A stretch of DNA of 64,000 bases from contig NZ_JQSG02000006.1 in NCBI RefSeq assembly GCF_000754095.2, positions 809,501-873,500 of the forward strand, read 5' to 3'. Of this stretch, positions 1 through 64,000 are shown one piece after another. Numbering within the stretch: position 1 is the stretch's first letter; every line of letters begins with the position of its first letter. This DNA is from Acidihalobacter prosperus (lineage in GTDB: Bacteria > Pseudomonadota > Gammaproteobacteria > DSM-5130 > Acidihalobacteraceae). A model generated the notes under the pieces. That model made no database searches. It worked only from the letters and a program-made list of their open reading frames with translations, and was not told the origin of the DNA. The position numbers and the translations under genes were made by a program.

Positions 1-878
1 CCGATAACCAGCGTTATCCCACCGAGATCGAGCGCCCAGAACGGTGGTCGACGTCGCACCGTGAAAATGGCCACGCCACCACTTAGTGTCAGTGTCGCTA
101 CTGTCAGTCCCCCTAACCAGACAGAATTCGAGTGTGTGGTTATTGCCGCCAGGGTGGGCATAAGTGATAAATAGAAACCACCTAATGCCCAAACAGCCAC
201 ATTGATCGGTGTGATCGCCAGCAGCGCTGATCTCGCGCTGTCCGGCACCGCTATGTGAGGTCGCAAGGAATGCCAAACCCCGGATCGCTTCTCCGAGGTC
301 TCTGGCGTGTACCAGTTCAGCCATAGTTGCAGCACGAAAATGGCCATCAGTATGACGAATACCCAATCCAACGGCGCCGGGGCAAGTTCCACCAAAGCCG
401 TCGAGCCCAGGGCGCCCACGGTAATGCCGGCCATGGTTGCCAGCGTATTCGTCAGCGAACCTTTTTCATGATGGAGATCGACGAGCGCTGCCCCTAACGA
501 CGCAGTCGCCAATCCCGTCGCGATGCCTTGAGTTGCCCTGGCTGCCAGCAGCCAGTTGGCATTCTCGGCGGACAGAAATACACCCATGGCGACTAGTTCG
601 AGAATGAGTGCGAAGCCGATGACGCGTTTTCGCCCCAGGTAATCCGACAAACGCCCGCCAATGAGCAACGCGCCCAGCAAGGTGAATGCATAGATGCCGA
701 AAATCAGTGTCAGCAAACCTGCTGAAAACTGCCATTGCAGTTGATAGATTCGATACAGTGGCGTGGGGGCGCTGGATGCAGCTAGGTATGCCATCAGCGT
801 TACCGTATGGATCGTCAATGCGATATTCGGACGCAGTTTCCTGCAGTTTATATCTGAGGTTGCCGGGTCGACTTTCAT
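1..878 (-). CDS. MFS transporter, C-terminus cut by window edge
   Basis: Major facilitator superfamily inner-membrane transporter; substrate unknown. Reading the minus strand from an ATG at 878 gives one uninterrupted frame to base 1 (about 292 residues, no stop). A cytoplasmic N-terminus is followed by several hydrophobic helices. The family A-motif is visible as GGRLSDYLGRKR, between helices 2 and 3. An AGAGGG ribosome site lies just upstream of the ATG. It follows the oxidoreductase gene at 964-1644 on the same strand with an 85-base gap, so both may be driven from the promoter region shared with the divergent LysR gene. The family is clear from the motif and hydrophobicity; a drug or sugar exporter role is only a guess. 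Confidence 0.85.
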   Translation of the reverse strand, partial: MKVDPATSDINCRKLRPNIALTIHTVTLMAYLAASSAPTPLYRIYQLQWQFSAGLLTLIFGIYAFTLLGALLIGGRLSDYLGRKRVIGFALILELVAMGVFLSAENANWLLAARATQGIATGLATASLGAALVDLHHEKGSLTNTLATMAGITVGALGSTALVELAPAPLDWVFVILMAIFVLQLWLNWYTPETSEKRSGVWHSLRPHIAVPDSARSALLAITPINVAVWALGGFYLSLMPTLAAITTHSNSVWLGGLTVATLTLSGGVAIFTVRRRPPFWALDLGGITLVI

Positions 879-963
879 ATGGCCCTCTGTTTTGCACGCG
901 CCCAATGAGGGTGAAGCAAAGTGCTGGTTTGCTCGCGAGATGGCTGTAAATTAGTGGTTCGCG

Positions 964-1644
964 CTAAGGTTTGGACTTCTGTAAGCGTTGGGCATACCAG
1001 TGTCCCTCGGGCACCCAGTCGTCCCATGCCGTGGTGAGTAACTTTGCCTGTAGTTCAGATTTGCTTAATGACTGGCAATAAACCGGGCGTCGTCGTTCAA
1101 AACGCCACCCCTCATAGAGCACGCCGGCATCAACGGCATCGTAGCCAATTTGATCCAGAAATCGAGAGGTGGCCGCCTTCGCATCGCTGTCGTCACCCGC
1201 CATGGGTATGGCTCGCCTGTCAGGAGCATCTGATGGACGCGCATCGGGAATTACGTCTTCGACCAAAATCGAATTGAGTACCTTGACAACACGTGATTTG
1301 ACCAAGTGGCGCGCAAGCAATTCGGCCGTCGTTATTTCGCCACGCTCCAATTCCTCTACACGCCCTAGCTGAGGAAAATAATTTTGCGGATTGAGTATGG
1401 TTTTACCGATAAGAGGTGTCTGGGGTACAATCCGGAAAGCCTGGACATAGATCGCGATAATAATCAGTTCGCCAAATTCGGCTGCTTCTTCTACCGTGCC
1501 GGCAAGGCTACCGATTGTTCTACTTATCGCGTGCAGGGAATTCGGCCCGCGCGAATTACTCAGCATCACTTCATGCCCTGCTCGTACGGCCAACCCGCCT
1601 ATCGACTGTGCCATTCTGCCGGCGCCAATAATCCCGATCTTCAT
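964..1644 (-). CDS. NADPH-dependent F420 reductase-like oxidoreductase
   Basis: Predicted NADP-binding oxidoreductase of the coenzyme F420-dependent reductase/ProC-like Rossmann family, 226 residues, cytoplasmic. The N-terminus MKIGIIGAGRMAQSIG carries the dinucleotide-binding GxGxxxxxxG pattern, and the sequence LNPQNYFPQL in the middle is typical of the family. I chose the ATG at 1644 because the Rossmann strand begins directly there and a GGAG site lies 7 bases upstream. The open frame continues 30 codons further to 1734 but gives a non-homologous looking leader. It is divergent from a LysR regulator, a frequent arrangement for this family, and probably co-transcribed with the MFS gene. 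Substrate unknown. Confidence 0.85.
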   Translation of the reverse strand: MKIGIIGAGRMAQSIGGLAVRAGHEVMLSNSRGPNSLHAISRTIGSLAGTVEEAAEFGELIIIAIYVQAFRIVPQTPLIGKTILNPQNYFPQLGRVEELERGEITTAELLARHLVKSRVVKVLNSILVEDVIPDARPSDAPDRRAIPMAGDDSDAKAATSRFLDQIGYDAVDAGVLYEGWRFERRRPVYCQSLSKSELQAKLLTTAWDDWVPEGHWYAQRLQKSKP

Positions 1645-1776
1645 AGACACTCCAGACGGGCAACCAAGGATGTCGGGTGCCGTGACAATGCGAATCTCAG
1701 GAGGATGATATGCAGGGTTGCGTCTATCCATCAATGCTATGATTGGTGATATCTAACACAACATTTTGGGATATAT
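1645..1776. promoter_or_regulatory. Divergent promoter region, LysR target
   Basis: This 132-base gap separates the divergent oxidoreductase and LysR genes. On the plus strand an extended -10 (TGC then TATGAT, 1735-1743) sits 33 bases before the LysR start codon. GATATC (1748-1753) and GATAT (1770-1774) flank an AT-rich stretch and could be part of a regulator site. That LysR proteins bind between themselves and a divergent target is general family behaviour; the exact operator here is inferred. Confidence 0.4.
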
Positions 1777-2625
1777 ATGAGTAGGTCCGTCCTTGATGTT
1801 GATGCCGTGCGTGCGTTCGTCACGATTGTCGATTTTCAGAGCTTCACCAAGGCAGCAGATGCGCTTGGCACGACTCAGGGGGCGATCAGTGTCAAATTGA
1901 AACGCCTTGAGGCGCGTCTAGGACACAAGCTGATCGAACGCACTCCGCGATGGGTACGCCTGTCGGCGCAAGGCGCCGTATTTCTGAATGCTGCGCGTGA
2001 ATTGCTTTCGGCTCATGACCGTGCAGCCGCAGCCCTCATTTCGGAACGGCGCCACTTCAGGCTGGGTATCGCCGAGCATGTAGCCGGGCCTGAAATCCCT
2101 GCTTTGCTCGCACGACTGAATGAGCGCGATCCTGGTTTGACCATAGAGGTTCGTATCGATAGCTCGCGAGCCCTACTGAGTACCTACGATGACGCCAAGC
2201 TGGATGCCGTCATCGTCCGGCAAGAAGATGATCCTCGTGATGGCGAGGATCTGGGGCCAGAGCATTACGGCTGGTTCGCATCCCGGAATTTCAAGTGCCG
2301 GTCTGGGGATCCGCTACCTTTGGTTGCACTGGCACCCTGCTGCAATTTGCGCGATCTCGCAACGAATTCCCTCGATGAGGTGGGGCTTGAGTGGGTAGAG
2401 GTCTTCGTTGGCGGAGGACAGACTGCCGTTGTCTCCGCCGTGTCAGCGGGCCTCGGCATCGCCGCCTTGGCACGCCGACTCGCCCCTGCCGATACTCTAG
2501 AAATCAGCCAGGATTATGGCCTGCCTAAACTCCCAAGCACGCGCATCGTGCTGCATTCGAAGTTTACCGATCAACGTTCGCGCGAGGCGCTAAGAGCAAT
2601 ATCCGCAGCCTGGAGAAAGCAATAA
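1777..2625 (+). CDS. LysR family transcriptional regulator
   Basis: LysR-type regulator, 282 residues. The winged helix-turn-helix occupies about residues 5-64 (FVTIVDFQSFTKAADALG, then TQGAISVKLKRLEARLG), followed by the linker helix and a periplasmic-binding-protein-like effector domain. The effector domain is slightly short for the family (usually 290-310). The ATG at 1777 has a GGGA site nearby and puts the HTH at the expected distance from the N-terminus. It probably controls the divergent oxidoreductase/MFS pair. The effector is unknown. Confidence 0.93.
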   Translation: MSRSVLDVDAVRAFVTIVDFQSFTKAADALGTTQGAISVKLKRLEARLGHKLIERTPRWVRLSAQGAVFLNAARELLSAHDRAAAALISERRHFRLGIAEHVAGPEIPALLARLNERDPGLTIEVRIDSSRALLSTYDDAKLDAVIVRQEDDPRDGEDLGPEHYGWFASRNFKCRSGDPLPLVALAPCCNLRDLATNSLDEVGLEWVEVFVGGGQTAVVSAVSAGLGIAALARRLAPADTLEISQDYGLPKLPSTRIVLHSKFTDQRSREALRAISAAWRKQ

Positions 2626-3032
2626 TGGCTGATTATGGGCGAGTGTGCCGGCCCGTTTGAATATTGACTCGTGTTGATTCTGGAAGTCCTGCTGATCTTG
2701 AACAGGAGAGGCTGGGACGCGATTGTGGAGCCTAAATTTCCGTTTACCACCTTCGTCATACCTGTTCCCGGATGGGGTGTACTACTTCATAAGCGAATTG
2801 TTTAGTGGCGATACCATTTCGCGCTTTTACATTAGCGCTCTGATTGGGCTATTCATTCAATTCATCGTTGTTACAAGGTAGTGACCGCTAAGCGTGTTAT
2901 GGCTGACTCCAAAAAGGTTGTTGTAAAGACCACTCGGGGTCGTTTGTGTCCATCCCATCTCTCCCCAACTTTCACCCCTCCCCATGGTCTTACCAACCAA
3001 CACTTATCAAAAAACACTGACCGGGAGAGTCA
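2626..3032. other. Intergenic region with a possible membrane-protein remnant
   Basis: No complete gene is seen here. From a GTG at 2777 to a TAG at 2881 a 34-codon frame ends in a hydrophobic stretch (FYISALIGLFIQFIVV). It reads like the C-terminal tail of a lost membrane protein, but it has no clear start or ribosome site. The last 60 bases are the AT-richer leader of the next lipoprotein gene. Confidence 0.4.
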
Positions 3033-3446
3033 ATGAAAACACAGGCTGTATGGATGATCGGGCTGGTGGTCGCAACCGCGACCCTGGCCGGGTGCGATGT
3101 GCCGGTGGGGTATCCCGGGCCGGTGTTGTATCCGGTGGTGCCGATCTACGGCGGGCGGCCGCATGAGGAGGATCATGGCGACGGGCATGACGGGCCACCG
3201 CCGGGGCGTTATGCGCAGCCGATGGGGTCGGCCGAGGGGCACGGGTATTACCCGCCGCCACTGCCGGCGCGGGCGTATCCCGACCGGTATCCGCCTGAGC
3301 ATCCCGATCGTCGGCAGGCGCCGCCGCGCGACGAGCGTCGTCAGCGGCAGTCCGACCGCCATCAGCGACAGGACCGCCGGCAGCGGGATCGTCACCATCG
3401 GCGCGACGAACGCAAGCGCGAGGACTCGCCGCAGCAGCAGGATTGA
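3033..3446 (+). CDS. Small His/Arg/Pro-rich lipoprotein
   Basis: Predicted lipoprotein of 137 residues, function unknown. A short signal peptide ends in a lipobox LAGC (cysteine 21). The mature part begins with a Pro/Gly/Tyr-rich segment (GYPGPVLYPVVPIYGG). It then becomes highly polar, with many histidine, arginine and glutamine residues (RHQRQDRRQRDRHHRRDERKRE). A GGGAG ribosome site precedes the ATG. The composition suggests a disordered, basic, possibly envelope- or metal-associated tail, but no domain is recognised. It stands next to another small exported protein on the same strand. Confidence 0.75.
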   Translation: MKTQAVWMIGLVVATATLAGCDVPVGYPGPVLYPVVPIYGGRPHEEDHGDGHDGPPPGRYAQPMGSAEGHGYYPPPLPARAYPDRYPPEHPDRRQAPPRDERRQRQSDRHQRQDRRQRDRHHRRDERKREDSPQQQD

Positions 3447-3570
3447 TCTCGCAGGGCGGTGCGTTTGATCCGTTGCCCGCCCTGCGTACCCGCGGCCGGG
3501 TGACCGGCCGTTCGGGTGAGGGGATTCGCAAGAGTAGGAACTCGTCCGCCTTAGCCGTTGTCGACAGGCC

Positions 3571-3624
3571 GGGATCGATTGATGCGATCCCGCCGGCGCC
3601 CGGACCTCGGGAGCGCCGGTTTTT
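3571..3624 (+). terminator. Stem-loops between the two small exported genes
   Basis: Two adjacent hairpins: GGGATCG/CGATCCC (3571-3591) and CCGGCGC/GCGCCGG (3593-3619). The second is followed by TTTTT at 3620-3624, as in an intrinsic terminator. It lies 24 bases before the next start codon, so it could also act as a leader structure. Confidence 0.45.
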
Positions 3625-3647
3625 GGCTTTGCAACAGAGGAGGTTTC

Positions 3648-3950
3648 ATGTCTGGACATCGACCAGCAAGATTGATTTTGGGGGCCGGACTGGCCGTGGG
3701 CATGCTTGTGAGCGGGGCGGCATTTGCCGGGTCGCAGAGCAGTGCGAGCGCCGGGCCGGGAATGCACGGCTCCTTCAATATGTACGCCAAGCCGTCGCAC
3801 GGCCAAGGTACGATGCAGGGCTCGACCGCAACCGGCAGCAGCAGCGGTACGAAGCACAAGCGTAGCCTGTACGGCGAGGGCGGCATGCAGAGCCAGTTCG
3901 GTTCTTCGGGCATGGCCGCCAACGGCAGCGCGCAGGGCTCCAAGGGCTAG
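3648..3950 (+). CDS. Small secreted Gly/Ser-rich protein, unknown function
   Basis: Predicted exported protein of 100 residues. The ATG at 3648 is preceded by a near-perfect GAGGAGG site. It begins a classical signal peptide (basic start, then LILGAGLAVGMLVSGAAFA, cleavage after AFA). The mature protein is low complexity, rich in glycine, serine and methionine, with a KHKR patch and no cysteines. No known domain is recognised. A longer frame opens at 3558, but its start has no ribosome site and would bury the signal peptide. Confidence 0.7.
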   Translation: MSGHRPARLILGAGLAVGMLVSGAAFAGSQSSASAGPGMHGSFNMYAKPSHGQGTMQGSTATGSSSGTKHKRSLYGEGGMQSQFGSSGMAANGSAQGSKG

Positions 3951-3959
3951 TCCTGGGCC

Positions 3960-4013
3960 GGCGGGGCCGTCCTGGCCCCGCCGCACCGGCGCGAGGCGTG
4001 CGTCTCGCGCCGG
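3960..4013. terminator. Double hairpin between convergent genes
   Basis: Two strong GC stems lie between converging genes. GGCGGGGCC/GGCCCCGCC (3960-3982) has 9 pairs and a 5-base loop. CCGGCGCGAG/CTCGCGCCGG (3986-4013) has 10 pairs and an 8-base loop. There is no long T run, so this would be a structural or bidirectional terminator. Confidence 0.55.
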
Positions 4014-4043
4014 TTCCGTTCCCCGGGTGTCCGTCCGGGAGCG

Positions 4044-5213
4044 TCACTTCCCTCCGAGCAGATTCTCGACCAGCGCGACCCACAGCTCGATGCCGTGGGC
4101 GATGGCGGCGTCGTTGAAGTCGTAGGCGCAGCTGTGCAGCGAGGCCTCGTGCTCGGCGTCGCGGATGCCGAGCCAAAGGTAGGCGCCGGGCAGACGCTGG
4201 GTGAAGAAGGAGAAGTCCTCCGCGCCCATCGAGGGGGTGGGCGGGCGGTCGCTTTCGCGCAGGCCGTCCACGCGCGTGGCGGCGCGGCGCAGGTCGGCGA
4301 CCTCGACGGCGTGGTTGAAGGTCACCGGATACTGTGGCTGGTAGTCGAGTTCGGCCTCCATGCCGTAGAGCGCGGCGACGCTCTGCGCGGTTTCTCCCAT
4401 CGCCTCGCGGATGTTTGCCTGGGTGTCCGGCTGCAGGGTGCGCACGGTGCCGGCGATGTGCGCCTCAGCCGGGATCACGTTGTACGCGGTGCCGGCATGG
4501 ATCTGGGTGACGGTGACCACGGCCGGGTCGGTCGGCGCGGCGATGCGCCGCGTGAGCCCGGACAATGCGGCGGTCAGCGCGGCCACGGCGCCGGCGGTGT
4601 CCTGGGTGCGGTGCGGCCAGCCGGCGTGCCCGCCGCGACCGCGCAGACGGATGTCCCAGGCATCGGAGGCGGCCATGCACGGGCCTTCGAGGATGGCGAA
4701 CTCGCCCAGCGGCAGGTCGGGCCAGTTGTGCAGGCCGTAGATGCGTTCGATGCCGAAGTCCGGCCAGCGTGGGTCTTCGAGCATGGCGCGGGCGCCGGCC
4801 TCGCCTTCCTCGGCGGGCTGGAACACGAAGGCCACGGTGCCGGCGAAGTCGCGCCGGGTGGCCAGCGCGCCTGCGGCACCCAGCAGAATCGCGGTGTGGC
4901 CGTCGTGTCCGCAGGCATGCATCACGCCGTCGCGGGTGGAGCGGTGTTCGCGCTGCGCGCATTCGGTCAGCGGCAGGGCGTCCATGTCGGCACGCAGGGC
5001 GATGGTCGGCCCCGGACGTGCGCCCTGTAACAGGGCGACGACGCCGGTGCCGCCGATGCCGAATTGCGGTTCGTAGCCGGCCTCGCGCAAGCGTTCGAGC
5101 ACGTAGGCGGAGGTGTCGAACTCGCGGTAGGCGAGTTCGGGATGGCGGTGCAGGTGACGGCGCCAGCCGATGGCGGCGTCGATGAATTCGGGGTGCGGAT
5201 AGAGCTTGGTCAT
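4044..5213 (-). CDS. M20 family amidohydrolase (hippurate hydrolase-like)
   Basis: Predicted zinc-dependent M20 amidohydrolase/aminoacylase, 389 residues, cytoplasmic. It hydrolyses N-acyl or peptide-like amide bonds in characterised relatives. Metal-binding and catalytic signatures are visible: LRADMDALP (about 73-81), CGHDGH (101-106) and QPAEEG (132-137). The C-terminal SMGAEDFSFF motif is typical of the hippurate/IAA-amino-acid hydrolase subgroup. I start at the ATG encoding MTKLYPHPEF; an in-frame ATG at 5294 would add an unlikely leader. It is the last gene of the long uptake block and directly follows a binding-protein gene, so it may release the end product from an imported conjugate. 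The true substrate is unknown. Confidence 0.9.
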   Translation of the reverse strand: MTKLYPHPEFIDAAIGWRRHLHRHPELAYREFDTSAYVLERLREAGYEPQFGIGGTGVVALLQGARPGPTIALRADMDALPLTECAQREHRSTRDGVMHACGHDGHTAILLGAAGALATRRDFAGTVAFVFQPAEEGEAGARAMLEDPRWPDFGIERIYGLHNWPDLPLGEFAILEGPCMAASDAWDIRLRGRGGHAGWPHRTQDTAGAVAALTAALSGLTRRIAAPTDPAVVTVTQIHAGTAYNVIPAEAHIAGTVRTLQPDTQANIREAMGETAQSVAALYGMEAELDYQPQYPVTFNHAVEVADLRRAATRVDGLRESDRPPTPSMGAEDFSFFTQRLPGAYLWLGIRDAEHEASLHSCAYDFNDAAIAHGIELWVALVENLLGGK

Positions 5214-5316
5214 GTGTTGCAGACGCTCCGGTTGAGGGCCATGACGGCCACGGGAAACGACATGCATGCGGCATGCCGCCCATGCGGACGGCACGCCTCG
5301 AACCGTGCCGGGACGA

Positions 5317-6954
5317 TTACTGAGCGTAGTACAGGCTTTGCGGCCAGATGTAGCCCAGCGGGCTGAGGTAATCCTTCACGCCGTGCAGCCGCGGGTCGTA
5401 CTTGACCAGATAGCCGGGCGATGGCCGGAACAGCACCGGCAGCTGTTCGGCGACGTAATCCTGGTAGCGATACAGCGCCTTGAGGCCGGGATCGCTGGTC
5501 GAGGCACTGATCAGGGCGTCCATCTTGGGATCGCTGTAGTTGCCGTAGTTGGCGCCGCCGCCAGTATCGAACAGGCCGTCGCCGGTGGGGTAGTAGTCGG
5601 GGGCGTAGATCCAGGCCATCATCGCCGCCTGCCAGTGACCGCCGGGGCGCACCTCGGCCAGTTCCTGGTTGAAGGGCACCAGACGAATGCGCAGGTCGAC
5701 GCCGATGGCGCGCCAGGTCTGCTTGATGATCTCGGCCTCGGCGATGCGGTGCGGCGTGCCGCTGGTGACCAGCAGGGTGAGCGTCAGGCGCTGCCCGTTC
5801 TTGCGCCGGATGCCGCCCGGACCCGGCATCCAGCCGGCCTCCGCGAGCAGCTTGCGCGCGCGGGCCGGGTTGTACTGAGCCTTTGGATGGGCATCGGCGG
5901 CGCGCTGCGCGGGCGAGAGATAGGTCGGCGGCACCGCCGGCACGGGGCCGAAGTTCGGCGTGCCGAGGCCGTGCAGCGCGGCCTGGATCAGCAGCGGCTG
6001 GTCGATGGCGAGCTGCAGGGCCTGGCGCACCTTGAGGTCGCGCAGCCAGGAGACGGCCGGGTTGTCGAAATTGAGCGCGATGTAGCTGACGTTGAAGCCG
6101 CCCGGATAGAACTGGCCCTTGAGGTCGGCGACCATGCGCTTGGCCGGGATCAGCGAGGGCGGGACGTGACCGAGCTGCAGCTCGCCGGTCTTGAGCGCTG
6201 CGAAGGCGGACTGGCTGTCGGTGTACATGTGGAGCACGAAGTGCTTGATGTGCGGTTGCGGCCCGGAATATTTCGGGTTGGCGACGAAGCTCATGTAGCG
6301 GCCGGCCACGTACTGGGCGAGGCGGTAGGGGCCGTCGGTCACCGCGGCCATCGCCGTCTGGTTCTGGCGCTTGACCAGTTCGTCCACCTTCATGTCGTGC
6401 CAGGCGTGGCGCGGCAGCGGGCGCAGCTGGGTCAGGCCGTTGAGCTCGAACCAGTGCGGATTGACCGGGTGGCGGGTCTCCACGCGCAGGGTGTCCGGCG
6501 AGGGCGCGGTTATCGATTTCACGATGCCGGGCATGCCGCCGATCCCGGCGTTGAGGTAGCGCGCGCCGTAGGCGCGGATCAGCTGGAAGTCGTAGATGAC
6601 GTCGTCCGCGGTGACCGGGCTGCCGTCGGACCAGCGCCAGGGCTTGAGCTTGAGGGTGAACACCGTGTCGTGATCCGACACGGCGACCCCGCTGGCGATG
6701 CTGCGCGCGTAGTCCAGGCGCAGGTCGTTGCCCACCCACAGCAGATAGGGAAACATCAGCAGGATCGCCTGTTCGTTGCCCACCGAGTCGTTGTTCACCA
6801 CGGGCAGCAGCGAGTTGACGATCATCGGTGCCGACAGACCGACGCCGGTACAGGTGGCCACGCTGTCCGGGGTCGCGGCACGGGCGGCGCCGCCGCAGGC
6901 GAGGATCAGGGAAAGGGCCGCGAGAGCGGCGCGCGTCGGCGAGCGGTGGAGCAT
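5317..6954 (-). CDS. Family 5 periplasmic substrate-binding protein
   Basis: Peptide/nickel-type (SBP_bac_5) solute-binding protein of 545 residues, expected in the periplasm. The N-terminus has a signal sequence ending near ARA-A; a cysteine in it (LILAC) leaves open a lipoprotein anchor. Family features follow: ASGVAVSDHDTVFTLKLKPWRWSDG, then PVTADDVIYDFQL. The ATG at 6954 has an AAGGA site six bases upstream. It lies downstream of tldE and upstream of the M20 gene on the same strand. Sequence layout resembles the binding protein at 13603-15249 more than the tandem pair at 20315-23745. Confidence 0.92.
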   Translation of the reverse strand: MLHRSPTRAALAALSLILACGGAARAATPDSVATCTGVGLSAPMIVNSLLPVVNNDSVGNEQAILLMFPYLLWVGNDLRLDYARSIASGVAVSDHDTVFTLKLKPWRWSDGSPVTADDVIYDFQLIRAYGARYLNAGIGGMPGIVKSITAPSPDTLRVETRHPVNPHWFELNGLTQLRPLPRHAWHDMKVDELVKRQNQTAMAAVTDGPYRLAQYVAGRYMSFVANPKYSGPQPHIKHFVLHMYTDSQSAFAALKTGELQLGHVPPSLIPAKRMVADLKGQFYPGGFNVSYIALNFDNPAVSWLRDLKVRQALQLAIDQPLLIQAALHGLGTPNFGPVPAVPPTYLSPAQRAADAHPKAQYNPARARKLLAEAGWMPGPGGIRRKNGQRLTLTLLVTSGTPHRIAEAEIIKQTWRAIGVDLRIRLVPFNQELAEVRPGGHWQAAMMAWIYAPDYYPTGDGLFDTGGGANYGNYSDPKMDALISASTSDPGLKALYRYQDYVAEQLPVLFRPSPGYLVKYDPRLHGVKDYLSPLGYIWPQSLYYAQ

Positions 6955-7010
6955 GCGAGATCCTTGTTCGTTGTCGGAAGTGCGGTCGGGTTGCAAGCGC
7001 GGCGCCGGGG

Positions 7011-8327
7011 TCACAGGGTGACGGGCAGCGCCGCGCACAGTGCGCCGGGCAGCAGCTGGTGGCCGCTGGCACGGCGCTCGTAGCTGGAGGTGTCCTCCAG
7101 GCGATGGCGTTCGCGGCTCAGGGCGATGAGGTCGGGGCCGAGCAGGCTGTAGAGGCTGGCGTCGATGCGCATCGGCGCGAGCGGCGCGCGGATGCGGCCG
7201 TCCTCCACCCAGAAGCAGTCGTAGCGGGTCATCGCGGTGACGCGGCAGTGCGTCGGGTCGGAGAGGTTGGCGTACCACAGCCGCCCGAGGTACAGCCCGG
7301 TGCCCAGCGCGGCGAGGGCGTCGGCCTCGGCGAGGTCGCCTCCGTCCAGGGTCAGCGCGATGGGCATGCCGCTGTCGGAGTTGATCGTGCCGCCGTATTC
7401 GAGCGCGGCGCGGGGGCTGACCAGGGTGTCGCCCGCGCGGCCGTCGATCACGAGGTCGACGGCGCCCGGCAGGGCGTGCCCGGCGGCGCCGAAGGGCGGC
7501 GCGTTGGAATCCTCGCGCAGCTCGCGCAGGCGCACGTTGGGGGCGAAGCCGGCGGTGCCGCGGAACAGGCGGTCGAGCGGGCTGTTGCCGCTTTCCACCG
7601 CCTGCCGCGAGAAGCCCTGCCAGACGGTCACGCCGAGCAGTTCGGTCAGGGCCTCGGGGGCGAGGTAGGCGCGGTAGCGTCCCGGCGCGGGGGCGTAGGG
7701 TTCGCCGCCGAGCAGCGCCAGCCGCTCGCGCGCCTGCGCGAGTGCCGCGGCGGGGTCCGCGGGGCCGTCGGCCGGGGCGCTCCACTCGATCTTGACCGCC
7801 TGGTGAGTCGGGGTGAACAGGCTGGCGTCCAGCGACAGGCCGCCGCTGCGGTGGCTCAGGGCATGGCCCAGGCTGCTGGCCAGGCCGAAGCCCTGCGGGC
7901 CGGACAGGGCGATGCCGACGAGGTCGTCGTCCGCGGCGTTTGCCAGCAGCGCCTCCAGCCAGGGTTCGAGATCGCGTGCGGCGGAGAGCTGCCCGCTGTG
8001 CGCGGTACGCGGCGAAGCGTCCAGGCTGAGGTAGGGGTCGTCGGGCGTGGCGGCCAGATCGCCGCGCAGGCGTTCGATGCGCGGCGCCAGGGTGTCGAGG
8101 GCGCCGGCGTCGATGTCCCAGGTGTCCTTCACCGCGGCGCGGCCGTCGCTCAGGGTCAGCGTGAGCCGGCGCTGGTGGATGTGGCCGAGCTGGTTGATGC
8201 GCGAGCGGCTGAGCCGGGCGAAGTCGGTCTGCTCGCCGTAGACGTAGGCGAACAGGGTCTCGCCGTCGCTGGCGAGGGCGGGCAGGCGCTCGGCGAGTGC
8301 GTGGATCAGGGGCTGCAGATCGTTCAT
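7011..8327 (-). CDS. tldE: TldE/PmbA-like subunit of TldD/TldE metallopeptidase
   Basis: PmbA/TldE family protein of 438 residues, the non-catalytic partner that forms a heterodimer with TldD. The family C-terminal beta-rich region is seen (GGTINSDSGMPIALTLDGGDLAEADAL, then FWVEDGRI). No HExxxH motif is present, as expected for this subunit. The start ATG at 8327 overlaps the tldD stop by 4 bases (ATGA), which implies translational coupling. In E. coli, TldD/E trims unfolded peptides, including the microcin B17 precursor. Placement inside an importer operon suggests it acts on an imported peptide. It is somewhat diverged, so the partner role is inferred mainly from adjacency. Confidence 0.82.
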   Translation of the reverse strand: MNDLQPLIHALAERLPALASDGETLFAYVYGEQTDFARLSRSRINQLGHIHQRRLTLTLSDGRAAVKDTWDIDAGALDTLAPRIERLRGDLAATPDDPYLSLDASPRTAHSGQLSAARDLEPWLEALLANAADDDLVGIALSGPQGFGLASSLGHALSHRSGGLSLDASLFTPTHQAVKIEWSAPADGPADPAAALAQARERLALLGGEPYAPAPGRYRAYLAPEALTELLGVTVWQGFSRQAVESGNSPLDRLFRGTAGFAPNVRLRELREDSNAPPFGAAGHALPGAVDLVIDGRAGDTLVSPRAALEYGGTINSDSGMPIALTLDGGDLAEADALAALGTGLYLGRLWYANLSDPTHCRVTAMTRYDCFWVEDGRIRAPLAPMRIDASLYSLLGPDLIALSRERHRLEDTSSYERRASGHQLLPGALCAALPVTL

Positions 8328-9783
8328 GCCGCACCTCCGAACACCTCGATGCCGCGGAAGCGGCAGGCCGGGGAGGCGTGACCGACGCCGATGCTCTGAT
8401 TGGGTTCGCCCTTGCCGCAGTTGCCGAGGCCGAGCACCTGGAAGGTATCGGCGCTGCCGACGCCGTCGAGGCTGTGCCAGAACGGCAGGGTGCGGCCGCG
8501 ATAGTTGGGATTGCGCACCAGCCCCTGCAGCTCGCCGTCCTCGATCAGCCGGCCCCACTCGCAGCCGAACTGGAATTTCTCGCGGCGCTGGTCGATGGAC
8601 CAGGAGCGGTTCTGGCCGAGCAGCACGCCGTGTTCGACGCCGCCGATCAGCTCGCCCAGCGACTGCTCGCCGGGGGCGATGTTGAGGTTGGCCATGCGGT
8701 CGATGGGCGGTCGCAGGGCGCTGGTCGCGCGCGTGCAGGCGACCGGCTCCAGCCCGGCGCGCGCCGCCGAGCGGGCGCCGCCCAGGGGGCGTTCCAGCAG
8801 GCCGCCGCGGATCAGGTGGGTGCGGCGCGCCGGCAGGCCCTCGTCGTCGCAGGCGTAGCTCGCGAACTCGCCCTGCTCGTCCGGGGCGAACAGTACGTTG
8901 AGCTGCGGCGAGCCGTACTGCAGGGTGCCGAAGTCCTCGGGGCGGACGAAGCTCCAGCCGGCGTAGTTGCGCTCGTCGCCGAGGATGCGGTCGAGCTCCA
9001 GCGGATGGCCGATGCTCTCGTGGATCTGCAGGGTCATCTGCTCGGGCAGCAGGATCAGGTCGCGGGTGCCGGTGGGGCACTCGGGTGCGTCCAGCAGCGC
9101 GAGCGCGTCGCGCGACAGGGCCGCCGCGCGTTCGCGGGTGAAGTCGAGCGCGGCCAGCTGTTCCGGCGTGGCCGGTCCCTGGAAGCTGTGTTCGTGGCTG
9201 CGCCACTGGCTGCCGTCCGCGCCGACCGCCACCGCCCGCAGGCCGGCCTGGCACAGCCGCCAGATCTGTCGCTGCTCGCGCCCGGACTGGTCGAGTAGCA
9301 CGCGCTCGCGGCGCGTGGTTTCGAGCAGCGCGATGCGGCTGTGGATGCGGTCGTCGATGGCCATGGCGATCTCGAGGTCGTGCAGCCATTCGATGCGTTC
9401 GGCGAGCGTCATGTCGACGTGGTCCGCCCAGGGCTCGACGAAGGCCGGCACGGGGTCCGTGGCGTCCGCGGGCAGGCCGGCACCGAGGCGGCGCGCCGGC
9501 AGCACGGCGGCCATGCGGCGCGCCCGTTCGACCGCCTGCGCCAGGCCGTCGGCGCTAAGGTCGGTGGTCGCGCCGTAGCCGAGCGCGCCCTGTTCTTCGA
9601 CGGTGATCAGTACGGCGCGGCGCGCGCTGCGTTCGGGCGGCTGCAGCACGCCGCGGCGTACCAGGCAACCGAGGGTGTCGGTCTGTTCCACCAGGATGCG
9701 CCAGCGCGCGGTGCCGGCGAGCAGGTCGCGGGCGCGGCGGGCGATCGCCTCCAGGTCGTTGCCGTAACGGGTTTGCGGGGTGT

Positions 9784-9787
<4 letters not shown>
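8324..9787 (-). CDS. tldD: TldD family zinc metallopeptidase, catalytic subunit
   Basis: TldD-type metallopeptidase of 487 residues. The catalytic HExxxH is present as HESIGH at about residues 256-261. The conserved C-terminal metal-ligand cysteine is in GNCGKG (cysteine 457). Start is a GTG at 9787 that overlaps the upstream ATPase stop in a GTGA quartet, so expression is coupled to the ABC importer. With TldE it should form a chamber that admits only unfolded or small peptides. The usual housekeeping tldD is a stand-alone gene; here the pair is embedded between dppF-like and binding-protein genes, which suggests a specialised paralogue. Confidence 0.92.
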
Positions 9788-11734
<1,947 letters not shown>

Positions 11735-11738
<4 letters not shown>

Positions 11739-12649
11739 GCGCGTCCCTCCAGTCGGGTGAGCAGGCCCTGCCCGATGAAGTTCATCGCCAGGATGGCGCC
11801 GAAGATCAGGAGGCCGGGAAACAGGATCAGCCACCAGTCGTTGAGGAATACCTGCTGCACGCCCTCGTTGAGCAGCCCGCCCCAGGAGGCGCGCGGCGGC
11901 TGGATGCCGAGGCCGAGGAAGGACAGCCCGGCGAGGCCGAGGATGACGTCGGCGACCATGAAGGTGGTGTTCACGATCAGGATCGGCAGCATCGCGCGCA
12001 GCAGGTGCACGCGGGCGATGTAGAAGGTGCCGGCGCCGAACTGGCGCGCGGCCTGGACGTAGTCGCGCTCGCGATAGGCCAGAGCCTCGTTGCGCACGAT
12101 GCGCGCCAGCCCGGGCCAGGAAACCAGGCCGAGGAGCAGCGTCAGGCTGACCACGTCGAGCGGGATGATCGCGGCGAAGAAGATCATCAGCACCAGCGTG
12201 GGCAGGGCGAGCAGGGCGTCGAGCAGACGCATCAGCGCCTTGTCCAGCCAGCTCGGGCCGAGCGCCGAGAGCATGCCGTAGGCGATGCCGGCGAGCATGG
12301 CGACCAGCGAGCCGAGCACGCCCACGGTGAGGCTGGAACGTCCGCCCGCCATGGCGCGCGCGAGCATGTCTCGGCCGAGGTTGTCGGTGCCGAAGGGGAA
12401 GGCGAGCGAGGGTGGCGAGAGGATGTGCATGGCGTGGATGGTGAACGGGTTCGCGGTGTAGATCAGCGGACCCAGGAAGCTGAACGCCAGCAGCGCCCCG
12501 AACAGGGCGATGCCGGTCCAGGTCATCGGGTGGTGGTAGCGCGCGAGGGCGTCGCGCAGGCCGGCGGGCAGGTGCTCGCCGAGGCGCGGCCAGAGGCCGC
12601 GCACGGCGGCGGACGACCGGGTTTCGGGGGATGACACTTGACTACTCAT
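11735..12649 (-). CDS. Oligopeptide ABC importer permease (DppC type)
   Basis: Inner-membrane permease of 304 residues. An N-terminal cytoplasmic segment is followed by about six transmembrane helices. The EAA-type loop that contacts the ATPases reads EALAYRERDYVQAARQFGAG. The FGTDNLGRDMLARAMAGGRSSL segment is a DppC/OppC family hallmark. It overlaps the upstream DppB-type gene (start 12649 against stop 12642) and the downstream ATPase gene, so all four transporter genes are translationally linked. Confidence 0.95.
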
Positions 12650-13592
12650 AGCGGACTCGGACGTCGAGGATGCTGTTGGCCAGATCCGCGATCAGGTTGC
12701 CGAAGATGGTCAGCAGTCCGATCAGCAGGACGATGGCGGTGAGGGTGGGGTAATCCTGGTTGAGCGCCGACTGCCACAGCAGCCAGCCGAGGCCGGGATA
12801 GTTGAACACGCTTTCCGTGAGCACGCCGCCGACGAAGATGTAGGGCAGCATCATGCCGATCACGGTTACCAGCGGGCGCACGGCGTTGCGCAGCACGTGG
12901 CCGATGGCGATGCGCAGCGGCGGCAGGCCGCGCGAGCGCGCGGTGCGCACGTAGTCCAGGCGGTATTCGTTGCGCGTGGAGTGGCCGAAGTAGCGCGACA
13001 GGCCGGCGGTCAGCGGCAGCGCCAGCGCGGTGCCCGGCAGGATCATGTGGCGCAGGTAGACCAGCGTGCCGCCGCTGCCGTCGCTGGCGGTGATGCCGCC
13101 GGAGGGCAGCCAGCCGAGGTCGATGGCGAAGATCAGGATCAGCATGCCGCCGACGAAGAAGATCGGCATGGCGTAGAAGGTGAGCTGGAAGGCGCCGATC
13201 AGGCGTCCGGCCGCGCGGCGTTCCAGCGCGCCCTGCAGCATGCCGAGCAGCACCGACAGCAGGATCGCGATCAGGGTTGCCGAGGCGTACAGCAGCAGAG
13301 TGTTGCGCAGGTAGCTGCCGAGCAGCGAGGACACCGGGGCGTGCTGGGTGAAGGAATAGCCGAGGTTGCCCTCGAACAGATGCCCCCACCAGGTCAGGTA
13401 TTGCACGTACAGCGGCTTGTCCAGGCCCATCTGGTGGTTCAGCGCGGCCACCGCGGCGGGCGAGGAGCGCATGCCCAGGATGCTGTAGGCGGGGCCGCCG
13501 GGCGTGGCGTGGATCATGAAGAACACCAGGGTGACGAGAATCACGATCGAGGTCACCGAGGTGCCCAGACGTCTTGCGATCAGGCTCCACAT
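12642..13592 (-). CDS. Oligopeptide ABC importer permease (DppB type)
   Basis: Inner-membrane permease of 316 residues. It has the DppB/OppB N-terminus (a first helix, then FFMIHATPGGP), about six helices and the cytoplasmic loop EYRLDYVRTARSRGLPPLRIAIGHVLRNA. An AGGAG site lies 7 bases upstream of the ATG, and the gene begins 10 bases after the preceding binding-protein stop. It forms the translocation pore with the DppC-type subunit. Confidence 0.95.
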   Translation of the reverse strand: MWSLIARRLGTSVTSIVILVTLVFFMIHATPGGPAYSILGMRSSPAAVAALNHQMGLDKPLYVQYLTWWGHLFEGNLGYSFTQHAPVSSLLGSYLRNTLLLYASATLIAILLSVLLGMLQGALERRAAGRLIGAFQLTFYAMPIFFVGGMLILIFAIDLGWLPSGGITASDGSGGTLVYLRHMILPGTALALPLTAGLSRYFGHSTRNEYRLDYVRTARSRGLPPLRIAIGHVLRNAVRPLVTVIGMMLPYIFVGGVLTESVFNYPGLGWLLWQSALNQDYPTLTAIVLLIGLLTIFGNLIADLANSILDVRVRYE

Positions 13593-13602
13593 GGTCGTGC
13601 TC

Positions 13603-15249
13603 CTACTTCGCCGAAACCCAGAGATACTGCGGATTGAAGCCGCCGAGCGGGGTGAACGCCTTGTCTATGCCGTGGATGTTGCGTGCGTATTTGACGAGCT
13701 TGTAGGAGTAGGGCAGGAAGATCACCGGCTGGGTCTTGATCATGTAGTCCTGGAAGGCGTAGAGCGGCGCCAACCCCGATTTCCTGGTGACCTCGTCGAT
13801 CAGCTTGTCCAGCTTGGGATCGCTGTAGTGATAGTTGTTCAGCGCTCCGCCGGTCTGGAAGATGGTGCCGGCGCTGGGGTAGGTGGACAGACTCCAGCCC
13901 AGGTAGACCGCCTGCCACTGCTTGTTGCTGGGCTCGGTATATTCGGCGATGACGCTGTTGAAGGGTTTTTCGCGCAGGCGCAGCTTGATGCCGACCTGCG
14001 CAAGCATGCCGGCGATCAGGGTCGGGCCGCGGGTACGGCCAGCCTGCACGTATAGGGTGAAGGCGAGCTTGTGGCCGTCCTTCTCGCGGATTCCGCCGGG
14101 GCCGCGCTTCCAGCCGGCCTCGTCGAGCAGCCGGTCGGCGAGCGCGGGGTCGTAGACCTTGGAGTCCAGCATCTTGCGCGCGTGGGGCGAGAGGAAGGTG
14201 GGCGGATCGACCGGCACCGGGCCGTAGTCGCGCTGACCCATGCCGAAATCTTCCAGCTTGACCAGCAGCGGCTGGTCGATGGCATGCATCATGGCCTGAC
14301 GCACGCGCACGTCGTGGATGAAGGTGAGATTCGGGTTGGAATAATTGAAGCCCATGTAGTTGAAGCCCCACAACCCCTTGATCTCATAGGTGCCGAGGGC
14401 GGCGAGCTGGGCGCGGGCCGGATACAGCGAGCGCGGCAGGGTACCGATCTGGATGGCGCCGGTGCGCAGCGCGGCGAATACGGCCTGCGGGGTGTTCAGG
14501 AAGCGCAGCACCAGACGGTCGATGTAGGGCGGGTTGGGGCCGGTGTATTTGGGGTTGGGCACGAAGCTGACGTAGCGTCCCTGCACGAAGGACTGCAGCT
14601 TGAACGGCCCATCGACGACCTGGAAGAAGCTCGGGTCGACCATGTGGTTGAACATGGTCTTGACGCTGTAGTGTTCCCAGGTCTGCTTGGGTAAGGGCAT
14701 GAGCAGGCCGAGACCGTCGAGCTCGAACCAGTCCGCATTGACCGGGCGCTTGAGGGTGATGCGGAAGCGATAGGGTCCGAGCACCTCGAAGGATTTGACC
14801 AGGGTCGGGATGCCGCCGGTGCCGTAGTTGGGAAACTTCGGCCCGAGTTTTTCGATCATGTGGTAATCGTAGGCCACGTCCTCGGCGGTGACCGGCTGGC
14901 CGTCCGACCAGCGATAGCGCTTGTGCAGCGTGACCGTGTACACGGTCCGGTCGGCCGAGACCTGGATGCCGCTGGCGACGGAGCGCGTGTAGTCGATCTT
15001 GAGGTGCCGGTCGATGTACAGCAGGCCGAGATACATCAGGCCGGCGGCCTGGGCGTTGTACAGCGATGAGGACAGCAGCGGATTGAGACCGTTCACGGCC
15101 GCCGGCGGCGCGACGCCGACGCCGGGGACGGTGACCACCGTGCCGCCGTGCCGGGGCGTGGGGTCTGCCGCATGGGCGTCGTGGCCCGCGAGGGCGGCGA
15201 TCAGAAAGCCCGCCGCGAACAGGGATTCGAGGAGTCGTCGTGAATGCAT
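13603..15249 (-). CDS. Family 5 periplasmic substrate-binding protein
   Basis: SBP_bac_5 protein of 548 residues, exported to the periplasm by a signal peptide (LFAAGFLIAALAGHDAHA, cleavage after AHA). Typical segments are visible: HKRYRWSDGQPVTAEDVAYDY and VRVRQAMMHAIDQPLLV. It sits immediately upstream of the permease genes, the usual position for the cognate binding protein of a Dpp/Opp importer. It is the best candidate for the main partner of this ABC system; three further binding proteins in the block may share it. Confidence 0.93.
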   Translation of the reverse strand: MHSRRLLESLFAAGFLIAALAGHDAHAADPTPRHGGTVVTVPGVGVAPPAAVNGLNPLLSSSLYNAQAAGLMYLGLLYIDRHLKIDYTRSVASGIQVSADRTVYTVTLHKRYRWSDGQPVTAEDVAYDYHMIEKLGPKFPNYGTGGIPTLVKSFEVLGPYRFRITLKRPVNADWFELDGLGLLMPLPKQTWEHYSVKTMFNHMVDPSFFQVVDGPFKLQSFVQGRYVSFVPNPKYTGPNPPYIDRLVLRFLNTPQAVFAALRTGAIQIGTLPRSLYPARAQLAALGTYEIKGLWGFNYMGFNYSNPNLTFIHDVRVRQAMMHAIDQPLLVKLEDFGMGQRDYGPVPVDPPTFLSPHARKMLDSKVYDPALADRLLDEAGWKRGPGGIREKDGHKLAFTLYVQAGRTRGPTLIAGMLAQVGIKLRLREKPFNSVIAEYTEPSNKQWQAVYLGWSLSTYPSAGTIFQTGGALNNYHYSDPKLDKLIDEVTRKSGLAPLYAFQDYMIKTQPVIFLPYSYKLVKYARNIHGIDKAFTPLGGFNPQYLWVSAK

Positions 15250-15323
15250 GGTGAAATGTCCGGCCGCAGAATTCGTTCGAGTCTATGACCGCTCCCGGGG
15301 GGAGTAAACGTCATCGACCTTGA

Positions 15324-15354
15324 CCGCCGGCGCGCGCGAGGCACGCGCCGGCGG
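15324..15354. terminator. GC hairpin after the TonB-dependent receptor gene
   Basis: CCGCCGGCGCG (15324-15334) pairs with CGCGCCGGCGG (15344-15354) around a 9-base loop. It starts 8 bases beyond the receptor stop codon on the minus strand. There is no T tract, so it may only partly stop transcription or protect the receptor mRNA, uncoupling receptor from importer expression. Confidence 0.45.
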
Positions 15355-15361
15355 TATTGCC

Positions 15362-17779
15362 TTAGGAGAACTTCGCCGAAAGCCCCAGACTGATGTAGCG
15401 GGGCATGCCGGGGTAGGCCGCATCATATGGCGTGCCCACGGCAGCGAAGTCGTATTCCTTGTAGATGTTGTAGTAGTGGGTGTAGTACTGCTTGTCGAAC
15501 AGGTTGTCGATGTTCAGGGTGAGCTTGATCTGCTTGAGATAGCTCATGTGCACCGGCAGCTTCTGCGAGGCCTTGAGATCGAAGATCCAGAACCCGCCGA
15601 AGGTGTTGGGCGAGGATACCGTGGCATCCGCCAGCCCGATTCCCTGGTAGGTACGGGTTTCGTTCGGCCCCAGGGTGTAGACGTAGTGCATGCGGCCGGT
15701 GTAGTGCGTCGACAGTTTGACGTAGGTGCCGTTCTTGTCGTACTTGATGCCGAGGTTGCCCGTCCAGGCCGGCACGAAGGGCACGTGGTCGCCGGCGAAG
15801 GCATAGCCGTATTGCCCCTCGAACGGCGTCATCAACGCCCAGAAGCCGTTGACGTAGTGCGCGTCGGTGTACGAGGTATTGGCGGTCAGCTCCACGGCGG
15901 GTGTCAACTTGTAGGCGCCGCTGAGTTCCGCACCCTGCATGCGCTCCTTGCCGACGTTCTCATACTGCGCAGCGCCCGTCGTGTAGTTGATGTAGAAGGA
16001 GAACATGTCCTTCTGTTCCTGCAGGTATGCATCGAAATTGACGTAAGCGCGCGGAGTATCGTAGCGGATGCCGGCCTCGTACATGTTGACGATCTCCGGT
16101 GCCGGTGCGACACCCTGTCCAGTGATGCCTTGTACCAAGTCGTTGACTGGCGAGTAGCGGGCACCCTTGCCGTAACTGGCGTAGGCGATTAGATCCTTAC
16201 GTAGATCGTAGGCGACGCCAAGATAGGGCGTGCCGACGGTGTACCAGCTGTCCAGTTTGACCGCTGGGGCTGTGCCGGTGGCATCGTAAATGCTCCATGG
16301 CTGATAGGCGACGGTATTGACACCCGAGTAGGTATAGCCGGGTTCGATGTGCAGCTTGCCATTCATCAGGGTGATCTTGTCCTGCAGGTAGCCGCTGTAC
16401 ACGCTGCGCAGGTCGTAGGCGCTATTGTCGCCCAGAGAGTTATAACCATTGATCTGCGGCATCTGAAGATTGCCGTAGACATATTGGCTGCCCCAGCCGC
16501 GTTCGCGGACTCCCATCAGGCCAAGCTTGATCGCATTGTGCGGCAGCAGCAGCAAGGTCGATCCCTTGAGGCCGAAGGTGTTGTTGGCGTTGTTGCCCAC
16601 GACGGCGGCTTCGCCGGCCTGTGCCGTGCCGAAGACGGCAGCCGGGTTGTAGGTGAAGTGGTTCGGGTTGTAGATGCCGGTACCCGGTCCCATGGGACCA
16701 TAACCAAAATAGGGTGCCTGAAAATTGACCTGATACGGGTAGGACAGCGTGATGTACTTCGGGTTGGTCCAGGAATTGAAATACCCGGTCCGGTAGATAT
16801 CGAAGATGTCACCCTTGAACATCAGATGGGGATTGATATAGGTGCGGTCGCCGAGAATCATCGCGTAGTATTTGTTGATCTGCTCGGAGAAGGTATCGGA
16901 GGCCGGCGGGTTGTAAAGCTGGCCGTATTCCTGCAGCCAGGCCGTCGGCGTCGGCGCGGTCTGCACCACCGAACGTCCCCGGCTCGCCAGCATCACCGCC
17001 GAGAGCTGCGACATGCCCTCGTCATAGGGCTTGAGCGCGCTGAGCATGAAGTTGTCGTAGGTGGAGGGCGTGTGCTGGATATAGCCGTCGCTGCTGGTGT
17101 GAGCGTAGTAGAGCAGCGCCCTGGCGGCATCGGGGCCGCTGCCCATGGAGCCGGTGTTGAGATCGGTCGAGAGTTCGTTGGTGCCGAAGGAGCCGATCTT
17201 GGTGGCGAATTCCGCATACGGCTTGCGCGTCGGCTTGCGGGTGGTGTAGGCGATGGTGCCGCCGACGGTCGCAAAACCTTCTCGGCTGGGCGGCGCAACC
17301 CCGGGGTAGATGTTGATCGAGTCCAGTTCCCCGTGCGTAATCACGTTGCCGACATTGAAGCTCAGGAACGAGCCTTGGCCGCCGTAGAGGATGTCCTGCA
17401 ATGGCACGCCGTCCAGCGTCTGCGCGAGCTGGCTCATGCGCACGCCACGCACCACGAGCACCGGCGTGTTGGGCCCGATATTCTGCTGATATTCGTTGAC
17501 GGACGGGGTTTCGTTCAGCAGCGAATAAATCGAGCTTGAATTGCTCGCATGCTTGATGCTGTCCTGCGGCACCGAATTGACCACCGACGGAATATTGCGC
17601 TCGGCGGCAATGAGTTTTTCGTATTCCTTGGTGACCTTTTTAATCTTGATGGGCTTTGTGTCGGCGCTTGTGGTTTTCCCGGTGTCGGTCGAATCTGCGG
17701 CATGTGCATGGCCCGGCAGCATGATGCCCAGCGCACCCAGCAGGGCTATCGCCGATGCGTGAGAGGAAATGGATTTCAT
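15362..17779 (-). CDS. TonB-dependent outer-membrane receptor
   Basis: Outer-membrane receptor of 805 residues. A signal peptide (cleavage near AHA-A, residue 27) is followed by a candidate TonB box (PIKIKKV, about 42-48). A plug domain (TPVLVVRGVRMSQLAQTLDGVPLQD) and a long beta-barrel end in KFS rather than the usual terminal aromatic residue. No FecA-like signalling extension is seen. It lies between tonB (upstream) and the binding protein/ABC importer (downstream) on the same strand, so it probably feeds that importer. Ligand unknown; the gene setting argues for a peptide-like or metal-chelate compound. Confidence 0.92.
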   Translation of the reverse strand: MKSISSHASAIALLGALGIMLPGHAHAADSTDTGKTTSADTKPIKIKKVTKEYEKLIAAERNIPSVVNSVPQDSIKHASNSSSIYSLLNETPSVNEYQQNIGPNTPVLVVRGVRMSQLAQTLDGVPLQDILYGGQGSFLSFNVGNVITHGELDSINIYPGVAPPSREGFATVGGTIAYTTRKPTRKPYAEFATKIGSFGTNELSTDLNTGSMGSGPDAARALLYYAHTSSDGYIQHTPSTYDNFMLSALKPYDEGMSQLSAVMLASRGRSVVQTAPTPTAWLQEYGQLYNPPASDTFSEQINKYYAMILGDRTYINPHLMFKGDIFDIYRTGYFNSWTNPKYITLSYPYQVNFQAPYFGYGPMGPGTGIYNPNHFTYNPAAVFGTAQAGEAAVVGNNANNTFGLKGSTLLLLPHNAIKLGLMGVRERGWGSQYVYGNLQMPQINGYNSLGDNSAYDLRSVYSGYLQDKITLMNGKLHIEPGYTYSGVNTVAYQPWSIYDATGTAPAVKLDSWYTVGTPYLGVAYDLRKDLIAYASYGKGARYSPVNDLVQGITGQGVAPAPEIVNMYEAGIRYDTPRAYVNFDAYLQEQKDMFSFYINYTTGAAQYENVGKERMQGAELSGAYKLTPAVELTANTSYTDAHYVNGFWALMTPFEGQYGYAFAGDHVPFVPAWTGNLGIKYDKNGTYVKLSTHYTGRMHYVYTLGPNETRTYQGIGLADATVSSPNTFGGFWIFDLKASQKLPVHMSYLKQIKLTLNIDNLFDKQYYTHYYNIYKEYDFAAVGTPYDAAYPGMPRYISLGLSAKFS

Positions 17780-17824
17780 CTGTTTTTTTCACCTCATGTA
17801 TGAATCATCGCGGTTACCCCCGTT

Positions 17825-17840
17825 TTTATTTGAAACGCCT
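17825..17840 (-). promoter_or_regulatory. Conserved 16-base element upstream of receptor gene (copy 1)
   Basis: The plus-strand sequence TTTATTTGAAACGCCT lies 46 bases upstream of the receptor start. A near copy (14 of 16 identical) lies 66 bases upstream of the second receptor at 26943-26958. Conservation in two otherwise different leaders suggests a shared promoter or regulator element; its identity is inferred. Confidence 0.35.
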
Positions 17841-17934
17841 GCCCGGCTTTGTGTTTCATCCTCAATGCGTCGGTTGGTTTTGCACCGATCTTTTAGAGGG
17901 TGTGTCAAACCATTCAGAAGGGATCTCCGTATTG

Positions 17935-17951
17935 GCCGGGCTTCGCCCGGC
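17935..17951 (-). terminator. Small hairpin after tonB
   Basis: GCCGGGC and GCCCGGC form a 7-pair stem with a TTC loop, about 20 bases past the tonB stop on the minus strand. No T run follows, so it is a weak terminator candidate. Confidence 0.3.
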
Positions 17952-17969
17952 TGTGCCAGCCATCCTCTG

Positions 17970-18770
17970 TCAGCCGCTGGCGTTGACTTGCACGACGACC
18001 TCGAAGGTACGGTGTGCTTTGCCGAAGGCCTTGGGGAACGGTGGGTAGCTGAGCTGTCCGACGGTCTTGAGCGCGTCGTGGCGGATGAGGGGATTGGCGC
18101 CGCCGGAGATGATGTGCACGTCCTGCGCGGCGCCGCCCTGGGGGCCGAGCACGAAGCGCACCCGCACGCTGCCGGACAGGCCGAGCTGGCGCACCATCTC
18201 GCCGACCTGCACGTTGTTCTGGATCAGCACGTGCAGGGCCTGGCTGTAGGCGGCGATCGCCGACGGGCTGGGCCCGGACACGGGCGCCACCTTCGGTGCC
18301 GGCAGCGGCGACTTGACCGCCTGCGGCGCCGGGTGCGGCACCACGTGCGGATGCGGCGCGGGCTTGGGCTTGGGCACCGGCTTGGGTTTGTGATGCACGA
18401 TCGGCTTGGGCCTGTGATGCACCGGCCGCGGCTTGTGGATCACGTGATGCACGGGCTTGGGCTTGTGGTGCACCACCGGCTTGGGCTTGGGCTTCTTCGG
18501 GATCACGATCTGCGGCTTGGGGATCGGCGGCGGCGGCACGATCCTGGGCTGCACCACCGGCTGCGGCGGCGGAGGCGGCGGCAGCTTGACGAACTGCACC
18601 GTGGTCACCTGCTGCGGCTTCGCCGGCGGCGGCGGCGCCGGCGCGTGGTGCCACGGCCACAGCAGCAGCACCGCGATCAGCACCTCGAACGCGAGCGCCA
18701 GCACGAACGCCCGCGGCAGGCCCAGCCGCGGCGGCGACCACGGCCCGAGCGACGGCGCCAGCGCGCTCAT
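17970..18770 (-). CDS. tonB: TonB energy-transducing protein with His/Pro-rich linker
   Basis: TonB protein of 266 residues. It has an N-terminal membrane anchor (about 22-42), a long Pro-Lys periplasmic linker and a C-terminal TonB domain ending in FGKAHRTFEVVVQVNASG. The linker (about residues 55-165) is unusually rich in histidine, with repeated HH pairs inside KPKP-type repeats (PVVHHKPKPVHH, PVHHRPKPIVHH). It transmits ExbB/ExbD proton-motive energy to outer-membrane receptors. The start overlaps the exbD stop (ATGA at 18767-18770), so exbB-exbD-tonB form one unit dedicated to the neighbouring receptors. Confidence 0.93.
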   Translation of the reverse strand: MSALAPSLGPWSPPRLGLPRAFVLALAFEVLIAVLLLWPWHHAPAPPPPAKPQQVTTVQFVKLPPPPPPQPVVQPRIVPPPPIPKPQIVIPKKPKPKPVVHHKPKPVHHVIHKPRPVHHRPKPIVHHKPKPVPKPKPAPHPHVVPHPAPQAVKSPLPAPKVAPVSGPSPSAIAAYSQALHVLIQNNVQVGEMVRQLGLSGSVRVRFVLGPQGGAAQDVHIISGGANPLIRHDALKTVGQLSYPPFPKAFGKAHRTFEVVVQVNASG

Positions 18771-19231
18771 GGCGCCGCGCTACCCGTCGGCGGCGCGGCG
18801 GCCGGGGCGGTCTTGCCGGCGCCCGCCGGAGATCCCGCGCGCGTGGCCAGGCCGATCTTGCTGATCCCGAGCTCGCGCACCGCGTTCATCACCCCGGTCA
18901 GCTCCTTCACCGTGGCCTTGCCGTCGCTGGCGATGATCACGCTCACCGTGGCCTTGTCCTTGAGCGCCGACAGCGCCTGCTTGAGCGCGTCCAGGGTCAC
19001 CGTGTGGTCCTGGTAGCGCACCGCGCCCTTGTCGGTCACGCCGACGATCACGCTCTTGTGCGGCAGCTTGGTCGCCGTGCTCGCGCTCGGCAGGTGCAGC
19101 TTCACCCCGGTGTTGGGGATCATGTGCAGCACCATCAGCACGAAGAACACCAGCAGGAACATCATGATGTCGATCATCGGGATGATGTTCAGCCGCGGTT
19201 CCTGATGCTCGAAGTAGCGGGAGCGATCCAT
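18767..19231 (-). CDS. exbD: ExbD proton-channel subunit
   Basis: ExbD/TolR family protein of 154 residues. A short cytoplasmic N-terminus is followed by a single transmembrane helix with the proton-carrying aspartate in IPMIDIMMFLLVFFVLMVL, then a periplasmic domain. A Gly/Ala/Pro-rich C-terminal tail extends beyond the usual length of the domain. It works with ExbB to energise TonB. The gene lies one base after exbB on the same strand. Confidence 0.94.
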   Translation of the reverse strand: MDRSRYFEHQEPRLNIIPMIDIMMFLLVFFVLMVLHMIPNTGVKLHLPSASTATKLPHKSVIVGVTDKGAVRYQDHTVTLDALKQALSALKDKATVSVIIASDGKATVKELTGVMNAVRELGISKIGLATRAGSPAGAGKTAPAAAPPTGSAAP

Positions 19232-19232
19232 C

Positions 19233-19940
19233 TCACACGCCCTCGGCCTTGCGCGTGTCGCCCAGCCCCAGGTGCGCGCCCAGCGCGCTGCGCGTCTCGA
19301 AGTGTTCCGCGCCGGCCTCGCCGTGCGCCTTGACGCCCTCGCCGTGCAGGCGGTTGATCAGCAGCAGGCGGATCAGGTCGAGCTGGTGCATCGCAAGACG
19401 CAGGCGCTTGTTCAGCAGGTTCAGGAACAGCACCGAGATGATCGCGATGAAAAGACCCATCCCGGTCGACACCAGCGCGTCGGCGATGCCCCCGGTGGCC
19501 TTGACCGCAGCCCCGGAGCTGCCCAGCACGTTGAAGGTGTCGATCATGCCGATGATGGTGCCGAACAGGCCCAGCAGCGGACCTAAGGTCGCCGCCGTGT
19601 CCAGCAGCCACAGGTACTGGTCCAGCCGCGGCATCGACCACAGCACTTCCTCGTCGAGGTGCTGCGACAGTGCGTCCGGCGTCTCGGCCTTGGACGCCAC
19701 CGCCTGCAGGATCAGGCGCCCCTGCAGGGTGTGCGAATAATCCTCGCCCAGCGCCTTGAGACCGCGCACGTCGCGGTAGCCCAGCGCCTTGAGCGATTCC
19801 TCCACCCGACCGCCCGCACCCAGCACCCGGTAGTAAAACCACAGCCGGTCAAAAATCACCGCCACCGCCACCAGCAACAGCAGCGCCATGATGATCGGCA
19901 AACCGCCCGACAGCTTGATCAGATGCGTGATGAATTCCAT
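19233..19940 (-). CDS. exbB: ExbB proton-channel subunit
   Basis: ExbB/TolQ/MotA family inner-membrane protein of 235 residues. It has one N-terminal helix, a large cytoplasmic loop and the paired helices LLDTAATLGPLLGLFGTIIGMIDTF and ISTGMGLFIA-type region characteristic of the family. An AGGAG site lies 7 bases before the ATG at 19940. It is the first gene of the exbB-exbD-tonB-receptor run and follows a 374-base regulatory gap, so it probably has its own promoter. Confidence 0.94.
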   Translation of the reverse strand: MEFITHLIKLSGGLPIIMALLLLVAVAVIFDRLWFYYRVLGAGGRVEESLKALGYRDVRGLKALGEDYSHTLQGRLILQAVASKAETPDALSQHLDEEVLWSMPRLDQYLWLLDTAATLGPLLGLFGTIIGMIDTFNVLGSSGAAVKATGGIADALVSTGMGLFIAIISVLFLNLLNKRLRLAMHQLDLIRLLLINRLHGEGVKAHGEAGAEHFETRSALGAHLGLGDTRKAEGV

Positions 19941-20111
19941 GGCAACTCCTGTAATTGAATTTGATTAAATCGCATTTCCGGATATTGGCCGGAGCGATAT
20001 ATCCGGCTCGGCGGCCAGATAGTTGCGGATTCGCAAAGCATCGATCGTGCCAGCTTATGAGAGAACGGCGCGCGCGTTTGCCGTGACGGGGTTGTGAACG
20101 TTTTTTGAATG

Positions 20112-20128
20112 TTAATAATTATTATTTG
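20112..20128 (-). promoter_or_regulatory. Fur-like dyad upstream of exbB
   Basis: AATAAT-T-ATTATT (20114-20126) is a perfect 6-1-6 dyad. It matches 11 of 14 positions of the 7-1-7 Fur consensus TGATAAT-N-ATTATCA. It lies about 175 bases upstream of exbB. Iron control is common for exb/tonB genes, but this is a single AT-rich match, so the assignment is tentative. Confidence 0.35.
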
Positions 20129-20278
20129 GCGAATTTCGCGGTGGTCGATGCGCACATTTTGGATACATATGGGGGTGTGCGGCACCAATGCGGTGCGGAT
20201 CAAAAAAACGGTAGATAAGAAAATATTATTGAATGTTCGGATAGGCCTTGCAGCGAATCCGGTTGTTTTTCGGGTGAG

Positions 20279-20310
20279 GTCGTCCGCCGGCGGCCAAGCC
20301 GGCGGACGAC
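20279..20310. terminator. Strong hairpin after tandem binding-protein genes
   Basis: GTCGTCCGCCGGC and GCCGGCGGACGAC form a perfect 13-pair stem with the loop GGCCAA. It starts 4 bases beyond the stop codon of the binding-protein gene ending at 20315. No T run follows on the minus strand, but stem strength and position support transcription termination or mRNA end protection. Confidence 0.6.
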
Positions 20311-20314
20311 GGGT

Positions 20315-22006
20315 TCAGCCTGCTGAAGCGCAGGCCGGGGAGGATTTAAGGTCGATCGCCTGAGGGGCGATGTAGGCCGTGGGATTGAGGTATTCGCGCA
20401 TATTGCCGAGGCAGCCGCTGGATTTGACCAGGTAGCCGGGCACAGGCAGGAACAGCACCGGCAACTGCTTCGCCAGCAAGGCTTCGTAGTGCCACAAGGC
20501 TTCGCGGCCGTGCGGCTGTGTGGAGCCGTTGATGGCGGCATCGAGCGCGGCATTCGAGTACTGCCCGAAATTGGCGCCGCCGCCGGTATTGAACAGACCG
20601 TCGCCGGAAGGATAGAAGTCCGGGGCATAGGACCACAGCAGCATGGCCGTTTCCCAGTGTCCGTTGGGTTGAACGGTGGCGAGCAAGGTGGCCTGTGGCA
20701 TGCGCTTGAGGTGCACCAAGACGCCGAGCTTCTGCCAGGAGGCCTTGAGCATGTCGGCCTCCTCGGTCTGCGCGCGGCTGCCGGTGAGATAGAGCAGGGT
20801 GAATTCGAGGCGTTTGCCGTCCTTGGTGCGCACGCCGTCATGCATGGTCCAGCCGTCGCTTGCGAGCAGGCGCGCGGCTTTTGCGGGGTCGTATGCTTGG
20901 TTCGGATGCGAGTCCAGGGCCTTCATCGCCGGCGAGAGATAGGTGTCGGGTACGGGCGGAACGGCGGTGAAGCTGGCCGCGCCGAGGCCGTGGAACACCA
21001 CGTCGATGATGGCCTGCTGCGGAATGGCCATCTGCAGCGCCTGGCGAACCTTTTCGTCGCGCATGAAGGCGATCTTCGGGTTCTTGAAGTTGAGCCAGAT
21101 CATGCGGAATTCATAGGGCAGGAAACCGGGTTTCCCGGGTACGCTTTCGAAGGTATGCAGGTGGGCGACGAGGTGCTGGGCGCTGTACAGCGGCGTCGGC
21201 ACCTCGCCGATCTGCAGCTCGCCGGTCTTGAGCGCGGAGAACTGGGTGGTCCAGTCCGGGAAGAAGCGCAGTTCGAAGCGTTTCACCGCCGGCGAATCCG
21301 GATAATCGGGATTCGCGGAGTAGCGCGCATAGCGCCCGGAGACGAAACTGTCGAGCCGGTAGGGTCCGTCGGAGACGCGCATGAGTTTCATGTCGGTCTC
21401 GTGGTTACGGAAATAGGTGTTGCTGTGATGTCCCCAGGCCTTGGCGGGCAAGGCATAGAACTGGGAGAGTCCGTTGAGGGTGAACCAGTGTTCGCTCACC
21501 GGGTGCTTGAGCGTGAAGCGCACGGTGTCCGCCGAAACGGCGGCGACCTGCTTGATGAGTTCGGGTACGCCGCCGACGCCATAAAGGCCGTAGCCGTTTC
21601 CTTGCTGTTCGATCAGCTTCCAGGTGTAGACCACATCGGCGGCGGTGACCGGGGTGCCGTCGGTCCAGCGGCGCGGCTTGAGCTTGACGGTCACGACGGT
21701 GCGCTGGGGGTTGTAGTGCACCGATTCGGCGAGGCCGAGCTTCCAGTCGACGGTGATCTCGGGCGAGGGCCAGATCAGCGGCGTGTAGAGGATGCTGTAG
21801 GCCTGCATGTCGGTGTTCGACACGTCGTTGTACAGCGGCGAGAACGAGGTGACGGTCTGCGGCGCCCCGAAGCCGCCGACATTGGGCGTGGTGACGACGA
21901 CGTCGGTGCTCTTGGCCATCGTCGTGCCGGTGCTGGCCAATGCGCCGAGACAGGCGAGAGTCGAGAGTGTACGGATGAAGCGTGGGGTCTTGCGGCATGC
22001 TGGCAT
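20315..22006 (-). CDS. Family 5 periplasmic substrate-binding protein (tandem copy A)
   Basis: SBP_bac_5 protein of 563 residues with a signal peptide. The ATG at 22006 is preceded by a textbook AAGGAGG site. Family segments include KLKPRRWTDGTPVTAADVVYTW and VRQALQMAIPQQAIID. It is a close paralogue of the adjacent gene at 22066-23745, with long identical stretches, showing a tandem duplication. Its paralogues feed Dpp/Opp-type permeases, and the only permease set in this block is at 11735-13592. It may give the importer a second specificity. Confidence 0.93.
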   Translation of the reverse strand: MPACRKTPRFIRTLSTLACLGALASTGTTMAKSTDVVVTTPNVGGFGAPQTVTSFSPLYNDVSNTDMQAYSILYTPLIWPSPEITVDWKLGLAESVHYNPQRTVVTVKLKPRRWTDGTPVTAADVVYTWKLIEQQGNGYGLYGVGGVPELIKQVAAVSADTVRFTLKHPVSEHWFTLNGLSQFYALPAKAWGHHSNTYFRNHETDMKLMRVSDGPYRLDSFVSGRYARYSANPDYPDSPAVKRFELRFFPDWTTQFSALKTGELQIGEVPTPLYSAQHLVAHLHTFESVPGKPGFLPYEFRMIWLNFKNPKIAFMRDEKVRQALQMAIPQQAIIDVVFHGLGAASFTAVPPVPDTYLSPAMKALDSHPNQAYDPAKAARLLASDGWTMHDGVRTKDGKRLEFTLLYLTGSRAQTEEADMLKASWQKLGVLVHLKRMPQATLLATVQPNGHWETAMLLWSYAPDFYPSGDGLFNTGGGANFGQYSNAALDAAINGSTQPHGREALWHYEALLAKQLPVLFLPVPGYLVKSSGCLGNMREYLNPTAYIAPQAIDLKSSPACASAG

Positions 22007-22065
22007 GGAAACCTCCTTGTCGGACGATGGGTGACGTCTGCAATAAGCAGAAAGCATGCCGGACG

Positions 22066-23745
22066 TCAGCTGTGTTGCATGCAGCCGCCGGGGATCTTCC
22101 AGCGTAGTGCCTGCGGCGCGATGTAGGCCGCGGGGTTGAGGTAGTCGCGCATTCCGCTCAGGCAGGCGTCGTGCCTGACCTGATAGCCGGGAACGGGCAG
22201 AAACAGCACCGGCAGTTGCTTTGCCAGCAACGCTTCATAGTGCCATAGCGCCTCGCGGCCGTGCGGCTGGATGGAGGCGTTGATGGCGGTGTCCAGTGCG
22301 GCGTCGTGAAAGCCGCTGGCGAGCACGCCGCTGGCGTTGAACAGGCCGTCGCCGGACGGGTACATATTGGGTGCATAGGCCCAGAGCAGCATGGCCGCCT
22401 CGGATTTTCCGCTGCGCACGGTGGCGAGCAGGGTGGCCTGTGGCATGCGCTTGAGATGCACCACGACGCCGAGCTTTTGCCAGGAGGCCTTGAGCATGTC
22501 GGCCTCCTCGGTCTGCGCGCGGCTGCCGGTGAGATAGAGCAGAGTGAATTCGAGGCGTTTGCCGTCCTTGGCGCGCACGCCATCGTGCACCTTCCATCCA
22601 TCCTGATCGAGCAGACGCACGGCCTTGGCCGGGTCGTACTCGCGGTTCGGGTGCTCGTCCATATCCTTCATCGACGGCGAAAGATAGGTGTCGGGCACGG
22701 GCGGAACGGCGGTGAAGCTCGCCGCGCCAAGGCCGTGGAACACCACGTCGATGATGGCCTGCTGCGGGATCGTCAACTGCAGTGCCTGGCGAACCTTTTC
22801 GTCGCGCATGAAGGCGATCTTCGGATTGCGGAAATTCAGCCGGATCATGCGGAATTCGTAGGGATAGAAACCTGCCTTGCCGGGAACGTTGGCGTAGCTC
22901 GGCAGGTGCGCGACGAGTCGCCGGGCGCTGTACAGCGGGGTGGGTATTTCGCCGATCTGCAGCTCGCCGGTCTTGAGCGCGGAGAACTGGGTGGTCCAGT
23001 CGGTGAAGAAGCGCAACTCGAAATGACGAACCGGCAGTTTGCCCGGGTAATACGGGTTGACGGAGAAGCGTGCGTAGCGTCCCGGGACGAAGCGGTCTAG
23101 GCGATAGGGCCCGTCGGAGACGCGCATGAGCTGCATGTCGGTCTCGTGGTTACGGAAGTAGGTGTTGCTGTGTTGTCCCCAGGCCTTGGCGGGCAGCGGA
23201 TAGAGCTGGGACAGGGCGTTGAGGGTGAACCAGTGTTCGCTCACCGGGTGCTTGAGCGTGAAGCGCACCGTGTCGGCCGAAATGGTCTGTGCCCGCCGGA
23301 TGACGTAGGGCATGCCACCGACGCCGTAAAGTCCATAGGATCTGCCCTGCTGTTCGATCAGCTTCCAGGTGTAGACCACATCGGCGGCGGTGACCGGGGT
23401 GCCGTCGGTCCAGCGGCGCGGCTTGAGCTTGACGGTCACGACGGTGCGCTGGGGGTTGTAGTGCACCGATTCGGCGAGGCCGAGCTTCCAGTCGACGGTG
23501 ATCTCGGGCGAGGGCCAGATCAGCGGCGTGTAGATGACGCTGTAGGCCTGCATGTCGGTGTTCGAATCGTCGTTGTAGACGGGTGAGAACGAGGTGACGG
23601 TCTGTGGCGCCCCGAAACCGCCCACGTTGGGCGCCGTGGCGACGGTGGCCGGGCGGCCCTGGGCCAGCACGGCTCCGGGCAGGAGCAGCAGACACGTCAG
23701 CAGGCGTCGCGTCAGGCCGCCCCAGGAGGAAAGCGGTGCGCTCAT
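22066..23745 (-). CDS. Family 5 periplasmic substrate-binding protein (tandem copy B)
   Basis: SBP_bac_5 protein of 559 residues, with signal peptide LLTCLLLLPGAVLA cleaved before Q. Start at 23745 overlaps the stop of the upstream amidotransferase-like gene in ATGA, with a GGAG site at a fair distance. It is highly similar to copy A along its whole length. The C-terminal half differs most (for example LFNASGVLASGFHDAALDTAI against LFNTGGGANFGQYSNAALDAAI), which suggests diverging ligand choice after duplication. Confidence 0.93.
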   Translation of the reverse strand: MSAPLSSWGGLTRRLLTCLLLLPGAVLAQGRPATVATAPNVGGFGAPQTVTSFSPVYNDDSNTDMQAYSVIYTPLIWPSPEITVDWKLGLAESVHYNPQRTVVTVKLKPRRWTDGTPVTAADVVYTWKLIEQQGRSYGLYGVGGMPYVIRRAQTISADTVRFTLKHPVSEHWFTLNALSQLYPLPAKAWGQHSNTYFRNHETDMQLMRVSDGPYRLDRFVPGRYARFSVNPYYPGKLPVRHFELRFFTDWTTQFSALKTGELQIGEIPTPLYSARRLVAHLPSYANVPGKAGFYPYEFRMIRLNFRNPKIAFMRDEKVRQALQLTIPQQAIIDVVFHGLGAASFTAVPPVPDTYLSPSMKDMDEHPNREYDPAKAVRLLDQDGWKVHDGVRAKDGKRLEFTLLYLTGSRAQTEEADMLKASWQKLGVVVHLKRMPQATLLATVRSGKSEAAMLLWAYAPNMYPSGDGLFNASGVLASGFHDAALDTAINASIQPHGREALWHYEALLAKQLPVLFLPVPGYQVRHDACLSGMRDYLNPAAYIAPQALRWKIPGGCMQHS

Positions 23746-24500
23746 GTCTGGCTCCGCTGGCGCCGCGCCGGCTCGGCGCACAGCCCGAGGAAGGCGTCGA
23801 ACAGGCGAGCCTGAATCGCGGCATCCTCACCGCCGAGTTCCGGATGCCACTGGATGGCAATGGCCCGCAGTCCGTTGACGGATTCGACCGCCTCGATCAC
23901 GCCGTCGTCCGCCCGTGCACAGACGCGCAGGCCCTCGCCCAGGCGGTCCACGCACTGATGATGATTGGACATCACCGAGAGGCGCGCGCGGCCGACATGG
24001 GTGTACAGGTGGCTGTCCTCGTCGATGGCCACGGTGTGAGCGATCGGGCCGCGCGGATGGTCGCGGTGCGGCGTGTCGCAGAGGCTTAAGTCTTCCGGTT
24101 GTTCGAGGTGCTGGCACAGGGTGCCGCCGAGCGCGACGTTGAATACCTGCATGCCTCGGCAGATGGCGAAGACCGGTATGTCGCGCTCGATGCACTGGCG
24201 TGTCAAGGCGAACTCGAAGGCGTCGCGTGCCGGGTCGATGTACACGGTCGCTGCGTGACAGGGCGCGTCGTAGCGCGCCGGCTCGACATCGCCGCCGCCG
24301 GTCAGGATCAGACCGTCGAGGGTGGCGACGAGCGCGGCGAGCGGATAGTCCGGTGCCGGCGGCAACAGGATCGGGAGGCCGCCGGCGCGGATCACCTGAT
24401 CGACGTAGTGATGCGGCAGCCAGAAGCGGTCGTTGTTTTCGGACCCGAAGCAGAGTCCGAAGGTGGTAATGCCGACCGTGGGACTGTTCACGTGGCGCAT
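23742..24500 (-). CDS. Gamma-glutamyl-gamma-aminobutyrate hydrolase-like (class I GATase, peptidase C26)
   Basis: PuuD-like hydrolase of 252 residues, cytoplasmic. The class I glutamine-amidotransferase triad is intact: nucleophile C114 in FAICRGMQ, H219 and E221 in QWHPE. GGGDVEP near residue 70 is a family feature. Relatives cleave gamma-glutamyl amide bonds, for example gamma-glutamyl-GABA. It lies between a TonB-dependent receptor and a binding-protein gene and is translationally coupled to the latter, so it likely acts on the imported ligand rather than in putrescine breakdown. No other puu genes are present. Confidence 0.88.
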   Translation of the reverse strand: MRHVNSPTVGITTFGLCFGSENNDRFWLPHHYVDQVIRAGGLPILLPPAPDYPLAALVATLDGLILTGGGDVEPARYDAPCHAATVYIDPARDAFEFALTRQCIERDIPVFAICRGMQVFNVALGGTLCQHLEQPEDLSLCDTPHRDHPRGPIAHTVAIDEDSHLYTHVGRARLSVMSNHHQCVDRLGEGLRVCARADDGVIEAVESVNGLRAIAIQWHPELGGEDAAIQARLFDAFLGLCAEPARRQRSQT

Positions 24501-24546
24501 TCCGCCCCCATCTCGCCGTGGTCTGTCGAACCTGCCGGTCGCCGCA

Positions 24547-26877
24547 TCAGAAATACGCCGAAACCGAGCCGTACACGCCCAGCGGCGCGCCCGGCTGCGC
24601 CAGGATGTCGCCCGCGCTGCCCGGACCGTATGCGCTGCCCGAGGAGATATAGCCCATGGTGTTGTATTTCACGTTGAGCAGGTTCTCGACGACAAGGGCG
24701 AGCTTGACCATCTTGAGTCCGCCCACGTAGGGATTGAAGGCGGTGGTCGAATCGGTGAAATGGAGATTCACCAGGTTGACCTGCGAGGCCGGCAACAGGG
24801 TGCTGGTCGGCGCCGAGGTGATTTCGGATGCGAGGTAGGTCGCCGACTGATAGCGGTCGCTCAGGGTCAGGTCGTAGTACGAATTGGCGCGGTACCAGCC
24901 ATAGCCGGCATTGAACCCCAGGTTGTATTTCGGCGTGCCGGTCATGGGCACGTCGTTCAGCGGGTCGCCGGCGGCGTTGAAGGTCCACTCGCGCGCATCC
25001 TGAATGCTGTCGCTGGTGTACACGCTCAGCCCGGCGGGCTGCTTGTAGCCCAACAGGAAATTCACGCCCTGGATGGTCTCGGAGGCCGGTTCGACGATGA
25101 CCGTCTGCGTGGCGGACTGCGTGTAGGGAATGGTGAGATCCTTGACGTGGGTATGGAACAGCGCGGCCTGTGCGAACCACTTCCCGCTGTGATATTTCAC
25201 GCCGCCGATATAGCTGACGACCTCGGCCGGTTTGGACGGCGGCACCACGGGTTCGGATGCGCCGACGCCGTAGGAATTGTCCGTCTGGGTCTGGTAATTA
25301 TTGGCCGCGGTGGCGAACAGATGCGTCGAGTGCGTCAGGCCGGCGTTGAGTCCCAGGCTGAAATTCGGCTCGGTGAAGCTGCCGGATGCCCCCGGAATGT
25401 TGCTGACGTACGCGGTCGTGTTGCCCGGTGCGATGATCTGGAAGTACTGCTGGGCCTGATTGACGACCTTGACGTCGTAGTGCTCGATACCGACGCCCGG
25501 CGTAATGGTCAGGCGCGGCATCGGGTGGATCGCGTCCTGCAGGAAGACGTTCGAACCGGTCCACTGGGTGGTGTAGTTGCGGTAGAAATCAGGCGTCGAA
25601 CTGAAGATGTCCTGACCGTTGGCGATGGCTTGGAAGCTGTTGTAGCCGATCAGCTGGGCCTGGCTGTTCATCTGCATGTAGTACGCGCCAAGCGTGACGT
25701 CGTTGCCGGGCAACATCACATGCAGCGCCGAGCGATTGCCGAAATAGCGGCTGTGCGGATCGTAGTTGAAGGCGGTCGGGCCGCTGGTGCGCGTGGTGTT
25801 GTAGTTGAAGATGGCGCGCTTGGAACGATGGCCGTTCTTGTACCAGGTGGTATCCGTGAAGCGTACGTTGCTCGACAGGTCGGCGGTCAGCTTGGTGAAG
25901 CCGAGGATGGCCGCATACCACTGGCGCTTGCTCCACAGCGCGGTGCTTGGGGTGTAGTACCAGCCGGAGGTCTGCTGGCTCAGCGTTTCGCCGGGTACGT
26001 TGTAACCGCCCACGTTCACGCCGGGGACCGGATAGACCGGCAGATCGTGCGCGCGGTGTTCGAGCGCTCCGTAGTAATAAAGCCCGGCGGTAAAACTGCC
26101 GGCCGAGAAGTGCTTGCGCGTCTCGGCGAAGATTGCCGATGCCTCGGTGCGTCCGATCGGCGTGGGTCCGGTGCGGATGCCGTCGGTCCCGGTGTAACCC
26201 ATGGACAGCACGGTATCCCAGCCGTCGATCGAGCCGGATTGCAGATTGGTCGACAGGGATTGCGAATTGAACGAGCCGCCTCCTGCCTCGATTTCAGCGG
26301 AGGCTTTGTCGCTGGGCGCGAGGGGCATGAAATTCACCGTTCCGCCGACACCGTCGTACCAGTGGTCGGCTACAGCTCCCGGGCCCTGGGTGACCTTGAT
26401 CGCGGAGAACATGCTCGCGATCGGCAGTTCGTTGCTCTCGAAGCCGTGATAGCCGGCGGTGGGGTTGTTCAGCGGGATGCCGTCGAACAGGATCTGCAGG
26501 CCGTTGATTTCAGGCGTACCGGCCGCGTCGAAACCAACCTGGGTGCCGTTGATGCGGATCTGGTATCGGCTGGCGCCGGAGTACGAACCGACAGGGTGCG
26601 CCTGGAACCCGGGCACGGCGTTGGTCAGCGCGGCGGCGGCACTGCCGCCGGGTGCGGTGAGCTTGCTCAGGGTTTTTTTGCTCACGGCCACGGAATTCTG
26701 CGCGGACCCAAGCTCGACCGCATGCGTTTTTCCATGTTTGCTCGTGTACGCGGCCTTGACCTTGGCGATATCGATCGGCCGATGGGTGTCCGCAGCCGCG
26801 GTTTGCAGGCAGGCGCCAAGTGCCGTTGAAAAAATAATGGCTGCAGAATATTTATTGATGCCTGCCATGGCGCCCAT
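24547..26877 (-). CDS. TonB-dependent outer-membrane receptor
   Basis: Outer-membrane receptor of 776 residues, with a signal peptide (cleavage near TAA-AD, residue 29) and a candidate TonB box (PIDIAKV, about 34-40) resembling that of the other receptor. A plug (RYQIRINGTQVGFD, DGIPLNNPTAGYHGFESNE) and a barrel end in the usual terminal phenylalanine (SVSAYF). GGAG precedes the ATG at 26877. It is the first gene of the upstream half of the block, followed by the gamma-glutamyl hydrolase and the tandem binding proteins. Confidence 0.93.
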   Translation of the reverse strand: MGAMAGINKYSAAIIFSTALGACLQTAAADTHRPIDIAKVKAAYTSKHGKTHAVELGSAQNSVAVSKKTLSKLTAPGGSAAAALTNAVPGFQAHPVGSYSGASRYQIRINGTQVGFDAAGTPEINGLQILFDGIPLNNPTAGYHGFESNELPIASMFSAIKVTQGPGAVADHWYDGVGGTVNFMPLAPSDKASAEIEAGGGSFNSQSLSTNLQSGSIDGWDTVLSMGYTGTDGIRTGPTPIGRTEASAIFAETRKHFSAGSFTAGLYYYGALEHRAHDLPVYPVPGVNVGGYNVPGETLSQQTSGWYYTPSTALWSKRQWYAAILGFTKLTADLSSNVRFTDTTWYKNGHRSKRAIFNYNTTRTSGPTAFNYDPHSRYFGNRSALHVMLPGNDVTLGAYYMQMNSQAQLIGYNSFQAIANGQDIFSSTPDFYRNYTTQWTGSNVFLQDAIHPMPRLTITPGVGIEHYDVKVVNQAQQYFQIIAPGNTTAYVSNIPGASGSFTEPNFSLGLNAGLTHSTHLFATAANNYQTQTDNSYGVGASEPVVPPSKPAEVVSYIGGVKYHSGKWFAQAALFHTHVKDLTIPYTQSATQTVIVEPASETIQGVNFLLGYKQPAGLSVYTSDSIQDAREWTFNAAGDPLNDVPMTGTPKYNLGFNAGYGWYRANSYYDLTLSDRYQSATYLASEITSAPTSTLLPASQVNLVNLHFTDSTTAFNPYVGGLKMVKLALVVENLLNVKYNTMGYISSGSAYGPGSAGDILAQPGAPLGVYGSVSAYF

Positions 26878-27307
26878 GCCGCGTACTCCTTGTCTGGTCG
26901 GATGATGTCGTCAGCCAGCAATATCAGTGCCAAATACGAGTCTTTATTTGAAGCGGCTTGGATATTGAGAGGCGCCGCCTATTTATTTTTTCATCGATTT
27001 TTCGTGCACTCATATCGTGAAATTATCGTTCTGCGCGCACTGGGATGGCGCGGGTTTTCGATAAGTTAAAATAATAATTTTTTTATTTGTTTGGCTTGGT
27101 TGTCGATGTTTCAGGGGCCATGCGGCGTGGCGGGGGTGTCGACGCCAGGGTGGGCGGGCAGCCTTTGTGGCTTGCGTTGTGACCCGTGCGGGTAGCCAGG
27201 CCGTACCGCGTTGCGGGGTGGAGAGTGGCGAAAAAACGATTCCGGCGGCGGTCCCGTCGTGCGACCCGGCCTGGTATAGAATGGCAGGCCGTCACCCGGA
27301 AGCCGCT
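26878..27307. other. Divergent intergenic region, receptor and TSUP promoters
   Basis: No gene is supported. The left two thirds are AT-rich (26940-27095) and should hold the receptor promoter on the minus strand, including the shared 16-base element. The right third is GC-rich. It carries a TATAGA at 27275-27280, a possible -10 for the TSUP gene about 28 bases before its ATG. Confidence 0.5.
26943..26958 (-). promoter_or_regulatory. Conserved 16-base element upstream of receptor gene (copy 2)
   Basis: TTTATTTGAAGCGGCT on the plus strand matches the element at 17825-17840 in 14 of 16 positions. It lies 66 bases upstream of the second receptor start. The pair suggests co-regulation of both receptors. 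Confidence 0.35.
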
Positions 27308-28093
27308 ATGGGCATCGAATCCATCCCGTCAGCCGATCTGCTGCTTCTGCTGTTCGTTGCCGCCGCGCTGGCTGGTTTCGTCGATACGCTCGCCGGTGGT
27401 GGCGGGTTGATCACGCTGCCGGTGCTGCTGCTGGCGCAGGTGCCGCCGGTGCACGCGCTCGCCACCAACAAGCTGCAGGGCAGCTTCGGTACCCTGACCG
27501 CGTCGCTGAACATGCTGCATCGCGGTCTGGTGAACTGGTGCGAAATCCGCGGGCTGTTCTTCTGGGCGCTGTTGGGCGCAGCCGTGGGTACCGTTGCGGT
27601 TCAGTTCCTGCACCCCGAGGTGCTCGACGTGCTCGTACCCCTGGTGCTGCTCACGATCGGGCTGTACTTCCTGCTGGCCCCGCAGGCAGGGGCGGTCGAG
27701 CGCCGGCCACGGCTGGGCGAGCCGGTCTACCGCAGATTGCTGGTGCCGCTGATCGGCGCCTACGACGGCTTCTTCGGCCCGGGTACCGGTTCATTCTTCG
27801 CGCTCGCCGGCGTGGCCCTGCGCGGACAGCCGCTGGTGGCGGCGACCGCGCGCGCCAAGCTGCTCAATTTCGCCAGCAACGCGGCCTCGCTCGCGGTGTT
27901 CGCCCTGGGCGGCAAGGTGCTGTGGCTGGCGGGTGGCGTCATGGTGGTCGGGCAGGTGCTCGGCGCCTGGGCCGGCTCGCACATGGTGGTGCGCGGCGGC
28001 GCGCGCCTGATCCGCCCGCTGATCGTGTTCATGTGCTTTGCGATGATCGCCCGCTACGCCTGGCAGAAGGGCCTGATCGCGACCTGGTTCTAG
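27308..28093 (+). CDS. TSUP (TauE/SafE) family membrane permease
   Basis: Sulfite exporter TauE/SafE (TSUP) family permease of 261 residues, with about eight hydrophobic helices. Family hallmarks are GFVDTLAGGGGLITLPVLLL near the N-terminus, HALATNKLQGSFG, and the repeat GAYDGFFGPGTGSFF in the second half. The ATG at 27308 begins just before the first helix; a longer frame from 27167 adds a non-membrane leader with no support. TSUP proteins move sulfur oxyanions or organosulfonates in characterised cases; the substrate here is unknown. It is the first gene on the plus strand after the uptake block. Confidence 0.9.
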   Translation: MGIESIPSADLLLLLFVAAALAGFVDTLAGGGGLITLPVLLLAQVPPVHALATNKLQGSFGTLTASLNMLHRGLVNWCEIRGLFFWALLGAAVGTVAVQFLHPEVLDVLVPLVLLTIGLYFLLAPQAGAVERRPRLGEPVYRRLLVPLIGAYDGFFGPGTGSFFALAGVALRGQPLVAATARAKLLNFASNAASLAVFALGGKVLWLAGGVMVVGQVLGAWAGSHMVVRGGARLIRPLIVFMCFAMIARYAWQKGLIATWF

Positions 28094-28168
28094 GCCTTCG
28101 GTCGGCGAGGTCCGGTCTTCCTATACTTGCGGGAGGCGCAAGGGTACGCCGTCAACCGGGGAGCGGGC

Positions 28169-29650
28169 ATGGAATTGGGCGAAACGATATTGGTGGGCGG
28201 CGTATCGGGCCGGCCGGTGTTGCAGCTGGCGCGGATGAGCAATCGCCACGGACTGATCGCGGGCGCGACCGGCACCGGCAAGACGGTCAGCCTGCAAATT
28301 CTGGCCGAGGGTTTCTCGCGCCTCGGCGTGCCGGTCTTCGCGGCGGACATCAAGGGCGACCTCTCGGGCCTGGCCGCGGCGGCCTCGCCTCACCCGAAGA
28401 TAGAGGAGCGAGTGGCGTCGATCCCCGTTCCCGACTATCGCGCCGAGCCGTCGCCGGTGCTGTTCTGGGACCTGTTCGGCGAGAGCGGGCATCCGATCCG
28501 CACCACGATCTCGGAAATGGGCCCATTGCTGCTGGCCAATCTGCTCGAACTCAACGAGACGCAGGAGGGCGTGCTCTACGCGGCCTTCCGCATCGCGGAC
28601 GAGCAGGGTCTGCTGCTGCTCGACCTCAAGGATCTGCGCGCGCTGCTGGCTTGGCTGGGCGAGCATCGCGCCGAGCTTTCGCAGCAGTACGGCAATCTGG
28701 CTCCGGCCAGCCTGGCGGCCATCCAGCGGCGCCTGCTGGTGCTCGAAGAGCAGGGCGGCGACCGCTTCTTCGGCGAGCCGGCACTGAACCTGAGCGATCT
28801 GATGCAGCGCGATTTTTCCGGGCGTGGCGTGATCAGTTTGCTGGATGCGACGCGGCTCTACAGTCAGGCGCCGCGGCTCTACAGCGCCTTTCTGCTGTGG
28901 CTGCTGGCCGAACTGTTCGAGGAACTGCCCGAGGCCGGGGATGCGCCGTTGCCCCGCCTGGTGTTCTTCTTCGACGAGGCGCATCTGCTGTTCGAACACG
29001 CGCCGCGCGCGCTGCAGGATAAGATCGAGCAGGTGGTGCGCTTGATCCGCTCCAAGGGCGTCGGCGTGTATTTCGTGACGCAGAGCCCGACCGACGTGCC
29101 CGACGACGTGCTCGGCCAGCTCGGCCTCAAGCTGCAGCATGCGTTGCGCGCCTTCACGCCCAAGGACCGCAAGGCGATCCGCGCGGCGGCGGAGAATTTT
29201 CCGTCCAGTCCGTCGCTGGACGTGGCCTCGGCACTGACCGACCTCGGCACCGGCGAGGCGCTGGTGTCGAGTCTGGACGCCAAGGGGCGTCCGCAGGCCG
29301 TGGCGCGCACGCTGATCGTGCCACCGCGTTCGCGCATCGGCCCGCTTACTGCCGACGAGCGGCGCGACGTCGTTGCGCGTTCGCCCATGGCGGGTCGATA
29401 CACCGGGGTACAGGATCGCGATTCGGCTTATGAGGAACTCGCCCGCCGCGCGCAGCGGCGCCAGCTCGAAGAGGCTGAACGCGCCAGAGCCGCCGAGGCC
29501 GAGGCGGCCGCCCGTGCGCCGGCGTCCTCGTCAAGCCGCCGCCAGTCCGTGGGCGAGGCGCTCATCAAGAGCGCTGCCCGCAGCATCGGCAGCCAGCTCG
29601 GGCGGCAGCTCATGCGAGGGGTGCTCGGCGCCCTGCTCGGGCGCCGGTAA
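28169..29650 (+). CDS. HerA-like/DUF853 ATPase (YjgR family)
   Basis: Predicted P-loop ATPase of 493 residues in the HerA/FtsK-like DUF853 group. Walker A GATGTGKT is at about 32-39 and Walker B LVFFFDEAHLLF follows in the middle. The conserved YFVTQSPTDVPDDVLGQLG segment is diagnostic. The C-terminus is Ala/Glu/Arg-rich, then has a Gly-rich tail. GGGGAG precedes the ATG at 28169. Biological role is unclear in the family; it is often a lone housekeeping-like gene, as here. Confidence 0.9.
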   Translation: MELGETILVGGVSGRPVLQLARMSNRHGLIAGATGTGKTVSLQILAEGFSRLGVPVFAADIKGDLSGLAAAASPHPKIEERVASIPVPDYRAEPSPVLFWDLFGESGHPIRTTISEMGPLLLANLLELNETQEGVLYAAFRIADEQGLLLLDLKDLRALLAWLGEHRAELSQQYGNLAPASLAAIQRRLLVLEEQGGDRFFGEPALNLSDLMQRDFSGRGVISLLDATRLYSQAPRLYSAFLLWLLAELFEELPEAGDAPLPRLVFFFDEAHLLFEHAPRALQDKIEQVVRLIRSKGVGVYFVTQSPTDVPDDVLGQLGLKLQHALRAFTPKDRKAIRAAAENFPSSPSLDVASALTDLGTGEALVSSLDAKGRPQAVARTLIVPPRSRIGPLTADERRDVVARSPMAGRYTGVQDRDSAYEELARRAQRRQLEEAERARAAEAEAAARAPASSSSRRQSVGEALIKSAARSIGSQLGRQLMRGVLGALLGRR

Positions 29651-29668
29651 GCCCCTTGTCCATGCCCG

Positions 29669-29689
29669 CCGCTCCTGAGGGTGGAGCGG
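29669..29689. terminator. Bidirectional hairpin between convergent genes
   Basis: CCGCTCC and GGAGCGG form a 7-pair stem (29669-29675/29683-29689) midway between the ends of the ATPase gene and the repeat-protein gene. Confidence 0.45.
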
Positions 29690-29691
29690 TA

Positions 29692-30105
29692 TCAGCCGAA
29701 CCGCGCCCACGGCGCTTCGGGGTCGCCCATCAGCGCCTTGGTGCCGAGCGCAGAAGGTGCCATGGCGATCGTACTGGTCTGGCCCATGCCCGTCAGGGCG
29801 TGTTGGCCGGCATAACGCCCCTCGGGCGTCTGCGGGTCTCCCAACAGGCTGCGCGCGCTGAGCCCATTGACCGCGACCATGGTCGCGGTCGTGGGCTGCA
29901 TGCCTTGCGCGTGTTGCCAGAGGAAGCGCCCGTTAGGGTTTTGCGGTTCACCCAGCAGGGCCCGCGAGGCGACGCTGCCGACGGCGCTTGCCGGCGGCGG
30001 CATACTGGCATGGGCAGCCGGTAGGGCCATGGAAAGCGCCATCGCGCCCATCAGGGCGGTCAGAGCCGGGATCGAACGGGTGATGCGAACCGGATGGTTG
30101 TGCAT
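29692..30105 (-). CDS. Exported protein with three GDP-Q-P repeats, unknown function
   Basis: Predicted periplasmic or secreted protein of 137 residues. A signal peptide (ALMGAMALSMALPAAHA) ends near residue 33. The mature part contains three copies of a short unit about 37-38 residues apart: ALLGEPQNPNGRFLWQHA (about 49-66), SLLGDPQTPEGRYAGQHA (86-103) and a shortened ALMGDPEAPWARFG at the C-terminus. Linkers are Thr/Ala/Met-rich. GGAGG lies 8 bases before the ATG at 30105. No known domain is recognised; it has its own AT-rich promoter region. Confidence 0.75.
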   Translation of the reverse strand: MHNHPVRITRSIPALTALMGAMALSMALPAAHASMPPPASAVGSVASRALLGEPQNPNGRFLWQHAQGMQPTTATMVAVNGLSARSLLGDPQTPEGRYAGQHALTGMGQTSTIAMAPSALGTKALMGDPEAPWARFG

Positions 30106-30340
30106 GGTCGTAACCTCCATGTGTGGGTGGTCTCTTGGCGAAACCCCACACTCGCTATTGGAATGTGTATAAAAGATCACAAAAAAAACTGATTTTCATA
30201 CACAAATCATTCGACCTGCGGTCTGGTCTCCGGTTTCATCGAACCTATTTATGGCCGAGGTGGTGTGGCGATCAATCCATTTGATCGGTGCGGGCGTCGT
30301 GTTGTTTTGCGCGGGGAGGTTGGCGTGTGTTTCGCGATGC

Positions 30341-30979
30341 TCAACGCGTATGCGGCGGTGTCGGCGCTGCGATACGCACGCGCTCGATGTTCATGCCGAG
30401 GATCGTGCCGGGGCCGATCAGCGCCAGCCGCGTGCCTGGGGTGTGCAGCGCGGGAACGTCGGGCAGGCCGCACAGGGCATCGCCGCCCATGGTGAGGAAG
30501 CCGGCGCGGTCGATGTCGGGGGCGGCGCAGTTATGGCGTCCGCCGACGTGCCAGCCGGTCACGACGGCCATCTGACGGGTCGTCGAGCCGAGGCTCAGAT
30601 TGACCAGCCAGGGCAGGCCGAGCGCGAGCGAGGAGTAGCCGAACAGCAGGCCGGTCAGGAGCGCCATCGACCATCGCCCGGGGACGGACAGGCCGAGGCG
30701 CCAGCCCAAACCGCGCGCCCGCATGTCGTCGTAGCTGCCGGCGCGGTGGCTCAGTTCGATGAAGACCAGCCAGAACAGCGCGTTCACGAGGCCACCCGCG
30801 ATACCCAGACCAATGGCCAGGCGGCTGGGCAAGGCGTTGCTGAACAGCAGGCCGGCCAATGCCAGGCCAAGGGTGGGGTAAAGATAGCCGCGGTAGAGCC
30901 GCCGCGCGTGCCGCGAGCGGTTCCAGGGGTGGCGGCTGGAGTCGTTCGGGGTGCCGAACAGCGGCGGCAGTCGTTTCAT
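30341..30979 (-). CDS. Multi-spanning membrane protein, unknown function
   Basis: Predicted inner-membrane protein of 212 residues. A basic N-terminus is followed by four hydrophobic helices (LGLALAGLLF, LAIGLGIAGGLVNALFWLVFIEL, ALLTGLLFGYSSLAL and neighbours). A hydrophilic C-terminal half contains HNCAAPD and CGLPDVPALH. No family is recognised. It is the downstream partner of the small membrane gene at 31018 on the same strand, with a 38-base gap. Confidence 0.65.
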   Translation of the reverse strand: MKRLPPLFGTPNDSSRHPWNRSRHARRLYRGYLYPTLGLALAGLLFSNALPSRLAIGLGIAGGLVNALFWLVFIELSHRAGSYDDMRARGLGWRLGLSVPGRWSMALLTGLLFGYSSLALGLPWLVNLSLGSTTRQMAVVTGWHVGGRHNCAAPDIDRAGFLTMGGDALCGLPDVPALHTPGTRLALIGPGTILGMNIERVRIAAPTPPHTR

Positions 30980-31017
30980 GTCGGTTCCTTGACGCTGTGG
31001 AGCCTGCCGCTCCGCCC

Positions 31018-31398
31018 TCAGGTGGCGGGTGCTCGCCGCATGACCACCATTACCGCCATGGCGAGCATGCCGAGCAAGACCGTGACCGAGGCGATGCCGA
31101 GCAACGGTCCGAGCACGGCTTCGGGCACCCAGCGTGCGTAGAGCAGAAACAGGCAGGCGAGCAATGCCAGCGTGCCGGCCTGGTGCACGTAGAACTGGAT
31201 GCTGGCCAGGCGGCAGTTCGCTTCGTGCAGCCAGAGTTTATGGCAAAGCGCATAGAAAAAAGAAACCACGAAGCCGAGCAGCATGATGTGTGCATGGGTG
31301 ACGAGCTGGCCGTGATCGTGCGAGGCGGCCATATGAATACCCAATATCAGGCCGACGATGGCGTAGATCAGTGCGGTGAACAGGTATTTTCTGTCCAT
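31018..31398 (-). CDS. Small four-helix His-rich membrane protein (oxidase subunit I-like)
   Basis: Membrane protein of 126 residues with four helices. The first two resemble a fragment of heme-copper oxidase/NO reductase subunit I, with histidines in [21 protein letters not shown] and near [10 protein letters not shown]. It is too short to be a catalytic oxidase subunit, so a heme or metal-binding membrane role is only inferred. It lies next to, and divergent from, the MerR-type regulator and upstream of another membrane protein. Confidence 0.7.
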
Positions 31399-31544
31399 TG
31401 AGCCGACTCCCCCTGGTGGTTGTTGTTGGGCGGGCGTGTCCGGCTGGCTGCGCGGCGACTCACCCGCCTTAATCCGTAGCCAGCGGCGGATCGGCTGTCA
31501 AGGCTGCGGCTGGCGGTGCCGACGCGATCGCGTAGACTCGATGC

Positions 31545-31560
31545 CGTACCCGAATACGGA
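31545..31560 (+). promoter_or_regulatory. MerO-like operator before merR-type gene
   Basis: CCGTAC-CCGA-ATACGG is an imperfect 6-4-6 dyad. It closely resembles the mercury-resistance operator CCGTAC-ATGA-GTACGG bound by MerR. It ends 7 bases before the regulator's start codon, fitting autoregulation. No good -35/-10 pair with 19-base spacing is evident. Confidence 0.5.
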
Positions 31561-31567
31561 GCAGACG

Positions 31568-31984
31568 ATGGCGCACAGACCGGTATCCCTGACCATCGGC
31601 GGCTTTGCTCAGGCCGCCGGCGTCGGCGTCGAGACCATCCGTTTCTACCAGCGCAAGGGGCTTCTCCCCGAGCCGCCGCGGCCGCCGGGCGGCACTCGGC
31701 GGTATGGCGAGGCCGACGTCGCCAGACTGAAGTTCATCAAGTCCGCGCAGCGGCTCGGCTTCAATCTGGATGAGATCGGCCACCTGTTACGACTGGATGA
31801 CGGCACCCACTGCGAGGAGGCAGCCGCGCTGGCGCGCGAGCGCCTGCACGACGTGCGTGAGCGGCTGCAGGACTTGATGCGCATGGAGGCGGCGCTCGCC
31901 GGCCTGGTCGAGCGCTGCGCCGGACAATCGGAAGCCGGAGCCTGCCCGCTCATCGCTGCCCTGCAGGGCGGCGCGCAGGCTTGA
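31568..31984 (+). CDS. merR: MerR family regulator with complete Hg(II) cysteine triad
   Basis: MerR-type activator/repressor of 138 residues. The N-terminal HTH ([26 protein letters not shown]) is followed by a dimerisation helix. Cysteines fall at 82, 117 and 126, exactly the positions of the mercury-binding triad in Tn501 MerR, and GACPLI surrounds the last one. I start at the ATG at 31568 because it begins the HTH correctly. No merT, merP or merA follows; the next gene is an ArsR-type regulator and the divergent genes are membrane proteins. The target in this locus is therefore open. Confidence 0.85.
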
Positions 31985-31987
31985 TAT

Positions 31988-32003
31988 GTCGGGAATTTCC
32001 GAC
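31988..32003 (+). promoter_or_regulatory. Dyad operator before ArsR-SRPBCC gene
   Basis: GTCGGGAATTTCCGAC is a 16-base inverted repeat with 7 of 8 pairs matched. It lies 13 bases before the start codon of the ArsR-type gene, a typical place for an autorepressor site. Confidence 0.45.
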
Positions 32004-32016
32004 GTATTATCGAAGC

Positions 32017-32730
32017 ATGGCCACGCGAGATGTTTTTACCGTGATCGCCAATCCGGTCAGGCGGCGGATACTCGATATCCTGCGGGATGGACCCTGCAGT
32101 GCCGGCATGATCGCCGATGCGTTCACGCAGAACCGGCCGGCGATATCCGAGCATCTTCAGGCGCTGCGCCTGGCGGGTCTGGTGAGCGAGCGGACGCAGG
32201 GGCGCCGCCGCATATACCACCTGCAACCCGAGGCGCTAGCCCCGATCCGCACCTGGCTGCATCCTTTTGAACGGTATTGGCATGTTCGCCTGCAATCACT
32301 CAACGACAGCCTTGCTGAGGTACCGCCCATGATCGAGCCCGGCGTCATCCGATTGGACCGTTACATACCTCATCCACCTGCGCGTGTATGGGCCGCCCTG
32401 ACCGAACCCGATTGGCTGGCGAAATGGTGGGCGAGGGGAGACATACGTCCACTGGTGGGCCATCGTTTCAGTCTGGACATGGGACCCTGGGGGCAGCAGC
32501 CGTGCGAAGTCGTTGCCGTGGAGGCGGGCAAGCTGATCGCCTATTCGTTTGCGCCCGGCACGCTCGATACGACCGTGACCTGGCGCATAGAGCCGGAGGG
32601 CTCCGGTACGAGGCTTTGGCTGGAACACAGGGGGTTCGATCTGGACTCGCCTATCGGCGGGATGGCCTTCGAAGGCATGAGCAAGGGATGGCCGGCGGTC
32701 ATCGATCGTCTGGCGGCTCTGTCGCCATGA
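32017..32730 (+). CDS. ArsR-type HTH fused to SRPBCC (AHSA1-like) domain
   Basis: Protein of 237 residues. The N-terminal 90 residues form an ArsR winged helix (FTVIANPVRRRILDILRDGPCSAGMIADAF, then RPAISEHLQALRLAGLV). The C-terminal part from about residue 105 is an AHSA1/SRPBCC ligand-binding domain (IPHPPARVWAALTEPDWLAKWWA). This two-domain architecture is known and usually pairs a repressor with a small-molecule sensor. It begins 32 bases after the merR-type gene on the same strand. The ligand is unknown. Confidence 0.9.
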   Translation: MATRDVFTVIANPVRRRILDILRDGPCSAGMIADAFTQNRPAISEHLQALRLAGLVSERTQGRRRIYHLQPEALAPIRTWLHPFERYWHVRLQSLNDSLAEVPPMIEPGVIRLDRYIPHPPARVWAALTEPDWLAKWWARGDIRPLVGHRFSLDMGPWGQQPCEVVAVEAGKLIAYSFAPGTLDTTVTWRIEPEGSGTRLWLEHRGFDLDSPIGGMAFEGMSKGWPAVIDRLAALSP

Positions 32731-32792
32731 CGAGGGTTTGCGGGCCTGCGGGAAATGTGGCGGTCTCGGCGTCGACCGGGGGCGCGCGGCGT

Positions 32793-33449
32793 CTAGCGGG
32801 CGAGTTGAATGCCGCCGTGATGGGGCCATTGCGCGTGCAAGGCCGTCAGCATCGATTCGAGCCAGGGCGCGCCCTCGGGCGACAGGATCCAGGCGAGGGC
32901 GCCGCAGTTGACGGCGACGGTGATCCAGAATATCGCGCGAAACGAATGTTTGCTGGATTTGTGCCGGAGTCGTTGCTGCGCGATCCAGGCGCCCGGCCAC
33001 CCGCCGACGAGGGCGAACAGGTGCAGCGTGTTTTCCGGCGTGCGCCAGCGGTTTTTGCGTGCGGCGTATTTGTCCTTTGCGTACAGCAGGAACGTGACCA
33101 GGCTGGCGATCCAATACAGCCACAGGATTTCTTGCGGCAGACGGCCGGCGAGATACAGGCCGACGAGACCGGCGAGGAACGACAGCGGCAAGGCGAGCGA
33201 GGCGGGTCGCCCTCTCGGCGCAATGAACTGGCGCGGCTCGGGGTCGGCGAGTTGTACATTTTCCGCACGCGTGCGGCCGCGTGAGTCCTTTTTGAGCTCG
33301 TAAGTCACGCGCGCCCTCAGGGCCGGGCGGCCCTGCAGCCGATCGAAGGCCGTGATGTGCACGAACACCTGCCCGCCGCCCTGGCTGGGCGTGATGAAGC
33401 CGAAGCCCTTGTCGTCGATCCAGTTCGTGATCCTGCCAGCGTGGCGCAT
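32793..33449 (-). CDS. Cold-shock domain-DUF1294 membrane protein
   Basis: Protein of 218 residues. An N-terminal cold-shock domain (GRITNWIDDKGFGFITP, then GQVFVHITAF) covers about 1-70, probably binding nucleic acid. A linker leads to a DUF1294 membrane part (LYAKDKYAARKNRWRTPENTLHLFALVGGWPGAW) with about three to four helices. The fusion is a recognised architecture of unknown function. It is a lone gene, convergent with the ArsR-SRPBCC gene. Confidence 0.9.
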   Translation of the reverse strand: MRHAGRITNWIDDKGFGFITPSQGGGQVFVHITAFDRLQGRPALRARVTYELKKDSRGRTRAENVQLADPEPRQFIAPRGRPASLALPLSFLAGLVGLYLAGRLPQEILWLYWIASLVTFLLYAKDKYAARKNRWRTPENTLHLFALVGGWPGAWIAQQRLRHKSSKHSFRAIFWITVAVNCGALAWILSPEGAPWLESMLTALHAQWPHHGGIQLAR

Positions 33450-33553
33450 GCGAGCTCTGAGCGGCCGTTCGGATGCGTTTCAATATAGCCGCGCACGCCG
33501 TGCTTGCCCAGTGGATGGCGCGCCGATCGGCGTTGGGTCGCTGCCTGCGCTTG

Positions 33554-34030
33554 TCAAATGGTCGCGACGAGCGCGATCTGCAGCGCCAGGACTGATGCGG
33601 CCACCGCCAGCCCGGCGCGATGCAGGGCGGCCAGTTCCCCGGTGGCGATACGGAGCCGGGTGGCGTCGCCCGCTGAATCGAGGGCCGCAACCGCGCGAAT
33701 GCGCGGCTGCAGGCGCCTGAGGATATACAGCATACCCAGGACGAACACCGCGAGTGTCGCGATGGTGATGCCGTCGAAGGCCTGCAGCCAGGCCTGTGTC
33801 GCAAGCAGGACGGCGCCGGCGCCCATCACGGTTTTCATCGTTGGCGGAAGCAGTGGGAGCAGCTCGCGCAGCTGGGCATGGATGCGGCGAACGGTGGCGG
33901 TCCTGACGTGTTCGTCCGCCGGGTCTTGCAGCAGCGGCCAGATGGGTTTTTCGATCATGGACAATACGGTGAAAATGCCTGCGGCATAAGCGAAACAAAG
34001 TGTCGCAAGCAGTGTGACGAGGGCGCTCAT
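33554..34030 (-). CDS. Four-helix membrane protein, unknown function
   Basis: Membrane protein of 158 residues with helices at the N-terminus (LVTLLATLCFAYAAGIFTV), two in the middle and one at the C-terminus. Long polar loops contain RRIHAQLRELLPLLPP. No family is firmly recognised. Its ATG overlaps the stop of the glutaredoxin-AhpD gene (ATGA), so the two are translated together and may serve a common redox-stress role. Confidence 0.75.
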   Translation of the reverse strand: MSALVTLLATLCFAYAAGIFTVLSMIEKPIWPLLQDPADEHVRTATVRRIHAQLRELLPLLPPTMKTVMGAGAVLLATQAWLQAFDGITIATLAVFVLGMLYILRRLQPRIRAVAALDSAGDATRLRIATGELAALHRAGLAVAASVLALQIALVATI

Positions 34031-35652
34031 GGCCGCGATCCGGCGAGCGGATGGCGCAGCCGCAGCGTGTCGCGTTCGAGGCCGTTCTGAGCCAGGAACG
34101 CCGTCACTTCCGGCTCCAGGATCTGCGGGTGGATGGCGACGTGACGCTGCAGCAGCGAGGCGATGCCGCATACGGTGAACAAGTGGATCAGGGCGGCGGG
34201 GCCATAGTGATCGAGTGCCGGAAGGATGAAGCGGCGCGGCGTCGTCAGCGGAATCTGCGCGGACAGCCAGGCCACCGTCAGCGCCGCGCGTTCGGCGGGC
34301 GTGAACAGATTCGCGCCGTCGTCCAAGCCGATGGCGACGGCGTAGCATGCACGGATGCGCCGGATTGCCCGTGGCCTGTCGCGTGCCGCGTGATGGGCGA
34401 TGAAGGCCTCGACCGCCGCGAGGTAGTCGTGGCCCTTGGCGATGGCCGATACCCGCGCCATCAGGTGTTTGAGCTCGGATTCGAGCATGCAGTGATCGCG
34501 GCTGCCCGTGAGCTCGCCGTAAAGGTAGGCGTGGCGCGCACCGAGCGGAGCGGGCCAGTCGGCCATCCAGGCGGGATACAGCCCCAGCTCCCGGCGGGCG
34601 TACGCGGCCGGGTCGCCGACGCGTGCGTCGTAGGCGGTCAGCATGTCCTGCATGCTGGGACCGCCGTCGGGCAGGGGGTGGTCGAGATTGTCCGGATTGC
34701 CGGTTTCGACGCCGTGGCGGCCGGGCGCGATGCCGGCCTGCTGCGCGCTCCGTGCCCAGTCGCCCTCGATGTCCATGCCGACCAGGTCGTTGAAGACGTT
34801 GAGGAAGCCGAAGGCGGAAACCACCATCGAGGTCCCCGTCAGGTCGGCCTCGACGTCGCGGCCGGCGGCGGTCGCCTGCGTGCGGATTTTGCCGATCAAC
34901 TCCGTGCCGACGGTGTTGCGCGAGGCCCGCGCGGCGAGGCCGATCAGCAGCCGTTGGTAGGCGTCGAAGCGTCCGCCCGCCACGGGTGCGTCATGGTCCA
35001 GCACCTTGCGGGTGTCCGCGACCACTTGCAGCGAACGCCGCCCGCCGATGGCGGCGCTGTGCGTCTGGCAGTAGCTGCAGCCCTGCGCGTTCGAGGTGCT
35101 GTAGGCGATGGCGAACATCATCTCGTCGCCCAGGATCTGCCGGCCGAGCCCGACCGCCGAGAAATTGTGGCAGTAGACAAAGAGCTTGTAGGCCTCCGGC
35201 CAATGATGCAGATAGGCGAAGGTGTTCGGCCAGAAGCCGAAGAAGGCCTTGTAGAAATGCAGCAGCGGCCAGGTTTCCGGGTCGTCGTCATGGGTGCCAT
35301 CGCTTTTCGGGATGCGGGTGGCCAACGACACATCGGCAACGTCGTCCGTGAGCGCGGCACCATGCGGATACTCAAGGTCGGCACGGGCGCCGAGCGCCGA
35401 TTGCAGCACGCGGTCGAGCAGCCCGCCGGTGTCCAGGCGCTCCAGCTCCTCCGCGCCACCGATCAGGTGGCGGCCGGCAAAAATCTGCGGCACCAGTGGC
35501 GAGCCGCTCAGGTAGCGGGCGGCGGCCTCCGCCTCGGCGGAAGCCGTGACGTCGTGGTCGTGCCATCTCAGGCCGCGTGCCTTGAGTATCGCCTTGGCCT
35601 TGGCGCAGTGGCTGCAACCGGGTTTCGTGAACATCTGGATTTCGTCTGCCAT
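34027..35652 (-). CDS. Glutaredoxin-AhpD/carboxymuconolactone decarboxylase fusion
   Basis: Fusion protein of 541 residues. The N-terminal glutaredoxin domain has the CxxC active site CSHC (C13, C16) and about 80 residues. After a linker, an AhpD-like all-helical domain carries CSYCQTH (C192, C195, H198), the peroxidase-type CxxCxxH motif. A long helical C-terminal part may repeat the fold. Such a fusion would couple glutathione-type reduction to an AhpD peroxidase. Divergent from a TetR gene whose operators flank its start; co-translated with a membrane protein. Confidence 0.85.
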   Translation of the reverse strand: MADEIQMFTKPGCSHCAKAKAILKARGLRWHDHDVTASAEAEAAARYLSGSPLVPQIFAGRHLIGGAEELERLDTGGLLDRVLQSALGARADLEYPHGAALTDDVADVSLATRIPKSDGTHDDDPETWPLLHFYKAFFGFWPNTFAYLHHWPEAYKLFVYCHNFSAVGLGRQILGDEMMFAIAYSTSNAQGCSYCQTHSAAIGGRRSLQVVADTRKVLDHDAPVAGGRFDAYQRLLIGLAARASRNTVGTELIGKIRTQATAAGRDVEADLTGTSMVVSAFGFLNVFNDLVGMDIEGDWARSAQQAGIAPGRHGVETGNPDNLDHPLPDGGPSMQDMLTAYDARVGDPAAYARRELGLYPAWMADWPAPLGARHAYLYGELTGSRDHCMLESELKHLMARVSAIAKGHDYLAAVEAFIAHHAARDRPRAIRRIRACYAVAIGLDDGANLFTPAERAALTVAWLSAQIPLTTPRRFILPALDHYGPAALIHLFTVCGIASLLQRHVAIHPQILEPEVTAFLAQNGLERDTLRLRHPLAGSRP

Positions 35653-35695
35653 ATCGCCTCCCTTGCGGGCTGCCGCCGCGACGCCCGCGGCAAAA

Positions 35696-35741
35696 TGGTA
35701 CTAACTGGTACCGTTGGCTAAGATGATACTAGTCAGTACCA
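35696..35741. promoter_or_regulatory. Paired inverted operators between TetR and Grx-AhpD genes
   Basis: Two 18-base sites face each other: TGGTACTAACTGGTACCG (35696-35713) and, on the other strand, TGGTACTGACTAGTATCA (35724-35741). They lie in the divergent gap 31 bases before the TetR start, as for an autorepressing TetR protein that also controls the fusion gene. Confidence 0.7.
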
Positions 35742-35772
35742 TTCTGTCAAGCATCCACACGAGGCAAGGCCG

Positions 35773-36387
35773 ATGGCAGGGGCAAACAAACGTGGCGAGG
35801 CACGGCGCGACGCATTGCTGGAGGCGGCGACGGCGCTGTTCATGACGCACGGCTATGAAGGCACCTCGCTGGAAATGGTGATCGAGCGCGCGGGCGGTTC
35901 GCGGCGCTCGGTCTATCAGTATTTCGAGAACAAGGAAGGGCTATTCGCCGCTGCCGTCGGCGCCCAGCTCGACGGCATCGTGAAAAAGCTGCTGCCGGCG
36001 GCCACGCCGGACGACGCGCCGGAGCAGGTGCTGGAAGTGGTCGGTCGCGCCTTCGTCGAGGCGTTGCTCAGCCCGCCGGCGATCGCACTGTTTCGTATCG
36101 TGATTGGCGAGGGCAAGCGTTTCCCCGATCTAGGCCGCCAGGCCTACGAAAAGGGGCCGGTCAAAGCGTATGCGCTGCTGGCGGGATACCTACGCAGCCT
36201 GACCGAACGTGGCGTCGCCAACATCGACGATGCGCAGGCGGCTGCACGCCAGTTGCTCGAGATGATGAAGGGCGACCTGCATCTGCGAGCGCTGCTGCAG
36301 CCGGGCTGGGTGCCGCAAGGGGATGAGGTGGCGCGCTGCGTCCGTACGGCGGTCGACATCTTCCTCAACGGCGTGCGCGCACGTTGA
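35773..36387 (+). CDS. TetR/AcrR family transcriptional regulator
   Basis: TetR family repressor of 204 residues. The N-terminal HTH reads ALFMTHGYEGTSLEMVIERAGGSRRSVYQYFENKEGLF. The C-terminal half resembles the AefR-type ligand domain (QVLEVVGRAFVEALLSPPAIALFRIVIGEGKRFP). It is divergent from the glutaredoxin-AhpD operon with two matching operator sites between, so direct repression of that operon and itself is likely. Inducer unknown; a peroxide or quinone-type compound would fit the target. Confidence 0.92.
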   Translation: MAGANKRGEARRDALLEAATALFMTHGYEGTSLEMVIERAGGSRRSVYQYFENKEGLFAAAVGAQLDGIVKKLLPAATPDDAPEQVLEVVGRAFVEALLSPPAIALFRIVIGEGKRFPDLGRQAYEKGPVKAYALLAGYLRSLTERGVANIDDAQAAARQLLEMMKGDLHLRALLQPGWVPQGDEVARCVRTAVDIFLNGVRAR

Positions 36388-36498
36388 AGACGGCGGGTAC
36401 GGTTATTCGGCGCCAGGGTGGACAAGGTATCCCGCCTGCCGAACGGTATGCGCAGGCGAACATGTTTGGAAAGTTGATCGAACGGCGTGTCAGCTGTT

Positions 36499-36518
36499 TG
36501 TTTACCAATTGGTAAACA
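36499..36518. promoter_or_regulatory. Perfect 20-base palindrome, TetR-type operator
   Basis: TGTTTACCAATTGGTAAACA is a perfect inverted repeat with no spacer. It lies 112 bases after the TetR stop and 116 bases before the PepSY gene. It differs from the TGGTACT operators of the neighbouring TetR, so another repressor is likely. Confidence 0.55.
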
Positions 36519-36634
36519 GGCGGCAAGGCCGCCTTGAGACTCCCTGTGACATCTTGGGCACCGTGAATCCGCGGGTGCGGATCATCCCGGCAAGCCCGGG
36601 GATTGCGGAACTCAAGACTGTCGAGGATGAAATC

Positions 36635-37051
36635 ATGTCAATGAAAAAGGTCGTGTTGACGTTGATCGGTGCCAGTGCGCTGAGTCTGGGCTCGGGTGCC
36701 CTGTATACCGCCTATGCGGGCGAGCATCTGGCCGATCAGGCCAAGGTGACGATGCAGCAGGCGCGGGATCAGGCCATGCAGGTCGCGCCCGGCAAGATCC
36801 GCAGCGCGGAACTGGAAAGGGAACACGGTGGCTCCGGGCTGCGCTATTCGTTCGATATTCAGACCGCGCACGGCCTGCGCGAGGTGGGCATCGACGCGCA
36901 TAGCGGGAAGCTGCTGGAAAACCGCTTCGAAAACCGCAAGGCCGAGGCCGTCGAAATGCGCTACGAGCATGAGTACAAGAACCGCAATACCGTGGGCGAT
37001 CACGAGTACCAGCGGGACGACATGAACGGTCACGAACGCGAGGACGACTGA
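36635..37051 (+). CDS. PepSY domain exported protein
   Basis: Exported PepSY protein of 138 residues. A signal peptide (VVLTLIGASALSLGSGALYTAYA) is followed by a PepSY domain (TMQQARDQAMQVAPGKIRSAELEREHGGSGLRYSFDIQT, then REVGIDAHSGKLLE). The C-terminal tail is acidic and His/Asn-rich. GAGGA precedes the ATG. PepSY proteins beside QseB/PhoP-type two-component systems are common and may modulate a periplasmic protease or the sensor. It is followed by a terminator-like hairpin and then the response regulator gene. Confidence 0.85.
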   Translation: MSMKKVVLTLIGASALSLGSGALYTAYAGEHLADQAKVTMQQARDQAMQVAPGKIRSAELEREHGGSGLRYSFDIQTAHGLREVGIDAHSGKLLENRFENRKAEAVEMRYEHEYKNRNTVGDHEYQRDDMNGHEREDD

Positions 37052-37057
37052 GTCGAA

Positions 37058-37094
37058 CCGGGCGGCAGCCGTGCGACGGTTGCCGCCCGGGTTT
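37058..37094 (+). terminator. Terminator after PepSY gene
   Basis: CCGGGCGGCA (37058-37067) pairs with TGCCGCCCGG (37081-37090), with an inner CCGT/ACGG helix. GTTTT follows. It lies between the PepSY stop and the response regulator. Confidence 0.65.
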
Positions 37095-37164
37095 TCATGC
37101 GGCATTCGCGTCGGCACGAGGGTGCCATGCGCTAGACTGCTTCCGGCAACAGGGGAAACCTGCG

Positions 37165-37842
37165 ATGAAGGTACTGGTTGTCGAGGACGATGCCGAAACC
37201 GCGCGTTACATCGCTCGCGGGCTGCAGGAACTCGGCCATGTGGTGGATGTGGCGGCGGACGGTCGCGACGGGTTGTTTCACGCCACCGAGGGGGGCTACG
37301 ACCTCCTGGTCGTGGACCGTATGCTGCCGCTGCTGGACGGCCTCACCCTGGTGAAGACCCTCCGCGCGACCGGCAACAAGACGCCGGTGCTGTTCCTGAC
37401 CACCCTCGGCGGGGTCGACGACCGGGTCGAGGGATTGGAAGCCGGCGGCGACGATTATCTGATCAAGCCCTTTGCGTTTTCCGAGCTGGCCGCCCGCGTG
37501 CATGCGCTGGGGCGCCGGCCGCCGATCAGCGAGGCACCCACCGTGCTGCGCGTCGCCGACCTGGAAATGGATCTGGTCAAGCGCGGGGTTACCCGGCGGG
37601 GTACGCCGATCGAACTGCAGCCGCGCGAATTCCGCCTGCTCGAATACCTGCTGCGCCACGCCGGCGAGGTGGTGACCCGCACCATGCTGCTGGAACAGGT
37701 CTGGGATTTCCATTTCGATCCCAGGACCAGCGTGGTCGAGACCCACATCAGTCGTCTGCGGCAGAAGATCGACCGCGATTTCGACCCGCCGCTGATCCAC
37801 ACCGTGCGCGGTGCCGGGTACGCCCTGCGTGCGCCCGCGTAG
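37165..37842 (+). CDS. OmpR-family response regulator
   Basis: Two-component response regulator of 225 residues. The receiver has the acidic pair ED(D) at 7-9, phospho-acceptor D51 and K101 in LIKPF. The C-terminal winged helix (REFRLLEYLLRHAGEVVTRTMLLEQVWDFHFDP) is of the OmpR/QseB type. The stop overlaps the histidine kinase start, so the pair is co-translated. The upstream PepSY gene probably belongs to the same regulon. Confidence 0.95.
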   Translation: MKVLVVEDDAETARYIARGLQELGHVVDVAADGRDGLFHATEGGYDLLVVDRMLPLLDGLTLVKTLRATGNKTPVLFLTTLGGVDDRVEGLEAGGDDYLIKPFAFSELAARVHALGRRPPISEAPTVLRVADLEMDLVKRGVTRRGTPIELQPREFRLLEYLLRHAGEVVTRTMLLEQVWDFHFDPRTSVVETHISRLRQKIDRDFDPPLIHTVRGAGYALRAPA

Positions 37843-39226
37843 GCTGCTGCACAGCACCGGGTTTCGCACCGGACTGGGCTATGCGGCGCTGTTCGCCGCC
37901 TCGGTGTTCGTCCTGTTCGGGGTGATCTACTGGCAGACCGCGGGCTACATGGAGCGCCAGCTGCGCGCCGTGACCGTAACCGATTTCCATACGCTGGAGA
38001 GCGTGCTGCGGCATGGCGGCGTGGAGGGCTTGAGGCGTGCCATCGCCGCGCGCACGCGGGGCGAGCATGGCCACGGCGGCTGGTTTCTGCTGCTAAACGA
38101 TCAGGGCACGCGGCTCGCCGGCAATCTGCCGCCCGGCGTGCGCCCGCGCGAAGGCTGGCAGCAGCTCGCGCTGCGAGGCAGCGGCGATCACGCCGGCGAG
38201 GGCGAGTCGGGCGAGCATCGCGTGGTGCAGGGCGAGGGTCGGGCGCTGGGCCGCGACCTGTTCCTGTTCGTGGGGCAGGACGCCGGCGCGCTCAACGAGA
38301 TGCGCGAGCTGTGGCTCTCCGCGCTGGCCTGGGGCGTGGGCGCAACCCTGTTGCTGGCCGCGCTCGGCGGCGCGTTCATGGGCGCGGCTGCGCTGCGCCG
38401 GGTGGAGGCGATCAACCGCGTCGCCGGCGACATCGTGGCCGGCGACCTCGCGCGGCGGATGCCGGTCCGCGGCACCGAGGACGAGTTCGACACCCTGGCG
38501 ACGCACCTGAACCGGATGCTGGCGCGCATCCAGGAGCTGATGGAGGGCATGCGTCAGGTCAGCAACGACATCGCCCACGACCTGCGCACGCCGCTGGGGC
38601 GGCTTCGCCTGACCCTGGAAACCGCGCGGCGGGACGCGGGCAGCGTGGCCGACTATCGGCTCGCCGTGGATCACGCCCTCGAGCAGACCGATCAGATTCT
38701 CGAGACCTTCGCGGCGCTGCTGCGCATCGCGCAGATCGAGTCCGGCGCGCGCCGCAGCCGCTTCCAGCGCGTCGACCTCTCCGCCGTGCTGGACACGGTG
38801 CTCGACGCCTACCTCCCGGTCGCCGAGGATGCCGGCCATATCCTGCACGCACGCATCCCGCCTGGGATTCACGTGCGCGGCGACCGCGAACTGCTGGTGC
38901 AGGCCTTCGCCAATCTGATCGAGAACGCGCTGCGCCACACGCCGGCCGGCAGCCGCATCGACCTCGCGTTGGAAACCGGACCGCAAGGCGTGACGGCGAC
39001 GGTGGCCGACGACGGGCCGGGCATTCCGGCCGAGGCGCTGGACAAGGTCACCGGGCGTTTCTATCGGCTCGAATCCAGCCGCTCCACGCCCGGTAGCGGG
39101 TTGGGGCTGAGCCTGGTCGCGGCCATCGCCGCGTTGCACGAGGCGGAGCTGCGCCTGGCGGACAACGCTCCGGGGCTGCGGGCGACGCTGCAGTTCGCGG
39201 CAGCTGAGACGGCGCCGGCCAGCTAG
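37829..39226 (+). CDS. Sensor histidine kinase
   Basis: Membrane histidine kinase of about 465 residues. A first helix (AALFAASVFVLFGVIYW), a periplasmic domain and a second helix are followed by HAMP, HisKA (SNDIAHDLRTPLGRLR, phospho-histidine in AHDL) and HATPase_c boxes (NLIENALRHTP, DDGPGIP, GSGLGLSL). I use a GTG at 37829; another in-frame GTG at 37811 is possible. Both overlap the response regulator stop. Signal unknown; partner is the regulator at 37165. Confidence 0.92.
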   Translation: MRPRRLLHSTGFRTGLGYAALFAASVFVLFGVIYWQTAGYMERQLRAVTVTDFHTLESVLRHGGVEGLRRAIAARTRGEHGHGGWFLLLNDQGTRLAGNLPPGVRPREGWQQLALRGSGDHAGEGESGEHRVVQGEGRALGRDLFLFVGQDAGALNEMRELWLSALAWGVGATLLLAALGGAFMGAAALRRVEAINRVAGDIVAGDLARRMPVRGTEDEFDTLATHLNRMLARIQELMEGMRQVSNDIAHDLRTPLGRLRLTLETARRDAGSVADYRLAVDHALEQTDQILETFAALLRIAQIESGARRSRFQRVDLSAVLDTVLDAYLPVAEDAGHILHARIPPGIHVRGDRELLVQAFANLIENALRHTPAGSRIDLALETGPQGVTATVADDGPGIPAEALDKVTGRFYRLESSRSTPGSGLGLSLVAAIAALHEAELRLADNAPGLRATLQFAAAETAPAS

Positions 39227-39284
39227 CGATACGCATGTTTGAAGGCATATTTTGCGTGCGTGCTGGCCGGACGTACGGTTACGG

Positions 39285-39686
39285 TCACGTCGGTTTTTCG
39301 CTGTGTGGCACCCGGTTCGATATCTCGATCAGATTGCCGTCCGGGTCGCGGCAGTAGATGGAGAGGATGGGGCCGGTGGCGCCGGTCCGGGCGACGGGAG
39401 CGCCGAGCATTTCGACGCCGCAGCTCGCGAGATGGCGGCCGACCTCGTCGATCGGAACCGAGGTCAGGAAACACAGGTCTGCCGATCCCGGAGCCGGCTG
39501 CCGGGCCTTGGGTTCGAATTCGTGTCCGTGGGCGTGCAGATTGATTTTCTGCGTACCGAAACGCAGCGCCTTGCGTCCCGCGCCGAAGGTGACGACCTGC
39601 ATGCCCAATGCTTCGGTGTAAAAGGCGCAGCTGGCGTCGATGTCCTGCACGGTCAGCACGAGGTGGTCGAGGCTGTCGATGTTCAT
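39285..39686 (-). CDS. VOC (glyoxalase/bleomycin-resistance) family protein
   Basis: Vicinal-oxygen-chelate fold protein of 133 residues with two beta-alpha-beta-beta-beta modules. Metal ligand candidates are H8 in LDHLVLTVQDI, H in INLHAHGHEF, and the glutamate in GNLIEISNR. The sequence is typical of the small VirB5/YwbC-like subgroup. Convergent with the histidine kinase gene; the first of many single-domain genes on the minus strand. Substrate unknown. Confidence 0.88.
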   Translation of the reverse strand: MNIDSLDHLVLTVQDIDASCAFYTEALGMQVVTFGAGRKALRFGTQKINLHAHGHEFEPKARQPAPGSADLCFLTSVPIDEVGRHLASCGVEMLGAPVARTGATGPILSIYCRDPDGNLIEISNRVPHSEKPT

Positions 39687-39872
39687 GGTCTGCCCTGGGT
39701 TTTTATTGAAACGGCATTATTCGGTTACGCGATCGGCATACTGTAGATGCAGGCACGCGCCGTTCGGTTCCGTCCGGTATTTGAGCATGCCGATATGTTC
39801 GGCATGCGGCTGCGTCAGTCGGTTCGGCGGGAAAAATTCGGCAGGCCGACACGGGGCGAGCCAACGCTGCGA

Positions 39873-40358
39873 TTACCCGGCCAGGGTCCGTCGCATGATG
39901 GTCACGCGAACGTTTCTGTACGCGCAGTCTTCCACCCATATCCAGCCGCGCTTGGCGTAAAACGCGGATGCCGTGTCGGTGTAGAGATGGAGTGTCGGAA
40001 TCCCGAGTGACGTGGCCTCCCGTTCGATCCGTTCGATGAGCCTTGTCGCGATGCCCCGCCGACGAAACTCGGGTTTGACGAGCACGCCGGCCAGCCAGGG
40101 TGAAATGTCCGGCCGGGTGCTCATGTCGTGATCGACCAGCATCGCGGAACCCAGCAGGATGCCGCCCTGCGTGGCGATGACGGTGGTGGGAACCGTACGC
40201 CCGAGACTGCAGCGCTGGAGGTTTGCGATGCGCTCGTCGAGGGTCCGCCCTGAGTTGAAGCGCCCCCACTCGGCATGTTGCAGACGGGCGAGTTCCGGCA
40301 ACAGCTCCGGTCGATCCGCAAGGTAATCGATCTGCAGGGGCGAGTCAGTCGCGCGCAT
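39873..40358 (-). CDS. GNAT family N-acetyltransferase
   Basis: GNAT acetyltransferase of 161 residues. The acetyl-CoA binding motif A is visible as LAGVLVKPEFRRRGIATRLIERIE. The C-terminal part (LHLYTDTASAFYAKRGW) is typical of the fold. The ATG at 40358 lies 14 bases inside the end of the upstream GrpB-like gene; a GTG six bases further upstream is an alternative. Substrate unknown; probably a small amine. Confidence 0.88.
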   Translation of the reverse strand: MRATDSPLQIDYLADRPELLPELARLQHAEWGRFNSGRTLDERIANLQRCSLGRTVPTTVIATQGGILLGSAMLVDHDMSTRPDISPWLAGVLVKPEFRRRGIATRLIERIEREATSLGIPTLHLYTDTASAFYAKRGWIWVEDCAYRNVRVTIMRRTLAG

Positions 40359-40890
40359 TGACACGCCGCTTCGCGCGCTGTTCTGCCGCGCGTAATGCCA
40401 GGGCCCTTTGTTCGTGATGTTTGACGAAGGTGTCCTTGCCGGCGCAGTACGTGTCGATATCGTTGTTGCAGCTGGCGGCCAGCCCGATTTTCAATTCCGC
40501 GTAGCGGACGCGCACGTCGGGGTTCGATATCAGGTAATCGCGAAACGCGAGGTGCCTGAGTATGTTTTCGTCGCCGGTCGCGAAGGCGTGGATCTGATGC
40601 GTTCTGCGCATCCCCCCTTTGCGGAAATAACGTCTGCCCGCAATGCCGTATTCGCCGAGCGCCTCGTAACCCAGCGCGGCGAGCGATTCCGCGGTGGCGT
40701 CCAGCTCGCGCAGGCTGCGCACTTCCATGAGCATGTCGATGATGGGTTTGGCGGCGAGTCCCTCGACCGAGGTGCTGCCGATATGGTGGACGGCTCCGAT
40801 CACGGCGGGCAGCGCCTCGAACAGGGCATGTCGCTCGCGTTCGAAGTGCGCCGGCCACGCCGGGTCGTAAGGCACCACTTCGACGATCAT
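40345..40890 (-). CDS. GrpB-like nucleotidyltransferase (UPF0157) protein
   Basis: GrpB/UPF0157 family protein of 181 residues. The N-terminus (VEVVPYDPAWPAHFERERHAL) and HHIGSTSVEGLAAKPIIDMLMEV contain the nucleotidyltransferase-like GSTS and D.D pattern. The family is found often beside kinases and antibiotic-resistance genes, role unclear. The ATG at 40888-40890 overlaps the stop of the upstream VOC gene (ATGA), and its own end overlaps the GNAT start: these three form a compact operon. Confidence 0.9.
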   Translation of the reverse strand: MIVEVVPYDPAWPAHFERERHALFEALPAVIGAVHHIGSTSVEGLAAKPIIDMLMEVRSLRELDATAESLAALGYEALGEYGIAGRRYFRKGGMRRTHQIHAFATGDENILRHLAFRDYLISNPDVRVRYAELKIGLAASCNNDIDTYCAGKDTFVKHHEQRALALRAAEQRAKRRVNARD

Positions 40891-41264
40891 GGCGCGACCG
40901 GTGCGGTATGAGGCCCGCGCAAGCCGAGGCAGTTGCCCCAGGGGTCCTGCAGCTGGCACATGTGCTGTCCGTTTTCGATGCGCAATGGCCCGCGATAGAG
41001 CGTTGCGCCGAGGTTCAGAATACGCGCGAGTTCGTCTGCGAAGTCGTCGACCGACCAATAGACGATGCTGCCGGCCGTACCGGAAGGCGATTTGCCGTCC
41101 GCAAGCACGAATTCGATCTGTAGATCGGGAAAACGCAGTATCGGTACGGCATCCATTTCAAGCGTTTCGCGATCCGCTGCGGGAAAAATGCGGGCATACC
41201 ATGCTGCCGCGGCCTCAGGCGCGGATGTGGGAATCATAACGGCACAGATGAGGGGGCCAGGCAT
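40887..41264 (-). CDS. VOC family protein
   Basis: VOC-fold protein of 125 residues. It has the PhnB/YP_-type features (AVMIPTSAPEAAAAWYARIFPAADRETL, then LQDPWGNCLGLRGP). I use the ATG at 41264, which gives the normal fold start; the open frame extends 44 codons further without a ribosome site. Coupled to the GrpB-like gene. Possible metal-dependent or metal-free ligand-binding enzyme; substrate unknown. Confidence 0.82.
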   Translation of the reverse strand: MPGPLICAVMIPTSAPEAAAAWYARIFPAADRETLEMDAVPILRFPDLQIEFVLADGKSPSGTAGSIVYWSVDDFADELARILNLGATLYRGPLRIENGQHMCQLQDPWGNCLGLRGPHTAPVAP

Positions 41265-41316
41265 GGTGAGAGGGTCCGTCTCGATAGCGGTCGCTGCCGT
41301 TTGGTGTGTGGGAGGG

Positions 41317-41805
41317 TTATGCGGTCGCCTGCATGACGACGGCGTCGCCAGTGTATTCCGGGGCGGGTGTCCGATATAGCTCGGCGAAGCCTGCACGCCG
41401 CCAGAATTTCAGTGCCTGCGTGTTTTTCTCGACGACGGCAATGCGCAGTGTTCCGCAGTTCCAGTGGCGAGCCTGAGCACGTAGGTTTTCCAGCGCGAGG
41501 GTTCCGTATCCGCAACCCTGATGGCTTTCGGCAAACAGCAACAGCCCGATATAGGCGATATCGGGTTCGGGGTAGCCGCGAAGAAGGTCGGCGCAGCCGA
41601 TGACGTTGTCGTGCAGCAGGTAGGCGTAGAAATGTTTATCGTCCATCGTCTTGCCGGGAGGCAAATCCAGCAAGGCCTGTTCCGCATCTCCCGGCGCGGG
41701 CAGACGGTTCTGAATGGTCAGCGAGTAGCCGGGTGCCTGTTCCAGAAGCATCTGCAGTGCGTCGATGTCGTCGCGATTCGCGTGCAGTAGACGTTGGTTC
41801 AGCAA
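41317..41805 (-). CDS. GNAT family N-acetyltransferase
   Basis: GNAT acetyltransferase of about 162 residues. Motif A appears as IGLLLFAESHQGCGYGTLALENLRAQAR, and the C-terminus has RIAVVEKNTQALKFWRRAGF. No ATG fits the start: a TTG at 41805 with an AAAGG site is my choice. A TTG at 41844 that overlaps the YciI-like stop in TTGA is an alternative. Substrate unknown. Confidence 0.85.
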   Translation of the reverse strand: MLNQRLLHANRDDIDALQMLLEQAPGYSLTIQNRLPAPGDAEQALLDLPPGKTMDDKHFYAYLLHDNVIGCADLLRGYPEPDIAYIGLLLFAESHQGCGYGTLALENLRAQARHWNCGTLRIAVVEKNTQALKFWRRAGFAELYRTPAPEYTGDAVVMQATA

Positions 41806-41840
41806 GGTGACGGCCTTTGAGGGTTGGGGGCTGCGGGAAT

Positions 41841-42122
41841 TCAAAGTGCCGAGCCGACGACGACCGTCCACTCGCGAATACGCCATCCGGTCACCAGACG
41901 GTTGCGCACGTAAGGATCGTTTGCGACGAAGGATTCCACCCGGCTGCGGTCCTCGGTCTTGAAGATCAGCGCCGCACCGTCCGCCGGATCGGCATACGCG
42001 CCGCCCAGCAGCAGTTCGCCGCGGTGGACATATTCTTCGGTGAGCGCCAGATGGGCCTGCCTGAACGGCGTGCGCCGCTCGATGATGTTTTCGACGTAAT
42101 CGTAGAAGAGGATGTAATACAT
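41841..42122 (-). CDS. YciI-like protein
   Basis: YciI family protein of 93 residues, a ferredoxin-like fold of unknown activity (MYYILFYDYVENIIERRTPFRQAHL, then ADGAALIFKTEDRSRVESFVANDPYV). The histidine and aspartate that are active-site candidates in YciI are present (H24 and D in the NDPYV loop). It lies directly upstream of the GNAT gene and probably in the same transcript. Confidence 0.88.
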   Translation of the reverse strand: MYYILFYDYVENIIERRTPFRQAHLALTEEYVHRGELLLGGAYADPADGAALIFKTEDRSRVESFVANDPYVRNRLVTGWRIREWTVVVGSAL

Positions 42123-42176
42123 GTCGTTTGCCTGATGGATCGATTCGTGAGCGCGCAGACGCTAGGCTCGGAATGT

Positions 42177-42728
42177 TTATTTTACGGGTTTGGGCGGCAG
42201 GCGGCGCATGGCGGCCTTCCAGGGCGGCTGGTCCCATTCGGGATGTTTTTTCCATTCCTCCTTGAGCGCTGCGATCCATCGCCTGTACGCGGAAGGGGAG
42301 GGTATCAGCGGGGTATGGCTGAGTTCGAAATGGATGCCTGTGTAAGGATCGTTGAAGAACACGGCGTAATAGCCGGGCGTGTAGACGGCGTATTCGGCGG
42401 GCGGGTCCGAAACCTCGATACCGTTAGGCAGCAAGAATCCCTGGTGGAAATCGTCGATTTCGCGTCGGTTTCTGGCCCACAGCGCCACGTGGTGAATGCC
42501 GGGCAGCTGTTGCTCCGGGTCCAGTCTGTCTCCGCCCGACGCCGGCTGGATGCCGACATAGCTGTGGAAAAAGGGGAGGCGCGCCATGTAGTACGTCGAC
42601 CGGTAGCCGATGTCGAGCGTCCAGAAACTCTTGTAGCCGAGCCAGCCGAACATGGCATCGAAGAAGCGGACGGACTTTTCATATTCGAGCACCGAAAACT
42701 CGACGTGATGAATGCCTTTCCAGCGCAT
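42177..42728 (-). CDS. VOC family protein, extended
   Basis: VOC-fold protein of 183 residues. The N-terminus IHHVEFSVLEYEKSVRFFDAMFGWLGYKSF and the second module IHHVALWARNRREIDDFHQGF with FELSHTP at the end give three candidate metal ligands. A C-terminal basic tail (EEWKKHPEWDQPPWKAAMRR) extends past the fold. GGGGGT lies close to the ATG. Substrate unknown. Confidence 0.87.
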   Translation of the reverse strand: MRWKGIHHVEFSVLEYEKSVRFFDAMFGWLGYKSFWTLDIGYRSTYYMARLPFFHSYVGIQPASGGDRLDPEQQLPGIHHVALWARNRREIDDFHQGFLLPNGIEVSDPPAEYAVYTPGYYAVFFNDPYTGIHFELSHTPLIPSPSAYRRWIAALKEEWKKHPEWDQPPWKAAMRRLPPKPVK

Positions 42729-42810
42729 TGGACCCCCGGTTTGCGTTGCGTAGGCGTTTTTCCCTTTATACCAGCATCGTCATGCGGCATGCGCGCTGCG
42801 TGTCGTTCTG

Positions 42811-43194
42811 TCATGCGCTCCGCAACGGGTTGTCACCCAGGCCTTGCGCGAAATCCGCCACGAATTGCTCGATGGATTCGGCGAACTCCTGCTCGACGGC
42901 TTTGTCGTCGATGGTGCAGTGCACGACGAGTGCGCGCGGATTTTCGTGCAGGGCCACGGTCCACGCCAGTGCATGAGGGCAGTTCAGCAAGGAAAAGCGT
43001 ACGCCATTATGGATAGGCTCGCGCGCGACGCGGAAGCGGCCCCACACACAGTAGATCTCGCCGTATCCGTCCGGGGTGGACGACAGCACGGATTCGATCG
43101 AGGCGCACAGGTCTGGTAGACGCTCGATGGTCACGGTCTGGCGAATGTGGTCGATGGAAGTGTCGGGGTCCGGGATTTCGGCAAAGAATTCCAT
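42811..43194 (-). CDS. Hypothetical protein, 127 residues
   Basis: Soluble protein of unknown function, no signal peptide or membrane segment. It has mixed alpha/beta character (IEIRF-like strands such as GVRFSLLNCPHALAWTVAL) and a long acidic C-terminal helix (DKAVEQEFAESIEQFVADFAQGLG). No motif is recognised. The gene sits in the accessory run between a VOC gene and a kinase-like gene; the homogenous codon use supports it as real. Confidence 0.65.
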   Translation of the reverse strand: MEFFAEIPDPDTSIDHIRQTVTIERLPDLCASIESVLSSTPDGYGEIYCVWGRFRVAREPIHNGVRFSLLNCPHALAWTVALHENPRALVVHCTIDDKAVEQEFAESIEQFVADFAQGLGDNPLRSA

Positions 43195-43262
43195 GGCAGG
43201 CTCGCAGGGTGATGAACGGGCGTCGGTCTGGCGCGCGTGGCTAGGGAGAGGCGCCCGACGGA

Positions 43263-43769
43263 CTAGGGACGCTCGTCAATTCTGGTTACGTCGAAGCCTT
43301 CCGCCGGTGCGGGTTCGACAAAGTATTGCGTGACTCGTTCGAACATTTCTGCCGTATCGGTAGACGCTCTTTCGGGTTGCCGGGTGCGCCTCGCCTCGAT
43401 TCTCTTGAGACAGGTTTCGTCGGACATGTCGACGAAAACCAGGCTGTGAGGCGCCTTGGCCGCCGTAAACAGCGTTCTGAACCATGCCCGCTGGGCAACG
43501 GTATTGGCGGGAAAATCCATCACCACGTCCGTGCCGGCGGTCAGTATCGATTGCACCAGCGGCCCGATCAGAGGTTTGAGGCGGCCGGCGTACTGGGCGT
43601 AATCGCCCAGCGTCGCAATCTGGTTCGGGTAGAGGGCAGCCAGCCATTCGTCCTCCACAAGCAAAACGGCATGTATCTCATCGGCGATGGTTTTCGCCAG
43701 AGTCGATTTCCCAGCGCCCATCTTGCCGCAGAAAAATATCAGTGTGCCCGTATGCGCGCGAAGGTTCAT
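43263..43769 (-). CDS. P-loop AAA/kinase-like ATPase
   Basis: Small P-loop protein of 168 residues. Walker A is GKMGAGKST at about 15-23, and a second conserved region VVMDFPANTVAQRAWFRTLF resembles the zeta-toxin/gluconokinase-like P-loop kinases that often occur in accessory regions. R residues in LKRIEARRTRQPER could form a lid. I start at the ATG at 43769, just before the P-loop strand; an ATG at 43787 is possible. Substrate unknown; a resistance phosphotransferase role is only a guess. Confidence 0.82.
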   Translation of the reverse strand: MNLRAHTGTLIFFCGKMGAGKSTLAKTIADEIHAVLLVEDEWLAALYPNQIATLGDYAQYAGRLKPLIGPLVQSILTAGTDVVMDFPANTVAQRAWFRTLFTAAKAPHSLVFVDMSDETCLKRIEARRTRQPERASTDTAEMFERVTQYFVEPAPAEGFDVTRIDERP

Positions 43770-43901
43770 GGACCCTATCGCATCCATGTCCAGCCGCGGC
43801 GCGACCCGTGTCGGGTCGGCCGCCGGCACGGCTGCGCCACCCATCTAGCGGATATTCCGGGCCGACAAGCCTGTCTGCCGCGGTGCTGGGCCGGCTTCAT
43901 G

Positions 43902-44447
43902 CTATCGGCATCGCGCATACATGAAGCATGGGCGTGGCGCATCGTCGATGTTCGGATGGACCAGATAGCGCTCCAGGCGGGCCTCCCTGGCAAAGCCCGC
44001 CTTTTCCAGTGTGCGAGCCGATGCGATATTGTCGACGTCGCAGGTCGCCTGGACCCTGAATATGGCGGCGTACGACAACGCAATGGCCGTCAGCGCCGAC
44101 AAGGCTTCAGGCATCAGGCCGTTGCCCCACTGCGGGCGTGCCAGGACGTAGCCGACATCGATCGTGTGACGGTTGATGTGGCGTGCATCCAGCATGCCCA
44201 CGGGGCCGTCGCCTCGCGGCGCAAGCTCCAGAACATAGGCTCGGCGAGTCCCCTTGTCCCAGTCGTCGATGGCCTGCCCGATGAACGCCTGGGCCTCGTA
44301 CAAACGCGCAAGCGGGCGCCAGGTCATGAACCTCGAGACCGCCGTGTCCTGTGCGTAGCGGGAAAAGATTTCGGCGGCATCGGCGTAAGCCGGCTTGCGC
44401 AGCAACAGGCGTTCGGTCTTGAAGTGGTCAGGCAGTACGTTGTCCAT
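43902..44447 (-). CDS. RimJ/RimL-type GNAT acetyltransferase
   Basis: GNAT protein of 181 residues of the RimJ/RimL subgroup. It has TERLLLRKPAYADAAEIF at the N-terminus and acetyl-CoA motif VGYVLARPQWGNGLMPEAL, then DNIASARTLEKAGFAREARLER. Relatives acetylate ribosomal proteins or small amines. The ATG at 44447 overlaps the end of the upstream DoxX-like gene by 20 bases, so they are probably co-transcribed. Confidence 0.9.
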   Translation of the reverse strand: MDNVLPDHFKTERLLLRKPAYADAAEIFSRYAQDTAVSRFMTWRPLARLYEAQAFIGQAIDDWDKGTRRAYVLELAPRGDGPVGMLDARHINRHTIDVGYVLARPQWGNGLMPEALSALTAIALSYAAIFRVQATCDVDNIASARTLEKAGFAREARLERYLVHPNIDDAPRPCFMYARCR

Positions 44448-44967
44448 TGCAAATTTTAATCCATCGACCGTCAGGGGCGTCGCGCCATGCGTTCGTTCTG
44501 GCCGCCGCACCGGGTTGTCGAATTGTAAACCAGTGGGCCCAAAGCAGGATGACAGCCTGAAGCGGCGCGCGGATCAACAGACAAACCGGCCCCCAGGCAT
44601 GGCCCTTCATCGGCACCTGATTGATCGCAGCATAGATGTTGGCCGGGAAAAACGAAACCAGGCTCGCGGCTGCGAGCCAGCCCGCGATGCGGCGGTATTT
44701 CCTGACGATAAAGCCTATCGCCATAACGAACGCCAGAAGCCCGGCCGAATAGATGGTGGGCACGCGTGCGGGCACGAATGGCGGCAGCATGTCGGCCATC
44801 GGCTCCGTCAGGATGAAATGGCCGATGCCGGTGAAGGTGAACAGAGCGGCGAGTCCGATGGCGGCGGGAGGGTGTGGGGCGCAATCGCGGCGGGCGATGG
44901 CCGCGAACGCACGCACTACGAGATAGGGTGCGGTCAAGAGAAAGACCATGATGGCGGGTATGATCAT
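44428..44967 (-). CDS. DoxX-like membrane protein
   Basis: Membrane protein of 179 residues with about four helices (PAIMVFLLTAPYLVVRAFAAIA, IGLAALFTFTGIGHFIL, IYSAGLLAFVMAIGFIV, LAAASLVSFFPANIYAAIN). The GIGHF and FPANIYAA features resemble the DoxX/DUF4345-like group of unknown role. The C-terminus after about 155 is polar. Start ATG at 44967 has GGGAAC close by. Substrate or partner unknown. Confidence 0.78.
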   Translation of the reverse strand: MIIPAIMVFLLTAPYLVVRAFAAIARRDCAPHPPAAIGLAALFTFTGIGHFILTEPMADMLPPFVPARVPTIYSAGLLAFVMAIGFIVRKYRRIAGWLAAASLVSFFPANIYAAINQVPMKGHAWGPVCLLIRAPLQAVILLWAHWFTIRQPGAAARTNAWRDAPDGRWIKICNGQRTA

Positions 44968-45384
44968 GAGTTCCCGTTTCCGTGGCTGCCCGGGGTTGAG
45001 GCCAAGCGGCCGACCCGAGGAATGACCGGGCGGACCGCTGGCAGCACGGAGCCGATCAGGCGAAAATGCTTCGGTGCGCAACGTGGATGAAGTTTCGGCT
45101 TGTCTGACCGTGACTATGGACCATGATCGCGTGATAAGCGGAATCGAATCGAAGGTGGCGCCGGGCGATGCGCGGGCCGCTTGCCTGTGGCGCATCCGCT
45201 CGTGTCAGACCAATGTGATTGGGCTGCCGGATACTCATGAACGCCCGAATTCGCGCTGTGTGCGGACGTGAGAAGCCGCCTTGGATCGGGCGCGTGTTGC
45301 GCGAGGCTGTGCCGTGATTGGCACGCGCGCCTTCAAGAAGGGCGGGTGGCCTGCTGAACCGCAGGCCACCCCGGAACGACCGAT
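44968..45384. other. Intergenic region, no gene seen
   Basis: No frame with ribosome site or recognisable protein is found. The right end carries the strong hairpin at 45344-45371 that serves the lipoprotein gene. Confidence 0.6.
45344..45371 (-). terminator. Hairpin after lipoprotein gene
   Basis: GGGTGGCCTGC and GCAGGCCACCC make an 11-pair perfect stem with loop TGAACC, 13 bases past the lipoprotein stop on the minus strand. No T tract follows. Confidence 0.5.
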
Positions 45385-45792
45385 TTAGAAGTAAAGCGTG
45401 GCGGCCTGGCCGTCGTTGACGGAAATCTTGCATTGGTCGCCACTTTTGTCGTGACTGTCCTGCACCGCGCCGGCAATGATGCCGACCAGGCCGCCCTTGC
45501 TGCTGAGGATGGTGCCGAAGTAGCAGTTGGCGCCGATCGTCATGCCCTTGTAGGTGCCATGCATCACTTTTTTCGGCGTGAAGGGCGGGAATTCGCCTCG
45601 CATGACGGGATCGCCGTTCACTAAAATGGTCAGCAGATTTTTGTGCTTGTCGTAGGAACCTCCAAAAACGAGTTTTTGCCCATGCGTCGTATAGGTCTTG
45701 TCCTGCGCAACCAGCGGAGGCGTATTGGTGGCGCATCCGGCGGTGGTGGCAACCAGTGTTCCGATCACTGCAGCGTAGCCCAGCTTTCTCAT
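45385..45792 (-). CDS. Small lipoprotein, unknown function
   Basis: Predicted lipoprotein of 135 residues. The signal peptide ends in the lipobox TAGC (cysteine 20). The mature protein is beta-rich with GGSYDKHKNLLTILVNGDPVMRGEF and a glycine-rich hydrophobic stretch (GTILSSKGGLVGIIAGAVQ). AAGGAT/AAGG purine-rich sites precede the ATG. No domain is recognised; isolated gene with its own AT-rich leader, possibly stress regulated. Confidence 0.78.
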   Translation of the reverse strand: MRKLGYAAVIGTLVATTAGCATNTPPLVAQDKTYTTHGQKLVFGGSYDKHKNLLTILVNGDPVMRGEFPPFTPKKVMHGTYKGMTIGANCYFGTILSSKGGLVGIIAGAVQDSHDKSGDQCKISVNDGQAATLYF

Positions 45793-46069
45793 CCTTTTTT
45801 ATCCTTTTGTTGTTGTTGGTCGTATGGCTTGTCCGAAGCGCTTCATGAACAAGCCGACTTAGCATAGGTGACCACGCCCGTTAATCAAGTGACTGATTCG
45901 GTATGCGTGAAGCTCACCCTTTCGGAGAATTAGCAGATGGTTATGTCGTTTTAATGAAGGGCGGTAATGTATGCTTTTATAGGCCTTGCGCAGACACTGC
46001 CGATGCAGGTGCTTCATCTGCATTCGTTGTGTCGGTGGTGTCCAGAGCTGGCCTCGATTGATTGGACGG

Positions 46070-46720
46070 TCATTGCGTACTGCGTGAAGTCATGATGCGG
46101 TCGACTCCCAATACGGCGAAGCCCAATGCGACGAAGGCAGACAGAAGACCCAGCGCGTTGATGATTACCTGCTGGTATCCCAGCGCGGTGACGTCAATGA
46201 ACGGATAAGGATAATATCCCAACAATTCTCCGCGCGTGAGCGCGTACACTAGGTAAATGATGGGGTAAAGGGACCAGGCGAAAGGCATCCAAACTGCCAG
46301 ACTATCTGTGCGCCGGTAGAATAGCCAATGTGCAAGAGCGCCGATGGGGATGACATAGTGTAGCAAGTTGTCAGCTATTAGCTGTGCGCCTTGCGGTGAC
46401 CAGATGTCGCGTAGAAGAAGGTGATAGGCGATGCCAACAAGCAGAATAGAGGTTGTTGCGCAGCCGACCATTGGAGGGCGGTATAGCCAAACCGATGTTT
46501 TGAACTTCCAGCTAAATGCCCCGGCCGTGCCAACCAGTGCCATGAAAATGTTCGTGAGTATGGTGAAATAACCCAAAAAAACGATGAGTCCGTTGGCGAT
46601 CGACTTGCCGTTGCTGAGGCTGAACTGAATGGAAAGGCGCAACTGCAACAGCAACGCCAACCACGCGACGATGGCGAGCAGCGCTGAGACGACGACGCGA
46701 ACGGTTTTTACCGAGATCAT
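46070..46720 (-). CDS. Pr6Pr family membrane protein
   Basis: Membrane protein of 216 residues with six or more helices. The sequence FLGYFTILTNIFMALV, then LLHYVIPIGALAHWLFYR and YPIIYLVYALTRG, matches the Pr6Pr (FAR-17a/AIG1-like) group, whose function is unclear. Base composition here is visibly lower in GC than in the neighbouring blocks, which fits a recently acquired gene. Isolated on the minus strand. Confidence 0.85.
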   Translation of the reverse strand: MISVKTVRVVVSALLAIVAWLALLLQLRLSIQFSLSNGKSIANGLIVFLGYFTILTNIFMALVGTAGAFSWKFKTSVWLYRPPMVGCATTSILLVGIAYHLLLRDIWSPQGAQLIADNLLHYVIPIGALAHWLFYRRTDSLAVWMPFAWSLYPIIYLVYALTRGELLGYYPYPFIDVTALGYQQVIINALGLLSAFVALGFAVLGVDRIMTSRSTQ

Positions 46721-46971
46721 GTCAAATCTGCTTGTGCCATGAATTGAATGGATTGCTTTGATTTTTGGTTAGGTCAACAAGGTTTGCCTTTGGCATGGTA
46801 TTGATTTTAAGTCGATTATTATCGCGATAGATGCATTTCAAAGATCGGCAGTATGGCGTCCCGTGATTTTGCTTCGCCTGTGTGCGGGGGGCGATAGTGT
46901 TCAATGTCGTGGCTCAGTGGTTGTGGCCAATAGGTGGGGCGCTGTTCGGATCATCGGGAGTGAAGCGTTTT

Positions 46972-47574
46972 TTAACGCCCTTGCTTTTGTGGTTCATAGG
47001 TGGCAATCACGATGCCGGCGGGCAATGTGGCGCAGTCTATCAACGTCAGTGGTAATTCCAGCCGCTCCGGGAATAAACGGCGCCCACTCCCGAGGACCAG
47101 TGGGTGAATCATCAGCATGTATTCGTCAATCATGCCGGCAAACATTAGTGTTTTAATCAACTGTCCACTTCCCATGATGCCGAGAACGCCAGTCGTTTGA
47201 TTCTTGAGTGCTTGTATGCGCTTCGGGATGTCGCCGTGTAGCAGCGTCGAGTTTGGCCAGGGCAAAGGGAGTGAGGGCGTGGATGATGCAACATATTTGG
47301 GTGTTCTATTCAGAGCTTCCTTGAACGATCCGCCCTCGCGGTTCCAGTATCCCAAGAGATCATCGTAGGTTAGGCGCCCAAACAACCACCCCGCCAAGCC
47401 GCCTCCGGCTGCGATCCGTCGGTTCATCGCCTTCCCCATCTCTTCGCCTGTTTCCGCAGTCGATCTGGCCCAGCCGCCATGCGTGAACTCACCACGCTTA
47501 TCTTCATCGAGGCGCGCCGGGGCTTGCATTACCCCATCCAATGTCAAGTGGTTCATCACTACGATCCGACCCAC
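46972..47574 (-). CDS. Dihydrofolate-reductase-like (RibD C-terminal) protein
   Basis: RibD_C/DHFR-like protein of 200 residues. It starts with GRIVVMNHLTLDGVMQAP, the typical beta strand and loop of the family, and has the pattern GVLGIMGSGQLIKTLMFAGMIDEYMLMIHPLVLGSGRRLF near the C-terminus. The start is a GTG at 47574 preceded by AGGAGG. These YyaP-type proteins probably reduce unknown pterin- or nitro-like substrates; a folate role is not implied. Confidence 0.88.
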   Translation of the reverse strand: MGRIVVMNHLTLDGVMQAPARLDEDKRGEFTHGGWARSTAETGEEMGKAMNRRIAAGGGLAGWLFGRLTYDDLLGYWNREGGSFKEALNRTPKYVASSTPSLPLPWPNSTLLHGDIPKRIQALKNQTTGVLGIMGSGQLIKTLMFAGMIDEYMLMIHPLVLGSGRRLFPERLELPLTLIDCATLPAGIVIATYEPQKQGR

Positions 47575-47685
47575 CGAAGCCTCCTGTGATTCGGGTGACT
47601 ACATACGGTCAGGCGATGGAGCCTGGTTTCCGGAATAAAACGCAGCGTGTCGTGGATTCTCCCGAATAGGCTGTGATGCGGCATT

Positions 47686-48081
47686 TCACGACCGTGAGGT
47701 TCGAATTCTCATGGGTTCCGCCACAACGACCACATAGCCATTCGGGCCTCGAAGCCATATCTCGCGATGGTGGGCATCGCGGTTAATATGCGGTCCCTCC
47801 AGCACATGGGTTTTTGGGTTCTTGATTCGCTCCAATATATCGTTGAACCGATCTGTTTTGAACCAGAGGATAGCCCCATTGCCATGGGGTTCCCGCATCG
47901 GATCGTCGAGAAAAGGGTGTTCGTGTGCATCCCGGCGATGTATTTGCATGACCATGCGCCCACCAAGGATAAGCTGCTCGTATTCGTTGACGCCGTGCCC
48001 GTTTCCGAGGCCAAGCACGGATTGATACCAGACGCTGGTCACGCCAATGTCAGCGACGGCAATCAGCGGTTGTGGGATCAT
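47686..48081 (-). CDS. VOC family protein
   Basis: VOC-fold protein of 131 residues (QPLIAVADIGVTSVWYQSVLGLGNGHG, then REIWLRGPNGYVVVVAEP). Metal ligand candidates include H in MQIHRRDAHEH. The ATG at 48081 gives a complete fold. It is the last member of the accessory minus-strand run, 105 bases from the DHFR-like gene. Substrate unknown; relatives include fosmidomycin and bleomycin-type resistance proteins. Confidence 0.85.
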   Translation of the reverse strand: MIPQPLIAVADIGVTSVWYQSVLGLGNGHGVNEYEQLILGGRMVMQIHRRDAHEHPFLDDPMREPHGNGAILWFKTDRFNDILERIKNPKTHVLEGPHINRDAHHREIWLRGPNGYVVVVAEPMRIRTSRS

Positions 48082-48428
48082 GGCGCCTTGCTCCTATGGC
48101 GTGGGTGATTTTGCCGATCTCCTGGCGTGAATCACTCGCGTTGCGGCGAATGAGCGGGTTGCATCAGCGCGATCATGGCAACTGCATATTAAGTCTCCTA
48201 TGACGCCTAGATGGCGCCGCCAAGGCTGTTACATCGTTACGTGCATTCCTGGCGTCACGCTCTGGTCTCCTCATTCCCCATAGCCAAGCAATCGCATTCG
48301 TGGTCTCTGGCGGTTGGCGTTCAGGCGACATTGATGAACCGTATGCATGCGTTGAGCGAGAGCGAACGTGGTGTGGTCTGTCCTTTGGACATGTAATGTA
48401 GAGGGCTTTCGGAGTTGGAGCGGCAGGC
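48082..48428. other. Intergenic region before ispF, no gene seen
   Basis: The gap marks the switch from the accessory minus-strand run to plus-strand housekeeping genes. It should carry the promoters of the VOC gene and of ispF. No recognisable RNA or frame is found; short ORFs lack ribosome sites. Confidence 0.5.
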
Positions 48429-48911
48429 ATGATGGACATGCGTATCGGCCACGGTTACGACGTGCACGCCTTTGAGGCGGGCGATCATCTGATGCTCGGC
48501 GGGGTGCGCATCGCGCATGACCGCGCGTTCAAGGCGCATTCGGACGGCGACGTGCTGATCCACGCGCTGTGCGATGCCCTGCTCGGCGCGGCGGCGCTGG
48601 GGGACATCGGACGGCATTTCCCGGATACGGACCCGCGTTATGCGGGGGCGGACAGCCGTGCGCTGCTGCGGGCGGTGTTGCAGAAGCTGCTGGAGCACGG
48701 CTGGCGGGTGGGCAACGTGGATTGCACCGTGATCGCGCAGGCGCCGAAGCTGGCCCCGCACATCGAGGCGATGCGCACGCACCTGGCGGCGGACCTGGCA
48801 GTCGAGTTCGAGCGGGTGAACGTGAAGGCGACGACCACGGAGCGGCTGGGCTTCGCCGGGCGCGAGGAGGGCGTGGCCGCGCATGCGGTGGCGCTGATCC
48901 TGCGGGCCTGA
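48429..48911 (+). CDS. ispF: 2-C-methyl-D-erythritol 2,4-cyclodiphosphate synthase
   Basis: IspF, 160 residues, step five of the MEP isoprenoid pathway: cyclises CDP-methylerythritol 2-phosphate to ME-cPP with CMP release. [11 protein letters not shown] carries the Zn-binding D/H pair, and [18 protein letters not shown] and [12 protein letters not shown] are diagnostic. [23 protein letters not shown] is the C-terminal signature. The usual partner ispD is not next to it in this window. GGAG lies 8 bases before the ATG. Confidence 0.97.
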
Positions 48912-48954
48912 GCGGGCCTGGCCCGGTCGTGCTGTGAGGGGCGGCGGATAGGCG

Positions 48955-48960
48955 TATACT
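48955..48960 (+). promoter_or_regulatory. Likely -10 of glyA promoter
   Basis: TATACT lies 38 bases before the glyA start codon in a short gap after ispF. The -35 region is not clear. Confidence 0.4.
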
Positions 48961-48998
48961 GCTCGCCCTTTCCAGTCAGGATTTCCGAGGGACGGCCG

Positions 48999-50255
48999 AT
49001 GTTTTCGATTCATATGGGGATAGCCGGATACGACGACGAGCTGTGGGGCTCTATCGAGGGCGAGGCCCGCCGGCAGGAGGAGTACATCGAGCTGATCGCC
49101 TCGGAGAACTATGCCAGCCCCCGTGTGCTGGAGGCGCAGGGTTCGGTGCTGACCAACAAGTACGCCGAGGGCTATCCGGGCAAGCGCTATTACGGCGGCT
49201 GCGAGTTCGTCGATATCGCCGAGCAGCTTGCCATCGACCGCGCCAAGCAGCTCTTCGGCGCGGATTACGCAAACGTGCAGCCGCATTCCGGCTCGCAGGC
49301 CAACGGCGCGGTATACATGGCGCTGCTCAATCCGGGCGATACCGTGCTCGGTATGAGTCTCGCCCACGGCGGCCACCTGACCCACGGCGCCAAGGTCAAT
49401 TTCTCCGGCAAGACCTACAACTCGGTGCAATACGGCATCGACGCGACAAGCGGCGAGATCGACTACGACGAGGTGCGCCGCCTGGCACTGGAGCATCGCC
49501 CGCGCATGATCGTGGCGGGCTTCTCGGCCTATTCGCGCATCGTCAACTGGCAGCGCTTCCGCGACATCGCGGATGAAGTCGGCGCCTACTTGATGGTGGA
49601 CATGGCGCATGTGGCCGGACTGGTCGCCGCCGGCGTGTATCCCAGCCCGGTGGCCATCGCCGACGTGACCACCACGACCACGCACAAGACCCTGCGCGGT
49701 CCGCGCGGCGGCCTGATCCTGGCGAAGGCCAACCCCGAGATCGAGAAGAAACTCAATTCCGCGATCTTCCCCGGCATTCAGGGCGGTCCGCTGATGCACG
49801 TGATCGCGGCCAAGGCGGTGGCCTTCAGGGAGGCGTTGGAGCCGGGCTTCAAGGATTACCAGAAGCAGGTGGTGGTGAATGCGCGCGCGATGGCCAAGGT
49901 GTTCATCGCGCGCGGCTACGAGGTGGTGTCCGGCGGCACGGACAACCACCTGTTCCTGCTCAGCCTGATCTCGCGCGGGCTGACCGGCAAGGATGCCGAG
50001 GCGGCGCTGGAACGCGCGCACATCACGGTGAACAAGAACGCGGTGCCCAACGATCCGCAGAAACCGTTCGTGACCAGCGGTCTGCGCATCGGCACCCCGG
50101 CGGCTACCACGCGCGGCTTCGGCGAAGCCGAGTGCACGGATCTGGCCGGCTGGATGTGCGACGTGCTGGACAAGCTTGGCGACGAACGCGTCGAAGCTTC
50201 CGTGCGCGAGCAGGCGATGGCACTCTGCCGCCGTTTCCCGGTGTACGGCGAATAA
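48999..50255 (+). CDS. glyA: Serine hydroxymethyltransferase
   Basis: GlyA, 418 residues, PLP enzyme that interconverts serine and glycine with tetrahydrofolate, supplying one-carbon units. [18 protein letters not shown] and the PLP-lysine segment [14 protein letters not shown] are visible. GAGGG precedes the ATG, and N-terminal [16 protein letters not shown] fits the family. It leads a glyA-nrdR-rib gene run on the plus strand, a common order in gammaproteobacteria. Confidence 0.98.
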
Positions 50256-50279
50256 GGCGCCGGACGACGCGCCGCCGCC

Positions 50280-50801
50280 GTGCGCTGTCCCTTCTGCCAG
50301 CATCCGGATACGCGGGTCATCGACTCGCGGCTGTCCAATGAGGGCGACCAGGTACGCCGCCGCCGCGAGTGCGTGGACTGCGGCGAGCGCTTCACCACCT
50401 ACGAAACCGCCGAGCTGAATCTGCCGCGCGTGATCAAGCGCGGCGGCGCGCGAGAGCCGTTCAGCGAGGCCAAGCTGCGTGGCGGCATGCTGCACGCGCT
50501 GGAGAAGCGCCCGGTGGCGACCGAACTGGTCGAGGCCGCGATCAACCGCATCAAGCGCCGCGTGCTCGCCCAGGGCGAGCGCGAGCTGGACGCCCAGCGC
50601 ATCGGCGACTGGGTGATGGACGAGCTGCGCGCGCTCGACGAAGTGGCCTACGTGCGCTTCGCCTCCGTCTACATGAGCTTCGAGGACGTCGCCGCCTTTC
50701 GCGAGGTGATCGAGCGGCTGGAGCGCGAGCCGCCGCCGGCGGCGCGCGAGGATCAGATCCCGCTGCTGGATGAGGACGACCGGCCCCGCGCCGGCGACTG
50801 A
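50280..50801 (+). CDS. nrdR: Ribonucleotide reductase regulator NrdR
   Basis: NrdR, 173 residues, Zn-ribbon plus ATP-cone repressor of ribonucleotide reductase genes. The Zn-ribbon cysteines are C3, C6, C31, C34 ([17 protein letters not shown]). The ATP-cone begins at [16 protein letters not shown]. Start is GTG at 50280, giving the exact N-terminus of the family. Stop lies 1 base before ribD. Confidence 0.97.
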
Positions 50802-50802
50802 C

Positions 50803-51933
50803 ATGGCCTTCACGCCCGCCGATGCCGGACACATGGCCCGTGCGCTGCAGCTCGCGCGGCGAGGCCTGTACACCACTCACCCGAATCCGCGCGTCGGCTG
50901 CGTGTTGGTGCGTGACGGCGAGGTGGTCGGCGAGGGTTTCCATGCCCGCGCCGGCGAGCCGCATGCGGAGGTTCACGCGCTGCGGGCGGCGGGGGCGCGC
51001 GCGCGCGGCGCGACGGCCTACGTCACCCTGGAGCCCTGCTGCCACCACGGCCGCACGCCGCCCTGCGCCGACGCGCTGGTCGAGGCCGGCGTGTCGCGCG
51101 TGGTCGCGGCCATGCGCGATCCCAACCCGCTGGTCGCCGGCGGCGGGCTGGCGCGCCTGTCCGCCGCCGGCATCGAGGTCGGCAGCGGCCTGCTGGAGCC
51201 CTCTGCGCGGGCGCTCAATCCCGGCTTCATCAACCGCATGACGCGCGGCCTGCCCTGGGTGCGCGTGAAAAGCGCGATGAGCCTGGATGCCTGCACCGCG
51301 CTTGCCTCCGGCGAGAGCCGCTGGATCACCGATGCGGCGGCGCGTTACGACGTGCAGCGCTGGCGCGCGCGCGCCGACGCGATCCTGACCGGCATCGATA
51401 CCGTGCTGGCCGACGACCCCAGCCTGAACGTGCGCCTGGAACCGGAAGAGCTGGGCATCGACGGCGCCGTGGCGCAGCCCTTGCGGGTGGTGCTTGACAG
51501 CGACCTGCGGATGTCGCCGGAGGCGCGCATCTTCCGGCTGGCCGGACAGGTGCTGGTGATCGCCGCCGAAGGCCGGATTCGGCCGGCGACCCGGGCCGCG
51601 CTCGAGGCGCGAGGCGCCGAGGTCGTGGGCGTGGCGGCCACCGTTCAGGGCCGCGGGCTCGATCTCGTCGAGGTGTTGCGCCTGCTCGCGCGGCGCGGCA
51701 TCAACGAAGTGCATGTGGAGGCCGGCGCCACGCTGGCGGGTGCGCTGGTGCGCGAGAGCCTGGTCGACGAGCTGGTGATCTACGTGGCCCCGCATCTGCT
51801 TGGCGGCGGCGCGCGCGCCGTGTTCGCGCTGCCGACGCTTGAAAACATGGGCGAGCGCACGCACCTGGAGATCACCCAGACGCGGCGCGTCGGCGACGAC
51901 TGGCGGCTGATCGCCCAACTGCGAAGAGGCTGA
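50803..51933 (+). CDS. ribD: Bifunctional riboflavin deaminase/reductase RibD
   Basis: RibD, 376 residues. N-terminal deaminase domain with the Zn site HAEVHAL and PCCHHGRTPPCADAL, C-terminal reductase domain beginning near VRVKSAMSLDACTALASGESRWIT. It converts the pyrimidine from GTP cyclohydrolase II to ribitylaminouracil phosphate. The ATG at 50803 starts MAFTPADAGHM; the earlier in-frame ATG at 50770 overlaps nrdR and is less likely. No FMN riboswitch is apparent, since the gene is embedded in an operon. Confidence 0.97.
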   Translation: MAFTPADAGHMARALQLARRGLYTTHPNPRVGCVLVRDGEVVGEGFHARAGEPHAEVHALRAAGARARGATAYVTLEPCCHHGRTPPCADALVEAGVSRVVAAMRDPNPLVAGGGLARLSAAGIEVGSGLLEPSARALNPGFINRMTRGLPWVRVKSAMSLDACTALASGESRWITDAAARYDVQRWRARADAILTGIDTVLADDPSLNVRLEPEELGIDGAVAQPLRVVLDSDLRMSPEARIFRLAGQVLVIAAEGRIRPATRAALEARGAEVVGVAATVQGRGLDLVEVLRLLARRGINEVHVEAGATLAGALVRESLVDELVIYVAPHLLGGGARAVFALPTLENMGERTHLEITQTRRVGDDWRLIAQLRRG

Positions 51934-51936
51934 GAC

Positions 51937-52602
51937 ATGTTTACAGGCATTATCGAGGCCGTCGGTTCGCTGCGGCGGATCGAGCGGCGCGGCGGCGATG
52001 CGCGACTGGCGATCGAGGCCACCGGTCTGGATCTGGCCGACGCGGCCCTAGGCGACAGCATCGCGGTCAACGGCGTGTGTCTGACCGCGGTGGCCTTCGA
52101 GGCCGGCGGGTTTGCCGCCGACGTGTCCGCCGAAACCCTGTCGCGCACCACCCTGAGTTCGCTCGATGCGGGGGCGCCGGTGAATCTCGAGCTGGCGATG
52201 AGGCCGACGACGCGTCTCGGCGGGCATCTCGTCAGCGGCCACGTCGACGGCGTCGGCGAAATCGTCGAGCGCCGCACCGAAGCGCGTTCCGTGCGATTCG
52301 TGCTGCGCGCACCGGAACGGCTGGCGCGTTACATCGCGGAGAAGGGTTCGATCTGCGTAGACGGTATCAGTCTCACGGTGAACGGCGTCGACGGCGCCCG
52401 TTTCGACATCAACATCGTGCCGCATACCCTGGAGAAAACCACCCTCGGACGCGCGCGCGTCGGCCAGTCGGTGAATCTGGAGGTGGACGTGATCGCGCGC
52501 TATCTGGAGCGTCTGCTGCTCGGCGAGTCGGCGGCACGCGAGGGTGGCGAGATCACGCGCGAACTGCTGGCCAGGCACGGCTATCTGACGGACACGAATT
52601 GA
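51937..52602 (+). CDS. ribE: Riboflavin synthase alpha subunit
   Basis: Riboflavin synthase, 221 residues, with two internally repeated lumazine-binding domains. MFTGIIEAVG is the diagnostic N-terminus, and the repeat YIAEKGSICVDGISLTVN in the second half matches NGVCLTAVAF in the first. Catalyses dismutation of two 6,7-dimethyl-8-ribityllumazine molecules. It begins 3 bases after ribD. E. coli names this gene ribC; other species ribE. Confidence 0.97.
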   Translation: MFTGIIEAVGSLRRIERRGGDARLAIEATGLDLADAALGDSIAVNGVCLTAVAFEAGGFAADVSAETLSRTTLSSLDAGAPVNLELAMRPTTRLGGHLVSGHVDGVGEIVERRTEARSVRFVLRAPERLARYIAEKGSICVDGISLTVNGVDGARFDINIVPHTLEKTTLGRARVGQSVNLEVDVIARYLERLLLGESAAREGGEITRELLARHGYLTDTN

Positions 52603-52612
52603 AGGCGGCCCA

Positions 52613-53722
52613 ATGAAGCTGAACAGTATCGAGGAAATCCTGGACGATCTGCGCCAGGGCAAGATGGTCGTCATCGTCGACGACGAGGACCGCGAGAACG
52701 AGGGCGACCTGCTGATGGTGGCCTCGCTGGTGCGCCCGGAGGACATCAACTTCATGGCGCGTTACGGGCGCGGGCTGATCTGCCTGCCGATGACCCGCGA
52801 GCGCTGCCGGCAGCTCGATCTGCCGCTCATGGTGGCGAGCACCGGCGACCAGCACGGCACCAATTTCACGCTTTCGATCGAGGCTGCCGAGGGCGTGACC
52901 ACCGGCATTTCGGCGTACGACCGCGCGCACACCGTGCGCACCGCGGTGGCGCCCAACGCGCAACCATCCGACATCGTCCAGCCCGGGCATATCTTCCCGC
53001 TGATGGCGCAGCCTGGCGGGGTGCTGACGCGCGCCGGCCACACCGAGGCCGGCGTCGACCTCGCGCGGCTGGCGGGTTTCGAGCCGGCGGCGGTGATCGT
53101 CGAGGTACTCAACGAGGACGGCAGCATGGCGCGTCGTCCGGATCTCGAAATCCTTGCCGCCGAGCACGGTCTCAAGATCGGCACCATCGAGGAACTGATC
53201 CGTTACCGCCTGGCCAACGAGCACACCATCGAGCGCGTCGCCGAGACGGCGGTGGAAACCGAATTCGGCGCTTTCATGCTGACCGCCTACCAGGAACTCG
53301 GCAGCCGCGCGGTGCACATGGCGCTGAGCCGCGGGCCGGTACACCCGGAAGAGGAAACGCTGGTGCGCGTGCATGTGACCGACGCGCTCAACGACCGTAT
53401 CCCGTTCACCACCTCGCCGCTTGGCTGGCCGCTGCGCGATGCCCTGCGTCGCGTGGGCGAGGAAGGTGGCGTGGTGGTGGTCTTGTGCCACCCCGAGGAC
53501 CCGCGCGAGATGGTCAAGCGCATCCGCAGCCTTGGTCTGATCGACGCCGAGAGCGCGCCCGACGAGAAACCGGCCACGCCGCAGGAATTGCGTACCTACG
53601 GCATCGGCGCGCAGATCCTGCGCGATCTCGGCGTGCGCCGCATGCGCCTGCTGAGCGCGCCCAAGCGCATGCACGGCCTGGGCGGTTTCGGCCTGGAAGT
53701 GACCGGATACGTCACCCACTGA
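52613..53722 (+). CDS. ribB: DHBP synthase RibB with degenerate GCH2 domain
   Basis: 3,4-dihydroxy-2-butanone-4-phosphate synthase, 369 residues. The N-terminal DHBP domain is intact ([33 protein letters not shown]). The C-terminal GTP cyclohydrolase II-like part lacks the zinc-binding GEC...CDC cysteine triad ([14 protein letters not shown] instead), so it is probably inactive, as in many proteobacterial RibBA-like proteins. GTP cyclohydrolase II must be provided elsewhere. Confidence 0.94.
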
Positions 53723-53728
53723 CGGCAG

Positions 53729-53759
53729 CCGGCGGCGGCCCGTCCGGGACCGCCGCCGG
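53729..53759. terminator. Strong hairpin after ribB
   Basis: CCGGCGGCGG (53729-53738) and CCGCCGCCGG (53750-53759) form a 10-pair stem between ribB and a convergent porin gene. Likely bidirectional. Confidence 0.6.
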
Positions 53760-53766
53760 ACGGCGA

Positions 53767-55017
53767 TCAGGTGCTGAAGTGATAATCCAGGTAGGCCCAG
53801 GCGCCCTGCGTGTCGACCGCATAATGATCGGCGCGATAATCGGCGTACTGCACCCCTCCGCTCAGGTGCTTGAGCAATTTCCCCGTCAGCGAAAGATCGA
53901 TCTCGTCACCGTAGCTCGATTGCCCGCGCGCGGCGTAGAAATGGTAGTAATCCGCCATCAGCTTGGCCTTGCCGAGCTTGGCGGCCAAGGAGTACTCGAA
54001 GCTCTTGAGGCCGGCCGGCGGAGTGGTGAGAAACACCTCGGCCCAGCCGTTGTACGCGTGCTTGGTGGCCAGCGGCGTCTGGAAGCCGTAGGTGCCGTCG
54101 GGATTGCTGCTCATGAGCATGTAGGCAACGCGTCCCGTGATCGCGTGCCAGCCCAGGCCCACGGCAAGATGCGCATAATGCGCGTCGATGGCCGCGGGTC
54201 CGCCGTGATAGGGCAGCTGCTTCGCATAGGCGGCGTCGTAATCCACGCCGAACGTCGGCGACAGCGCGGTGTGCCCGTGCCAGCTTGCGCCGACGATGCC
54301 GTTGTTGCAGGCATCGGGGCCGCCGGGGAGGAAGCAGCCCGCCTGACCGGTTACCAGGTGCGGCGAGGTATTCGCATACCAGTATCCGAACACGCTGACG
54401 GTGTTGCCCGGCAAGACCCGGTAGGCTGCGTTCACCAGCGTGGTCTGCATCGGCACCAGGCGGTCGAGTATGTCCTTGACCCGCCAGCTGTAGCCCGCGA
54501 ACAGCTGCAGGCCGGGAATTGCGCCGGTGTGCAGGGTCACGGCGTCGAAGGTCTGCATGTTCTGGCGAAACCCGACGTTGCCGACAAAACGGGCGTCGCC
54601 CAGGATGATGATCTGGCGGCCGATCTTGAGGGATGTGCGCGCCGGCCCGCGGTATCCCAGGAAGGCCTGGTTGATGGAGGTTTCCTGGGGATCGGCGATG
54701 ACCGAATACGCGCCTTTTTTGTTGATGAGACTGTTGTAGCGGTTGTCGAAACTGCTGACATCGATGAATTGCAGGCCGGCATACCAGTCGCGATAGATGC
54801 CGGTCTGATAACCGAGCAATGTCTGCACGGTCTGCGCCGTAGCATTTTTCTTGCCGTGTTGCTGAAGCTGTTCGTAGCGTGGCCGGATATTCAGGTCGAG
54901 CTGTCCGTCGGCGGACGGCGTTCCGGTGGCGGCAAGGCCTTGTTGCTGCCAGCCGCCCAGAATGCCGAGGGCGAGACAGGCGCGCATGAGCTGGATTTTT
55001 ATCGTGGTTTTTTTCAT
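53767..55017 (-). CDS. Alginate-export-type outer-membrane porin
   Basis: Outer-membrane beta-barrel of about 416 residues in the alginate_exp-like group. A signal peptide (MRACLALGILGGWQQQGLAA) is followed by LDLNIRPRYEQLQQ and repeated Tyr/Gly-rich barrel strands; FRQNMQTFDAVTLHTGAIPGL is typical. It ends YLDYHFST rather than in a terminal aromatic residue. GGAG precedes the ATG. It interrupts the riboflavin gene run on the opposite strand, so it is an insertion between ribB and moeA. Substrate unknown. Confidence 0.82.
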   Translation of the reverse strand: MKKTTIKIQLMRACLALGILGGWQQQGLAATGTPSADGQLDLNIRPRYEQLQQHGKKNATAQTVQTLLGYQTGIYRDWYAGLQFIDVSSFDNRYNSLINKKGAYSVIADPQETSINQAFLGYRGPARTSLKIGRQIIILGDARFVGNVGFRQNMQTFDAVTLHTGAIPGLQLFAGYSWRVKDILDRLVPMQTTLVNAAYRVLPGNTVSVFGYWYANTSPHLVTGQAGCFLPGGPDACNNGIVGASWHGHTALSPTFGVDYDAAYAKQLPYHGGPAAIDAHYAHLAVGLGWHAITGRVAYMLMSSNPDGTYGFQTPLATKHAYNGWAEVFLTTPPAGLKSFEYSLAAKLGKAKLMADYYHFYAARGQSSYGDEIDLSLTGKLLKHLSGGVQYADYRADHYAVDTQGAWAYLDYHFST

Positions 55018-55302
55018 TCTGGCTCCAGTGATCGTAAATTGCGGACAAAAAAAAGCGCCGCCCAGGCACGCAGCTTGGGAAACGCCGTTGTCTGTTTTCG
55101 GGATCGCCATTGATCCCGCGGATTCGACCGCCCGCCGATGGGGGTCGCGGATATTTAGCAATTATTAAACCAATAAATTGAAATTATTGTGCTGTCCGCC
55201 GATGCGCATGGGTGGGTCGCGCGGTTGCGGTCTGCGCGCGAAGCATGCTTCGGAAATGTGCGCGCGGGGCCGTACGCGCGCCAGGATGGTGCGGCTACCG
55301 CA

Positions 55303-56565
55303 TTACATGCAGTCGTCGAAGGGCTCGACGTCGATCCACTGGCCAGGCTCGACCGGGCCGGAGGCGTGGCCGAGCACGATGAAGCAGTTCGCCAGGCTCA
55401 TCGAGCGCAGGATGCCGGAGCCTTGCGGGCCGGTGAGGCGCACGCACGGTTCCCCGTTTATATCCTGCTGCAGGATGCCGCGCAGGAATTCGGTGCGCCC
55501 CGGACGCTTGCCAATCGCTTCCAGCGCGCGTGCGCGAAGCCTTCGCGGGCCGTGCGTATGGCCGCCGGCCAGTCGCCCCAGTGCGGGCCGGACCAGTTGG
55601 TAAAAACTCGTCATGACCGCCACCGGGTTGCCGGGGAGGCCGAAGAACAGGGTGCCGCCGATGTGTCCGAAGGCCAGCGGCCGGCCGGGGCGCATGGCGA
55701 TGCGCCAGAAATCGATGCCGCCGAGCGTGGCGAGGACGTCGCGGGTATGGTCCGCGTCGCCGACGGAGACGCCGCCCGTGCTGATGATGACGTCATGCCC
55801 GTCGGCGGCGCGGGCGAGGGTCGCGCGCAGCGCCTCTGGGCGGTCGGCGACGGTGCCGAGGTCGTACGCGTCGACGCCGAGCCGGGCGAGGGCGCCGAAC
55901 AGCGCGTAGCGGTTGCTGTCGCGGATCTCGCCCTCGGCGAGTGGCTGACCCAGCCCGCGCAGCTCGTCGCCGGTGGACAGAAAGGCGACGCGCGGACGGC
56001 GCAGCACTTCGACCTCGACGCAGCCGAGCGAGGCGAGCAGGCCGAGGTCCGCGGGCGAGAGGCGGTGGCCGCCGGTCAGGGCTGCCGTGCCGCGCGCGAG
56101 ATCCTCTCCCGCGCGGCGGATGTTCTGCCCCGGCCGCTGCGTACCGGAGACCGTGACGCGTGCGTCGGTCACGCTGACCGCTTCCTGGACGACGACGGTA
56201 TCCGCGCCCGGCGGGATCAGGGCGCCGGTGGTGATGCGCGCGCACTCGCCAGGGCCGATGGCGGCCGGGCGGCCGCCGCCTGCGAGCGACTGGCCGACGA
56301 GGCGCAGCGCAACGCTGCGTTCCGCCTGGGCCGGCAGATCCTCGGCGCGCAGCGCATAACCATCCATGGCCGAATTGTCGTGCGGGGGCACATCGACGCC
56401 GCTGATCACGTCGACGGCCAGTATCCGGCCCAGCGCCGCGCGCAGGGGCACCCGCTCGCGGTCCGCGAGCGGGCGGATGGCATCGATTATGCGCGCAAGC
56501 GCGGCGTCGAAGGGCAGTGCGTCGTCGCGCGGGGCCTGGCAGCCGGCTTCACGGTGGGCGTTCAT
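55303..56565 (-). CDS. moeA: Molybdopterin molybdenumtransferase MoeA
   Basis: MoeA, 420 residues, inserts molybdate into adenylylated molybdopterin. The N-terminal half carries VPPHDNSAMDGYALR and the middle domain ISTGGVSVGDADHTRD, both conserved in the family. FGLPGNPVAVMTSF follows. Its start overlaps the mobA stop (ATGA), giving a mobA-moeA operon on the minus strand between the porin and ribH. Confidence 0.97.
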   Translation of the reverse strand: MNAHREAGCQAPRDDALPFDAALARIIDAIRPLADRERVPLRAALGRILAVDVISGVDVPPHDNSAMDGYALRAEDLPAQAERSVALRLVGQSLAGGGRPAAIGPGECARITTGALIPPGADTVVVQEAVSVTDARVTVSGTQRPGQNIRRAGEDLARGTAALTGGHRLSPADLGLLASLGCVEVEVLRRPRVAFLSTGDELRGLGQPLAEGEIRDSNRYALFGALARLGVDAYDLGTVADRPEALRATLARAADGHDVIISTGGVSVGDADHTRDVLATLGGIDFWRIAMRPGRPLAFGHIGGTLFFGLPGNPVAVMTSFYQLVRPALGRLAGGHTHGPRRLRARALEAIGKRPGRTEFLRGILQQDINGEPCVRLTGPQGSGILRSMSLANCFIVLGHASGPVEPGQWIDVEPFDDCM

Positions 56566-57212
56566 GGCGTGGTGCTCCGTTGCGCGGCAGGCGGTCGCAG
56601 GCGGGTTTCGAGAGCGGCCAGCGCGCCCGCGTCGTTGACATTGACGAACGCGTCGGCGATATCCGCGCAGTCGGCGGCGACCCAGTGCGTGCGTTCGAGC
56701 CAGTGCCCGGCCTTGCGCTCGCCGGCGGCGAGGAAGGCCTCGAGCGATCCGCGCACGCCGGTCCTCAGCAGGGCGAATACGGGGTGCAGGCGCTCGCCGT
56801 CGTGCACCACGGCGACATCCGCGCGCGCAGTCGATAGCGCGCGGTACAGGCGCTCGGCAAGGTCAGGCGGCAGCAGCGGGCCGTCGCAGGGTGTGGCCAG
56901 CAGCAGCGGTGTGTCGATCTGCGCTAGCGCGCCGGCGATACCGGCGAGCGGCCCCTGGAATCCGCCCAGGCGGTCGCCCACCACCGGCAGGCCGAGCAGG
57001 CGCCCATAGGCATCCTGATTGCGGTTGGCGTTGACGATGACCCGGCCGACCTGGGGCTGCAGGCGGTCGAGCACCCAGGCGGCCATCGGCCGGCCGCCGA
57101 GCGGCGTCAACCCCTTGTCCTGCCCGCCCATGCGTCGGCCCAGGCCGCCGGCCAGTATGACCGCGGTGATGCGGGCGCGTACATCGGGGGGCAGCGGCGG
57201 CATGGGTGACAT
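56562..57212 (-). CDS. mobA: Molybdenum cofactor guanylyltransferase MobA
   Basis: MobA, 216 residues, adds GMP to molybdopterin to make MGD. The nucleotide-binding N-terminus ILAGGLGRRMGGQDKGLTPLGGRPM is diagnostic, and ATPCDGPLLPPDL holds the metal-binding aspartate. Start set at the ATG of MSPMPPLPPDV (57212); the next Met, three codons on, is possible. Divergent from ribH. Confidence 0.94.
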   Translation of the reverse strand: MSPMPPLPPDVRARITAVILAGGLGRRMGGQDKGLTPLGGRPMAAWVLDRLQPQVGRVIVNANRNQDAYGRLLGLPVVGDRLGGFQGPLAGIAGALAQIDTPLLLATPCDGPLLPPDLAERLYRALSTARADVAVVHDGERLHPVFALLRTGVRGSLEAFLAAGERKAGHWLERTHWVAADCADIADAFVNVNDAGALAALETRLRPPAAQRSTTP

Positions 57213-57332
57213 TCCGAAGAAGGGACGAGGCCGCCAACGGTATGCCGACGCGCAACGCGAATCAAGGCCGACGCCGTGGGGTGTTTGCAGCCGCGCCCGG
57301 ACGTCGTTTGCGCGCCCTCTCGGCGGGGGCTG

Positions 57333-57341
57333 TGCTATGAT
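57333..57341 (+). promoter_or_regulatory. Extended -10 of ribH promoter
   Basis: TGC followed by TATGAT lies 38 bases before the ribH start. The extended TGn motif supports a promoter without a strong -35. Confidence 0.45.
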
Positions 57342-57379
57342 TCGCGCCCATTGCATCGCGATCATGCAGGAACGGGGAC

Positions 57380-57856
57380 ATGTCACAACTGAAGGTTTTT
57401 GAAGGCGATTTCCATGTCGGCGAGGCGGTATTCGGAATCGCCGTCGCGCGTTTCAACGGCTTCATCGTCGAGCGCCTGCTGGAGGGCGCGGTGGACGCGC
57501 TCAAGCGTCACGGCGTCGCCGAGGCCCATATCGAGGTCGTGCGCGTGCCCGGCGCCTTCGAGCTGCCGCTGGCCGTGCAGGCCATGGCCAAGCGCGCGCG
57601 CTACGATGCGGTCATCGCACTGGGTGCGGTGATTCGCGGCGCGACGCCGCATTTCGACTATGTCGCCGGCGAAAGCGCCAAGGGTCTGGCTGGACTCGCC
57701 CTGCAGGCCGGCCTGCCGGTGATCAACGGCGTGCTGACCACCGATACCATCGAACAGGCCATCGAGCGCGCCGGCACCAAGGCCGGCAACAAGGGCTGGG
57801 ACGCCGGCATGACGGCGCTGGAAATGGTCAGCCTGCTGCGGCAGCTGAATGACTGA
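57380..57856 (+). CDS. ribH: 6,7-dimethyl-8-ribityllumazine synthase
   Basis: RibH, 158 residues, condenses ribitylaminouracil with DHBP to lumazine; forms a capsid-like 60-mer in relatives. [15 protein letters not shown] and [19 protein letters not shown] are signature segments, with H of TPHFD the catalytic histidine. Overlaps nusB by 8 bases, giving a ribH-nusB-thiL-pgpA operon. Confidence 0.98.
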
Positions 57857-58316
57857 GCCAGAAACCCCGCGCCTGACGGCCCGCCAGATCAGCCGCGCCC
57901 GGCACGCCGCGCGCAGGCTGGCGGTGCAGTCGCTGTATCAATGGCAAATCACCGGCGATCAGCCCAAGGATATCCTCGCCCAGTTCAAGGGCGAGCGCCC
58001 GCTGGGCGATGCCGATGTCGAGTACTTTCGTGAGCTGCTGCTGGGCGTACCGGAACACCGCGCGGCCATCGATGCGGCGATCTCGCCCTATCTCGACCGT
58101 CCGCTGGAGCGTGTCGACCCGGTGGAACGTGCCATTCTCAGGCTCGCCGGATACGAGATGATGCAGCGTCTCGACGTGCCCTACCGCGTGATCATCAACG
58201 AGGCGGTCGACCTCGCGAAGGTCTTCGGCGCGGAGCAGGGACACCGTTTCATCAACGGCGTGCTGGACAAGGCCGTGCGCCAGTTGCGCGCCGTCGAGAT
58301 CGGCGGCGCGCGCTGA
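57849..58316 (+). CDS. nusB: Transcription antitermination factor NusB
   Basis: NusB, 155 residues, all-helical RNA-binding protein that joins NusE/S10 in rRNA antitermination. [16 protein letters not shown] and [39 protein letters not shown] are characteristic. Start overlaps the ribH stop, which fits the usual ribH-nusB coupling. Confidence 0.97.
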
Positions 58317-58341
58317 GGCCCGGTTCACCCGAGAGGTCGCC

Positions 58342-59298
58342 ATGCCCGGCGAATTCGATCTGATCGCCCGATATTTCACGCGCCACGCCGCGCGCGACGA
58401 CGTCGCGCTCGGCGTGGGAGACGACGCAGCGCTGCTACGTCCGCCGCCCGGGCAGGTGCTGGCGGCGACGGTCGACACCCTGATCGCCGGGGTGCATTTC
58501 CCCGAGCAGACGGATCCCGCCGACATCGGCCACAAGGCGCTGGCGGTCAACCTCAGCGATCTGGCCGCCATGGGCGCGGAGCCGGCCTGGGTCATGCTCG
58601 CGCTCTCGCTGCCCAGGGTCGACGATTCCTGGCTGCACGCCTTCGCCGAAGGTTTCCATGCGCTGGCGGCCCGTCATCGGGTGGCCCTGGTCGGCGGCGA
58701 TACCACGCGCGGACCGCTCAGCATCACCGTGCAGGCGCTCGGCTGGGTGCCGGAGGGGCAGGCGCTGCGCCGCGACGGCGCGCGCCCGGGCGATGGGCTC
58801 TATGTGACCGGTACGCTGGGCGATGCCGGTCTGGGGCTGGCGGTGCTGCAGGGGCGCGCCGAGGTGCCGCCGCAATACCGGGAAGCGCTGTGCGCGCGCC
58901 TCAATCGCCCGGAGCCCCGCGTCGAGGCCGGCCTCGCGTTGCGAGGCGTGGCCAGTGCGGCGATCGACATATCCGACGGTCTGGCGGCCGATCTCGGCCA
59001 TCTGCTGGTGGCCAGCGGCGTAGGCGGTCGGGTGGCGCTCGATCGCCTGCCGCGCGGCGACGCGGTGCGTGCCGCCGATGCGCACGGACGCCTGGCCCTG
59101 ACCGCAGGCGACGACTACGAACTGGTTTTCGCCCTGCCGGCGGGACAAGAGCGCGCGCTCGCGGCGCTGGCCGATCGCCTGCCGCCGCTGAGTTGCATCG
59201 GCCGCGTCGAGGCCGAACCGGGGCTGCGCCTGGTCGACGCGGACGACAACCCCGTCGCCTTCAGTCATCAGGGTTACGACCACTTCCGGGAGTTCTGA
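58342..59298 (+). CDS. thiL: Thiamine-monophosphate kinase ThiL
   Basis: ThiL, 318 residues, phosphorylates thiamine monophosphate to pyrophosphate. N-terminal [29 protein letters not shown] and the AIR-synthase-type segment [32 protein letters not shown] hold the Mg-ATP-binding residues; [13 protein letters not shown] follows. GAGAGG precedes the ATG. Belongs to the ribH operon. Confidence 0.97.
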
Positions 59299-59300
59299 TC

Positions 59301-59792
59301 ATGCGACCCTTCGAACAGCCGCCGGCACGCACCGTGTTTGGGCATCCGGCCCATTTTCTCGCCTTCGGCTTCGGCTCCGGCCTGTCGCCGGTGGCGCCCG
59401 GCACCGCCGGCACGCTGGCGGCCATCCCTTTGTATCTGCTGATCGCGCCGTTGCCGCTCTATGCGTATGCCCTGGTGACGCTGGTGGCCCTGGTGGCCGG
59501 CTTCTGGATCTGCGGGCGCTCCTCGGCGCTGCTCGGCGTGCACGATCACCGCGGCATCGTCTGGGACGAGATCGTGGGCTACTTCATCACCATGGCGGCG
59601 GCGCCGCACGGCTGGGCCTGGGTGCTTGCCGGTTTCGTGCTGTTCCGCATTTTCGACGTGCTCAAGCCCTGGCCGGCCAACTGGGCCGACCGGCAGCTGC
59701 ACGGCGGTGTCGGTATCGTCATGGACGACGTGTTCGCCGGTATCTACGCCCTGATCGTGATGCAGATTGCCGCGCACTCGGGCTGGCTCTAG
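59301..59792 (+). CDS. pgpA: Phosphatidylglycerophosphatase A
   Basis: PgpA, 163 residues, inner-membrane enzyme that dephosphorylates phosphatidylglycerophosphate to phosphatidylglycerol. [20 protein letters not shown] is the signature near the N-terminus, with [10 protein letters not shown] and [13 protein letters not shown] later. It begins two bases after thiL. Three to four helices are predicted. Confidence 0.96.
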
Positions 59793-59878
59793 GCGCCCGG
59801 TCCTGCCGTCCGCTGCGCGCCGGGCCGCGGGTTTGCTACTATCGCGGCCTTCCCCGAACCGAACCGAACCGAACCGCC

Positions 59879-61285
59879 ATGACCGTCCGTACCCGCTTCG
59901 CCCCCAGCCCGACCGGCTACCTGCACATCGGCGGCGCGCGCACCGCGCTGTTTTCCTGGCTGCATGCCCGCAAGCACGGCGGCGTCTTCGTGCTGCGCAT
60001 CGAGGACACCGACCTGGAGCGCTCCACGCCCGAATCCGTGAACGCGATTCTCGAGGGCATGGCCTGGCTGGGGCTGGAGTACGACGAAGGGCCGTTCTAC
60101 CAGACCCACCGCTTCGACCGCTACAAGGAAGTGGTGCGGCAGCTGCTCGACGCGGGGCATGCGTATCACTGCTATTGCAGCCGCGAGGAACTGGATGAGA
60201 TGCGCGAGGCGCAGCGCGCGCGCGGCGAGAAGCCGCGCTACGACGGCCGCTGCCGCAACCGTGCGGCGCCGCGCGAGGGCGTCGATCCGGTCGTGCGTTT
60301 CCGCAATCCGACCGAGGGCAAGGTGGTGGTCGACGACCTCATCCACGGCCCCATCGTGTTCGACAACGCCGAGCTCGACGACCTCATCATCGCCCGCTCG
60401 GATGGCACGCCGACCTACAACCTCACCGTGGTGGTCGACGACATGGACATGGCCATCACCCACGTCGTGCGCGGCGACGACCATATCAACAACACCCCGC
60501 GGCAGATCAACATCCTGCGCGCACTGGGCGCCGAGACCCCGCACTATGCCCACGTCGCCATGATCCTCGGCGAGGACGGCAAGAAGCTGTCCAAGCGGAC
60601 CGGCGCGGCCAGCGTGATGGAATACCGCGACATGGGGCTGCTGCCCGAGGCGGTGCTCAACTACCTCGTCCGTCTGGGCTGGTCGCACGGCGACCAGGAG
60701 GTCTTCAGCCTCGACGAGATGATCGAGCTGTTCGATCTCAACGCGGTGAACAAGGCCGCTTCGGCGCTGAATCACCAGAAGCTCCTGTGGCTGAACCAGC
60801 ACTACTTCAAGACCAGCCCGCTGGAGCATGTGGCGCGTCACCTGAGCTGGCATCTCGGGCAGCGTGGCGTGGATCCGAGTACGGGGCCGGCGCTCGAAAG
60901 CGTGGTCGAGGCCCTGCGCGAACGCTGCAAGACGCTGGTGGAGATGGCCGACGGTAGTGTGATCTTCTACCGCGATTTCGAGGCCTACGATGCCAAGGCC
61001 GCAGCCAAGCACCTGACGTCGGCCGCCGAACCTGCACTGACGGCCCTGCGCGCGCGTCTGACGGTCTTGGCCGAATGGACCGCCGCCGCCATCCATGACG
61101 CCGTCGAACAGGTGGCTGCGCATCTGGAGGTCGGCATGGGCAAGGTCGCTCAGCCGCTGCGCGTGGCCTGCACCGGCGCCGGCGTCTCGCCGCCCATCGA
61201 TCAGACGTTGATGTTACTGGGTCGCGAGCGAAGCCTGGGCGGCATCGATCGCGCACTCGCGCATATTGCGGAAAATCGGGCTTGA
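59879..61285 (+). CDS. gltX: Glutamyl-tRNA synthetase
   Basis: GltX, 468 residues, class I synthetase. HIGH is seen as YLHIGG near the N-terminus, and the KMSKS loop as [11 protein letters not shown]. The Zn-like insert reads [13 protein letters not shown]-terminal anticodon-binding domain continues to LAHIAENRA. It is followed within 400 bases by tRNA-Ala and tRNA-Glu, the latter being its substrate. Confidence 0.97.
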
Positions 61286-61328
61286 CGGTTCTGGAGGCAG
61301 CATTTAAAGTACGCGCCTCCGTTCGTAC

Positions 61329-61404
61329 GGGGCTATAGCTCAGCTGGGAGAGCGCCTGCATGGCATGCAGGAGGTCGGCGGTTCGATCCCGCCTAGCTCC
61401 ACCA
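61329..61404 (+). tRNA. tRNA-Ala (GGC)
   Basis: Full cloverleaf of 76 bases with encoded CCA. Acceptor GGGGCTA pairs with TAGCTCC; D-loop AGCTCAGCTGGGAGAGC, T-loop GGTTCGATCC. The anticodon loop ATGGCAT between CCTGC and GCAGG reads GGC, alanine. Lies 43 bases after gltX. Confidence 0.97.
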
Positions 61405-61427
61405 AATTTTGAGGGCGGAGAGCCGCG

Positions 61428-61619
61428 ATGCGCCGTTTGGGTAGAGTCCTGGCATACCTGGGCGCGGCATTGACGGCTATCGGAATCATTGCCGGTTTTT
61501 ACTACATGGTGCGCGGAGACGAACGGCCCGCGGAGTTTTTCTTCACCATGGTGCCGGTCGGGTTTCTGACCCTGTTTACCGGCGTGATGACCGCCCTGCT
61601 TTTCGGTCCGCGTCGCTGA
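61428..61619 (+). CDS. Small two-helix membrane protein between tRNAs
   Basis: Predicted membrane protein of 63 residues, function unknown. Two hydrophobic segments (YLGAALTAIGIIAGFYYMV and FFTMVPVGFLTLFTGVMTALLF) are separated by a short charged loop (RGDERPAE). A GGAGAG site lies six bases before the ATG. It begins 23 bases after tRNA-Ala and ends 42 bases before tRNA-Glu, so it may be transcribed with both. Confidence 0.7.
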   Translation: MRRLGRVLAYLGAALTAIGIIAGFYYMVRGDERPAEFFFTMVPVGFLTLFTGVMTALLFGPRR

Positions 61620-61661
61620 CGAAAAGAAGAAGACGTCAAGGCGAGCGTGACCAGTATCATT

Positions 61662-61737
61662 GTCCCCATCGTCTAGAGGCCCAGGACACCGCCCTTTCAC
61701 GGCGGTAACAGGGGTTCGAATCCCCTTGGGGACGCCA
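61662..61737 (+). tRNA. tRNA-Glu (TTC)
   Basis: 76-base cloverleaf with CCA encoded. Acceptor GTCCCCA pairs with TGGGGAC; the anticodon loop CTTTCAC between CCGCC and GGCGG gives TTC, glutamate. T-arm GGGGTTCGAATCCCC is perfect. It is followed by a strong terminator. Confidence 0.97.
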
Positions 61738-61751
61738 TCTGTGGACAATCA

Positions 61752-61788
61752 CGGCCCGGGCTGCAACAGCAGCCCGGGCCGTTTTTTT
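61752..61788 (+). terminator. Intrinsic terminator after tRNA-Glu
   Basis: CGGCCCGGGCTGC (61752-61764) and GCAGCCCGGGCCG (61769-61781) make a 13-pair stem with loop AACA, followed by seven T (61782-61788). Textbook intrinsic terminator of the gltX/tRNA unit. Confidence 0.93.
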
Positions 61789-62031
61789 ATGGTGTCCAGG
61801 ATATGGTTTTGGAATCGAAAGGCGAAACGATTCAGTACCTTCTTGGTTAATCTCAGAACTCAGCGTTGGTCTAATACCGCAAAACTCAACTCCGGATGCA
61901 ACCGGTCGCGTGTCGGTGTTGTACCGTTGATTCCAGCCCTAACAGCGGTCGTTCAATGTCCGCTATAGCCGGCAGGAGTGGGTGATGCGCCGTAGGCGAG
62001 TTGACCAAGATCATCCGTGTTGATGGCGTTG

Positions 62032-62553
62032 TTAGAAGGCGTTCTTGTCTTCGGGCTTACGTTGCGCCACAAACGCCTTCCAAATTTCCAAGCACTGGTA
62101 TGCCAGATCGCGAGCATCATAGTTTCTTTTATCCGCTACAACGGTCAATTTTGCTTCGCCACCGAACCACCCATCCCCGGACAACGGGCCATTCTGAGGG
62201 CAATGCTCCTGCACGAAGGATATTTCATACTGCTGGTTCGGTGGTGGTGGTGTGGACAATGAAAAATGTTTTGTGGCGTTACATATATCTCGACAAATAC
62301 CCAGTTCAGGATGATCTTTGAACAGTAAGTCAAGTTCCTTTTTGGTAACGCCACCTGTTGCTTCGAGCCACTCACGAAAATGATAAGAATTCTGAAAAAA
62401 CGCAAATAGGAAGTCTGCAATGTCGGTCTTTGCTTTCGCGTGTAGCATACGAGCGTACCACCGGTCCATTCGCTCCAGTTGCGACCGCCACCCTCTGCCC
62501 TTGTGGAGGCTCCAGGGCAGGACTGGCGGGACCAGTTGCCGTTTCTTTGGCAT
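62032..62553 (-). CDS. Hypothetical protein, possibly HEPN-like
   Basis: Soluble protein of 173 residues, no known domain. It has a helical central part (FLFAFFQNSYHFREWLEATGGVTKKELDLLF) followed by CRDICNATKHFSLS. That pattern (helical bundle, then a D..N..KH motif) recalls HEPN-like or DUF-type accessory proteins, but this is uncertain. A perfect AGGAGG site precedes the ATG. GC is lower than in the flanking housekeeping genes, and the gene lies just past a tRNA-Glu, a typical acquisition site. Confidence 0.72.
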   Translation of the reverse strand: MPKKRQLVPPVLPWSLHKGRGWRSQLERMDRWYARMLHAKAKTDIADFLFAFFQNSYHFREWLEATGGVTKKELDLLFKDHPELGICRDICNATKHFSLSTPPPPNQQYEISFVQEHCPQNGPLSGDGWFGGEAKLTVVADKRNYDARDLAYQCLEIWKAFVAQRKPEDKNAF

Positions 62554-62942
62554 TTCAATCCTCCTAACAGTAAATATGGAGTCCGATGGGCCTAGGGATT
62601 TTTTAATACAAAGTCACGGGAAAATGTAATTCAGCCGTTTCATTATAAGATTTTTCATCACCTATTCGTATCTATATGCATGTATGAAAATGGGGGCGTG
62701 ACGCTGATACTAATCAAGAGTTGGGTTAACGACTGGCATCTGCTGCAATACAGCCGTCTAACTGAATAATAATGAAAGAGCATGTACGGTCGGATGTGGC
62801 CGGAATCAGTTTCGCAGGATACCCCTTGGATTCCAGTTCATTTCAAGGATGATGCGCTGTGATGTCAGAGTTTGATTGTCAAACTAGATTCCGGATTTCC
62901 GCTTTCAATCGCCCATCATTCTCGTGTCCCCACTATGTTTGT
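62554..62942. other. AT-richer intergenic region, no gene seen
   Basis: No supported frame. GTTTGA-TTG-TCAAAC (62870-62884) is a small inverted repeat. The stretch shares the lower GC content of the hypothetical gene to its left, so together they may be an inserted segment of about 1.1 kb. Confidence 0.5.
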
Positions 62943-64000
62943 TTATTCACCAGCTGATGTTTTTGCGTCCGGCTGGTCGGTCAGCGTGCCGAGGAAGGCG
63001 ACGATGTCCTGCATGTCGCGGCGGGTGAGGGCGGGGTGTTCGCCGGCGTGGCGGTTGAGGGGCGGGTCGACGGTATCGACGTTGCCGCGGTCGGCGGCCG
63101 GGAGGTCGTTGAATTTCTCGACGCGGCCCTGTGCGTCGCGCGGATAGATCCGTTCTGGGTCGGTATCGCGGAAGTTGTAGAACGCCAGCACTTGCATCAG
63201 GGTGTGGTAGACCCCGTTGTGGAAGAACGTGTGGCGCGTGGCAACGTTGCGCAGCGTGGGCGTGAGGAACAGGCCGCAATATCGGTGCTGCCGGGCAAGA
63301 TCCTTGCGGAAGGGCCCGCATAGACCGAGGTCGTAGTAGTGCGGATTCCGGTTGGCCGGGATGGCGGGGTTGCGCGGCACGCCGAGCGCCTCGTACTGAT
63401 GGTCGGTGAAGAGCGGCGGCAGGCCGTCGGGTGTCGGTCGGTCCACATGACAGGCCGCGCAGTCGCCCTTGGCGGGATCGTTGAACAGGAGATAGCCGCG
63501 CAGTTCGGCATCGTCCAGTCGGGCCTTGCCGGCCAGCCAGGCGTCGTAGCGGCTGCGGTAGGGGTGGAAGCTCGGGTCCTCTATCTGGTAGCGGGCGAGC
63601 GCGAAAAGCGCCTCGGACACCAGGAAATTCGGATTGTCGAAGATGCCGGGGCCGAACAGGCGACGGAAATCGCCGGCATAGGGCGAGACGGCGAGCCGTG
63701 CGGCGACCTGCTGCGGCGAACCCGCGTCCATCTCGAAGGTGTTGAACAGCGGTCCGTCGGCCTGCTGCTGCAGGGTATTGACGCGTCCGTCCCAGAACAG
63801 GCCGCCCTGTGGCACGAGGTTGTGCGCGGTGCCGGCGGTGTCTCCGGCGGTCTTGGTCAGACGTGGGGCGCCGACGCTGCGCACGATCTTCTGGCGCAGG
63901 GTGAGGGTCTCGTTGACCGCGTTGTCAGGCCCGACGCTGAACGGTGGTTGTCGTTCCAGGTACATCAGGCTGGGTACGGCACGGTAACCGGGGGACTGAC
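62943..64000 (-). CDS. Di-heme cytochrome c peroxidase family protein (cut by window edge)
   Basis: C-terminal part of a cytochrome c peroxidase/MauG-type protein, at least 351 residues, periplasmic. The frame continues without a stop to base 64000, so the true start and the first heme site lie outside. Inside the window the second heme motif CAACH (GDCAACHVDRP) is seen, with later segments TPTLRNVATRHTFFHNGVYHTLMQVLAFYNF and LTRRDMQDIVAFLGTLTD typical of the family. Reduces peroxide or modifies protein substrates in relatives. An internal ATG at 63965 should not be taken as the start. Confidence 0.9.
   Translation of the reverse strand, partial: QSPGYRAVPSLMYLERQPPFSVGPDNAVNETLTLRQKIVRSVGAPRLTKTAGDTAGTAHNLVPQGGLFWDGRVNTLQQQADGPLFNTFEMDAGSPQQVAARLAVSPYAGDFRRLFGPGIFDNPNFLVSEALFALARYQIEDPSFHPYRSRYDAWLAGKARLDDAELRGYLLFNDPAKGDCAACHVDRPTPDGLPPLFTDHQYEALGVPRNPAIPANRNPHYYDLGLCGPFRKDLARQHRYCGLFLTPTLRNVATRHTFFHNGVYHTLMQVLAFYNFRDTDPERIYPRDAQGRVEKFNDLPAADRGNVDTVDPPLNRHAGEHPALTRRDMQDIVAFLGTLTDQPDAKTSAGE

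Follow-up and report, generated by a model that had tools for sequence, protein, structure and literature searches.

We suggest that a C26 hydrolase of 252 residues acts in the cytosol as the gamma-glutamyl hydrolase of a peptide import-and-digestion island, a prediction from sequence to which we give roughly even credence. Its gene lies in the window (the whole stretch of 64,000 nucleotides analyzed here), within a minus-strand island of 16 genes at 5317-26877. Because this unit has its own TonB-ExbBD system, an ABC transporter and a TldD/TldE pair, the ligand is probably a peptide. The enzyme is of an ordinary type in an unusual setting, and we found no title or abstract opening that describes this gene arrangement.

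Layout and contents of the island

The island genes, from first to last, and one flanking gene are:

24547..26877, minus strand: TonB-dependent receptor 1 (PF00593, PF07715; 776 aa), which opens the unit
23742..24500, minus strand: hydrolase of the C26 family with a class-I amidotransferase fold, 252 aa; catalytic residues C114, H219 and E221; predicted to cut gamma-glutamyl bonds in the cytosol
22066..23745, minus strand: solute-binding protein 1 (SBP1), peptide-type, SBP_bac_5 (Pfam); its start overlaps the C26 stop (ATGA)
20315..22004, minus strand: solute-binding protein 2 (SBP2), SBP_bac_5 (Pfam); start inferred, the longest ORF starting at 22057
19233..19940, minus strand: ExbB-type proton channel (Pfam)
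18767..19231, minus strand: ExbD (Pfam)
17970..18770, minus strand: TonB (Pfam)
15362..17779, minus strand: TonB-dependent receptor 2, 805 aa, siderophore-receptor-like by a sub-threshold match
13603..15249, minus strand: solute-binding protein 3 (SBP3), SBP_bac_5
12642..13592, minus strand: peptide ABC transporter permease B
11735..12649, minus strand: peptide ABC transporter permease C; start at 12649 or 12604
10770..11738, minus strand: ABC ATPase D, Dpp/Opp type
9784..10773, minus strand: ABC ATPase F, Dpp/Opp type
8324..9787, minus strand: TldD-type subunit of a metallopeptidase, with HESIGH at residue 256 (Pfam)
7011..8327, minus strand: TldE-type subunit, without HExxxH (Pfam)
5317..6954, minus strand: solute-binding protein 4 (SBP4), Opp4A-like by a sub-threshold match, last island gene
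4044..5213, minus strand: M20 amidohydrolase, in the flank outside the island (G001, of the same genus, retains it where the island is missing)

A sequence-only reading of this DNA had placed the C26 gene between a TonB receptor and a binding-protein gene with an ATGA overlap, and that is how it lies: the receptor 1 gene ends at 24547, 46 bp from the C26 start, and C26 and SBP1 share 4 bases. Overlaps of 4 bases also join ExbD to TonB, permease C to ATPase D, ATPase D to ATPase F, ATPase F to TldD, and TldD to TldE. We would expect the island genes to be co-expressed; a single transcript is not certain, because a gap of 374 bp between SBP2 and ExbB parts the receptor-C26-SBP1-SBP2 group from ExbB. 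A promoter/terminator scan, which gave 3 against 1.8 expected and 11 against 9.7 expected, was not used. No tRNA is found at the island ends, both tRNAs of the window being near 61 kb.

With SBP_bac_5 binding proteins, two permeases and two ATPases carrying oligo_HPY, the transporter is of the Opp/Dpp peptide-importer type; none of its parts reached an NCBIfam equivalog cut-off (SBP3 lay outside that scan). SBP1 and SBP2 are 80% identical. The peptidase genes are paired and HExxxH is present in TldD only, the same split as in E. coli TldD/E, whose paired subunits are described in passages of PMC5810440 as cleaving unfolded peptides. In the island, unlike in E. coli, the pair overlaps the genes of a peptide ABC transporter.

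Under the mechanism we favor, peptide-like ligands would cross the outer membrane through the two receptors, which the island's TonB-ExbB-ExbD would drive, and the four family-5 binding proteins would pass them to the single ABC transporter, of Dpp/Opp type. Once inside the cytosol, the imported peptides would be trimmed by TldD/TldE, and the C26 enzyme would cut a gamma-glutamyl (or similar) amide that resists ordinary peptidases. Cleavage would proceed through a thioester on Cys114, with His219 and Glu221 taking part, and would yield glutamate plus an amine or an amino acid. If this is true, gamma-glutamyl bonds can be part of the cargo of TonB receptors, and the search for the ligand has a handle in the four binding proteins and the three subunits of hydrolases, which probably serve one ligand class. 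That the island is a self-contained route from outer membrane to cytosol, entered by TonB receptors of its own, for one particular class of peptides with gamma-glutamyl bonds, with C26 and TldDE dismantling their isopeptide and peptide bonds, we consider rather unlikely; candidate ligands for such a route would include metal-binding peptides that resemble glutathione or phytochelatin, and natural products of peptide type.

The island could instead import a metal-peptide or siderophore whose cargo the hydrolases release. We keep this reading because receptor 2 resembles the TonB-siderophore family (107.3 bits, below the 223.5 cut-off), with a weak match to the CntO plug as well (E 0.0004), and because the island binding proteins have sub-threshold matches to NikA and CntA. 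It strikes us as a long shot, given that every one of these receptor and binder matches is sub-threshold, that receptor 1 has no match in the PDB, and that the best solved relative of SBP2 is the oligopeptide-binding AppA (1xoc).

The C26 enzyme and the polyamine locus

The ORF starts with ATG and matches the Peptidase_C26 profile (PF07722) at 211.3 bits against a cut-off of 20.5 (E 1.9e-62), with class-I GATase as a second, weaker Pfam match. C114, H219 and E221, which the earlier reading had called intact, stand at exactly those positions and supply the Cys-His-Glu of Peptidase_C26. Together with R115, S178, H180, Q182, D199 and E203, they are invariant in an alignment of nine rows (the window C26 and eight others, E. 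coli PuuD among them); over 23 rows H219 and E221 never vary, and C114 hardly does. An AlphaFold2 model from 23 sequences is confident, at a pLDDT of 85.9 and a pTM of 0.87, with a weak stretch at residues 17-24. Foldseek gave as the best solved structures Listeria Lin1909 (3fij), PuuD (6vtv; TM 0.83) and SpuA with a glutamyl-thioester (7d50). Lin1909, uncharacterized according to its PDB title, is the best solved relative by sequence and fold. The dN/dS of 0.51 rests on few changes, so that purifying selection is weakly shown; in the same comparison the SBP2 row, of 136 codons only, was disregarded.

C26 proteins are often named gamma-glutamyl-GABA (PuuD) hydrolases, as in the matching plasmid records, a label that is read as putrescine catabolism. 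Here it would mislead, because a separate polyamine locus has its own C26. No puuA, puuB or puuC had been seen nearby, and the 38 Pfam-scanned ORFs of the window (a selection from the island and its near flanks, with few beyond 39 kb) indeed include no glutamine synthetase (GS), DAO oxidase or aldehyde dehydrogenase. A Puu/Spu-type locus lies 187 kb away (L028, G000:C6:1011000-1030999). By model match and gene order it holds a C26 flanked on each side by one of two GS-like genes, a dehydrogenase like PuuC (694.8 bits, where the cut-off is 850), AguB, a DAO oxidoreductase, a PRK07480-subfamily aminotransferase, and genes like those for PotA, PotB and PotD. The puu-type locus of this genome thus does not lack a C26 of its own, which leaves the window C26 outside a putrescine pathway, as had been proposed. 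We rejected the idea that it is the PuuD of a scattered putrescine pathway, since the polyamine locus carries its own C26.

To describe the enzyme as PuuD-like overstates its closeness to PuuD. E. coli PuuD and P. aeruginosa SpuA share with the window C26 the fold, the catalytic triad and, by prediction, the gamma-glutamyl chemistry; the window C26, which is 34% identical to E. coli PuuD, differs from them in falling outside their clade, in scoring below the PuuD cut-off and in having no puu or spu genes adjoining. In two trees, E. coli PuuD, the L028 C26 and their relatives form a clade of seven rows (100/100) that excludes the window C26. The score for the PuuD equivalog (NF008471), 121.6 bits against 266, decides little alone, because the L028 C26 misses the same cut-off at 229.4 bits.

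Placement within the family is less firm. In the first tree (19 of 61 rows dropped by hand, mostly near-duplicates, with the alike rows L109, L110 and L112 all removed), the window C26, on a long branch, joins a clade of 14 rows (96/88) with cassette-linked, Liv-linked and cyanobacterial C26 proteins; in the second, with more rows (31 chosen of 68), this clade becomes a polytomy. By AU test, three positions stay unrejected: one with the PuuD clade (p 0.311, at a loss of just 0.38 log units), one with the cassette type (p 0.212) and one with the Liv-linked type (p 0.149). At 12 positions that separate seven PuuD-type from seven cassette-type rows, the window C26 shares none with PuuD, five with the cassette type and seven with neither, the cassette-type rows including G003_C24 and G124, which have no recognized cassette adjoining, and leaving out G104. 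That the window C26 is a PuuD displaced from the putrescine pathway would agree with the common Pfam family and fold and with the unrejected tree that makes it sister to the PuuD clade. Yet the L028 C26 sits inside the PuuD/SpuA clade with polyamine genes around it, and we regard displacement as very improbable.

Relatives' contexts and the source of the bond

The eight best matches outside the genus are G003:C24, G018 (46% identical to the window C26), G344 (44%), G124, G004:3409k (46%), G104 (42%), G244 (45%) and G249 (40%). A GS-like ligase and an aldehyde dehydrogenase adjoin six of the eight. For five of these six the neighbors further include an iron alcohol dehydrogenase, together with either a TRAP transporter or a permease of the ethanolamine type, which by gene content makes these five full ethanolamine gamma-glutamylation cassettes. 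The sixth, G104, is on a contig of 7.4 kb without those further genes, and no cassette genes adjoin G003:C24 or G124. The permease of the G004 cassette, at 353.3 bits, falls short of the ethanolamine-permease cut-off (381.75). Passages of PMC10132767 describe for Phaeobacter sp. MED193 a similar gene set with a TRAP transporter, including a protein named gamma-glutamylglycine amidohydrolase (GGAH; MED193_10026, UniProt A3XG12), from proteomics and from ethanolamine binding by the TRAP protein; membership of GGAH in the C26 family is not stated in those passages. For Streptomyces, a different enzyme family has been proposed for the GGAH step (PMC6529630).

The cassette C26 proteins are the best relatives of the window C26 outside the genus, with a gamma-glutamyl dipeptide as predicted substrate. 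The island, in contrast, carries neither a ligase nor an aldehyde or alcohol dehydrogenase, and no transporter for ethanolamine, and the trees give the window C26 no firm position among the cassette proteins. A search of its own genome with the G004 cassette ligase (E <= 1e-20) returned three GS-like genes, of which two belong to the polyamine locus and the third is probably GlnA, and at that threshold no gamma-glutamyl ligase beyond these. The G004 cassette permease as query found no ethanolamine permease.

Since this search found no ligase private to the window C26, the bond likely arrives in the ligand or comes from endogenous gamma-glutamyl compounds. Taken with the contexts of its relatives, which point to gamma-glutamyl amides, this makes a preformed bond in the imported ligand the best reading. 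Such a bond had been proposed from the receptor and binding-protein neighbors; the proposal is supported in part, as the likeliest reading, for a unit that has grown to 16 genes.

The other source bears on a rival that we consider somewhat unlikely, in which the window C26 hydrolyzes an endogenous or differently imported gamma-glutamyl compound, such as a glutathione breakdown product or a gamma-glutamyltransferase product, and lies within the island by coincidence. Gamma-glutamyltransferases can make gamma-glutamyl dipeptides, and the genome has three such genes; elsewhere C26 genes have different neighbors, among them a Liv-type transporter in the same genome. An incidental position fits poorly with the ATGA overlap with SBP1, with the gene order kept in a second genome of the genus, and with a second C26 beside a homologous transporter in a sister genus.

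A second C26 beside a homologous transporter, and the distribution of the island

In that sister genus (G004), a homologous transporter, with permeases 76 and 78% identical and four binding proteins, has a C26 gene that overlaps a binding-protein gene by 4 bases and is divergent from the permeases. This C26 is not an orthologue of the window C26; it groups with the Liv-linked C26 of the window's own genome (100/99 in the first tree, 100/100 in the second). Thus, two C26 lineages adjoin the same transporter type. The pairing is not a general pattern. SBP2 found matches in six class genomes; in two with a homologous transporter (G122 and G237) no C26 was found in the stretches read, the G237 contig starting 2.1 kb before the permease, and the G003 orthologue of the G004 transporter-side C26 lies away from the transporter. 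The transporter stretch of G210 is cut off by contig ends.

The G004 cluster also encodes a D-Ala-D-Ala dipeptidase (NF007557, 235.3 bits against 176). Because of it we keep a further reading, that the island imports murein peptides and the C26 cuts their gamma-D-glutamyl bond in place of MpaA- or YkfC-type enzymes. Murein peptides contain a gamma-D-Glu bond, and ddpX-ddpABCDF, a D-Ala-D-Ala uptake system, offers a precedent for a Dpp/Opp-type transporter beside a dedicated hydrolase, DdpX being present in the G004 cluster. The window island differs from that system in having no DdpX and in having TonB receptors, four binding proteins, a C26 and TldDE. This absence of a VanX-type dipeptidase (the single PF01427 match of the genome is in a separate ddpX-like operon) makes the murein reading quite unlikely, as does the fact that C26 enzymes are known to act on L-gamma-glutamyl compounds.

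Within the genus, G002 has the island parts in the same order (86-100% identity by protein). Its C26 is 98% identical to that of the window, and this identity and shared order in a second genome indicate that the arrangement is not chance. In G001, also of the genus, the M20 gene (87%) and a TauE-type gene are about 650 bp apart, with no island gene matches between them. The stretch 5317-26877, present in G002 and absent at the same site in G001, has therefore been gained on one branch or lost on the other. The M20 amidohydrolase, kept at this empty site, was dropped as the last gene of the island.

At E <= 1e-55, 369 sampled class genomes gave matches in the window's own genome (G000), G002, G003 and G018, the last two 46-47% identical to the window C26, and at E <= 1e-60 398 phylum genomes gave the own genome only. 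Scanning contigs with the window C26 found 40 loci at 29-45% identity, with no island binding proteins or permeases at E <= 1e-6 (several of the loci are short). TldD matched at E <= 1e-70 in 27 of the 369 class genomes; in the stretches read from 18 of the 25 other than G000 and G002, no island-type permease or binding protein adjoined it, and with a transporter beside TldD in 0 of 18 we rejected this gene as a marker for similar islands. Plasmid records match the window C26 in 177 cases and the cassette C26 in 158 (12 of the 158 listed), all below 60% identity.

Divergence of the island from a congener

We compared the peptide-import island with its counterpart in G002, a genome of the same genus, and found most of it outside the region of the second receptor to be 93-99% identical; the binding protein SBP2 is at 87-92%. 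Across window 15000-18500, which holds the second TonB-dependent receptor and its flanks, identity falls to 79-92%, and dS for this receptor is 0.70 versus 0.02-0.19 in the other island parts measured. Judged from these sequence comparisons, the receptor looks as if it had been replaced, or were diversifying.

Within window 22066-24500, the Peptidase_C26 hydrolase (0.019) and the adjacent binding protein SBP1 (0.025) have the lowest dS to G002 among the parts measured; that of the neighboring first TonB-dependent receptor is higher than both (0.11).

Related loci elsewhere in the genome

Two loci of the same A. prosperus genome were also noted:

L156 8484-14591 (G000:C6:367000-384999), ddpX-like operon separate from the island: binding protein, two permeases, two ATPases and dipeptidase
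L027 4878-10562 (G000:C3:427000-446999), second C26 gene, divergent from an adjoining Liv-type transporter of the amino-acid or amide type

The latter arrangement is also found in the same-genus genome G001.

A MerR-type regulator gene and its neighbor in the window

At window 31376-32730, a MerR-type regulator gene is followed by one whose product combines an ArsR-type HTH with an AHSA1 domain.
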